Virus record (IMG/VR): IMGVR_UViG_3300009183_000166
Location: 1-41,094 of that record
Length of the DNA: 41,094 nucleotides
Source of the DNA: a virus
Direction: 5' to 3' (one strand)
The translations under genes and the position numbers were made by a program. Under the pieces are notes generated by a model. It saw only the letters and a list, made by a program, of their open reading frames with translations. It made no database searches and had not been told where the DNA came from. Positions 1 through 41,094 of the stretch are shown here, piece by piece (within the stretch, counting starts at the first letter, position 1; the number at the start of each line of letters is the position of its first letter).

Positions 1-767
1 CCATTCATTTCGAGGATGTCGTCTCTAATATTTTGGTTACGTTTTTCAATGTTGATGATACGTACGAAACTATTGGTAACAGCAGCAGTATAGTAAGCAA
101 AAGGATTATCAGACTTGCTTTCATCGAATTGTAGTCCTATTTGAGTTAGTTGTAAAATGGCCTGTCCACGCATTTCATCATTGTAGGTGTAACCTCGAAC
201 GTTACCACGGGTTGCATATCGTTCACAAAGTTTAATAAACATACGAGCCAAGTTGTTGGTCATCTGCCCATATTCTTTATTAAACTCTCCAGTGATTAAA
301 TCACCCTTCCAATGACTTTTTCCTACACAGATTAAGTTACCGTTGTCGTCATACTTCCAATGTTGGAAAGGAGGAAAGTTTACCTTCTCGTAACTGTCTG
401 CGGTATTCTTAAGTGTCTTTTTACGTCCGGGTGCTAACGGCACATGTTGAAAGGTCATTACACGAAAAACCAGCTCTTCTTTCTTGATTTTTTTATAATC
501 AACTTCAAATTCTTTAGACGGTAATTTTTTGCCTCCTGCAATTACAGCAGCTTCGTGTGCCTGCTTGCCTAATCTTATTGCCCTATTTCGTTTAGCATCT
601 GCAACAGTACGAATATTGAGTTTTTCTAAGTTAGGAATAATTAGATCATATTCGTGGTATTCGGGTTTGATGAAACTGCAATACGTATTTTTGCTTAAAT
701 GGATTTCTTTTAATAAATCCTTGTTTGTCAAGTACTTAATTTTTGGTACAGTTGTAATAATAGTCAT
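1..767 (-). CDS. gp55: Late-transcription sigma factor, T4 gp55-like (3' end cut by window edge)
   Basis: Reading the minus strand from an ATG at 765-767 gives 255 open codons that run off the left edge, so the C-terminus is missing. The start MTIITTVPKIKYL is preceded by an AGGAG ribosome site (plus-strand 779-783, spacing 11). Residues about 165-255 look like a sigma region 2: RMFIKLCERYATRG, then GYTYNDEMRGQAIL, then FDESKSDNPFAYYTAAV and a basic segment EKRNQNIRDD. This is the signature of gp55-type late sigma factors, which direct host RNA polymerase, with a sliding-clamp coactivator, to TATAAATA late promoters. The N-terminal 160 or so residues (with FQHVPLAPGRKKTLKNTADS and NFPPFQHW) are an extension compared with the 185-residue T4 protein; I recall the same extension in gp55 of other aquatic T4-like phages. 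It is transcribed away from the structural genes. Late promoter motifs elsewhere in the window support the role. Confidence 0.85.
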   Translation of the reverse strand, partial: MTIITTVPKIKYLTNKDLLKEIHLSKNTYCSFIKPEYHEYDLIIPNLEKLNIRTVADAKRNRAIRLGKQAHEAAVIAGGKKLPSKEFEVDYKKIKKEELVFRVMTFQHVPLAPGRKKTLKNTADSYEKVNFPPFQHWKYDDNGNLICVGKSHWKGDLITGEFNKEYGQMTNNLARMFIKLCERYATRGNVRGYTYNDEMRGQAILQLTQIGLQFDESKSDNPFAYYTAAVTNSFVRIINIEKRNQNIRDDILEMN

Positions 768-787
768 TAGTTAAGGTTCTCCTACTA

Positions 788-813
788 GTTATAATAATAG
801 CACATATTGTCAA
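788..813 (-). promoter_or_regulatory. Possible sigma70-type promoter for the gp55-like gene
   Basis: On the minus strand a perfect -35 consensus TTGACA (plus 808-813) is followed 14 bases later by TATAAC (788-793), about 20 bases before the gp55-like start codon. The spacer is shorter than the usual 16-18 bases, so the -10 assignment is uncertain. Transcription by the unmodified host polymerase would fit a gene whose product switches on late genes. Confidence 0.3.
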
Positions 814-814
814 G

Positions 815-822
815 AATAAATA
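815..822 (+). promoter_or_regulatory. T4-type late promoter element (AATAAATA)
   Basis: GAATAAATAG at 814-823 lies 26 bases before the first baseplate gene. It differs from the T4 late consensus TATAAATA only at the first base. The same GAATAAATA string recurs at 23971 and 31361, in other gaps before plus-strand genes. An AAGGA ribosome site (833-837) follows. Confidence 0.6.
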
Positions 823-848
823 GAGTATAATAAAGGAATCTTACCAAA

Positions 849-1940
849 ATGGCGTTAAACATTAATCCTCTAGCACAATTGATTGCAACTCAATCAGAAA
901 GCCTGGCTAAACGTGTATCTGAATCAATGGGATCGCTACCTTCGGTTGACGCCTTGTCAAAAGAAAACTTAGATGCTAAAGTCGCACAGCTTAGTGGACA
1001 GTTAGGAAGTGGACTCAATCAGTTCAGTGCCGGCATTGGACTTAATGCGTCTACATTTAGTGGTATTGGCTTTAAGCCTGGTAGTATTCCTGGCCTTGGT
1101 GGACTTTCAAGTTCTCTATCATCTGTTCCTGGAATAATCAGCAATACTACAGCAGATATCCAAGGTGTACTTAATAAATTTACGGGTGGAAATTTAGCCG
1201 GCGGCTTACAAGACCTTGCTGGAAAAATTTCAAGTGGTGCTGGCATGTTGAACAATCTCCTAAGTTTAAAACGTGGAGCGAATCTTCCTGCTGGTGGTGA
1301 GTTATTTATGAATCAAGGCCAGGGTATCAAATTATCTCCTGGCGCGAAAGACGACTGGAGAGTACGACTAACCTGCCAATGGAATTTATTTGGTGGCGAA
1401 TGGTTTAAACTTTTAGAAAATACAGGCGGTGTAGTTTGGCCGTATACTCCAAATATTACAGTTTCAACAAAAGCAAACTACACTCCGATTGAACCAGTTC
1501 ATAGCAATTATACATCTTACGGTTATAAAAACAGTTCCGTTGAAGATATAACAATTTCTGGTGAGTTTAGTTGTGAAACAGATGGCGAAGCAGCATACTG
1601 GATTGCCGCAACAACATTCTTTAAAACAGCTACCAAAATGTTTTTTGGTGAAGGGGCATTAGCAGGTAATCCTCCTATCATTTGTAATTTAACAGGGTAT
1701 GGGTCAAATGTATTTGACAAGGTTCCTGTGATTGTTAAATCGTTTCAAGTTGACCTCAAGGACGATGTTAACTACATACGATGTACAAAGTTCGGAGCCA
1801 ACACGTGGGTTCCTGTATTAAGCACAATAACAGTTACAGTATCTCCTGTGTACAACAGAAGAAGACTGCGTAAGTTTAGTTTAGAAGATTACGCAAAAGG
1901 CAAAACCTCTCAAGGTAGTGACAACATAGGTTTCATCTAA
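849..1940 (+). CDS. gp48: Baseplate tail-tube cap protein, gp48-like
   Basis: 363 residues, close to T4 gp48 (364). The first 150 residues are Gly/Ser/Leu-rich and probably helical or flexible. Residues about 165-350 carry the tube-like domain: WRVRLTCQW, VVWPYTPNITVS, then HSNYTSYGYKNSSVEDI, SGEFSCETDGEAAYWI, TKMFFGE and GNPPIICNLTGYG. This pattern is shared by gp48/gp54-type proteins, whose fold resembles the tail tube protein and which seat the tube on the baseplate hub. It opens the plus-strand operon just behind a late promoter motif and is followed one base later by the gp53-like gene. Deciding between gp48 and gp54 from sequence alone is hard; I see only one such gene, so it may do both jobs. 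Confidence 0.7.
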   Translation: MALNINPLAQLIATQSESLAKRVSESMGSLPSVDALSKENLDAKVAQLSGQLGSGLNQFSAGIGLNASTFSGIGFKPGSIPGLGGLSSSLSSVPGIISNTTADIQGVLNKFTGGNLAGGLQDLAGKISSGAGMLNNLLSLKRGANLPAGGELFMNQGQGIKLSPGAKDDWRVRLTCQWNLFGGEWFKLLENTGGVVWPYTPNITVSTKANYTPIEPVHSNYTSYGYKNSSVEDITISGEFSCETDGEAAYWIAATTFFKTATKMFFGEGALAGNPPIICNLTGYGSNVFDKVPVIVKSFQVDLKDDVNYIRCTKFGANTWVPVLSTITVTVSPVYNRRRLRKFSLEDYAKGKTSQGSDNIGFI

Positions 1941-1941
1941 T

Positions 1942-2241
1942 ATGGCAATATATAATAATTCTAGTCCATGGTACACAACTCCTCAAAATAATTTTTATAT
2001 GGAGTTGATGGATATACGTCCTATTCCTGCGGAGTCAGATGATTTCAAATATACTATAGAAGGACAATATAACAATAGACCCGATTTGCTGGCATATGAC
2101 TTGTACGGTAATCCAAAACTATGGTGGGTGTTTGTTCAAAGAAATATGAGCGTCCTTAAAGATCCAATATATGATTTTACTCCAGGAACCACTATCTATA
2201 TTCCTAAAAAAAGTAATCTAGAAAAATTTCTAGGAATATAA
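1942..2241 (+). CDS. gp53: Baseplate wedge subunit, gp53-like
   Basis: 99 residues, about half the length of T4 gp53 (196). The core reads NNRPDLLAYDLYGNPKLWWV followed by QRN, DPIYDFTPGTTIYIP near the C-terminus. This pattern (Arg-Pro-Asp, Tyr-Gly, Leu-Trp-Trp, then a Gly-Thr-x-Ile-x-Ile-Pro ending) is typical of gp53 and of the LysM-like fold used in wedge proteins. gp53 joins wedges to the hub and to each other. Its ATG lies one base after the preceding stop (TAATATG), so it is probably translationally coupled. The small size is usual for aquatic T4-like phages as I remember them. Confidence 0.75.
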   Translation: MAIYNNSSPWYTTPQNNFYMELMDIRPIPAESDDFKYTIEGQYNNRPDLLAYDLYGNPKLWWVFVQRNMSVLKDPIYDFTPGTTIYIPKKSNLEKFLGI

Positions 2242-2242
2242 T

Positions 2243-4573
2243 ATGGCAATTAGAGACATTGGTTTATCTGACATTGCTAAACTTGTAAAACCAGACGGCT
2301 CTGCATTGTCCTTTATCTCTACGGCTAGCGGTCTTGCACAAGGTGCAGCATCGAGAGTAACAGGACTATTGTCAGCAAAAGCATCTGATGTACTACAACC
2401 GGGTGGTATTACATCTATCCTTCAAAAAGAAGGTGCTATCAAAACAAACCCAGCAACTAACCTTTCCAACATAATTTATAATCCTTTAGAAAATCTTGCT
2501 TCTATGTCTCCGATGTGGACACTGTCAGCAGTTACGATTGAACAGTTTAACAATCCTTTATCTTATAGAAATAGTCCTAAAGATTTACAATATGTTGTAT
2601 TTGCATCAGGCGGCCGCTTTGACAAGCAGCGTGTTAGTACAGCATACGGCGCTCCAGAATATTATGTTAATAATTTTGTTATGCAAACAGCAATTGCTCC
2701 AACAAGCAAGACCGGAAACACCAATGCATTTAAATTTACCTTTGATATTATAGAACCGCATAGTATGGGGTTGCTATTACAAAGTATGCAAGTGGCTGCA
2801 AAAAATGCAGGACATCCTAATTATAATCAAGCTCCGTTTATACTGAGACTAGACTTCATGGGATCTAGTGATGATGGAAAAATCCTTTCTACAATCAAAC
2901 CAAAGTTTTGGGCATTGCGATTTATAAAAATTACTTTTACAGTGAATGAGCAAGGCAGCGTGTATAAATGTGAAGCTGTTCCGATGAGCAGTGCTGGCTT
3001 TGATGACGCAGTTAACGTTGCCTATACAGATGTAAAATTAAGTTTATCTGACAACGGGACTAACGTAGGAACTGTAAAAGATCTGTTATGTACCGGTGAA
3101 AACAGTTTAATGGCTTATTTAGAAAATCAAGAAGCCAAAGCGGTAACGGCTGAAAAAATAAGCATCCCTGACACCTACATAATTGAATTCCCTACAAAGT
3201 CAGACGAGTACATAAATTCAGCCGGCGTTATCGGAGTAACAAAAAAAGCAACAGCCGATCCAAACAAGCCAGTAGAAACTAAACTTACAGGAAAAAATGT
3301 TTCGGTCATTCTTGAGTTCGGAGAAAATGACATAGGTAAAGCAGAATTTGGACTTGGAAAAACCACAGGTGGCAATTATCCGTTTAGTAGAATTGGCGAT
3401 ACAGTTGACGAAAAGACAGGAGTAGTCAAGAGAGATAACATGACTATTAATCCTAAAACTAGAACTTTCCAATTTACACAACAACAAAAATTAACAACGA
3501 TAATAAATCAGATTATTTTAAGTTCTGAATATGCAAAAGCCGCATTAGATCCAAAAAATCTTGTAAACGATTTTATTAAATGGTGGAGACTCGACACCCA
3601 AATCCAAATAAAAGGTGTTGACCCATTAACCGGTGATTATGCTTATACATACGTATTCCGTGTTGTGCCGTTTTTAGTGCATAGGTCAGTATTTTCACCA
3701 GCCACTGCGGGCCCAATGGATTATTCCGAGCTTGCAAAGCAGGTGGTTAAAGAATACAATTATATCTACACAGGCAAGAATGTTGATGTTTTAAAATTTG
3801 ATATCGAAGTCAATAATTTATTTTTTACAGGAATAAATTCTTCAGCAGAGGCCAACAGTGGCAAAGTTGGAAACCAAGACCAAAAGGGAGTAGTAGAAGC
3901 TCCAGGAAAAGAAACGCCAAATAATAAAACAGCCACAGGGACAAAAGCTCTTGAAGTAGAAAACGGAAGAAGACGTGTTAAAAAAGACCCAGCACTATTA
4001 AAGAAGCCTACAGGCGGACAACGAGATCAAGATACAGAACAAAAAGTTGCAGAAGCATTCCATCAATCTTTCGTCTCGGCTGGCTCGGGAGATTTAGTCA
4101 AAGTTAATTTAGAAATTGTAGGAGATCCGTACTGGATGGTTGATAGTGGCGTTTCAAATTATTTTGCCAGGACTAGTTTAAAGAGCAGATTTTTAACCGA
4201 AGACGGAACACTAAACTATGAAGGCGGTGATGTTTTTATCTTTCTAACATTTAGAACTCCTGCAGATATAGATGAAAAAACTGGACTATATCAATGGCCG
4301 ACTAAAGGAAAAGAAAGTCCATTTAGCGGAATCTTTAGAGTAACCCAATGTGAGAATATTTTCAATGATGGAGTATTCAAGCAAAAATTAACATGTGCCC
4401 GTCAACCAGGACAAAGCCAAGACTTTAAAAATAGTAATCCTAATAATATTGCTAATCTTGCAAACGATAAGTCTAAACAATTGGCAGTACAATCCAATGG
4501 ACAAGAAGAAAAACCAAAAACTAATCCTGCAGAAGAATATGCAGTTAATGATAAAGGCGAAGGAATTTATTAA
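2243..4573 (+). CDS. Virion structural protein, probable baseplate hub component
   Basis: 776 residues, no signal peptide or membrane segment seen. Recognisable blocks are PMWTLSAVTIEQFNNPLSYR and VFASGGRFDKQRV with GAPEYYVNNFVMQT (about residues 90-150), EPHSMGLLLQSMQVAAKNAG (170-195), WWRLDTQIQI and YVFRVVPFLVH (450-480), ELAKQVVKEYNYIYTGKNVD (500-520), and GDPYWMVDSGVSNYF near 635. I remember this architecture in aquatic T4-like phages beside gp5, where it is annotated only as structural. Between gp53 and the gp5-like spike, the natural role is a gp27-like hub ring that carries the spike, possibly with extra domains (T4 gp27 is 391 residues). The charged, Lys/Gln-rich stretch at 545-600 looks like a flexible linker. 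The stop overlaps the next start (TAATG). Confidence 0.6.
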   Translation: MAIRDIGLSDIAKLVKPDGSALSFISTASGLAQGAASRVTGLLSAKASDVLQPGGITSILQKEGAIKTNPATNLSNIIYNPLENLASMSPMWTLSAVTIEQFNNPLSYRNSPKDLQYVVFASGGRFDKQRVSTAYGAPEYYVNNFVMQTAIAPTSKTGNTNAFKFTFDIIEPHSMGLLLQSMQVAAKNAGHPNYNQAPFILRLDFMGSSDDGKILSTIKPKFWALRFIKITFTVNEQGSVYKCEAVPMSSAGFDDAVNVAYTDVKLSLSDNGTNVGTVKDLLCTGENSLMAYLENQEAKAVTAEKISIPDTYIIEFPTKSDEYINSAGVIGVTKKATADPNKPVETKLTGKNVSVILEFGENDIGKAEFGLGKTTGGNYPFSRIGDTVDEKTGVVKRDNMTINPKTRTFQFTQQQKLTTIINQIILSSEYAKAALDPKNLVNDFIKWWRLDTQIQIKGVDPLTGDYAYTYVFRVVPFLVHRSVFSPATAGPMDYSELAKQVVKEYNYIYTGKNVDVLKFDIEVNNLFFTGINSSAEANSGKVGNQDQKGVVEAPGKETPNNKTATGTKALEVENGRRRVKKDPALLKKPTGGQRDQDTEQKVAEAFHQSFVSAGSGDLVKVNLEIVGDPYWMVDSGVSNYFARTSLKSRFLTEDGTLNYEGGDVFIFLTFRTPADIDEKTGLYQWPTKGKESPFSGIFRVTQCENIFNDGVFKQKLTCARQPGQSQDFKNSNPNNIANLANDKSKQLAVQSNGQEEKPKTNPAEEYAVNDKGEGIY

Positions 4574-6159
4574 TGGCACAACAACGTAGAACCGCAGCAG
4601 ATAAAACCGAAAATATTAGTTTAGGATCGGGTCCGTATCTTGCTAGGATTGTTAGCCATCTAGATCCTAGTTTTATGGGAAGTCTTGAAGTTACTCTTTT
4701 AAGAGAACAAGGAAATACCAACGCTGATAATGATCAAACGTATGTTGTTCAAGGAGCATCGCCATTCTACGGTTATACTCCTTTTGAATACATGGGAACA
4801 AATTCTGCCGCAGACGGTGCTAAAACAGTTGAAGCGTACAACGACACCCAAAAAAGCTATGGCATGTGGATGGTACCGCCTGATATTGGAGTTACGGTTC
4901 TAGTATTCTTTGTCGACGGAGACCCGAGCCAGGGATTCTGGATGGGCTGTATTCCCGGAAGATTTATCAACAATATGGTTCCGGCAATTGCAGGATCAAC
5001 AAATGTTGATTTAGACGATGACGACAAAAAACGTTTCAATACAAAGCAGCCATTGCCTGTAGCAGAAATGAACAAACGATTAAATTCTAAAAATCAAATA
5101 GATGATGTTGAAAAAATTAAAAAGCCATTACATCCTATTGTTGAAAGATTTTTAGAGCAAGGATTATTAGAAGATGATGTGCGTGGAGTTACAACATCGT
5201 CTGCTCGTAGAGAAGCACCGAGTATGGTGTTTGGTATATCAACACCCGGCCCTATGGATCGACGCCCTGGAGCGAAAAAAGCATTCGTTGGTAAAACCGA
5301 CGATCAATCAGCAGCCACTGTTCCTATTAGTAGATTAGGTGGAACTACATTTGTCATGGACGACGGCGATGATCGATACGTTAGGTCGTCTCCTGCAAGT
5401 ACTGGTCCTGTAAAATATGCAGATGTTCTAGCTGGAGAAAAAGGTGAAGTAGATATTCCGTATAACGAATACTTCCGCATTCGTACAAGAACCGGCCATC
5501 AAATTTTAATGCACAATTCAGAAGATTTAATCTACATTGCCAACAGTAAAGGAACAACTTGGATTGAATTAACAGCCAATGGAAAAATAGATATATTTGC
5601 AAAAGATTCTATTAGTATTCACTCTGAAAACGATTTAAACATTAAAGCCGACAGAGACATCAATATGGAAGCAGGTCGCAATATTAACCTGCACACAGAA
5701 AGTGGTCGTATGCAAATGGATATAGCAACAGAACTTTTAGTCACCGTTGGATCAAATGGAAAAATTACACTTGGCGGAAATTATGAGCATGTTATTGGTG
5801 GCAGCACAAAAATTACAACATCAGCAGCATTTGATTTAAGTTCAGGAACCAGTAATAAATTTACAGCAGGTTCTACTACAGATATTAAGAGTGGTGGTAA
5901 CCACACAGAAACTGCCGCAAGGATTGATATGAACGGACCAGTGGCCAGGACTGCTACGAAAGCAGTAGCTATTAATCCTTTGAACCTTCATCAGAATCCA
6001 AAGACCAGCACCACTACTGCTTGGGCAGAATCCAAATATCAAGATGCAGCTATCACCAGCATTATGAAACGTATACCAATGCACGAGCCTTGGATATTGC
6101 ACGAGAATCAAACGCCACAATTACTAACTCCGGATAACACGGATAGAGAGGTTCAATAA
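4573..6159 (+). CDS. gp5: Baseplate central spike protein, gp5-like, without a lysozyme domain
   Basis: 528 residues. The N-terminal 20-135 has the OB-fold signature of gp5/VgrG spikes: PYLARIVSHLDPSFMGSLEV, then YGMWMVPPDIGVTVLVFF and DGDPSQGFWMG. Residues 255-275 contain SRLGGTTFVMDDGDD. From about 312 to 455 there is a run of short beta repeats (LNIKADRDINMEAGRNINLH and so on) that should form the trimeric beta-helix needle that pierces the host outer membrane. T4 gp5 (575 residues) has a lysozyme domain between these parts; here the space (about 140-250) is a charged linker with no T4-lysozyme-like catalytic motif that I can see. The gene overlaps its neighbours at both ends by a single base (TAATG). 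The next gene is gp25, an order common in contractile injection systems. Confidence 0.85.
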   Translation: MAQQRRTAADKTENISLGSGPYLARIVSHLDPSFMGSLEVTLLREQGNTNADNDQTYVVQGASPFYGYTPFEYMGTNSAADGAKTVEAYNDTQKSYGMWMVPPDIGVTVLVFFVDGDPSQGFWMGCIPGRFINNMVPAIAGSTNVDLDDDDKKRFNTKQPLPVAEMNKRLNSKNQIDDVEKIKKPLHPIVERFLEQGLLEDDVRGVTTSSARREAPSMVFGISTPGPMDRRPGAKKAFVGKTDDQSAATVPISRLGGTTFVMDDGDDRYVRSSPASTGPVKYADVLAGEKGEVDIPYNEYFRIRTRTGHQILMHNSEDLIYIANSKGTTWIELTANGKIDIFAKDSISIHSENDLNIKADRDINMEAGRNINLHTESGRMQMDIATELLVTVGSNGKITLGGNYEHVIGGSTKITTSAAFDLSSGTSNKFTAGSTTDIKSGGNHTETAARIDMNGPVARTATKAVAINPLNLHQNPKTSTTTAWAESKYQDAAITSIMKRIPMHEPWILHENQTPQLLTPDNTDREVQ

Positions 6160-6599
6160 TGTCAACTAAACTTTATAACAACAAAACAGTTGCAGTAAAC
6201 AAAGCATCAGTCGGAGATGCCAACTCGGGGGCATTTGCCTACAAAGGGTTCAGCTCAAAAGAATATAAAAAAAATTATAAACTTTACGACATTGACTTGG
6301 TAAAACAAGATATCATCAATAATTTTTATATTCGAAAGGGAGAAAAATTAGAAAATCCAGAATTTGGTACAGTGATCTGGGACATCCTTTTTGAACCGTT
6401 TACAGAAGAAGTAAAGACAATCATTGCTCGAGATGTTGAGGATATTGTAAATTATGATCCTCGTATTGTGGTAAATGCTGTAACAGTTGATTCAACAGAT
6501 CAAGGTATTAGGATTGAAGCAGACATAACTTATATTCCGTTTAATGTTAACGAAAGAATGACGTTTGACTTCGATAAACAACGTTCAGTCATAAACTAA
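6159..6599 (+). CDS. gp25: Baseplate wedge subunit, gp25-like
   Basis: 146 residues (T4 gp25 is 132). The GPW/gp25 family core is clear: DIDLVKQDIINNFYIRKGEK, then NPEFGTVIWDILFEPF, then a helix ending VEDIVNYDPRIVV and the strands RIEADITYIPFNV. gp25 forms part of the conserved wedge core with gp6 and gp53 and helps start sheath assembly. About 40 N-terminal residues precede the domain and are polar and probably flexible. The start is coupled to the gp5 stop (TAATG). A 41-base gap follows before gp6. Confidence 0.9.
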   Translation: MSTKLYNNKTVAVNKASVGDANSGAFAYKGFSSKEYKKNYKLYDIDLVKQDIINNFYIRKGEKLENPEFGTVIWDILFEPFTEEVKTIIARDVEDIVNYDPRIVVNAVTVDSTDQGIRIEADITYIPFNVNERMTFDFDKQRSVIN

Positions 6600-6615
6600 G
6601 CAGTTAATTTTGTTT

Positions 6616-6623
6616 GGTAAATA
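6616..6623 (+). promoter_or_regulatory. Weak late-promoter-like element before gp6
   Basis: GGTAAATA lies in the 41-base gap between gp25 and gp6. It matches the late core TAAATA, but the first bases are poor. A start about 7 bases downstream would leave only about 10 bases before the ATG, and the likely ribosome site GGGAAGA (from 6631) would sit at the very 5' end. It is weaker than the other sites in this window. Confidence 0.25.
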
Positions 6624-6640
6624 TGATATAGGGAAGAAAA

Positions 6641-9600
6641 ATGACAACAACCGCTAGACAAAACAATCTAATTCTTAATCAAGATTGGACAAGAATATAT
6701 CAGACATTTAAGAATGCTGATTTTAAATCTTACGATTTTGAAAATCTACGTAGGGTTATGATCACCTATTTGCGTGAAAATTATCCAGAAGATTTTAATG
6801 ACTACATAGAAAGTTCAGAGTATCTAGCACTAATTGATGCTGTTGCATTTTTAGGACAAAGCCTAGCTTTCCGTATTGATTTAGCCAGCCGCGAAAATTT
6901 TATTGAACTTGCAGAACGTAAAGAATCTGTTTTACGCCTAGCTAGAATGCTGGGTTACAATCCTAAAAGAAATAAGCCAGCTGCTGGGTTATTAAAATTC
7001 ACCTCAGTATCAACAACAGAAGGTATCGTAGACAGCAACGGAAAAAATCTTGCCCAACAAGTTATTTCTTGGAATGATCCAACAAATTCAAACTGGTTAG
7101 AACAATTTATTGTTGTATTAAATGCCTCAATGGCAACTAACACAGAATTTGGTCGTAGTCAAGGTTCGGCAACAATTCAGGGAATTATTACAGAACAATA
7201 CAGATTTAATTCGGTATCGACCGATGTGCCAATTTATTCTTTTAGTAAAACTGTTGCCGGTCGTGGCATGGTATTTGAAGTTGTTTCAACGGCTTTTAAA
7301 AATGCTCAAGCACCGTATGAAGAAGCACCAGTTCCAGGAAACCAGTTAGGATACATTTACAGAAATGACGGAAGCGGCCCTGGATCTGCTAATACTGGAT
7401 TTTATCTAATGTTCAAGCAAGGTAGTTTGGAGCTTGCTGATTTTGCTATTGATGTTCCGACAACCAACGAGAAAATTGCAGTAGACAGTACAAATATTAA
7501 CAACGACGACTTATGGTTGTTTAAATTAAGTTCGAGCGGTGTGCAATTAGACCAGTGGACACAAGTTGCTAACTTGATTGGAAACAATATTGCATATAAT
7601 AGTATTTCACAAAATATTCGAAATATCTATGCAGTACAAACAAAAGAATCTGACAAAGTTGATCTTATTTTTGCAGACGGCGTTTATGGAAATTTACCTC
7701 AAGGTACATTTAGAGTTTATTATAGAGTAAGTAACGGTCTTTCATATATTGTTGCGCCTAATGAGCTTAGAGGAATTACAATCGCTATTCCTTATGTTAA
7801 TAAACAAGGAACACAACACACTGTTAGTATTAATCTTGCGTTGCAGTCATCAATTTCTTCTGCAACACCGTCTGAAGATATAGACACTATTAGAACCAAT
7901 GCACCAGCGTTATATTATACACAAAACAGAATGATCACCGGAGAAGACTATAATCTTGCTCCGTTATCAAGCAGTCAAGATATTATTAAAATTAAGTCTA
8001 TTAATAGAACTTCTAGTGGAATTTCAAGAAACTACGAAATTATTGATGCATCTGGAAAATACAGTTCGGTAACTGTATTTGCTGATGACGGCTACATTTA
8101 CAAAAAAGAATCTGAAAAAACTCAAACTTTTAAATTTGCCAGCAGAGTTGATGTTATCAATTATCTTAAACAGGCATATGAAGTATTGATCAACCAGGAC
8201 CATGTATACAACTACTATCTAACTAAATTTGATAAAATCTTATTTGGAGATACCAACATTCGTTGGCAGTCAATTACTACAGATATAAACATGTCCACAG
8301 GATATTTTTATAATTTTGTTGACAGTTCAAAATTAAGAGTTGGATCATATTCAACAAACAGTTTAAAGTACATGGCCAAAGATAGTTTAATTAAATTCGT
8401 ACCACCAACAGGTTATGCTTTTAAAGACGGTACATTGGTAGCGTACAATGCAGCAGACCCAACTCAAACAACTAGACTGTGGACCAAGGCTGTACAGGTT
8501 GTTGGTGACGGCACAGCCAACGGCGTTGGAAAATTACCAAGCGGACTTGGAGCAGTTAAATTTAGTGACGTTATTCCAACAGGTTCTATTGCGGTACAAA
8601 TTGTTCCTAAATTTGTAAATGATCTACCACCTGCATTAGAAAACGAACTTGTAAATCAAATTTATCAAAATTTAAATTTTGGTGTGCGTTATGATATTGC
8701 TACAACTTCATGGAAAATTATTTCTGCATCTAACGTAAATTTCTCAGATAATTTTACGCTAGGTAAAGCAGGAGACACCACAGACAATAATCTTGATTCT
8801 TCTTGGTTAATTGCATTTGTAAAAGAAGCCGACCAGTATTTGATTCGTGTTAGAGCTATTGAATACATATTCGGTAGTGTTGAACAAAATAGATTTTATT
8901 TTGATTCTAGTGAAAAACAATACAATGATCAATTAGGTAATGTAGTTAAAGATCAAGTTAAGGTTTTAAGTATTAATCCTACTAGTTCAGGAGCATCGTC
9001 GTTAAAAAGAGATTATGCTTTTGAAATTGTCGACACAATAAAATTTGAAGATGGATTTGAAAGTTCGACAGAAATACAGGTAGCATTTAAAGATGCAGAC
9101 GATGATGGAGTTATTGATGATCCGGAATCTTTCATTGAAGTTGCGGGCAATGACATTGATCTGGGATATTTGTTTTTTAAAGAAACAGCAGACGCCTACG
9201 GAAATGTTTCAGACGTACTAGTTGATACATCGGTTACAAAAATACGCATATTCTCAAAACAAATTTCAGTTACCAATTTTGTAACTTGGCCAGATGGTAC
9301 TACCATTGTTAATGGCGATTTAGTATATTTCTATGACAGTAATGAAGATAGAATTATGTCCATTAATACTGCTACTAATACATTTATTTTACAACCGACA
9401 TACAAAGCATACGTTGGAAGAAAAGGATTGAAATTCCAGTACATTCACAATGCCAGTGTCAATAGACGAATTGATCCAAGCTCTAGTAACCTTATTGATA
9501 TATTCTTACTAACACGAACATATGATACAGCATTTAGAACATACATATCTGGAGGTTCTACAGAACCGTCACCGCCCACCACTGACCAATTAAGAATAAA

Positions 9601-10060
9601 TTACGGATCTACTTTAGATTCTATCAAATCAATTAGCGATGAAATAATTTATCATCCTGTAAAATATAAAATCTTATTCGGTGCTAAAGCAGATCAAAAA
9701 TTGCAAGCCACATTTAAAGTGGTTAAAAATCCATCTCAATCAATTAATGATAATGACCTAAAGGTTAGAATTATTTCTGCGGTGAATACGTTTTTTGATA
9801 TCAACAATTGGGACTTCGGTGATAGATTTTATCTCAGCGAATTAGTCACCTATGTAATTAATTCTGTAACACCAGATGTAAGCAACATGATTATTATACC
9901 AAAACAATCTAGTCAGGCGTTTGGTAGTCTTTTTGAAATACAAAGCAGAGCTGATGAAATTTTTGTCAGTGGAGCAACAGTTGACGATGTTGAAATAGTA
10001 AAAGCTATTTCAGCAATTGAAGTTAGGGCAGATGTTAATTCTATAGTATCGAGTACTTAA
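6641..10060 (+). CDS. gp6: Baseplate wedge subunit, gp6-like (baseplate J family)
   Basis: 1139 residues, much longer than T4 gp6 (660). The N-terminus is a classic gp6 start: YDFENLRRVMITYLRENYPE, FNDYIESSEYLALIDAVAF, GQSLAFRIDLASRENF and the RLARMLGYNPKR block (about 25-115). Around 415-445 the baseplate-J motif appears (NAPALYYTQNRMITGEDY). The C-terminal 100 residues (INNWDFGDRFYLSELVTYV, then VTPDVSNMIIIP) match the wedge end of gp6. The extra length lies in the middle (about 450-1030), a beta-rich part with PTSSGASSLKRDYAFEIV-type segments. gp6 dimers link the wedges into the baseplate ring and open during sheath contraction. The gene has a GGGAAGA ribosome site and ends 2 bases before the giant gene. 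Confidence 0.85.
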   Translation: MTTTARQNNLILNQDWTRIYQTFKNADFKSYDFENLRRVMITYLRENYPEDFNDYIESSEYLALIDAVAFLGQSLAFRIDLASRENFIELAERKESVLRLARMLGYNPKRNKPAAGLLKFTSVSTTEGIVDSNGKNLAQQVISWNDPTNSNWLEQFIVVLNASMATNTEFGRSQGSATIQGIITEQYRFNSVSTDVPIYSFSKTVAGRGMVFEVVSTAFKNAQAPYEEAPVPGNQLGYIYRNDGSGPGSANTGFYLMFKQGSLELADFAIDVPTTNEKIAVDSTNINNDDLWLFKLSSSGVQLDQWTQVANLIGNNIAYNSISQNIRNIYAVQTKESDKVDLIFADGVYGNLPQGTFRVYYRVSNGLSYIVAPNELRGITIAIPYVNKQGTQHTVSINLALQSSISSATPSEDIDTIRTNAPALYYTQNRMITGEDYNLAPLSSSQDIIKIKSINRTSSGISRNYEIIDASGKYSSVTVFADDGYIYKKESEKTQTFKFASRVDVINYLKQAYEVLINQDHVYNYYLTKFDKILFGDTNIRWQSITTDINMSTGYFYNFVDSSKLRVGSYSTNSLKYMAKDSLIKFVPPTGYAFKDGTLVAYNAADPTQTTRLWTKAVQVVGDGTANGVGKLPSGLGAVKFSDVIPTGSIAVQIVPKFVNDLPPALENELVNQIYQNLNFGVRYDIATTSWKIISASNVNFSDNFTLGKAGDTTDNNLDSSWLIAFVKEADQYLIRVRAIEYIFGSVEQNRFYFDSSEKQYNDQLGNVVKDQVKVLSINPTSSGASSLKRDYAFEIVDTIKFEDGFESSTEIQVAFKDADDDGVIDDPESFIEVAGNDIDLGYLFFKETADAYGNVSDVLVDTSVTKIRIFSKQISVTNFVTWPDGTTIVNGDLVYFYDSNEDRIMSINTATNTFILQPTYKAYVGRKGLKFQYIHNASVNRRIDPSSSNLIDIFLLTRTYDTAFRTYISGGSTEPSPPTTDQLRINYGSTLDSIKSISDEIIYHPVKYKILFGAKADQKLQATFKVVKNPSQSINDNDLKVRIISAVNTFFDINNWDFGDRFYLSELVTYVINSVTPDVSNMIIIPKQSSQAFGSLFEIQSRADEIFVSGATVDDVEIVKAISAIEVRADVNSIVSST

Positions 10061-10062
10061 AG

Positions 10063-13000
10063 ATGGCAAACAAAATATTTCCAAAAAGCGGATTACCTAT
10101 TAGAAGATCTATAGATCTTCTACCCCAAGTTTTCCAAACACCAGCAAATGAAAAATTCATGGCTGGAGTTATTGACCCGTTAATTCAACCAGGAGTTTTG
10201 CAAAAAACAGTTGGATACGTTGGAAAACGATATGGAAAAACCTATAGCGGTTCTGACATCTATCTCAACACTGATCAAACTCTTCGCAGCAGATATCAAT
10301 TAGAGCCTGGTGTAATTATTAAAAATCAAGATCCTGAGGCAAACACTCATGCTCACACAGTTTCTAACGATATTGAAAGTTTTCATGATTATCTTGATTT
10401 TAAAAATCAATTAAAATTCTTTGGAAACGAAAACGAAAGAGATGATCTAATAACCAGCCAAGAACACTATTCTTGGAATCCCCCAATCGACTGGGATAAG
10501 TTTATTAATTATAGAGAATACTATTGGGAACCTGCTGGTCCTCCAGCAGTTCCAGTAAGCGGACAATCAAAAGGAATTATCAGCACGTATAAGGTTTCGC
10601 TTGGCACAGGGTCGTCTTTTATCTTTACCCCAGACGGTTATATAAACAATCCCCTAATAACTTTATATAGAGGCCAAACCTATAAATTTAAAGTAGATGC
10701 ACCTAACCAAGGATTCGTAATTAGAACTAATTATGACGTTGGTACATTATACTTCAGACCGGAAATGTCCTATTCTAAAGGGCAGATGACAATATTTGAC
10801 GGATCGGTCTGGAAAGCTAAAATAGACATTCCAGCAGGCGACGGCAGCACAATTACAACTGCTTCTCAAGATTGGGAATATATTTCTTTAGTATCGGTAG
10901 GCACACCGTCTGATTATAACAAAGGTGTAACCAATAATAGAATTGAAAACGGAATATTAACCTTCCAAGTTCCGTATGATGCTCCGGATGTATTATACTA
11001 CCAAAGTATAATTGATCCTAATAAATTCGGTCAATTTGTAATTTCAAATATTGAATCAAATACTGAACTTAATGTAGAAAAAGAAATATTAGGAAAATCT
11101 TCCTACACCAGCAGTAACGGTGTACAATTTTCTAATGGAATGGTAATAGATTTTACCGGAACTGTATTACCAGCCAAGTATTCTAAAGATACTTGGGTGA
11201 TTGACGGTGTTGGTGACCAAATCACATTGATTAAATTTAATGATTTAATTGTTCCTATTATTTCTAAAACAGTTCCAGAAGTGTTGTTTGATGACGGCGG
11301 GTTTGACATGGGTCCGTTTGCTGATGCCAGTCAGTACCCTGGAGAAAAAGACTACATTACTATTAGTAGAAGTAGTTTAGATAGAAATCCGTGGAGTCGT
11401 TACAACAGATGGTTCCACCGATCAATTCTTGAAAATGCGTATAAAACACGAGGACAAGATTTTCCAGCCTCAGAAACTGCTAGAGCAAAACGTCCTATTA
11501 TAGAATTTGTTCCTGGGCTACAATTAATTAATCATGGGTCAGTAGCCAAAGAAGCTGTAGATTTTGTTGATAGTTTTACTAAAGATGTATTTTCCACTAT
11601 TGAAGGTAGCCTGGGCTATAATATAGATGGCGAATTTTTATTCGAAGGTGCAAGAATCTTAGTAATTTCAGATCCTGATATATTAGCAAACAATAAAATT
11701 TATCAAGTAGAATTCATAAAGCACAATAATAGAACACAAATACATTTAAGAGCAACTGAAGATTCGGATCCGATAATCGGCGAAGGTGTTATTGTAAAAC
11801 GAGGAAAAGAATTTGGCGGAACCATGTTCTATTACAATGGATCTAATTGGGTTCAAAGCCAGCGCAAATTAAAGGTTAACCAACAACCTAAGTTTGATGC
11901 ATTTGACGAAACCGGCACAAGTTTTTCAGATGCTACTTATTATCCTACAACAACGTTTACCGGAACAGAAATTTTATCTTATAAAGTTGGCAGCAGTACT
12001 GCCGATAAAGAATTAGGCTTCAGTTTAAGTTATCTTAATATTGATAACATCGGCGACATTCAATTTAGTTGGGCATGGGATACTGATTTATTTTATTATA
12101 CAATTAATCAAGAGTTGTTTTCAAAATCTATATCAACAGGATTTTATCAGGTAAACGGAAATAACGCCAACGGTTGGATTACCACAGATAACGCTTTTAT
12201 CCAACCAATCATTGACAGTACAATTATTACACAATCGACTAATTCAATATCTTTAAATTCTATCGATTGGAGTTTGGCAACAGATAAGACATTATTAAAA
12301 ATTAATTTTTATTTAAACGGAGTTCGATTTGTAGACTCATACACAAGAGTTGGATCGACGTTTACTTTTAACAATACTACATTTGCAGTAAAAGATGTTG
12401 TTTCTGTAAAAATAATTACAACTTTAGAACCAAACGAAGGGTACTATGAAATTCCTGTAGGATTAGAAAAAAATCCATTGAATCAAATTTTAACATCATT
12501 TACACTTGGACAAGCAATTGACCATTTGTCAAGTGCAGTTGAGTTTGAAGAGGAATTTGTCGGATCGTTGCCCGGAGTGTCTAATTTACGAGACATTGTT
12601 GATTACCAAAAATACAGCAAGAGATTTTTAAAACATTCTGGGTTAACGCCTCTTGCAATTAATTTATTATCAGATAAAACTTCTAATATTGTTAAATCGA
12701 TTCAGTATGCTAAAAAGTCTTATACTGAATATAAAAACAATTTTCTTTTAAAAGCAACTGAAATAGATTTTAACGAAAATGTTGCAGACTTTGTTGACGA
12801 CATTATCAACGAGCTAACAAAGACAAAATCAGAAAATAGTCCGTTCTCGGATTCCGATATGATAGGTTCTGGAGCATACACATCTATTGATTATACCGTT
12901 GACGATACAGGAATTAATACTTTTGCTCTTTCGGAAAAATTTGGTTTAGATACTCTAAGTAGAAAAGCAGTATACGTTTATATAAATGAACAACAGTTGC

Positions 13001-16000
13001 TATACACAACGGAATACGAGTTTAATCCAACGTTTGGTTTTGTAATTTTAAAAGTTCAATTGACTAGAGGCGATCAAATCCAGATTAGAGAATATGTATC
13101 TACTGCGTATAATCATATTCCTCCTACGCCGTCATCTATGGGATTATACAAAAAGTATACCCCTGCAAAATTTTTAGACGATACTTATATTACACCCCAA
13201 ATGGTTATACAAGGGCACGACGGTAGTATCACTGTTGCCTATGATGATTATCGTGATGATTTATTATTAGAATTAGAATATAGAATTTACAACAACATCA
13301 AAGTTACCTACAATAGAGACATTTTTAATATAGACGATATTGTTGGTGGATATTATTATACTGATAGTACCTATTCTAAAGCACAAATGGATAATATAGT
13401 TGTCCAAGAATTTTTAAAATGGGTTCAAAATACAAATATTAATTATACATTAAACGAGTATTTTGACAGTGAAAATTCATTCACCTATACCTATACCAAC
13501 ATGGCAGATCCTACGGGAACTATTAATTTGCCTGGATACTGGAGAGGAGTGTACCAGTGGTTCTACGATACCGATCGTCCTCATCGTTGCCCTTGGGAAA
13601 TGTTAGGTTTCAGCGAGCAACCTGATTGGTGGGAAAGTGAATATGGTCCAGCACCTTATACTAGTGGTAATTTGTTGTTATGGGAAGATTTAAAAGACGG
13701 TATAATTCGACAAGGCGATAGAGCCGGAACTTATGCTAGATATAAACGACCAACAATATTATCTCACATCCCAGTTGATGGTGACGGCAAATTGTTAAGT
13801 CCGCTCGATTCAAATTTAGCTCAAAATTTTAGTTTAATTAATAACAGAGGACCTTTTGTACTTGGTGACATTAGTCCTGCTGAATATGCATGGAGAGCAA
13901 GTTCTGAGTGGCCGTTTGCTGTAGCTATGGCTATGACATTATTAAAACCTTTTGAATTTATCAATGATAGTTTTGATCTTTCTAAGACAAAAATTAATAT
14001 CATCGGACAAACTGTAAATTCAGAAACAAATTTATTTGTAACTCCGGCAGACATAATGCTTCCTGGAGTCGGTGCAGATCTAACAGTTGGACTGGTAAAA
14101 TATCTTGCAGGATATTTAAAATCAAGAGGTTTAGAATTGCCCGAGTACGAGTCTAGATTACAAAATTTAGATGTAGCACTATCAACTAGATTATCTGGGT
14201 TTGCAGATAAAGCTCAACAAAAATATCTTCTAGACAGTAAGAGTCCTAACTCAGCTTCTAGTAGTGTTTTCATTCCTCAAGAAAATTACGATATTGTGTT
14301 TAATGTAAGTTCTCCTATTTCTAATCTAACATATAGCGGAGTAATAGTTGAGAAGTCTGAGGGCGGTTGGATCATTACTGGATATGATAACATACATCCG
14401 TATTTTAATTACCACGAGGCCCGCCCTAATAGAGGCGATCCTATTATTACCGTTGGCGGAGTAAGCGAGGATTTTACAGACTGGGCTCAAGATACTAATT
14501 TCAATAACGGAAGAATTGTAAGATACAGAAATGATTTTTATAGAGCATTAAAAACTCACACGTCGATCGGCGAGTTTGATTCTACTCTTTGGAAAAAATT
14601 ACCTAACATTCCGTTAACCGGAGGAGTTGAAGCGCAACGAAGAAGATCGTTTAACGCATTAAATCCTCAGAAATTAGTATACGGCACTAAGTTAACATCG
14701 ATTCAAGATGTTGTAGATTTTCTATTAGGGCATGAAAATTATTTGATATCAGTTGGATTTAAGTTTGATAGTTTTGATCCTACAATTAAATCAGCAACAA
14801 ACTGGTTGACATCATCTAAAGAATTCATGTACTGGACTACACATAATTGGGCCATTGGGTCGTTAATTACACTAAGCCCAGCCGCCGAAAAAATTGATAT
14901 TACAATGCCTGTTGGCGTTGCAGATAATCTATTAGATGGCTTTTATGATTATCAAATTTTAAAAGCTGACGGCAAAGTATTGCCTGTTTCAAATATTAAT
15001 GTTAATAGAGGATTCCAGTCTATAACTGTAGAAACAGTCAATACTACTAACGGAATTTATTTCTTAAAGATCTATTTTGTTCTTAAAGAGCATGTGGTAA
15101 TATTCAATGACAGAACAGTTTTCAATGATGTCATCTATGATAAGACTACAGGATATAGACAAGATCGTATTAAAACTCAAGGGTTTGTAACAGTAGATTG
15201 GGACGGTGATTATACTAGCCCGGGCTTCTTATTTGACAATGTAAACATACAAAAATGGCAACCGTTTACAGATTATAAATCTGGAGACATTGTTTCTTAT
15301 AGAAGTTACAACTGGACAAGTCTAACTAATCAGATAGGTGTAGAATCTTTTGATGATACTTACTGGACTAAACTCGATAGCGATCCTAAGAAACAATTAG
15401 TATCAAACTTTGATTACAAAATTAATCAATTTGAAGACTATTTTGAAGTGTCAGCTGACGGGTTAGGAAACAACCAAAGAAATCTTGCTAGACATTCAAT
15501 TGGCTATCAAGAAAGAGATTACTTACAAAATTTAGCAGAAGATCCTGTCACACAGTTTCAACTTTATCAAGGCTTCATTAAAGAAAAAGGAACTGCAAAT
15601 TCAATAACAAAAGTATTTGATAAACTCAGTAACTCTACGTCGGGTAGTGTAGAGCTTAAAGAAGAGTGGGCGTTTAGAGTTGGTAGACTAGGTGGTGTTG
15701 ATCAATTAAGAGAAGTTGAGATGACGATATACAAAGATAGTTTTGTAATCAATCCTCAGCCGATTATCATTGCTACGGAATCATTAGATTCTATTACTGA
15801 TCAATACTATAGAGTTCTTAAAACTGATTTTACAATAGATCCAAACAAATATTCTGTAGATATTAATCCAACTACAGGTGATTCGTTGCTTTCTCGAACA
15901 CCGGGATATGTTAAGACAGATCAAATAGCTTTTATAGTATCGTCTCGAGATTCGATATTAGATTTAGACATTGCTAACTTTAATGAAAATGACAATGTAT

Positions 16001-19000
16001 GGGTCACCTTTGATAATTATTCTTGGACAGTATTAAGATTTAATCAATCTCCGATACTAGTTATTACAAATATCACAAAAGAAAAAACCAAGGTTACTAT
16101 TGAATTAGGAAGATTCCACGAATGTAAAGTTGACGATATTGTTGGTATTACAGATATTGTTAATCTAACAGGATTCTTTAAAATAGTTTCGATTACCCCA
16201 AGAACAATCACAGTTGAAGTATCATCAAAAGCGCAAGCCCCCGAATGGGACGGCAGCTCAGTTGTTAATTTAAATCTATTCACCGAAGCAAGATTTTCCG
16301 ATTACGAAGCGTTAAGCCCTCAACAGGCAGCTTTATTAAAAACCGGTTCAAAAGTATGGATTGACAATAACACAACAACTGGATGGGAAGTTATAGAAAA
16401 GAAAAAACAATTTGTTACTAAAGAATTAATTGATGCAGGAATTGCAGAACCGTCTCATCTAGGAACAAAGGTACTTTATAATGCATTAACACGTCAAACA
16501 TTTGCTAGTATTCCAAATACTGGTTATGTGATGATATATGCTGAGTCGTTAACTGGCCTTGGAGTCACCCAAGTATTATCGCCCGCTGAAAGTATAAGAC
16601 CAAGTGTTACAGGATCGTTTGGGCAATCAATGGCGTTAAGCCCAGATGGCACACAATTAATTGTCGGATCACCGTTGGCCGGAGCACTCAAAAGTTATTA
16701 TAAGGGAACATTTAATCCTTCAACAGCCTATGCATCAAATGAAATTGTACAATGGGATAATCGATTATGGGCCGCCCAAGTATCTATGGCAACTCCGCCG
16801 TATCCTACGGCATCGTCAACTACATGGATTCCTCAAGATATAATCCCAATAACTAGCTCAGGCACCAGTTCTGGTTTTACAAAACAAGGTATGATTTCAG
16901 TATATCGCTGGACTGGTCAACGTTGGCAAATTACTAACTCTTACCTAAGCCCTCGTCCGATAGATAATGAAACATTTGGTTCTGAAATCACAATCAGTCA
17001 GTCCGGAACCACTTACTATGCATCTGTGGCCGCCAAAGCAGCGTTTGGAAATAAAGGCAGAGTTTATCTGTTTAAAGGTACTACACTTGGAGACAATACT
17101 GTATCATGGAAAATTCTATCTGTAGATAATACAAATTTTGCACTACCACAACAGCTTGCATTAGGCGCCGACGGTTCAAGTTTAAATCTCGATGTTGAAA
17201 TAATCAAAGACGGTGACGAGTTCGGAACATCATTGGCAACCAGTGGTGACGGTACAGTATTAGTAGTCGGCTCGCCAAACAGCGATGGTCAGTATTTTGA
17301 AAATTATAGAGGTTGGTGGAAATCTGACATTGTTTACAATCAAGGCGAAGTAGTAAAATATGAAAACAACTATTATCAATTAGCAGATTCGACAAGCGCC
17401 ACAGCAGTAGATCCAAGCAATGCTGGCTGGGACGAAGTTGGCGACAGTAGCGCACAAGCATCCGGCAAAGTGTTTGTATACAAAAAAGATACAGATGACA
17501 AATACAATCTAATACAAACTATCGATGCTGGTTCGTTAGTGTTAATTGACGATACACCGTCTATTGTAAACTCACGTGCAGTTGTAACTTCCAGTCTTGA
17601 TAATTCAGTAACATTAAAGAATACTACAGGAATTGTAATAAACATGCCGTTAATGGTCTCTGGAACATCCTTCGGTGGATTAATTTCCGGCACAACATAT
17701 TACGTTAAAGAGATCCTTCAATACGGTGTTAATGGAAAAATAAAAGTCAGCAGAACGTTTGGCGGAAGCGTTTTAACACTAACAACAGCCACAGGCTCTT
17801 TAGATATCACTGCTGGTGGAACACCGGATATTAATGTTGGCGATCAATTCGGGTATTCAATAGACATAGACTATACAGGATCTACACTAATTATTTCAAG
17901 CCCGAAGGCAGATGTTAATTTTCAAAATCAAGGATCTGCTTATGTTTTTAAAACAAATAGTTTAGAATCAATTGAATATCGATTAAAACAAAAATTAGAA
18001 AGTTTTGAAAAATACCCCAATGAGTTTTTTGGACAAACAGTTTCAATTAGTTCGTCTGGAAATAGAATTGCAATTGGTGCTAAAAATACACCATTTACTG
18101 TACTAACAAAACTTGACTTGACTAAAGAAACAACATTTGATCAAGGCAGAACTAGATTCGTTGAACGTGCAGGTTATGCTGGCGGTGTTTATGTATTTGA
18201 AAAGAAAATTAATCAATTTTTCTTAGTTGAAAAATTAGGAATTGAAGCATCACCATACGAATCTTTTGGATATACTTTAGACTGTACCGATTCTGAAATT
18301 GCAGTTGGATCTCCTGATTATAGAGCCCCAGTTGATACCGGATCGGGTATTTCGTTCGACGGTGCGATGATTGGTACTGTAAGATTGTTTACTAAAGACC
18401 CAACAGTTAATTCATGGGAAATATTAGAGCAACAAGCACCATTAGTTGATATAAGAAAAATTAAAAGTATCTCGATGTACGACACAGTTAAAAATGTTAA
18501 AGTTCAAGACATTGATTATGTTGACCATGCAAAATTAAAAATACTTAATTTAGCAGAAAAAGAAATTAAATTTAAAACATTATATGATCCTGCAACCTAC
18601 ACAATAGGTACAGACGAGCAAGCAGTTGATTCAACCACCGCCTGGGCAGAAAAAAATGTTGGAAAACTATGGTGGGATCTTTCTAAGGTTAAGTGGAAAT
18701 ATTATGAGCAGGGCGATATTGCCTATAAGACCAGTAATTGGAATGGACTGGTAGAAGGTTCGAGTGTTGATGTATACGAATGGGTACAGACTAGATTATT
18801 ACCAAGTGAGTGGTCCATAGTGGCAGATACTACAGAAGGATTGGCGCTGGGTATTTCGGGTCAACCAAAATATGCAGACGACACAGTATATTCTATTAAA
18901 GAATTATACAATTCGATTACCGGTCAAATTTCTGGAACTTTATATTTTTACTGGGTTAAAAATAAAACAACAATTCCTGAAAATATGCCAGGTAGAGAAA

Positions 19001-22000
19001 TATCATCTGCTACAGTATCTTCATACATTGCTAATCCGTCAGCATCGGGAATTGCTCATCTTGCAATAATTGATTCTGACAAATTTATTGCTTATAATTT
19101 TAAATCAATTATGTCGTCGGACACTGCTGTGATAAACATACAGTATTTTAAAAATAGCGATAAATTAAATCCGATCCATAACGAATATCAATTATTAACA
19201 GAAGACCACATATTAAGTAGACCGACAGATACTTTAGAAACCAAGTGGTTTGACAGTTTAATTGGGGTTGACGAACAAGGAGGCTCAGTACCTGATCCTA
19301 ACCTGCCAGCCAAACAAAAGTATGGACTAAGTTTTAGACCAAGACAAAGCATGTTTATCAATCGCGCACCTATATTAAAAATAGTTGTAACAAAGGTAAA
19401 TGAATTTTTGTTAACAGCTCCGTGGGCCGATCAAATTGTAGTTGAAGATCTAAACCTGATAGATTTTTCACCCGATCAGGCACTAAATCTATACGATCAA
19501 TCAGTTGACACATATGAAGCATTACAGACAGTTGGTACAACTAGAATTAAACAAGCGACATTAACAGTTAATATTTCAAATAATCAAATATCGTCTATTG
19601 ATATTGTAGATCCAGGATTTGGATATCGAGTTACTCCACCGGTAAACATTTATGGTGACGGTAGCGGAGCATCGGCAACAGCAGTGCTAGATAACCAAGG
19701 CAGAATTGCATCAGTAACTGTTATCTCAAAAGGAAAAAAATATAGTGAAGCAACTGCTACTATACGACAATTTGCAGTATTAGTAACATCAGACGAAACA
19801 ACCAAAGGGTTCTGGGGAATATACTCTTGGGATAACGAGCGTCAAACATTTTATAGAAGTCAAGCACAGGCATTTGACACAACTAGATACGGATATGCAT
19901 CTGACTGGTGGGCCGAAGGCTATTCTATAAAAACTAGAATTACTACAGAAATTCCAGATATAAGTTATGAGCCATTGCTTACTACCGCCATTGGTGACCT
20001 AATTAGAGCCAAGCAATATGGCAATGGAGACTGGGCAGTATTTGAGAAAGTGTCCGATAGCCCAGAGTTTTTTACAAGATATAAATTAGTTGGTCGAGGC
20101 ACAGGAACTATTCAATTAGCAGAATCTCTTTGGAATAACAAATTGTCTGGTATCGGTTTTGACAATACTGTTTCTTTCGATACAGATTCCTATGACATTG
20201 ACAACAGTAAAGAATTAAGAATTATTTTACAGCGTATTAAAAAATACTTATTCATTGGTGAAAACGAAAATGAATGGAATAAACTATTTTTTGCATCAGT
20301 GAGATATGCACTAGCCGAACAACAATATATTGACTGGGCGTTTAAAACAAGTTTCTTAAATGCTACTCATTACGTTGGAGAATTAAAAGAAAAACTCAAC
20401 TATAAAAATGATAATCTTGAAAGTTATCAAAATTATATAAATGAAGTCAAACCATATCGAACCACAATTCGAGAATATATCAGTAGCTACGAAAAAATAG
20501 ATCGTGTTGGGGCAGCCAATACCGATTTTGATCTTCCGCCTACATTTTCTGTAGTGGAAGGAAAAATACTACCAGTTGTGTCTTCAGACGAAACTTCGTT
20601 AATGTACCCATGGAGATCTTGGCTTGATAATCACACATATGAGATTGTTTCTATAGAAATTTCAAATTCAGGAAGCGGATATATCCAAGCCCCGAACGTA
20701 TTAATTACAGGAGATGGTACAGGAGTTGTAGCCAAGGCTTATATTTCTAACGGCAAGGTTTCAGGAGTGTCTATACTAAATGCCGGAAAAGGATTTACAG
20801 CAGCCCCGACAATATCATTAGTTGGTGGAAACGCATCGAGTGATGATACTGCAACGGCTGTAGCAATTATTGGAAATACAAAAGCTAGAACATTTAATTT
20901 AGGAATAAAATTTGATAGATTTACTAAAGATGGATTTCTGTCATCGTTAGATAATTTCCAACAATTTAGAGCCAACGGATATAGTGCAACATTTGAGTTG
21001 ACCTATGCCCCGACGAGAGACAAGACTCAAATTCAAGTGTTAAAAAATAATCAAGTAGTGTTAGGTGACGAATACAAAATTACTCTGTTTAAGTCTAGTA
21101 CTGATACATTCTCTTTATTAAAAGGTAAAATTATATTTGTAGAAGTTCCTGCTGGTCCAGATGCCGCTACGGGGTATCTTGGTGATTTGATTGAAATTTA
21201 TTATGTAAAAAATGACGAATTATTAGACAGCGTTAATAGAATTAGCAAGTATTACTATCCATTAGCTGGTATGAAAGGCAAAGACCTCGGGCAGTTAATG
21301 ACAGGTATAGATTATGGTGGAGTGCAAGTACAAGGAACAACATTTGATGTAACCGGCGGCTGGGACGCTTTACCTTGGTTCACAGATGCATGGGACAGCG
21401 TTGAATCGAGTGCTGATTTTTATGTTATCTGCGATGGCAGCACAACAGCTATTACATTACCTTTCACTCCATTAGCTGGGCAAGAAATAAATGTATATCT
21501 AAAAAGAACCGGATCTGGACTAGGAAGATCACCTACGACAATCCAAACACTAGGTCCTGATGCATCTCCTACAGTGGTATACGAACCAGTTATTTCTGAC
21601 CAACCAACTATTAGGGTTGACGGCGCAGTACTAACAAATCCAAATGCTCTAATGCCTACATTCATTGGAGACGGTTCTACAAGGGTAGTTGAAATTGGAG
21701 ATTACATTCACACAAATGCAGGTGATACATTAATTTTTAGAACAGTTGACAGTGACGGATCTGTTACAATTAATGATACTAATTTGTTAGATACAAAACT
21801 TAGCGGTGGGTCTTTCGCAGCAATGGGTCCAGCGTACATTACTGCAACCGGAACACGAGCAGAAGATATAACTATCGACGGCGGTAAACTAATTAGCCCA
21901 GATCAAGTACCTGCTCCTGAAGAAAATGTTCCAGGTCAGATTCTTGATAGTGTTAGTATCAAAGTGTTTACAACAGACAGCGACGGCGCCGCTCCTTTAC

Positions 22001-23976
22001 AAGAGAAAACACTAGTAGGAAACGGCACGTCTACAATATTCAAAATAGGTTTAAACATATTTGAATCCAATTCGTTATTGGTGTATGTTGACAAAGTTAA
22101 GAAAGAGTATCAAGGAACATCACCGTTTGATTATTCTATAGATTTTGTATCTAATGAAGTATTGTTTAATACAGCACCTACTGTAGGTATGCTCGTAGAA
22201 TTAATATCTTTTGGAATCGGCGGTGTTGCATTATTAGACTACCAAGAATTTATTGCAGACGGAACAACTAACTTGTTCTTAACCAATGCAAATTACAAAG
22301 ACACTGAAATGGTTTCAGTATCAGTTAACGGAATCTACGAAGATACCGGGTTTATCAATAGCACTAATGTAGTAGATACATTAGAAAAAACATTAATACA
22401 ATTCGGAACTACACCGTTAGCCAATTCAGTAATTAAAATATTATCAATTGGTCCCGGTGCAACATCGACGGGCATTGTTAGAGTACATTCTCAAGAATTT
22501 GAATTTGAAGGCAGCACACGAAGTTTTGAAATTACCGATCTAAGCATTCAACCAAAAGGTTCAGTAGTTGCCTCAGCGATAGTTGAACTTAACGGAACAA
22601 TTCTTCAGGGTGTAGATACTATCTCATCAATATATGACGGAGTAACAAATACGTTTATTATCGGTATAGATCCACTCGAAGGAGCAGGTACAGTATTGTC
22701 GTCTAATTTAAAAGTTTTTGTCAATAATGAGTTAACTGAATTTGTTAAAGATTACATTTATAATGGTCCTACAAAACAATTAATAATTACCAAGGCTTTG
22801 GCTGAAGGTGATGCTATCAAGATTGAAAATGACTTTAGAGCCGAGTACACAATCTCTACTGATTCAACAGTTACTATATTGACTTTAAACAACACCCTAC
22901 CAATGTTAACAACGAACGAAACAAACAACGACATTGTTAAGATCACATGGTTCAGTGAATATCCGTCTATGGAGATAGTGTCAGACGAATATGTTGGCGG
23001 AAAAATTAATTATCAATTAGGATTTACACCGTTAGATGCCAGTTATGTTTGGGTATTTAAAAACGGAGAAAGACTTGTTCAGGATAGAGAATTTTATGTT
23101 TCATTACCTCGAGGCGTTGTGTATCTAACAGATCCAACAACATCCAGCGATACTATTAAAATAGTAATATTTGGTTCTAAAATATATAGATCGCCGAGTG
23201 CGTATGAAATCCATAAAGATATGTTAAACGGCTATTCCTTTAAGAGATATAGCGTTGATAGCAAAGTAACTCTAAGTAAAGAGTTAACATACTACGACCA
23301 AGAAATTGTTGTAACAGATGCTACAACTTTAGCAGAACCCATAAGAGAAAGAAACATCCCTGGGACTTTGCTAATTAATAATGAACGAATTGAATATCTA
23401 CAAAAAATTGGCAATAAACTAACACAATTAAGACGTGGAGTTAGCGGAACAGCTATTGCACCAAGCCACAGCGCGGGAAGTTTTGTAGTTGATATTGGTA
23501 GAAATGAAACTATTCCTTATAAAGAAAGTCAAAATAAATTGGACTTTATAAGCGATGGTAGTACATTATTAGTTGGACCGTTGGATTTTATCCCAACAAA
23601 ATCCAGCAGAATATGGACTAACGCAACAACAGTTACAATACCAGAAGACCATGGACCTTGTGATGAATTTGAAGTATTTGCAGGTGGAGAACGATTGAGA
23701 AAAGATTCTCTGCAGGTATACAGCGAATCAAACGGAGCTTCGAGTCCATCTTCAGATATTATTTTAGAAGCTGATTTTTCAGTAGATGGAGTTACTCCGT
23801 ATATTAGATTAACATCTAAAATTCCTGCCGGAACTAGAATTTCAATTATTAAAAAGGTAGGCAATATTTGGTACGAAAAAGGTGCTACAACAGTCAGCAA
23901 GGGCATTACATTGTTAGAAAACACTACCGCTATTGCTGCGTTCATAGCTAAAAAGACTACTAGACTGCCCGAATAA
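10063..23976 (+). CDS. gp7: Giant mosaic baseplate protein, gp7-like N-terminus (4637 residues)
   Basis: A single open frame of 4637 residues, against 1032 for T4 gp7. The N-terminus (RRSIDLLPQVFQTPANEKFM, QPGVLQKTVGYVGKR, ITSQEHYSWNPPIDWDKFIN and YREYYWEPAGP, residues 12-165) matches the large gp7-like structural proteins of aquatic T4-like phages. Further in I see: five short modules resembling carbohydrate-binding module 5/12 (about 233-275, 1473-1515, 1731-1771, 2215-2260, 2413-2460); six FG-GAP-like blades (about 2184-2790, e.g. FGTSLATSGDGTVLVVGSP); two GxGY repeats (3168-3236 and 3528-3590); several fibre-type repeats with DGSTxxF...VNG patterns (3790-4360); and a NERIEYLQ...LTQLRRGVSGT domain (4403-4486). 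It follows gp6 by 2 bases, the usual place of gp7. Likely role: peripheral wedge plus surface binding. The gp7 name rests on the N-terminus and position only. Confidence 0.75.
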   Translation: MANKIFPKSGLPIRRSIDLLPQVFQTPANEKFMAGVIDPLIQPGVLQKTVGYVGKRYGKTYSGSDIYLNTDQTLRSRYQLEPGVIIKNQDPEANTHAHTVSNDIESFHDYLDFKNQLKFFGNENERDDLITSQEHYSWNPPIDWDKFINYREYYWEPAGPPAVPVSGQSKGIISTYKVSLGTGSSFIFTPDGYINNPLITLYRGQTYKFKVDAPNQGFVIRTNYDVGTLYFRPEMSYSKGQMTIFDGSVWKAKIDIPAGDGSTITTASQDWEYISLVSVGTPSDYNKGVTNNRIENGILTFQVPYDAPDVLYYQSIIDPNKFGQFVISNIESNTELNVEKEILGKSSYTSSNGVQFSNGMVIDFTGTVLPAKYSKDTWVIDGVGDQITLIKFNDLIVPIISKTVPEVLFDDGGFDMGPFADASQYPGEKDYITISRSSLDRNPWSRYNRWFHRSILENAYKTRGQDFPASETARAKRPIIEFVPGLQLINHGSVAKEAVDFVDSFTKDVFSTIEGSLGYNIDGEFLFEGARILVISDPDILANNKIYQVEFIKHNNRTQIHLRATEDSDPIIGEGVIVKRGKEFGGTMFYYNGSNWVQSQRKLKVNQQPKFDAFDETGTSFSDATYYPTTTFTGTEILSYKVGSSTADKELGFSLSYLNIDNIGDIQFSWAWDTDLFYYTINQELFSKSISTGFYQVNGNNANGWITTDNAFIQPIIDSTIITQSTNSISLNSIDWSLATDKTLLKINFYLNGVRFVDSYTRVGSTFTFNNTTFAVKDVVSVKIITTLEPNEGYYEIPVGLEKNPLNQILTSFTLGQAIDHLSSAVEFEEEFVGSLPGVSNLRDIVDYQKYSKRFLKHSGLTPLAINLLSDKTSNIVKSIQYAKKSYTEYKNNFLLKATEIDFNENVADFVDDIINELTKTKSENSPFSDSDMIGSGAYTSIDYTVDDTGINTFALSEKFGLDTLSRKAVYVYINEQQLLYTTEYEFNPTFGFVILKVQLTRGDQIQIREYVSTAYNHIPPTPSSMGLYKKYTPAKFLDDTYITPQMVIQGHDGSITVAYDDYRDDLLLELEYRIYNNIKVTYNRDIFNIDDIVGGYYYTDSTYSKAQMDNIVVQEFLKWVQNTNINYTLNEYFDSENSFTYTYTNMADPTGTINLPGYWRGVYQWFYDTDRPHRCPWEMLGFSEQPDWWESEYGPAPYTSGNLLLWEDLKDGIIRQGDRAGTYARYKRPTILSHIPVDGDGKLLSPLDSNLAQNFSLINNRGPFVLGDISPAEYAWRASSEWPFAVAMAMTLLKPFEFINDSFDLSKTKINIIGQTVNSETNLFVTPADIMLPGVGADLTVGLVKYLAGYLKSRGLELPEYESRLQNLDVALSTRLSGFADKAQQKYLLDSKSPNSASSSVFIPQENYDIVFNVSSPISNLTYSGVIVEKSEGGWIITGYDNIHPYFNYHEARPNRGDPIITVGGVSEDFTDWAQDTNFNNGRIVRYRNDFYRALKTHTSIGEFDSTLWKKLPNIPLTGGVEAQRRRSFNALNPQKLVYGTKLTSIQDVVDFLLGHENYLISVGFKFDSFDPTIKSATNWLTSSKEFMYWTTHNWAIGSLITLSPAAEKIDITMPVGVADNLLDGFYDYQILKADGKVLPVSNINVNRGFQSITVETVNTTNGIYFLKIYFVLKEHVVIFNDRTVFNDVIYDKTTGYRQDRIKTQGFVTVDWDGDYTSPGFLFDNVNIQKWQPFTDYKSGDIVSYRSYNWTSLTNQIGVESFDDTYWTKLDSDPKKQLVSNFDYKINQFEDYFEVSADGLGNNQRNLARHSIGYQERDYLQNLAEDPVTQFQLYQGFIKEKGTANSITKVFDKLSNSTSGSVELKEEWAFRVGRLGGVDQLREVEMTIYKDSFVINPQPIIIATESLDSITDQYYRVLKTDFTIDPNKYSVDINPTTGDSLLSRTPGYVKTDQIAFIVSSRDSILDLDIANFNENDNVWVTFDNYSWTVLRFNQSPILVITNITKEKTKVTIELGRFHECKVDDIVGITDIVNLTGFFKIVSITPRTITVEVSSKAQAPEWDGSSVVNLNLFTEARFSDYEALSPQQAALLKTGSKVWIDNNTTTGWEVIEKKKQFVTKELIDAGIAEPSHLGTKVLYNALTRQTFASIPNTGYVMIYAESLTGLGVTQVLSPAESIRPSVTGSFGQSMALSPDGTQLIVGSPLAGALKSYYKGTFNPSTAYASNEIVQWDNRLWAAQVSMATPPYPTASSTTWIPQDIIPITSSGTSSGFTKQGMISVYRWTGQRWQITNSYLSPRPIDNETFGSEITISQSGTTYYASVAAKAAFGNKGRVYLFKGTTLGDNTVSWKILSVDNTNFALPQQLALGADGSSLNLDVEIIKDGDEFGTSLATSGDGTVLVVGSPNSDGQYFENYRGWWKSDIVYNQGEVVKYENNYYQLADSTSATAVDPSNAGWDEVGDSSAQASGKVFVYKKDTDDKYNLIQTIDAGSLVLIDDTPSIVNSRAVVTSSLDNSVTLKNTTGIVINMPLMVSGTSFGGLISGTTYYVKEILQYGVNGKIKVSRTFGGSVLTLTTATGSLDITAGGTPDINVGDQFGYSIDIDYTGSTLIISSPKADVNFQNQGSAYVFKTNSLESIEYRLKQKLESFEKYPNEFFGQTVSISSSGNRIAIGAKNTPFTVLTKLDLTKETTFDQGRTRFVERAGYAGGVYVFEKKINQFFLVEKLGIEASPYESFGYTLDCTDSEIAVGSPDYRAPVDTGSGISFDGAMIGTVRLFTKDPTVNSWEILEQQAPLVDIRKIKSISMYDTVKNVKVQDIDYVDHAKLKILNLAEKEIKFKTLYDPATYTIGTDEQAVDSTTAWAEKNVGKLWWDLSKVKWKYYEQGDIAYKTSNWNGLVEGSSVDVYEWVQTRLLPSEWSIVADTTEGLALGISGQPKYADDTVYSIKELYNSITGQISGTLYFYWVKNKTTIPENMPGREISSATVSSYIANPSASGIAHLAIIDSDKFIAYNFKSIMSSDTAVINIQYFKNSDKLNPIHNEYQLLTEDHILSRPTDTLETKWFDSLIGVDEQGGSVPDPNLPAKQKYGLSFRPRQSMFINRAPILKIVVTKVNEFLLTAPWADQIVVEDLNLIDFSPDQALNLYDQSVDTYEALQTVGTTRIKQATLTVNISNNQISSIDIVDPGFGYRVTPPVNIYGDGSGASATAVLDNQGRIASVTVISKGKKYSEATATIRQFAVLVTSDETTKGFWGIYSWDNERQTFYRSQAQAFDTTRYGYASDWWAEGYSIKTRITTEIPDISYEPLLTTAIGDLIRAKQYGNGDWAVFEKVSDSPEFFTRYKLVGRGTGTIQLAESLWNNKLSGIGFDNTVSFDTDSYDIDNSKELRIILQRIKKYLFIGENENEWNKLFFASVRYALAEQQYIDWAFKTSFLNATHYVGELKEKLNYKNDNLESYQNYINEVKPYRTTIREYISSYEKIDRVGAANTDFDLPPTFSVVEGKILPVVSSDETSLMYPWRSWLDNHTYEIVSIEISNSGSGYIQAPNVLITGDGTGVVAKAYISNGKVSGVSILNAGKGFTAAPTISLVGGNASSDDTATAVAIIGNTKARTFNLGIKFDRFTKDGFLSSLDNFQQFRANGYSATFELTYAPTRDKTQIQVLKNNQVVLGDEYKITLFKSSTDTFSLLKGKIIFVEVPAGPDAATGYLGDLIEIYYVKNDELLDSVNRISKYYYPLAGMKGKDLGQLMTGIDYGGVQVQGTTFDVTGGWDALPWFTDAWDSVESSADFYVICDGSTTAITLPFTPLAGQEINVYLKRTGSGLGRSPTTIQTLGPDASPTVVYEPVISDQPTIRVDGAVLTNPNALMPTFIGDGSTRVVEIGDYIHTNAGDTLIFRTVDSDGSVTINDTNLLDTKLSGGSFAAMGPAYITATGTRAEDITIDGGKLISPDQVPAPEENVPGQILDSVSIKVFTTDSDGAAPLQEKTLVGNGTSTIFKIGLNIFESNSLLVYVDKVKKEYQGTSPFDYSIDFVSNEVLFNTAPTVGMLVELISFGIGGVALLDYQEFIADGTTNLFLTNANYKDTEMVSVSVNGIYEDTGFINSTNVVDTLEKTLIQFGTTPLANSVIKILSIGPGATSTGIVRVHSQEFEFEGSTRSFEITDLSIQPKGSVVASAIVELNGTILQGVDTISSIYDGVTNTFIIGIDPLEGAGTVLSSNLKVFVNNELTEFVKDYIYNGPTKQLIITKALAEGDAIKIENDFRAEYTISTDSTVTILTLNNTLPMLTTNETNNDIVKITWFSEYPSMEIVSDEYVGGKINYQLGFTPLDASYVWVFKNGERLVQDREFYVSLPRGVVYLTDPTTSSDTIKIVIFGSKIYRSPSAYEIHKDMLNGYSFKRYSVDSKVTLSKELTYYDQEIVVTDATTLAEPIRERNIPGTLLINNERIEYLQKIGNKLTQLRRGVSGTAIAPSHSAGSFVVDIGRNETIPYKESQNKLDFISDGSTLLVGPLDFIPTKSSRIWTNATTVTIPEDHGPCDEFEVFAGGERLRKDSLQVYSESNGASSPSSDIILEADFSVDGVTPYIRLTSKIPAGTRISIIKKVGNIWYEKGATTVSKGITLLENTTAIAAFIAKKTTRLPE
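10101..10122. repeat. 22-bp perfect palindrome at the 5' end of the giant gene
   Basis: A fully self-complementary 22-base sequence: arms TAGAAGATC and GATCTTCTA (9 bp) around a central TATA. It begins 38 bases after the giant gene's ATG and encodes the conserved RRSIDLLP segment. As RNA it would form a 9-bp hairpin with a four-base loop close to the start codon, downstream of the initiating ribosome. It may be incidental to the coding sequence, but it is unusually perfect. Confidence 0.85.
16612..18330 (+). other. Predicted beta-propeller segment with inserted binding modules, inside the giant gene
   Basis: Six repeats of an FG-GAP/integrin-alpha-like blade (pattern F-G-x-S/T-x-x-x-x-x-D/S-G-x-x-x-x-V/I-G/S-S/A-P) start near residues 2184, 2302, 2383, 2591, 2650 and 2732. 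Examples are FGQSMALSPDGTQLIVGSP and FGYTLDCTDSEIAVGSPD. Two CBM5/12-like insertions (YASNEIVQWDNRLWAA and YNQGEVVKYENNYYQLAD) interrupt the blades after the first and third repeats. A seventh blade may be too divergent to see. Propellers of this type usually bind ligands or partner proteins. Confidence 0.6.
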
Positions 23977-23979
23977 ATA
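23972..23979 (+). promoter_or_regulatory. T4-type late promoter element overlapping the giant gene's stop codon
   Basis: GAATAAATAC at 23971-23980 includes the TAA stop (23974-23976) of the giant gene. It matches the string before the baseplate operon and before the gene at 31392. A transcript would start around 23986, so it would serve the virion protein gene and the fibre genes after it. Confidence 0.55.
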
Positions 23980-24005
23980 CTACTATGGAATCACAAGAGA
24001 CTAAC

Positions 24006-24647
24006 ATGCCAGAAAATAACGATCAAAACAAACAACAAACAACTCGTCCAAACGAAACGGGCGGGTTCCATTTTGAAGGACATATCAAAATTTGGTATCC
24101 TGAAACCGGTGAGATTGCTGTTGATAAGCGAAATGCTATACATTACGAAAATATGTCAGTAGCAATGGTTAACAGTTTATCGAATCAGGGCAACGGCACC
24201 ATATACGAAATGGTATTTGGCACCGGCGGCACTGTGGTTGATCCAACAGGATTAATAACATATTTGACTCCAAATACTATTGGTATTAATTCTAGTTTAT
24301 ATAATCAAACATATAACAAAATTGTTGATCAAGGTATTATTGAAAATACTGATCCTATTAGAAACAAAATGGAAATACGCCATGTTAGTGGAGCAACCTA
24401 CAGTGATATTATAGTAACCTGTTTGCTTGATTACGGCGAGCCCCTGGGACAAGAAGCATTTGATAATTCCGTTGATTTATCTGGCAATTTCGTATTCGAC
24501 GAACTAGGATTAAAATCATTTCATCCAGATGGTGGCAAACTGTTAACCCATGTAGTATTTCACCCTGTACAAAAATCCTTAAACAGATTATTGCAGATTG
24601 ACTATACAATTCGTATACAAAGTCTAACTGGTTTCACTGAGGTCTAA
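24006..24647 (+). CDS. Virion structural protein of the 'NAIHYENMS' type
   Basis: 213 residues from ATG 24006. An in-frame ATG at 23985 would add MESQETN. I prefer 24006 because the late promoter at 23972-23979 would start RNA at about 23986, leaving the earlier ATG without a leader, and because the purine-rich AAGAGA lies 5 bases before 24006. Motifs: EGHIKIWYPETGEIAVDKRN, NAIHYENMSVAMV, MVFGTGGTVVDPTG, ITYLTPNT, NKMEIRHVSGATYSDI, VTCLLDYGEP, HVVFHPVQKSLNRLLQIDYT. I remember this family in aquatic T4-like phages, between the gp7-like protein and the fibres, with no assigned role. Its place suggests a baseplate-fibre connector. It shows no resemblance to T4 gp8 that I can see. The N-terminus (QNKQQTTRPNE) is polar and likely disordered. 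Confidence 0.65.
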   Translation: MPENNDQNKQQTTRPNETGGFHFEGHIKIWYPETGEIAVDKRNAIHYENMSVAMVNSLSNQGNGTIYEMVFGTGGTVVDPTGLITYLTPNTIGINSSLYNQTYNKIVDQGIIENTDPIRNKMEIRHVSGATYSDIIVTCLLDYGEPLGQEAFDNSVDLSGNFVFDELGLKSFHPDGGKLLTHVVFHPVQKSLNRLLQIDYTIRIQSLTGFTEV

Positions 24648-24649
24648 AC

Positions 24650-26782
24650 ATGCCATATCAAATTAAATTTACAGATAGCAACAATAAGACTGATCTTACA
24701 GTTTATGACAATACGTCAAACTTTGATACCAGCTTGGTATTTCCTGGTCGAAATCAAACAGGATACGGACAAATTATTGCAGAGAATTTTTTACATCTAT
24801 TAGAAAATTTTGCTAACGATGAAGAACACAGACCAGTTAATCCAGTAGAAGGACAACTATGGTATGATACCACAAACGGTATCTTACAAATATGGGACAA
24901 CTCAAGTTGGAAGGCAGCATCAAACATACAGAAAGGACCAACCGAGCCGGCTGTTGACACAGCGAAAGTTGGTGAACTTTGGGTTGATACTACCAATCAA
25001 CAATTGCGTATTTTCTCTGGAGGAGAAAACGGTCGTTGGATTTTAGTTGGCCCGAGTGAAAGCTCTATTGATGGTTTACGATATGGACCTACAGTAGAAA
25101 GAATTTCTGACAGTGATAACACAACTAGAAGTGTGTTAGTATTTTATATTGCTGATATCCCTGTTATTATTTTTAGCAAGGACACGTTTACCCCTAAAGT
25201 TATTTTAAATGGTTTTCCGATTATAAAATCTGGTATTAACCTTAACGTTCCAAGCCTTTCGGAATCTGTAAATTTTGAAGGTGGATTGCTTCCTAAATTA
25301 TATGGAACTGCACTTGCCGCAGATGCATTAATTGTAAATGGTGATACAATTAGTTCTGGTTCGTTTTTAAGATCAGACACAGCCAATACGATATCTGCTG
25401 CTGGATTTAACATTGCAAATAACACCGGTATAACATTAGGTGCTGATAGAACATTTACATTGTCGACAACAGCAACCTCTGCTAGAATTTTTAATTCTCA
25501 AACTGGCAGCAGTATTGACCTTCAAACGAACATCGACGGAAGAGCAACAGCTATCATTCGAATAATTAATGACAAGGTTGGTATTAATAACGAAACTCCA
25601 GACGAAGCATTAGATATTGTCGGAAACGTAAAAACAAGTGGATCAATTATCGTTACTAACACTAACGAAGCCACAGGGTTTAGTGATGCCAGTCTTAGAA
25701 CGGAAGGCGGAGCTTCAATTGCAAAAAATCTTAAGGTTGGTTCTGATCTTGAAATATCAGGAACAACAATATTGGCAGCTACACAGCCTAAAACGACTGA
25801 TACTTATAACCTAGGAACAGCATCAAAACGTTGGAAAGAAGTTAGAGCAAAAACAATTATTGCTGAAACGATTTCCGGAGTACTTGATGGTAACATCAGC
25901 GGAAACGCCAATACTGCTACTAACCTTAAAAATATTACAACATTCCAGCTATCTGGAGATGTTATCAGCACAAACATTATTAGATTTGACGGACAGGTAG
26001 AAAGCAATTCAAAGATTTTTAATACACAGTTAACAGCAAATATTATTTCAGCTAAACCCGAACCGTCTCCTGCAGTTTCTAAATCTACAGATTATGTATT
26101 AACATACAGGAGTGTAGGAGCAACAGGACTTTATAAACAGACAAGAGATACATTTGTTGGAGATTTAGGAGTACCGATAGGCTCGGTCCTTCCGTACGCA
26201 GGACCAAATGTTCCATACGGATATTTGTTGTGCGACGGATCTGAAGTTGAAATTGCAAAATATCAAGCATTGTATGATACAATCGGAGTTATCTTTAATG
26301 GCCCGACAGTGTTGAATGGCTTTAATACATTTAGACTACCTGATATGAGAGGAAGATTTCCATTAGGTAAGGACAACATGGACAATGGAATTTCAGTGCC
26401 ATTGTCTACAGGATCATATGTTGACGGCGGTGGTGGCACAGCAGGCCGAGTACCAGATACCAAAGCACAAACATTAGGCGGTGATGCAGGACAAAGTTCT
26501 GCAACATTAACACTAGGTAATTTGCCGGAACATACACATTCATTCCAGAACGGCGCAACTCAGTATTCTGCATTGCGTGTTGATACTGCAATTAACCCAC
26601 CAGCAACAACAGGCTTAGGACCAACTGCTCCAGGTCAAGCGCAGTATTTTAATAATTCAGGACCAGTTACTAAACCAGACCCAACATTTGCATTAGCACA
26701 ACCGGTTGGTATTATGAATCCGTATCTAACAATTAACTATATTATTAGATCTGGTCCACCTGCATTTAGTACACTAATATAA
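24650..26782 (+). CDS. Tail fibre protein with C-terminal phage tail collar domain
   Basis: 710 residues. The N-terminal 130 residues form the domain shared with the genes at 26801, 28715 and 31392: GYGQIIAENFLHLLENFAND, EGQLWYDTTNGILQIWDNSSW, VGELWVDTTNQQLRIF. The middle (220-500) has fibre-type beta repeats (IVNGDTISSGSFLRSDTANT, DGNISGNANTATNLKNI). The C-terminal 200 residues are a tail collar domain: VPIGSVLPYAGPNVPYGYLL then CDGSEV, FRLPDMRGRFPLGKD, LPEHTHSF and GIMNPYLTINYIIRSG. Collar domains occur in short tail fibres (T4 gp12) and in many side fibres. This is the only one of the four paralogues with this ending. The start lies 2 bases after the previous stop, with GAGG at 24639-24642. 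Confidence 0.85.
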   Translation: MPYQIKFTDSNNKTDLTVYDNTSNFDTSLVFPGRNQTGYGQIIAENFLHLLENFANDEEHRPVNPVEGQLWYDTTNGILQIWDNSSWKAASNIQKGPTEPAVDTAKVGELWVDTTNQQLRIFSGGENGRWILVGPSESSIDGLRYGPTVERISDSDNTTRSVLVFYIADIPVIIFSKDTFTPKVILNGFPIIKSGINLNVPSLSESVNFEGGLLPKLYGTALAADALIVNGDTISSGSFLRSDTANTISAAGFNIANNTGITLGADRTFTLSTTATSARIFNSQTGSSIDLQTNIDGRATAIIRIINDKVGINNETPDEALDIVGNVKTSGSIIVTNTNEATGFSDASLRTEGGASIAKNLKVGSDLEISGTTILAATQPKTTDTYNLGTASKRWKEVRAKTIIAETISGVLDGNISGNANTATNLKNITTFQLSGDVISTNIIRFDGQVESNSKIFNTQLTANIISAKPEPSPAVSKSTDYVLTYRSVGATGLYKQTRDTFVGDLGVPIGSVLPYAGPNVPYGYLLCDGSEVEIAKYQALYDTIGVIFNGPTVLNGFNTFRLPDMRGRFPLGKDNMDNGISVPLSTGSYVDGGGGTAGRVPDTKAQTLGGDAGQSSATLTLGNLPEHTHSFQNGATQYSALRVDTAINPPATTGLGPTAPGQAQYFNNSGPVTKPDPTFALAQPVGIMNPYLTINYIIRSGPPAFSTLI

Positions 26783-26800
26783 GGCGTCTAGGACAAGAAC

Positions 26801-28693
26801 ATGGCATATCAAATTAACAAAACAGACGGAACTATAGTATCTACAGTTCCAGATGGTCAGATAGATCAATCTTCTACTGACTTAACTCTTATCGGTAAAA
26901 ACTACAGCGGCTTTGGTGAAATATTCAATGAAAACTTAATAAAGCTGTTAGAAAATTTTGCCGGAGCCGACACACCAACTCACCCAATACGTGGTCAAGT
27001 ATGGTTTGATACTTCAGAAAATAGAGTAAAAGTTTATAACGGAAATGAATTTATACCAGTAAGTTCTGCAACAATCTCAGGCTCACAGCCTTTGACTTTG
27101 GGTGCAGGAGACTTATGGTTTAACAGCATCGAAAAACAATTATATTTCTTCGACGGATCGAACACAATCTTATTAGGACCAGCCTATGCTGCCAGTCAGG
27201 GATTGAGTGGTCTTAAAGTTGTAAGTATTTTAGATACGCTAAACCAAACACGAGTTGTAACATATCTTTATAACAATGGAATATTATTAGGAATCTTTTC
27301 AAAAGATTCGTTCACACCAAAATCTGCCATTCAAGGATTTTCCGGAACTATCGGTGCAGGTTTCAATGCAGGAACAGTTGCTAATTTTAAATTTTATGCA
27401 ACTGCCACAAATTCAGAACAACTAGGCGGTGCAGATGCAACGACTTATGTTCGTAAGGATACTTCAAATATTATTGAAGGGCAACTAAGAATTAATACCG
27501 ACTTAGGAATATCTGTCGGTGATGGTGGACAAGGTTCTATTACAGTAAGCGGAGGAAATGTAATTATTTCAAACTCTGCAACAAACCGAGATATTGTTTT
27601 TAACGTTAGAAAAGGTATTGTACAAGAAGATGCTGTTAAGATTTCGTCAGACTCTCGAACAGTTACAATATACAATGACCAACTTAACAGCCAAACAACC
27701 ATTGGCGGAAATTTAACCGTACAAGGAAACTTAACAGTTAACGGAGATGTTGTTACAGTTAATACAGCTACCTTAGTTGTTGAAGATAAAAATATTGTAT
27801 TGGCAAAACAAACATCTACAGTTCCAACAGATCAAAATGCCAGCGGTGGTGGCATTATCCTACAAGGGGCAAACAGTCATATATTTTTATGGGCTGATTC
27901 TAGCGGACTTGCTCCACAACAAACAACAGCGGCCGCCACTCTAGCAGGGTATAATGATTCAATCCCACAACTACTAGGAACAGCATGGAACAGTTCTGAA
28001 CATATTAATATAGCTGCTGGAAAATATTTTGCCATCAACGGAGTTGAAGTATTATCAGCAACATCGTTGGGGTCTGGAATTACTAGTATTCCTGGTGTTA
28101 CATCTTTTGGTACATTAAGTACACTTAATGTAGGTCCAGCAAGCGTTGCTACAGTACGAATACAAAATAATAGAATATCATCGATCAACGCAGCATTGCC
28201 TAATTTAGAAATTTCTTCATTAGGCGGCAGTATTGCATTAATTGGTACTCCTAAAATCACTGGATTAGGAACACCTGCTGCATCTAACGATGCTACAAAT
28301 AAAGCATACGTCGATGCGTCAATTAGATCAAGAGCAGTAGTATTATCATTGGTAATTCCAATGGACTCTGCAGGCAATCCAACAATTACCAACGGATATA
28401 TTGCTGGCACATTATTGCCAGAAATTGCACCCGTTGCCGAATATGATGTAAACACGTTTGCAAGAGTATTCTGTATGGAATTGAGTAATTTACCATCAAC
28501 ACTAAGTCTTAACATTGGATCCCCCGGAACCAATGTGTTCACAGTGGCAGCGGGTGGATCAGCATCAGCAATTACCAGTTTATCAGTACCGGCACAGTCA
28601 TTAAATGCGCAAATATTGAATCCTGTTAGAAGTGTTAGAACATTTAGAATTATAGGCAGTGCTTGGACATTCGTTGGAAGTGTAACAATATAA
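26801..28693 (+). CDS. Tail fibre protein, paralogue 2
   Basis: 630 residues. The first 140 repeat the shared N-terminal domain (GKNYSGFGEIFNENLIKLLE, RGQVWFDTSENRVKVYNGNE, AGDLWFNSIEKQLYFFDG), which probably attaches the fibre to the baseplate or to the other fibres. Around 300-350 is the widespread fibre motif LTVNGDVVTVNTATLVVEDK with NIVLA, followed by GGGIILQGANSHIFLW. Near 490 there is a KITGLGTPAASNDATNKAYV segment (pattern 'ATNKAYVDA'). The C-terminal 110 residues (SLVIPMDSAGNPTITNGYIA, EYDVNTFARVFCMELSN, FRIIGSAWTFVGSV) form a compact end domain that I do not recognise; it may bind receptor. AGGA at 26790-26793 serves the start. Confidence 0.8.
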   Translation: MAYQINKTDGTIVSTVPDGQIDQSSTDLTLIGKNYSGFGEIFNENLIKLLENFAGADTPTHPIRGQVWFDTSENRVKVYNGNEFIPVSSATISGSQPLTLGAGDLWFNSIEKQLYFFDGSNTILLGPAYAASQGLSGLKVVSILDTLNQTRVVTYLYNNGILLGIFSKDSFTPKSAIQGFSGTIGAGFNAGTVANFKFYATATNSEQLGGADATTYVRKDTSNIIEGQLRINTDLGISVGDGGQGSITVSGGNVIISNSATNRDIVFNVRKGIVQEDAVKISSDSRTVTIYNDQLNSQTTIGGNLTVQGNLTVNGDVVTVNTATLVVEDKNIVLAKQTSTVPTDQNASGGGIILQGANSHIFLWADSSGLAPQQTTAAATLAGYNDSIPQLLGTAWNSSEHINIAAGKYFAINGVEVLSATSLGSGITSIPGVTSFGTLSTLNVGPASVATVRIQNNRISSINAALPNLEISSLGGSIALIGTPKITGLGTPAASNDATNKAYVDASIRSRAVVLSLVIPMDSAGNPTITNGYIAGTLLPEIAPVAEYDVNTFARVFCMELSNLPSTLSLNIGSPGTNVFTVAAGGSASAITSLSVPAQSLNAQILNPVRSVRTFRIIGSAWTFVGSVTI

Positions 28694-28714
28694 TGAAATT
28701 TAGGAGCGGCTCAA

Positions 28715-31000
28715 ATGCCATATACAATTAACAAATTTAACAATGTACCGTTAGTCGTTTTAGAAGACGGTACAATAGATACTTCTACCAGCATTGGCTT
28801 GGTTGGAAGAAACTATGTTGGATATGGTGAAACACAAAACGAAAACTTTGTGTGGATGTTAGAAAATTTTGCAAATGATTTTCCTCCGGCAAGACCCCTA
28901 CAAGGGCAAACTTGGTTTGATACTACAATTAATGTTCTGCATGTCTATGACGGTTCCAAATGGACCTTAGTTGGTTCGGCAGTACTATCAGTAGATGCTC
29001 CAGCAGAACCATCTCCTGGAGCATTATGGTTAAAAACACCGTTCAACACATTATATGTATGGGCTGATAATAATTGGAGAATTATTGGACCAGAGACTGC
29101 TGAAGGATTTGGAACTACTCGAGCAGTATCGACAACAGTATTAGGCGGTGACAATGTCCGAAGACCTATTATAAAATTAACGGTAGATAATGGTGTAATT
29201 GGTATTATATCAGCTACAGCGTTTACGATTGATCCGTCGAATGGAATTCTTGGATTTAGCAACCTAGGTGCAGGTCTGACATTAAGCACATCAACAATTG
29301 TTAAAGGAAACTTAACGGGTAACGCAGCAACAGCGACTCGATTAATAACCTCAAGATTAATTAACGGTACATTGTTTGATGGAACTGCAGATGTAACAGT
29401 TTTATCAAATACTACTAATAGTTTAAAACGTGGAACATATCTAACTGGTAATAATTTTAATGGCTCAGAAGAAGTTACATGGGCAGTTGATGCATCCTCA
29501 GCGAATCAAGCAGGTAAGGTAGTAGCAAGAAACAGCACTGGCGGTTTTTCGGCAGGTGCTATTACAGCTACTTTACTTGGAAATGTAACAGCATCAAGTG
29601 GAACTAGTACCTTTGATGTAGTTCAAGCTAACACATTTATTGGTGCAACATTAAGTGGTAATTCTGCTACAGCGACGAAATTAGCAACTGCTAGAAAAAT
29701 TAATGATGTTAATTTTGACGGAACTGTTGATATTACAATTCCTTCCTCTGCAACTACATTAACTGGTAGTTATTTAAATCCAGGAGTTACTGAATCATCC
29801 TTGACAGAAGTTGGTACACTTGCTTTTTTAAATGTTGCTGATCGAGGAGTAACAGTAGGTGGCGGCGCCGATGTGACACTTGGAGTTCAAGGCGGAAAAC
29901 CAACATTAGCAGCAAATAATTCAACCGGACTTTTATTAAAAATATTAGATTTTGATGTTACCGGAGATTATGCTGACATTGGATTTATTACATCTGCACA
30001 ATCGTTGAGCGGTAGTGGGATTAATCAACCATCGTTCGCACCTAACTATGTGCATGCCGGAGATCCAATTAATTTAGGAACCCCAAATAATAAATGGGAT
30101 AAGATATATGCTAATTCATTATTAGGCAATGCAGACACAGCAACACTATCGACTAGGTCTACAAATATTGCCGGTGGTAGTGCAGGTTCAATACCTTATC
30201 AAACAGCCTCCGGGACAACTGCTTTTTTACCGCTAGGTACTCCTGGGTATGTTCTCAAAGCAACAGGTGGTGGTACAATATCTTGGGGTGCGTTTGCACT
30301 AGAAAAATTAACAGCTGGTAACTACATCAAATACACGGGTGCAGGAACCCCAGCTTATTACGATACACAATTACCGTTAACTATTGCAGTAGATGCTACT
30401 GATGCAAATACTGTGAGTAAGGTTGTTGCACGTGATGCAAGTGGTAACTTCTCAGCGGGAACAATTACAGCTTCGTTGGTTGGAGCAGTAACTGGAAATG
30501 CAACCTCGGCATCGAGATTACAAACATCTAGAACTATTAATGGTGTGTCGTTTGACGGTACAACTAATATATCAATTAGTGCAACAGATCCAACAAAAGT
30601 AGCCATTTCCGGAAGCACAATGTCTGGATACCTAACACTGAACGGCAATCCAATATCTGAGTTACATGCCACTCCTAAACAGTATGTTGACAGTAGATTA
30701 CCACAGTATACATTTACCTACGGTAATACAGTTTATAGTAGCTCGGGGTATACAAATCAGGTAGGCAGTTGGAATGACGGTGCAAACTTTTTTGATGTAT
30801 TTCCGCCCGCAGGTAAAACAATGTCTAATCTAATTGCATTTATGCCTAGCATCGCAGTTATACACTATGCTGGCGGAGTTGATGGTAATGACTCATTACG
30901 TTGTACCTGGAGCAATCTTGGAGACAGGATTCGAGTATATGTTCAAAATACAGAACAACGATCTACACCGGCCGCCAATTACATGGCAATTTGGAGTTAA
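28715..31000 (+). CDS. Tail fibre protein, paralogue 3
   Basis: 761 residues. The shared N-terminal domain is clear (GRNYVGYGETQNENFVWMLE, QGQTWFDTTINVLHVYDGSKW). The shaft has three copies of a unit with the core R-x-I-N-x-x-x-F-D-G-T (RLINGTLFDGTADVTV, KINDVNFDGTVDITI, TINGVSFDGTTNISI) and two copies of KVVAR-N/D-x-x-G-x-FSAG-x-ITA. Near residue 655 is HATPKQYVDSRLPQ, the usual junction before a fibre tip. The tip (last 100 residues: SGYTNQVGSWNDGANFFDVF, then RIRVYVQNTEQR and ANYMAIWS) is unlike those of the other paralogues, consistent with a separate receptor specificity. AGGAG at 28702-28706 serves the start. A small chaperone-like gene follows after 2 bases. Confidence 0.8.
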   Translation: MPYTINKFNNVPLVVLEDGTIDTSTSIGLVGRNYVGYGETQNENFVWMLENFANDFPPARPLQGQTWFDTTINVLHVYDGSKWTLVGSAVLSVDAPAEPSPGALWLKTPFNTLYVWADNNWRIIGPETAEGFGTTRAVSTTVLGGDNVRRPIIKLTVDNGVIGIISATAFTIDPSNGILGFSNLGAGLTLSTSTIVKGNLTGNAATATRLITSRLINGTLFDGTADVTVLSNTTNSLKRGTYLTGNNFNGSEEVTWAVDASSANQAGKVVARNSTGGFSAGAITATLLGNVTASSGTSTFDVVQANTFIGATLSGNSATATKLATARKINDVNFDGTVDITIPSSATTLTGSYLNPGVTESSLTEVGTLAFLNVADRGVTVGGGADVTLGVQGGKPTLAANNSTGLLLKILDFDVTGDYADIGFITSAQSLSGSGINQPSFAPNYVHAGDPINLGTPNNKWDKIYANSLLGNADTATLSTRSTNIAGGSAGSIPYQTASGTTAFLPLGTPGYVLKATGGGTISWGAFALEKLTAGNYIKYTGAGTPAYYDTQLPLTIAVDATDANTVSKVVARDASGNFSAGTITASLVGAVTGNATSASRLQTSRTINGVSFDGTTNISISATDPTKVAISGSTMSGYLTLNGNPISELHATPKQYVDSRLPQYTFTYGNTVYSSSGYTNQVGSWNDGANFFDVFPPAGKTMSNLIAFMPSIAVIHYAGGVDGNDSLRCTWSNLGDRIRVYVQNTEQRSTPAANYMAIWS
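29338..30580 (+). repeat. FDGT-type shaft repeats in tail fibre paralogue 3
   Basis: Three dispersed copies of the R-x-I-N-x-x-x-F-D-G-T unit (about 29338-29403, 29680-29740 and 30517-30580), with the KVVAR...FSAG...ITA segment twice (about 29513-29590 and 30418-30495). Protein similarity is strong and codons partly diverged. Such repeats build trimeric fibre shafts and are natural recombination points. Confidence 0.65.
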
Positions 31001-31002
31001 AA

Positions 31003-31359
31003 ATGCACTACGTATGTATAGAAGATAATAAAGTAATCAGCATATTAAGTTATGTACCGGCTGTTCCTAATACTGTGTTAGTATCGGAGATTAGTGATGC
31101 TGATCATAACTCCATAATAGCACAAACTCACTATTTTGATATTCCTACTAAAACTGTTCAACCAGTAGGTGTTGAAATTTTAACACAGAAAGAAAATCAA
31201 TTAAGAAATGCAAGCGATTTAGAATTTTTAAGAAGCACAGATTGGAAAGTTTTGCGTCATATTAGACAGCAAGCATTGTCAATTCCAACGAGTTTAACGC
31301 AACAGCAATATTTAGATTTAGAAACTCAAAGACAAGCGGCTGCAACTCGTATTATATAA
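31003..31359 (+). CDS. Putative tail fibre assembly/chaperone protein
   Basis: 118 residues starting MHYVCIEDNKVISILSYVP. The open frame extends upstream to an ATG at 30901, but that would overlap the fibre gene by 100 bases; ATG 31003 follows the fibre stop by 2 bases and has GGAG at 30993-30996, spacing 6. The C-terminal half reads LEFLRSTDWKVLRHIRQQAL then LTQQQYLDLETQRQAAATRI. This 'TDW-x-x-x-R-H ... LT-x-x-x-Y-x-x-L-x-x-x-RQAA' pattern is characteristic of tail fibre assembly proteins, which help trimerise a fibre or cap its tip. Such genes usually follow directly the fibre they serve, here paralogue 3. The N-terminal half is a beta-rich domain of unknown function. Confidence 0.65.
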   Translation: MHYVCIEDNKVISILSYVPAVPNTVLVSEISDADHNSIIAQTHYFDIPTKTVQPVGVEILTQKENQLRNASDLEFLRSTDWKVLRHIRQQALSIPTSLTQQQYLDLETQRQAAATRII

Positions 31360-31361
31360 TG

Positions 31362-31369
31362 AATAAATA
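31362..31369 (+). promoter_or_regulatory. T4-type late promoter element (AATAAATA)
   Basis: GAATAAATAC at 31361-31370 in the 32-base gap is identical to the element at 23971. It is followed by AAGGTGG (31378-31384) and the ATG at 31392. A start near 31376 would leave a 16-base leader carrying the ribosome site. Confidence 0.6.
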
Positions 31370-31391
31370 CAAAGATTAAGGTGGATCAAAC

Positions 31392-33209
31392 ATGGCATAT
31401 CAAGTAAACAAATTTAACGGAGTACTACAAACATCAGTAGCAGACGGAACAATCGATTCCAGTACTGATCTACGATTTGTAGGTAAAAACTACGCAGGTT
31501 ACGGCGAAGTACAAAACGAAAATTTCCTACATTTAATGGAAAATTTTGCAAATACATCGGCACCTCCAAAGGTAGTTCCTGGGCAAATATGGTACGATAG
31601 CGGAAATAAAAAGCTAAAATTCTATGATGGCACTAAATTTAAAGTTGCTAATGGTGCCGAAGTTAGTGTTACTCAACCCGCAGGCTTAGCCACTGGTGAG
31701 TTTTGGTGGGACTCAAACGCCAAACAATTGTATACATGGTCCGGAACACAGTATGTTTTAGTTGGGCCAGCTGCAAGTCCAGAACTTGGATCTAGTGCTA
31801 TTGCTACAGACACCGTTAAAGACAATCAAACACCGGTTGCTGATACCCATGCTATTATTAAAATTATTGCAGGTGGAGAAATTGTAGCAATTGTTAACTC
31901 TCTTGAAGATTTTATTCCAGCAAGTTCAACAGGACTAACAGCTAACTTTCCTATTATTAAACAAGGTATTACATTAATCAATACCCCAGCTAACGGCCAA
32001 ACAACCAGTGATTACAGATTCTGGGGAACAGCAAGTAACTCAGACAGGTTAGGCGGCAGACCAGCAGCTGACTATGTGCGTGTTGGTATTGCAAACCCGT
32101 TCACTTCATCGATTACTTTTCCAGATGTAGGTTTTTTTGTAGGTACTGATACCGACCTTCGTATTTGGATTGAAGATAGCGAAAATGTTATCATTGAAAA
32201 TAAAAATAACAACGACATTACAGTTAGGATCACTAACGGAACGGTCAAACAAAACGTTGCAGTGTTTACAGGAACAGGAATTGTACCAGGAACAACCGCA
32301 ACATATAATTTAGGTTCCCCAACTCTTAAATGGGAATCGGTATATGCTAATAGTTTAGTGGCCAATCTCAAAGCACTTGATCTTACAACTGCATATGACT
32401 ACTCAACAAAACAATTCACAGGTGGATTTGTAGGAAATTTCCTAGCAACTGATGCAACTGTATTAGTTAATGGTACTAGTAAACAAATTGGTTACGCTGG
32501 TGCAACAATCAGAGGAAACTTATTTGGTTCTGTTCAGGGCGATGTTAACGGAACAGCATCAAATGCGTTAAAATTAAACTCACTATCCCCAGATGTAACA
32601 GCATTGGCTGATACTGTGGCAGTAAGAAATTCGTCAGGTGAATTAAATGCTGTAAAATTCAATGGTATTGCTACAAGCACAGATAAGGTAAAAATTGATG
32701 ATTCGGCAACTGATACTGCCTGGAATGGTAGTGATCAAAGCACTTGGTATAGATCAGCTAGAACAACAAAAACAGCATTTACTATTGCTGCCAGAAATGC
32801 AGCAGGCAATTTGTTAGCCAATGTATTTGACGGAACAGCAACTTCAGCTCAATATGCTGACTTAGCAGAAAAATATCTAGCAGATGCAGACTATGAAACA
32901 GGGACAGTGGTTACTGTTGGTGGCGACAAAGAAGTCACGGCTTGTACACAAGGTGATAGAGCCATTGGTGTAGTCAGTGCAAACCCAGCTTACATGATGA
33001 ACAGTGGTTTAGAAGGCGGTACATATATTGCCCTTAAAGGAAGAGTACCAGTTAAAGTAACAGGTGCTGTTAAGAAAGGCGATAGACTAGTAGCAGGACC
33101 ATCCGGAACAGCATTAGTAAGACAAAATTTCAACGTAGATACTTTTGCAATTGCACTAGAATCTAGTAGTGTTGACGGAATGAAAGTAATTGAAGCGTTA
33201 GTGTTATAA
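31392..33209 (+). CDS. Tail fibre protein, paralogue 4, with peptidase-G2-like C-terminal domain
   Basis: 605 residues. The shared N-terminal domain is present (GKNYAGYGEVQNENFLHLME, PGQIWYDSGNKKLKFYDGTK, TGEFWWDSNAKQLYTWSGTQ). The shaft contains LGSPTLKWESVYANSLVA-type units and a DGTATSAQYADLAEKYLAD junction. The C-terminal 120 residues (from about 486) read GTVVTVGGDKEVTAC, RAIGVVSANPAYMMNS, GTYIALKGRVPVKVTGAVKK and GDRLVAGPSG. This resembles the intramolecular-chaperone/autoproteolytic domain (peptidase G2 type) found at the end of several phage fibres and spikes, which guides trimer folding and may cut itself off. The resemblance is from memory of the pattern; catalytic residues cannot be assigned. 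The gene has its own late promoter motif and AAGGTGG ribosome site. Confidence 0.75.
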   Translation: MAYQVNKFNGVLQTSVADGTIDSSTDLRFVGKNYAGYGEVQNENFLHLMENFANTSAPPKVVPGQIWYDSGNKKLKFYDGTKFKVANGAEVSVTQPAGLATGEFWWDSNAKQLYTWSGTQYVLVGPAASPELGSSAIATDTVKDNQTPVADTHAIIKIIAGGEIVAIVNSLEDFIPASSTGLTANFPIIKQGITLINTPANGQTTSDYRFWGTASNSDRLGGRPAADYVRVGIANPFTSSITFPDVGFFVGTDTDLRIWIEDSENVIIENKNNNDITVRITNGTVKQNVAVFTGTGIVPGTTATYNLGSPTLKWESVYANSLVANLKALDLTTAYDYSTKQFTGGFVGNFLATDATVLVNGTSKQIGYAGATIRGNLFGSVQGDVNGTASNALKLNSLSPDVTALADTVAVRNSSGELNAVKFNGIATSTDKVKIDDSATDTAWNGSDQSTWYRSARTTKTAFTIAARNAAGNLLANVFDGTATSAQYADLAEKYLADADYETGTVVTVGGDKEVTACTQGDRAIGVVSANPAYMMNSGLEGGTYIALKGRVPVKVTGAVKKGDRLVAGPSGTALVRQNFNVDTFAIALESSSVDGMKVIEALVL

Positions 33210-33210
33210 C

Positions 33211-34131
33211 ATGCCTACACAAATATCAAGAACCGATTATAATAATATTCGAGCCAAGATTGTTGATATTCTCGGCCCAGGAACTGGCCCTAAAGGATAC
33301 GGACAAACAGTATTAGGTGCGGCAGTATCTCTAGGCGAGCAAATTTCTAAAGTCCAATGGGACGATTTGCGCAACATGCTTCGTAGTATTCGAATCCATC
33401 AAGATGGAGCAGAGCCTGTTCTTACAGAAGCTGTGGCATTGGCAGTTATACAACAAGGAATAACATTCCCAAATAGTAATTATGATAATGCTATTGAAGC
33501 AGCCAGTTTGAATAGATTTAATATCGGCGTTGATCAATCTGTAATTACAGCCAAACCTGGAACATCGCGGACAGGTTCTTGGATGACCCAGTCATCCTGC
33601 GAAATTACCATTACTTTTGGCTCAGCAAATCTAGCAAGATACTTTTTCAACAGTGGTGGAAAAATAAGAATATCCAGTTCTCGTACAGGTGGAACAACAT
33701 CACCACAAAATAATTCTTGGACAAACTTATTAGACACAGTTGGCCTACAAAGTTTTGGTGCTAATACACCCGGTGCAGCAACATTTTATTCGTTGACCAA
33801 TGTTTATCAAACATATTATCAACAAGGCGCCACAAGTTCGTACTCATCTAACAACTATCAATTGCAAGCCAAAACCAATGTTGCAAACAATTCGGCTGGC
33901 ACAGCAACAGTGGTATACATAAAAGTATTATGGAACGATGCTTATGTTGATCCAGATGCACTAAACCCAGATTATCCAAATCCTGTTACAATTCACCCGC
34001 CTGGAGATGTAATAGATGGCACATTGGCTGTAACGGTAGACGAATTAAAAGCTACAGGATCGTTAATACCTACAGGAACGTTCACCATTACAAGCCCAAC
34101 GTATTCAATATCGTCGATAACCGCGACTTGA
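33211..34131 (+). CDS. Virion-type protein of unknown function, paralogue of the C-terminus of the next gene
   Basis: 306 residues, not recognised as a named family. It starts ISRTDYNNIRAKIVDILGPG, then GYGQTVLGAAV, WDDLRNMLRSIRIHQDG; later FFNSGGKIRISSSRTGG, NNYQLQAKTNVANNSAGTAT and DGTLAVTVDELKATGSLIPT. All these blocks recur in order in the C-terminal 315 residues of the protein at 34169 (DYNDIQSKVAGVLG, GYGQTVFSNQI, FFNSGGEIRFISARTGG, YKIYARTPGITDNSAGTA, DGTISVSLSTLEATGTLLPS). It is beta-rich, lacks signal or membrane segments, and starts one base after the stop of fibre paralogue 4. The context suggests a tail or fibre accessory protein exposed on the virion. Confidence 0.6.
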   Translation: MPTQISRTDYNNIRAKIVDILGPGTGPKGYGQTVLGAAVSLGEQISKVQWDDLRNMLRSIRIHQDGAEPVLTEAVALAVIQQGITFPNSNYDNAIEAASLNRFNIGVDQSVITAKPGTSRTGSWMTQSSCEITITFGSANLARYFFNSGGKIRISSSRTGGTTSPQNNSWTNLLDTVGLQSFGANTPGAATFYSLTNVYQTYYQQGATSSYSSNNYQLQAKTNVANNSAGTATVVYIKVLWNDAYVDPDALNPDYPNPVTIHPPGDVIDGTLAVTVDELKATGSLIPTGTFTITSPTYSISSITAT

Positions 34132-34135
34132 ACTA

Positions 34136-34143
34136 TATAAATA
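34136..34143 (+). promoter_or_regulatory. T4-type late promoter, perfect TATAAATA
   Basis: An exact match to the T4 late promoter consensus, in the 37-base gap after 34131. AAGGA (about 34154-34158) and the ATG at 34169 follow. It is the strongest late-promoter match in the window. Confidence 0.7.
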
Positions 34144-34168
34144 TTCCTGAGTTAAGGAAAACACAATA

Positions 34169-36916
34169 ATGGCTTTACAAACCGTCACACTAACTAGCAC
34201 ATCACCCACAACATGGACAGTTCCTACTAGATGTTTTATCATTAGAGAGCTGTTTATGGTTGGCGGCGGTGGCACCGGCGCAACTCCTTCTGCAGGTAGT
34301 GTCCCAGGTGGCGCCGGCGGTGGCGGCAGAGTTACTATCGACAATGACATTGCAGTTACTCCTGGTACAAACATATCTTATCGTGCAGGGCCCTCAGATA
34401 CCGCTACAACATTTAGTGGCTATTCAGCAGCCGCAGGCAGTCCTGGATCAACTAACGTCGGTGGAGCTAGTGGAAGAAACATATCCGGTAGTGCTGTTTC
34501 AACTACTGGTAGTACTGGCGGAACTACAGCAATTGGCAGTACTGGTGGCGGAGGCGGCGCTGGAGCTGGTGGAAATGGTCTTGCTGATGCAAGCGGAACT
34601 GCTGGTAATTCTGGCGGTCCGGGATTTTTATACAAAGGAAATTTTTACGGTGGTGGAGGTGGTGGTGGAGGTGGCCGTTACGACCAAAGCACAACACGAA
34701 CAATAAAAGGCGGCGCAAGCGGCACAGGTGGTGGCGGCAGCGGAGGTGGTGAAGGCCTCAATGGTGCATCTGGCACCGCAAATACTGGTGGTCGAGGTGG
34801 TGGAGGATGTGCTAGTGGAACATCAACTGAAAGAACAGCAACTGGTGGAACTCCAAATCCCGGAGCAGGCTATGTAGGTCGTGCAGCAACTAGTGGCGGC
34901 TCGGGCGGATCTGGCATAATTATAATAAACTATGACGAAGCTGAGTTTACTTTCAAAACTAATCTTCCTGGTGTCTCTGATGGTAATTCTATAATTGTAT
35001 ACATGTATACAAAGAATGTCTCAAATGGCTCCGTATTACCTTACACAATTTCAGGTACAGGAATAACAGCATCTGATTTTAATCCTGCATCTTTAACAGG
35101 TTCATTCACAGTATCAAGTACAGATGGCGGCCTAAGCGGAGTAGCCAGTACCACAATAACCATTGCCGCAGATAGCGGTGTTACAGAAGGTGAAGAAATT
35201 GCCCTCCTTACTTTAAATAATGGCGTTGCATTTACATCTTTCAAAATTGGTGACCTATATCAAAATGCTGTGGCTAACACAGCTGATTATCCAGGCGCAC
35301 TGGTAATAGGACGTTCATATACTATTATTACAGCAGGCACAACAATATGGACAGATCTTGGAGCTGCCAACAATACCGTAGCAACTACATTCACTGCCAC
35401 TGCCACAGGATTAGTAACTGCAGGTAACTTTGTCAATGGTAGATCTTATACTATTACATTTGCTGGCAATACTGATTTTACAAAATTTGGATCATTATCA
35501 AATGCTGTTGGCACTACATTTACTGCCACAGGTTCTGGATTTATCAATGCAACAGCAATGGCAGCATCTCAAAAGTATACTGTAGTAACTATAGGCACTA
35601 CAGACTATACTCTAGTAGGCGCAGGATGGGTAGATGTCGCAGCATTCCAAATTGGCGAAGTATACACAATTAAAGCATTAGGAACAACAACAAATACTCA
35701 GTGGAATAATATTGCCGGTACTACAGGAATAACATACGCCGCTGGTATGACAATTACTGTGATAACTGTGATAACAACAGGTTCTGGAACAGGCCGCGCC
35801 CTACCAGAAACATTCACGGCATCAACCGGATTAACATTTACAGCAACCGGCCCTGCTACAGGAACTGGTACAGTGATGCCAGCGGCATCATTAACATTGG
35901 GAACTGACTTAGGTACAGCTAGTCAAGGAACCGGAGTAGCTTCTGGTATATGGGTTTCTAAAACTATTCAAGTTGCAGACTACAACGACATTCAAAGTAA
36001 GGTCGCTGGAGTATTGGGCGTTGGCGCAGGCAACAGCGGCTACGGACAAACGGTTTTTAGCAATCAAATAACAACCAGCAATCGAGTCGCAGTAACTGAC
36101 TGGACTAGTTTAAAATATGATATTATCAACGCCTATGTACATCAAATTGGAACAGTCCCAACATTAGTTGATGCATCTGTAGGAGGAACAGTAAGAGCTC
36201 ATACAGCAACAGCACCTTACAAACAGTATTCTTCTTGGGCCGATGTAATAGTTACACAAAAATTTGACATTGCTTCTTCACAAGCAATTACTAGAACTGC
36301 TCCTGTAGGATTAGGATCTTGGTATGCTGAAACTGCGTGGCCTGGAGCACTTGGATCAACTTGGACTACAAGAATATACAGCTTGGTCAGTGTTTATTGG
36401 CCAACGGCTGCTGCTGCTCGTGCTTTCTTCAATAGTGGCGGCGAGATACGATTTATATCAGCAAGAACGGGCGGATCTACAACAGGTGCTATCGCTGCTC
36501 AAAATGCAAATTGGACCGCCTTCTTAGCTGGTGTTGGCACCGTAGGATTCGGCGGCAACTACCCAATAGCAGATACTGGAAGTTTAAACGGTGGAAATTT
36601 TTATAGATTGAGTAATGGATTTAATGCATGGTATACTGCCACTGCTTCAAATCCGTACTCAACAAACGCCTATAAGATTTATGCTAGAACCCCAGGTATT
36701 ACAGATAACTCTGCAGGAACTGCGGCCAGCATTGAATTCCAAGTTGAATGGACAGATAATCACACAGGGCAGGGCGGTGCAACAGAAGGAGTTGACGGAA
36801 CAATAAGCGTTTCTTTGTCAACGCTTGAAGCCACGGGTACATTGTTGCCGTCTGGCTCAGGCAATTTCCAAGTAACAACACCAACAATCTCAATCACTCA
36901 AGCCCCAACCACATAA
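34169..36916 (+). CDS. Adhesin-like virion protein: polyglycine domain, Calx-beta-like domain, repeats and duplicated C-terminal module
   Basis: 915 residues. The start (TLTSTSPTTWTVPTRCFIIR then ELFMVGGGGTG) leads into a glycine-rich domain at about 30-254, with runs of up to nine glycines and the ending GGSGGSGIIIINYDE. This type occurs in phage tip adhesins, including the T4-like gp38 adhesins with polyglycine-helix bundles. Residues about 285-355 resemble a Calx-beta domain (ASDFNPASLTGSFTV, ITIAADSGVTEGEEIALLTL). Residues 380-570 hold degenerate repeats (RSYTIITAGTTIWTDLGA ... TTFTATATG). Residues 601-915 are the module shared with the gene at 33211. The gene lies after the fibres behind a perfect late promoter. 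Likely role: receptor-binding surface protein. The reading frame is chosen over an alternative frame at 34260 because of its promoter, ribosome site and continuity. Confidence 0.65.
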   Translation: MALQTVTLTSTSPTTWTVPTRCFIIRELFMVGGGGTGATPSAGSVPGGAGGGGRVTIDNDIAVTPGTNISYRAGPSDTATTFSGYSAAAGSPGSTNVGGASGRNISGSAVSTTGSTGGTTAIGSTGGGGGAGAGGNGLADASGTAGNSGGPGFLYKGNFYGGGGGGGGGRYDQSTTRTIKGGASGTGGGGSGGGEGLNGASGTANTGGRGGGGCASGTSTERTATGGTPNPGAGYVGRAATSGGSGGSGIIIINYDEAEFTFKTNLPGVSDGNSIIVYMYTKNVSNGSVLPYTISGTGITASDFNPASLTGSFTVSSTDGGLSGVASTTITIAADSGVTEGEEIALLTLNNGVAFTSFKIGDLYQNAVANTADYPGALVIGRSYTIITAGTTIWTDLGAANNTVATTFTATATGLVTAGNFVNGRSYTITFAGNTDFTKFGSLSNAVGTTFTATGSGFINATAMAASQKYTVVTIGTTDYTLVGAGWVDVAAFQIGEVYTIKALGTTTNTQWNNIAGTTGITYAAGMTITVITVITTGSGTGRALPETFTASTGLTFTATGPATGTGTVMPAASLTLGTDLGTASQGTGVASGIWVSKTIQVADYNDIQSKVAGVLGVGAGNSGYGQTVFSNQITTSNRVAVTDWTSLKYDIINAYVHQIGTVPTLVDASVGGTVRAHTATAPYKQYSSWADVIVTQKFDIASSQAITRTAPVGLGSWYAETAWPGALGSTWTTRIYSLVSVYWPTAAAARAFFNSGGEIRFISARTGGSTTGAIAAQNANWTAFLAGVGTVGFGGNYPIADTGSLNGGNFYRLSNGFNAWYTATASNPYSTNAYKIYARTPGITDNSAGTAASIEFQVEWTDNHTGQGGATEGVDGTISVSLSTLEATGTLLPSGSGNFQVTTPTISITQAPTT
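35308..35880 (+). repeat. Degenerate tandem protein repeats inside the adhesin-like gene
   Basis: Four or more units of about 40 residues with the pattern Y-T-I/V-x-x-x-G-T-T-x-x-T-x-x-G-A ... G-T-T-F-T-A-T-G: units begin near 35308, 35437, 35574 and 35658, and a last partial unit ends TFTATGPATGTGTV. At DNA level the copies share short identical stretches such as CTTATACTATTA and ACTGCCACAGG, so they arose by duplication and then diverged. Confidence 0.65.
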
Positions 36917-36932
36917 TTTTCTCCTGATTATC

Positions 36933-36954
36933 TAGCACAATAAATAAAGTGCTA
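36933..36954 (+). other. Inverted repeat enclosing a late-promoter-like motif
   Basis: TAGCAC (36933-36938) and GTGCTA (36949-36954) are perfect inverted repeats around the ten bases AATAAATAAA. Only a weak T-stretch (CTTTAATT) follows, so it is a poor intrinsic terminator. The loop holds the late element described separately. Confidence 0.55.
36939..36946 (+). promoter_or_regulatory. T4-type late promoter element before the glycosyltransferase operon
   Basis: AATAAATA in the 57-base gap between the adhesin-like gene and the 116-residue gene. A start near 36953 would give a 20-base leader with AGGGG (36963-36967) before the ATG at 36974. It differs from the GAATAAATA sites in the preceding base (C instead of G). 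Confidence 0.45.
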
Positions 36955-36973
36955 CTTTAATTAGGGGATTATT

Positions 36974-37324
36974 ATGGAAGAGCAACTCAAAAAAGCTCTA
37001 GAGTTTTCAAACTATCGTCAGACCTTTTCAATCCAAAGACGCCTTCTCAAAGAAAAAATTGAAGCCAAATTAACCATTGGTCAGAACGGTGGCATCTTTA
37101 AGATTGATAAATCGTTAATAACATTCGTACAGATGTTTATTGATCAAGGAAGAACCGAAAATGTTCCCTTAATCGATTCTAACGAAAATCCAATAATGAT
37201 TGAAGATTTAGAAAAATTTAGAGATGATATCTTTGACAGATATTATGATACTACATTAGAGTATTATCAAGAATTCCAAGAACTTAAAAAAAGCCGCAGT
37301 GTGGAAAAGCTATTAGACATATGA
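36974..37324 (+). CDS. Small helical protein of unknown function
   Basis: 116 residues, function not recognised. The sequence is strongly charged and probably mostly helical: LKKALEFSNYRQTFSIQRRL then LKEKIEAKLTIGQNGGIFKI, a middle segment SLITFVQMFIDQGR, and a C-terminal helix FRDDIFDRYYDTTLEYYQEF ending KSRSVEKLLDI. No signal peptide, membrane segment or metal site is seen. A good AGGGG ribosome site precedes it by 6 bases. Its last codons overlap the next start (ATGA), so it is translated together with the first glycosyltransferase. I recall similar small proteins after the fibre genes in aquatic T4-like phages, without a known role. It could be a chaperone or structural accessory for the fibre region or for the glycosyltransferases. 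Confidence 0.65.
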   Translation: MEEQLKKALEFSNYRQTFSIQRRLLKEKIEAKLTIGQNGGIFKIDKSLITFVQMFIDQGRTENVPLIDSNENPIMIEDLEKFRDDIFDRYYDTTLEYYQEFQELKKSRSVEKLLDI

Positions 37325-38184
37325 CACGCGGCGCACTAATATTTGCACATAACAATAGAAACATTGACTATGCTTATATGGCAATGGTATCTGCCCAACT
37401 GGCCAAGAAAAATTTAGGCATCCCTGTTTCTTTGGTTACAGATCCATCTACAATGGAGTGGGTTAAAACTTCAAACAATTATGAACAATTGGTTTCGACA
37501 TTTGACAAAATTATAGAAGTTGAGCGTCCTATTACAGATAATATGCGACGCCTGCACGACGGAGTACATTTTAAAAATATCCCGTTTGTCAATGCTAATC
37601 GTGCCAGTGTTTATGAATTAACTCCGTATGATCAAACGCTGTTAATGGACAGTGATTTTTTAATTTTTTCCAATAGATTAAATTCCTATTGGGACGTTGA
37701 TGCAGAAGTTATGATTGCTAAAAATATGTTAGACATATACGATCAAAAGAGATTAGGATATCACGACAAATATGTTTCTGATACAGGAGTTCATTTGTAT
37801 TGGGCAACAACTGTGATGTTTAAAAAAACACCATATAGTAAAATGTTTTTTGAACTGGTTAATATCATCAGACAAAACTATCAATATTATGCTGATCTAT
37901 TTCGATTTGATACAACACAATATAGAAATGATATTTCTTTCAGTGTAGCAAAACATATACTAGATGGATTTGAAACAAACACCAATGAAAGTCTTCCACC
38001 AATTTTAACAGTATTAGACAAAGACATTTTGCATTCTGTAGACTCTACTGGAAAACTAACAATACTGGCAAGTCCAAACAGCGATAATAATTATTATGCG
38101 GCTGCTGTACGAGGGCTAGATATTCATATAATGAACAAACAAAGCATTATCCGTCATACTGAAAAACTATTGGAGTTGGTATGA
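37321..38184 (+). CDS. Predicted glycosyltransferase (GT-A type), pair 1 first member
   Basis: 287 residues, no membrane segment. It opens RGALIFAHNNRNIDYAYMAM, a beta-strand then helix typical of a nucleotide-sugar-binding fold, followed by LGIPVSLVTDPST. The DxD-type metal/nucleotide motif is LLMDSDFLIF with Asp110-Ser-Asp112. After it come WDVDAEVMIAKN and TTVMFKKTPYSKMFFELV, as in GT8-like enzymes where the acceptor side follows. The organisation is the same as in the next gene. Donor and acceptor cannot be predicted. It overlaps its neighbours by 4 bases on both sides (ATGA). The absence of transmembrane or signal segments points to a cytoplasmic enzyme acting on phage proteins or soluble precursors. 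Confidence 0.6.
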   Translation: MTRGALIFAHNNRNIDYAYMAMVSAQLAKKNLGIPVSLVTDPSTMEWVKTSNNYEQLVSTFDKIIEVERPITDNMRRLHDGVHFKNIPFVNANRASVYELTPYDQTLLMDSDFLIFSNRLNSYWDVDAEVMIAKNMLDIYDQKRLGYHDKYVSDTGVHLYWATTVMFKKTPYSKMFFELVNIIRQNYQYYADLFRFDTTQYRNDISFSVAKHILDGFETNTNESLPPILTVLDKDILHSVDSTGKLTILASPNSDNNYYAAAVRGLDIHIMNKQSIIRHTEKLLELV

Positions 38185-39020
38185 ACTTTGGATATTTAAT
38201 TTTTGTTTCTACTAACGATAAAATAGATTATCTTAATCTAGCTTATGCATTAGCACTTAGTATTAAGAATACTCAAAAAGAAGGATACGATAAAGTATGC
38301 CTAATGACAGATGATGTTGATGCGGTAAAAAAATTAAAATCTTCTTGGGTGTTTGATCACGTAGAAAAAATTGAAAAGTATCAAGGATGGGATGCTAGAT
38401 CTTGGATGGATACATATAGTCCTTTCGACTACACAGTTTGCCTAGATTCCGACATGTTGTTTACTAGAGATTACAGTCATTGGATTGATTATTTTGTAGA
38501 AAACAATGAATTGTATATTGCCAACACTGCTTATACTTATAGAGAAGAATTAGTAGATAGTGACTACTATCGCAGAACATTTACAAAAAATAAATTGCCT
38601 AACCTGTATAGTTTTTACACGTTCTTTAAAAAGGACAGCGCAGTAGCTAAAGAATTTTTTACATTGGCTCGCAACATTATTGAAAACCCTGTAGAATTTT
38701 CAAATTTATTTTTAACAGAACTTAAACCAAAAGTTGTTGGTACAGATGAAGCATTTGGATTAGCAGCAAAACTTTTAGATATTGGCGATGATATTGCATA
38801 TAAGTTAGAGTTTCCTAAAGTGGTTCACATGAAGGGAATGATACAAAAATTTCCATGGCCGTCAGATGTATGGAGTGATCATTTAGGATTTTACATAAAT
38901 CGTAAAGGCCAAATAAAAATAGGAAATTACCAGCAGCATAATATTGTTCATTATGTAGAAAAAGATAAAATTACACAAGAAGTAATTAATATTTTAGAGG
39001 AGATAGCATGGAAGAAATAA
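38181..39020 (+). CDS. Predicted glycosyltransferase (GT-A type), pair 1 second member
   Basis: 279 residues, a diverged paralogue of the preceding protein: FGYLIFVSTNDKIDYLNLAY matches its opening, and the DxD-type motif is VCLDSDMLFTRD (Asp89-Ser-Asp91). Other marks are KVCLMTDDVDAVKKLKSSW (sugar-nucleotide side), YSFYTFFKKDSAVAKEFFTL, GTDEAFGLAAKLLDIGDD and VVHMKGMIQKFPWPSDVW with HLGFYINRKGQIKIGNYQQH near the end. The conserved GTDEAF and late HMKG segments resemble the catalytic and metal-binding positions of GT8-type enzymes. GGAG (38172-38175) lies just before the ATG, which overlaps the previous stop. The 3' end overlaps the next gene by 13 bases. Confidence 0.6.
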   Translation: MNFGYLIFVSTNDKIDYLNLAYALALSIKNTQKEGYDKVCLMTDDVDAVKKLKSSWVFDHVEKIEKYQGWDARSWMDTYSPFDYTVCLDSDMLFTRDYSHWIDYFVENNELYIANTAYTYREELVDSDYYRRTFTKNKLPNLYSFYTFFKKDSAVAKEFFTLARNIIENPVEFSNLFLTELKPKVVGTDEAFGLAAKLLDIGDDIAYKLEFPKVVHMKGMIQKFPWPSDVWSDHLGFYINRKGQIKIGNYQQHNIVHYVEKDKITQEVINILEEIAWKK

Positions 39021-39631
39021 TCGATTTGACTGAGTTATTTGAACCTGTGATATTGCCCCCTGTAGAATTCTTTGCAGTATTTGATCCAACATCTGGAGCA
39101 ATTACAGCAGTAGGTCCAGGTTCTGCATTTTTAAACGAAGAACATAAAATCTCAATGGATCAAGAAGTTGCTGAAATGATTATTGAAGGCAAAATCAATC
39201 TCAATTCTTGTTCTGTGGATATAACTGGAGACAGTTATGTTATATCTGAAACTAGAGCCTTGTATAAAATAGATGATGTGTTACATCGTATTGTTGAAGT
39301 TAAACATGCAGAATTTGATAAACCCAATGTATTTTTAAGTTATAAATTAAACAGTTTAACAATAGAATTAACTGAAGAATACGGAGGAACTAAAAAACTT
39401 CCTAAGAAATTTCAGCCAGTTAAAAAGAAAAAAATTAACTGGGCTGGCAACACTGATATGAATTTTTTAATTACAGATTATAACGATCCTAATGTATTAT
39501 ACAAACCATTCACTATAAAAATATCAGATCTTGTAGGGAAAAAATTTGTACTTAAAAATTTAGAATTACCTACAAAGTTTAGCGTATATACAAGACGCCT
39601 GTTTAAAAATTATGTACTGGAGATTAAATGA
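39008..39631 (+). CDS. Protein of unknown function within the glycosyltransferase operon
   Basis: 207 residues, not recognised beyond a memory of similar unassigned proteins in aquatic T4-like phages. It begins MEEIIDLTELFEPVILPPVE then FFAVFDPTSGAITAVGPGSA, continues EVAEMIIEGKINLNSC, YKIDDVLHRIVEVKHAE and ends with SVYTRRLFKNYVLEIK. The pattern is alternating short strands, probably two small beta domains joined by a basic linker (KKLPKKFQPVKKKK, about 128-142). No enzyme motif is seen. The excellent GAGGAG site (38997-39002) fixes the start, which lies 13 bases inside the preceding gene. The stop overlaps the next ATG (ATGA). Its place between the two enzyme pairs suggests a substrate or adaptor of glycosylation, or a tail accessory protein. 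Confidence 0.6.
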   Translation: MEEIIDLTELFEPVILPPVEFFAVFDPTSGAITAVGPGSAFLNEEHKISMDQEVAEMIIEGKINLNSCSVDITGDSYVISETRALYKIDDVLHRIVEVKHAEFDKPNVFLSYKLNSLTIELTEEYGGTKKLPKKFQPVKKKKINWAGNTDMNFLITDYNDPNVLYKPFTIKISDLVGKKFVLKNLELPTKFSVYTRRLFKNYVLEIK

Positions 39632-40509
39632 AAATAGTAGAATTTGATATTATTTTTATCAGCTACGATGAACCAAATGCTGATGTGCATTATGCTGACT
39701 TGTGCGATAAAGCACCGTGGGCAAAACGAGTACATGGGGTTAAAGGCAGCGATCATGCCCACAAAGCCGCAGCCAACTTGAGCGACACTAATTGGCTTAT
39801 AACAGTAGATGCAGATAATATTGTAGATCCAGCGTTCTTTGATCTAGATCTAGATATGAGTGATCCAAAGATCCAAGTGTATGGCTGGTGCGGTAAAAAC
39901 AAAATTAACGGATTACGATACGGCAATGGTGGGATTAAAATTTGGAAAAAAGAGTTTATCCTCGGCATGCAAACACACGAAGCTAGTACAAGTGATAGGG
40001 CACAAGTAGATTTTTGTTGGGAAGATGGATATCGTAATTTTCCTGTAGTCTACAGCGACAGTATTATTACAGGTAGTCCTTTCCAAGCATGGAGAGCAGG
40101 ATTCCGAGAAGGTGTCAAGATGACATTGAAAGATGGAATTAAAGTTCCACCTATGGAGTTACAGGACCATATATGGTGGCATAATATACATAGGCTGCGT
40201 ATGTGGAGTACTGTAGGTGCCCATGAAGAACACGGATTATACGCAATACATGGCGCAAGACTTGGCACATGGATGACTAACTGTACAGATTGGGATTATG
40301 TGCAGGTTAGAGATTTTGAAATTCTTAAAAATATATACCAAGAAAATGTTTTGCATGGTTGTATTGAAAAAGACATACAAGAGCTTGGAGAAAAAATTAA
40401 ACTTAATTTAGGTTTAGATTGGCCTAACCTCGATGCTCAGCAGAGCAAATATGTTTTAGATCTTTATAATGAAACAATCAATCTTGGATTAACTTATTTT
40501 AGGCAATAA
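39628..40509 (+). CDS. Predicted glycosyltransferase-like protein, pair 2 first member
   Basis: 293 residues. The opening EFDIIFISYDEPNADVHYAD then WAKRVHGVKGSDHAHKAAAN and WLITVDADNIVDPAFFD is a GT-A/GT2-like nucleotide-sugar fold with the DxD-type motif Asp61-Ala-Asp63. After it come VYGWCGKNKINGLRYGNGGI, QVDFCWEDGYRNFPVVYSDS, GSPFQAWRAGFREGVKM and LYAIHGARLGTWM. The next gene has the same blocks in the same order (SYNEPNAD, HGIKGIHQAH, VVDADAEI, YGYGGVKL, FNTWKSAFRE, YGAHAYMGAIAG), so the pair arose by duplication. Family members are known to me in aquatic T4-like phages as hypothetical proteins. GGAG (39619-39622) precedes the start. No membrane segment is present. Confidence 0.6.
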   Translation: MKIVEFDIIFISYDEPNADVHYADLCDKAPWAKRVHGVKGSDHAHKAAANLSDTNWLITVDADNIVDPAFFDLDLDMSDPKIQVYGWCGKNKINGLRYGNGGIKIWKKEFILGMQTHEASTSDRAQVDFCWEDGYRNFPVVYSDSIITGSPFQAWRAGFREGVKMTLKDGIKVPPMELQDHIWWHNIHRLRMWSTVGAHEEHGLYAIHGARLGTWMTNCTDWDYVQVRDFEILKNIYQENVLHGCIEKDIQELGEKIKLNLGLDWPNLDAQQSKYVLDLYNETINLGLTYFRQ

Positions 40510-41094
40510 TGTACGATATTATTTTTATCAGTTATAATGAACCAAATGCAGATGCTAACTTTGAAAAGTTAAAAGCAAGGTTTCCTTACGCACATAGAGT
40601 GCATGGAATTAAAGGAATACATCAAGCACACATTGCCGCAGCAAAAAAAGCATTTACAAAAATGTTTTGGGTGGTAGATGCTGATGCAGAAATACTTGAC
40701 ACATTTAATTTTGATTATGAAGTTAGCAAATACGATTTAGAATGTGTACATGTATGGCGCAGTCGTAACCCCATCAATGATTTGGAATACGGGTATGGTG
40801 GCGTTAAGTTATTGCCCAAGCGACTAACACAAAATATGGATATATCCAAGCCGGACATGACCACAAGCATCAGTTCTTTGTTTAAGGCAATGCCAGAAGT
40901 CAGTAACATTACTGCGTTCAATACAGATCCATTCAACACTTGGAAATCAGCGTTTAGAGAATGTTGTAAGTTATCAAGTAAAATTATCGATCGCCAAGAC
41001 GATGTAGAGACTCAACAGAGATTAGAAGCATGGTGTATTCTAAACGAGTCAGCGCCGTATGGTGCTCATGCCTATATGGGTGCAATCGCAGGAA
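40509..41094 (+). CDS. Predicted glycosyltransferase-like protein, pair 2 second member (3' end cut by window edge)
   Basis: The ATG at 40509-40511 overlaps the previous TAA by one base. The frame is open for 195 codons to the right edge, so only the N-terminal part is seen. It reads MYDIIFISYNEPNADANFEK, RFPYAHRVHGIKGIHQAH, KMFWVVDADAEILDTFNF (Asp57-Ala-Asp59), CVHVWRSRNPINDLEYGYGG, PDMTTSISSLFKAM, NITAFNTDPFNTWKSAFREC, and ends ...GAHAYMGAIAG. The blocks match the preceding protein, which implies a GT-A-like domain that would end within the next 100 residues or be followed by more domains. AGG at 40501-40503 is a modest ribosome site; coupling to the upstream stop is likely. Confidence 0.65.
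   Translation, partial: MYDIIFISYNEPNADANFEKLKARFPYAHRVHGIKGIHQAHIAAAKKAFTKMFWVVDADAEILDTFNFDYEVSKYDLECVHVWRSRNPINDLEYGYGGVKLLPKRLTQNMDISKPDMTTSISSLFKAMPEVSNITAFNTDPFNTWKSAFRECCKLSSKIIDRQDDVETQQRLEAWCILNESAPYGAHAYMGAIAG

Follow-up and report, generated by a model that had tools for sequence, protein, structure and literature searches.

The DNA that we analysed (41,094 nt, here called the window) comes from a large, aquatic, T4-like phage and ends in a cassette of six overlapping open reading frames, ORF1 to ORF6, which the ORF list and the sequence place behind one late-type promoter and directly after the tail-fibre genes. We propose that this cassette encodes soluble enzymes which glycosylate virion proteins step by step late in infection, with the adhesin encoded upstream as the first candidate acceptor, a reading to which we give about even chances. 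The cassette is not unique to this virus, and hundreds of related phage contigs share it. Four of its proteins are predicted glycosyltransferases (Table 1).

Table 1. Features of the cassette and of its upstream neighbourhood in the window.
Feature	Position	Strand	Remark
Fibre protein, 605 aa	31392..33209	+	Conserved upstream neighbour; anchor for synteny test
GYGQ-family fibre/adhesin, 306 aa, candidate acceptor family	33211..34131	+	Family comparison
Gly/Thr-rich adhesin, 915 aa, candidate acceptor	34169..36916	+	C-terminal GYGQ domain 595-913; directly before cassette promoter
T4-like late promoter element ATAAATA	36940..36946	+	34 nt before ORF1 ATG
ORF1, 116 aa, conserved first cassette gene	36974..37324	+	Undetected in L288 and L205
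ORF2, 287 aa, predicted GT8/glycogenin-fold glycosyltransferase	37321..38184	+	D110-S-D112 and H269 invariant
ORF3, 279 aa, GT8-like paralogue of ORF2	38181..39020	+	DSD motif
ORF4, 207 aa, least conserved of ORF1-ORF5	39008..39631	+	Sequence comparison
ORF5, 293 aa, predicted GT-A-fold transferase, most conserved cassette gene	39628..40509	+	D61-A-D63 invariant
ORF6, shorter ORF5 paralogue, cut by window end	40509..41093	+	231 aa in identical contig L001

Adjacent frames are joined by ATGA at the ORF1/2, ORF2/3 and ORF4/5 junctions, by a 13-base overlap at ORF3/4 and by TAATG at ORF5/6. An earlier note on this DNA, made from the sequence, had described these overlaps and had set the operon directly behind the tail-fibre and adhesin block; the ORF coordinates agree with it on both points, the second of which also holds in relatives. 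It had further let the operon run from 36974 to 41094. The genes in this span stand, while the end at 41094 is that of the record, which cuts the operon.

The heptamer ATAAATA is rarer in the window than expected (6 observed versus 22.5 expected). Five copies lie on the plus strand, four of them 29-34 nt before a gene (at 816, 31363, 34137 and 36940) and the fifth (23973) 12 nt before a gene. The copy in front of ORF1 sits inside an inverted repeat, TAGCAC-AATAAATAAA-GTGCTA. The late element that the note had assigned to the operon recurs before ORF1 in relatives, as exact ATAAATA in 47 of 74 distinct relatives and in the CTAAATAAA form in others listed; within 75 nt before ORF2-ORF6 of the relatives ATAAATA was never found. 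Since the same type of element precedes both the fibre genes and the cassette, this putative promoter supports the view that ORF1-ORF6 form one late unit, probably timed with the virion genes.

ORF2 and ORF3 are paralogues (24% identity, E 4e-5; hhalign probability 95) that share a DSD motif, at residues 110-112 in ORF2. D110, D112 and H269 are invariant among 62 ORF2/ORF3 sequences, and their metal-ligand roles in ORF2 were assigned from the sequence in which they follow each other rather than from coordinates. The predicted structure of ORF2 (pLDDT 93.4) matches glycogenin (Foldseek E 1.5e-7); over residues 1-287 it aligns with glycogenin-1 at Z 16.9 (218 aligned residues, rmsd 3.6 A), and it reaches Z 14-15 against GlyE, LARGE1 and UGGT, all from protein glycosylation pathways. 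Nearly equal to glycogenin is LgtC, a soluble GT8 galactosyltransferase of LPS synthesis (Z 15.1). The structure comparison to GT8 enzymes, which the note had proposed as a check, thus gives a GT-A fold of the glycogenin/LgtC type across the whole domain, as judged from the ORF2 model, and the ORF2/ORF3 alignment contains the DxD followed by a downstream histidine. The likeness to glycogenin, LgtC and GlyE therefore extends to the fold over nearly the whole chain, the DxD and the late histidine. However, identity is only about 15%, a search with the ORF2 sequence profile finds glycogenin at no better than E 0.4, and the curated Pfam GT8 profile did not match ORF2 or ORF3 at E up to 1; the pair therefore has a GT8 fold and is not filed as GT8 sequence members.

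The second pair, ORF5 and ORF6 (33% identity, E 9e-33), carries DAD as its DxD, at residues 61-63 in ORF5, and both aspartates are invariant among 60 ORF5/ORF6 sequences. In relatives the ORF6 position is a slot of variable length. Profile comparison detected no relation between the two pairs. The ORF5 model (pLDDT 85.7) has a GT-A-type fold with the DxD after the central strand, at Z around 10 over 130-145 residues against B4GALNT1, 2p73 and others. Its best Foldseek match is 2p73 (E 4.2e-5, Z 10.3), an enzyme of PBCV-1 involved in glycosylation of the major capsid protein. What the two share is a GT-A-type domain, and the virus-encoded multi-step glycosylation of chloroviruses serves us as a working analogy; at 12-17% identity to ORF5 over about 130-150 residues, it is an analogy and not membership. 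The nucleotidyltransferases MobA and IspD score equally high against the ORF5 model. We disfavour such an activity for ORF5, which has no Gly-rich N-terminal loop and adjoins GT8-like genes. The motifs, the pairwise and profile comparisons and the ORF2 and ORF5 models together uphold the note's description of four DxD-bearing GT-A-like proteins in two paralogous pairs.

Two of the six cassette proteins are not accounted for, which speaks against the virion reading. Even in distant relatives a counterpart of ORF4 still separates ORF3 from ORF5, and hhalign found no relation of ORF1 or ORF4 to the 118-122-aa interfibre protein, to the GYGQ family or to the transferases. Searches with the cassette proteins gave no matches in Pfam and only weak ones, to unknowns, in PHROGs; tblastn against INPHARED gave no match for ORF1, ORF2, ORF4 or ORF5, nor for the versions of ORF1 and ORF5 in contig L203, in a collection from which records close to the window may have been withheld.

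These folds bear on whether the transferases might instead put sugars on modified bases of the phage DNA. Phage enzymes of this kind exist, and the alpha- and beta-glucosyltransferases of T4 act on DNA. Here, however, the promoter is of late type, the genes adjoin the fibres, and the folds match glycogenin and GT-A enzymes, not GT-B as in T4. Moreover, a homologue of thymidylate synthase/dCMP hydroxymethylase (PF00303) was absent from ten relatives (62-280 kb, possibly fragments) and present in all nine control genomes, which speaks against T4-type DNA glucosylation. A Tet/JBP search, run without a positive control, gave no match in the relatives, whose records may be fragments. We consider DNA-base glycosylation very improbable; the note had ranked it as an alternative only, and its T4-type version is indeed unlikely, PF00303 being absent from the ten relatives.

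The order ORF1-2-3-4-5-6 is essentially fixed in about 190 loci, and the cassette is under strong purifying selection (dN/dS <=0.11). With hundreds of relatives sharing it, this conservation is well beyond chance. The core is also more conserved than the fibres, identity being 79.5% for ORF5 and 74.5% for ORF3 versus 63.5% for the fibre and 45.1% for the GYGQ protein over full length. This is what we would expect of a pathway acting on virion proteins, because the acceptor would then travel with the phage, unlike a host glycan.

A gene of the GYGQ family ends less than 200 nt from ORF1 in 134 of 136 testable loci, and this adjacency persists where the fibre anchor is only 31-46% identical, as well as in marine MAG contigs. 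A relative of the GYGQ protein in phage PA5oct carries an ESI-MS/MS note and lies within a baseplate/fibre block. From a first scan it seemed that the cassette is always gained and lost together with the GYGQ adhesin, but the domain occurs without the cassette in PA5oct and, inside a 1438-aa protein, in L277 (a 327 kb record). The adhesin thus does not need the cassette, and only a one-way rule holds: where the cassette is present, GYGQ lies directly upstream in 134 of 136 loci. As a possible mark of an attachment site we looked for residues conserved solely in cassette-bearing GYGQ proteins, and found none convincing. Like the GYGQ domains that occur without a cassette, this speaks against the virion reading. 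The note had guessed at Ser/Thr/Gly-rich adhesins as acceptors; against this guess, the adhesin of relatives that carry the same cassette is short and lacks the Gly-rich part. The adhesin part common to the window and its relatives is the GYGQ domain.

The serious rival to a virion acceptor is the host surface. In the late phase the four soluble transferases might lengthen or cap a surface glycan, the lipid A-core or another one, which we regard as less likely than a virion acceptor and well short of even chances; competing phages would then be kept from adsorbing, or progeny from binding to the cell as it lyses. The near-equal match of LgtC to the ORF2 model fits such a role, and the authors of the pelagimyophage study read fibre-adjacent glycosyltransferases in this way (PMC7029224). 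Homologues of ORF5 also occur in contigs of Rhodobacterales and Bdellovibrionia, the Rhodobacterales copies beside transferase genes of GT1/GT4 and GT28 type. Cellular molecules can thus be acceptors for this family, which also counts against the virion reading. However, the promoter is of the same late type as that of the fibre genes (though this would also agree with action at lysis), and the core keeps a near-invariant order and a highly conserved sequence despite strongly differing fibres, while host glycans usually vary. Nor does the unit contain a flippase, polymerase, ligase or membrane protein: hydropathy peaks suggested no membrane segments in the ORF1-ORF6 proteins, and no flippase, polymerase, ligase or membrane transferase was found in the cassette and downstream genes of relatives, where two weak hydropathy peaks appeared among downstream representatives only. 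The note had taken the lack of membrane segments as a pointer to a virion acceptor; the lack is confirmed by hydropathy, yet it does not discriminate between virion and host acceptors, since LPS-core GT8 enzymes such as LgtC are likewise soluble.

In relatives the operon continues past ORF6, with radical-SAM genes in most near relatives and, in some, variable genes for a dTDP-glucose 4,6-dehydratase/epimerase, a UDP-glucose dehydrogenase, a 2OG-Fe(II) oxygenase or a GDSL hydrolase. The downstream tail also holds B12-binding radical-SAM methyltransferase-like proteins and, in L026, a tryptophan halogenase. Such genes could point to another product, a small molecule or peptide glycosylated together with radical-SAM, halogenase and oxygenase steps, or a free polysaccharide. 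We find this improbable given the tight link to the adhesin gene. In the distant relatives L292, L296 and L308, moreover, the plus-strand operon stops right after ORF6, so the radical-SAM genes are accessories. The predicted nucleotide-sugar enzymes behind the cassette support the virion reading.

Under the virion reading, ORF2, ORF3, ORF5 and ORF6 would each probably move one sugar from a nucleotide-sugar donor, and a short glycan would be assembled in the host cytoplasm as virions assemble, with the variable genes after ORF6 providing or altering the outer sugars. We infer these activities, the sugars, the order of the steps and the acceptor; the last is most likely a virion protein, foremost the GYGQ-domain adhesins directly upstream. 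Since the cassette is common to hundreds of phages and probably switched on with the virion genes, the receptor-binding proteins of these phages may well be decorated by the phages themselves. More tentatively, and short of even chances, the cassette may be a dedicated multi-enzyme pathway for these adhesins, in which a four-transferase core and interchangeable finishing enzymes make the adhesin sugar coat tunable for host recognition or evasion. Glycosyltransferases near fibres in aquatic phages were previously taken for modifiers of host O-antigen; if the phages glycosylate their own adhesins, the host range of a large phage group could not be predicted from the sequence of the fibres alone.

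Phage-encoded glycosyltransferases together with virion glycans have been reported elsewhere: XacN1 has detected virion glycoproteins and encodes two glycosyltransferases (PMC5852040), and for mycobacteriophages glycans on virion proteins are reported in work cited in PMC12619734. Hosts and structural genes differ from ours.

The serotype-conversion gtr cassettes of temperate phages are likewise phage-borne glycosyltransferase operons. They carry membrane proteins, unlike the cassette, whose six proteins have no membrane segments of the kind expected of a membrane flippase or polyprenyl-linked transferases.

The closest known arrangement is the host recognition cluster of pelagimyophages and cyanomyophages, T4-like phages of aquatic bacteria, in which tail fibres, glycosyltransferases (GT8 the commonest) and radical-SAM genes follow the baseplate genes and, in pelagimyophages, are read as modifying the host O-chain (PMC7029224). 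The window, too, has fibres and glycosyltransferases in the structural region after baseplate genes (a 4637-aa structural protein, then fibres); of the cluster's borders, VrlC and gp14, a giant structural/baseplate protein lies upstream and gp14 was not identified downstream. That cluster is, however, described as hypervariable and non-syntenic (PMC7029224), whereas the order of our six genes stays constant across hundreds of contigs, four of the genes (ORF1, ORF2, ORF4 and ORF5) with no INPHARED sequence match. The note knew of no characterised system with this make-up in T4-like phages; this must be qualified, as the pelagimyophage cluster already brings together fibres, GT8 enzymes and radical-SAM genes. 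Glycosyltransferases beside tail fibres are already known in pelagimyophages; their strongly conserved, fixed-order form is new here.

Re-analysis of the window matches the earlier note's description of six ORFs with their overlaps and DxD motifs, and bears out two paralogous pairs, ORF2 with ORF3 (24% identity, E 4e-5; hhalign probability 95) and ORF5 with ORF6 (33%, E 9e-33); profile comparison detected no relation between one pair and the other. ORF6 is truncated by the end of the 41,094-base virus contig, and in the identical contig L001 it spans 231 aa. In relatives, the gene in the ORF6 slot encodes anything from about 200 to 973 aa; the long forms carry tandem degenerate modules, which read FWVVWDD in place of FWVVDAD, ahead of a transferase domain at the C-terminus. 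Elsewhere in the records behind two relatives' loci, L281 and L288, there are ORF6-like frames of 1624 and 1855 aa.

The cassette proteins had no sequence match among curated glycosyltransferase families. A structure model of ORF2 built from the combined ORF2/ORF3 alignment (pLDDT 93.4) has glycogenins as its best solved neighbours (Foldseek E 1.5e-7, with 113 matches <1e-3; Z 16.9 over 218 residues, rmsd 3.6 A), followed, among others, by LgtC (Z 15.1), GlyE (14.7), LARGE1 (14.5) and UGGT (14.3). D110, D112 and H269 are invariant in all 62 ORF2/ORF3 sequences, as expected of a GT8 metal site. The ORF5 model (pLDDT 85.7) has a GT-A-type domain; its first Foldseek hits are to the PBCV-1 enzyme in major-capsid-protein glycosylation (E 4.2e-5), and VIA-align gives Z about 10 to many GT-A enzymes and likewise to nucleotidyltransferases. 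Both D61 and D63 are invariant in 60/60 ORF5 and ORF6 sequences. We infer that the ORF2 and ORF5 families are catalytic.

Relatives in IMG/VR number in the hundreds (confirmed stretches: ORF5 469, ORF2 164, ORF3 376, ORF4 475). Among the loci fetched first, some of which overlap on one contig, the adjacencies ORF2-ORF3, ORF3-ORF4 and ORF4-ORF5 each occur 189 times, ORF5-ORF6 186, ORF1-ORF2 175 and ORF6-radical SAM 159 times. For ORF1-ORF5 against five relatives, dN/dS was at most 0.11 wherever computable. Mean identity, measured over the longer length in 150 random pairs from 34 distinct loci, was 79.5% for ORF5, 74.5% for ORF3, 67.2% for ORF1, 63.1% for ORF2 and 52.7% for ORF4; the 605-aa fibre averaged 63.5%, the first radical-SAM protein 52.9%, and the GYGQ adhesin and ORF6, whose values include large length differences, 45.1% and 42.3%. 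With the 605-aa fibre as anchor, relatives in which it is only 31-46% identical still keep the order fibre-GYGQ-ORF1-2-3-(ORF4 or a replacement gene)-5-6, L288 having no detectable ORF1. In one distant relative, two additional genes that look oxygenase-like by eye (HxD...H pattern) separate the GYGQ gene from ORF1. Both transferase families are absent from the records of L284-L287, which reach 245 kb, and from the 327-kb record of L277, and neither was found in PA5oct, a cultured Pseudomonas jumbo phage; the cassette therefore behaves as an all-or-none module. The cassette-free records of L277 and L284-L287 have the same fibre block and could serve as natural negative controls.

Positions of features in the window and of loci in related records
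Feature	Record	Position
4637-aa structural protein	window	10063-23976
GYGQ-family protein, 306 aa	window	33211-34131
Gly/Thr-rich protein, 915 aa, ending in GYGQ domain	window	34169-36916
Inverted repeat holding the late element before ORF1	window	36934-36955
EST35_0123 of PA5oct	L240	11980-13200
Two genes between GYGQ gene and ORF1	L295	13776-14967
Tryptophan halogenase	L026	5554-7050
ORF6 slot variant, long form	L102	11203-13134
ORF6 slot variant, long form	L088	9934-12855
ORF6 slot variant, long form	L093	11197-13479
ORF5 homologues, Rhodobacterales	L208, L211, L213, L217, L221	
ORF5 homologues, Bdellovibrio-like bacteria	L214, L227, L233	

Baseplate and fibre genes lie upstream of the cassette, together with the gene for a 4637-aa structural protein, which matches virion structural family phrog_10938 and has parts similar to a baseplate wedge subunit and to a head closure protein. 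In 134 of 136 testable loci, the gene whose end immediately precedes the ORF1 promoter is a member of one family, which we name GYGQ after its shared motif. This family is also present in PA5oct-like Pseudomonas phages, where its member EST35_0123 lies in a baseplate/fibre block resembling that of the window; an ESI-MS/MS note in the record and its place after a gp10-like baseplate gene suggest that EST35_0123 is a virion protein. Since L277 and PA5oct have the GYGQ domain without the cassette, GYGQ does not require it.

The window has 6 copies of ATAAATA against 22.5 expected, one on the minus strand and five on the plus strand; four of the latter stand 29-34 nt, and the fifth 12 nt, upstream of a gene. 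The exact motif precedes ORF1 in 47 of 74 distinct relatives, 32-38 nt from the start codon; relatives without it have, among those listed, CTAAATAAA at the same position. It is missing from all 540 regions compared upstream of ORF2-ORF6 and of the radical-SAM genes. This promoter pattern and the gene overlap at every junction indicate that the cassette is, as judged from sequence, one late transcription unit. The element before ORF1 lies between the two arms of an inverted repeat (TAGCAC...GTGCTA), in its loop, and similar half-sites of varied sequence are found in many relatives.

Downstream, the nearest long relative, L081 (ORF2 93% identical), continues after ORF6 with a radical-SAM protein, a 422-aa unknown, a GDSL-like protein and then minus-strand genes. 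Other phages carry one to several radical-SAM/SPASM genes, as well as an NAD-dependent epimerase/dTDP-glucose 4,6-dehydratase, UDP-glucose dehydrogenase, 2OG-Fe(II) oxygenases and, in a single relative, a tryptophan halogenase (PF04820, E 2.6e-84) about 1.5 kb after ORF5. The distant relatives L292, L296 and L308 have no radical-SAM gene, and their plus-strand run stops after ORF6. We read ORF1-ORF6 as a fixed core and the downstream genes as interchangeable finishing steps.

The interest of the cassette hinges on its acceptor. We give the virion an even chance, because the cassette is late, keeps its link with a single adhesin family even among distant phages, has a core more conserved than the fibres and, as the weak point of the case, lacks membrane steps. 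Action on the host surface is possible though less probable: GT8-type LPS-core enzymes are soluble, the pelagimyophage authors proposed this role for similar genes (PMC7029224), ORF5 homologues in Rhodobacterales contigs adjoin other transferases (GT1/GT4- and GT28-type, with a Sel1/caspase-domain protein), and the Bdellovibrionia contig L214 carries an ORF5-ORF6-radical-SAM trio. That the cassette makes some other product is doubtful. DNA is a very improbable acceptor; no PF00303 homologue was found in ten relatives while nine control genomes were positive, so T4-type glucosylation is unlikely.

Virion glycoproteins have been reported for phage XacN1 (PMC5852040). We found no description of the six-gene cassette in the literature consulted and, as its proteins also match no curated glycosyltransferase family by sequence, we count it as a new variant. 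Glycosyltransferases beside tail fibres are already known: the pelagimyophage host recognition cluster combines fibres, glycosyltransferases and radical-SAM genes (PMC7029224), as here.
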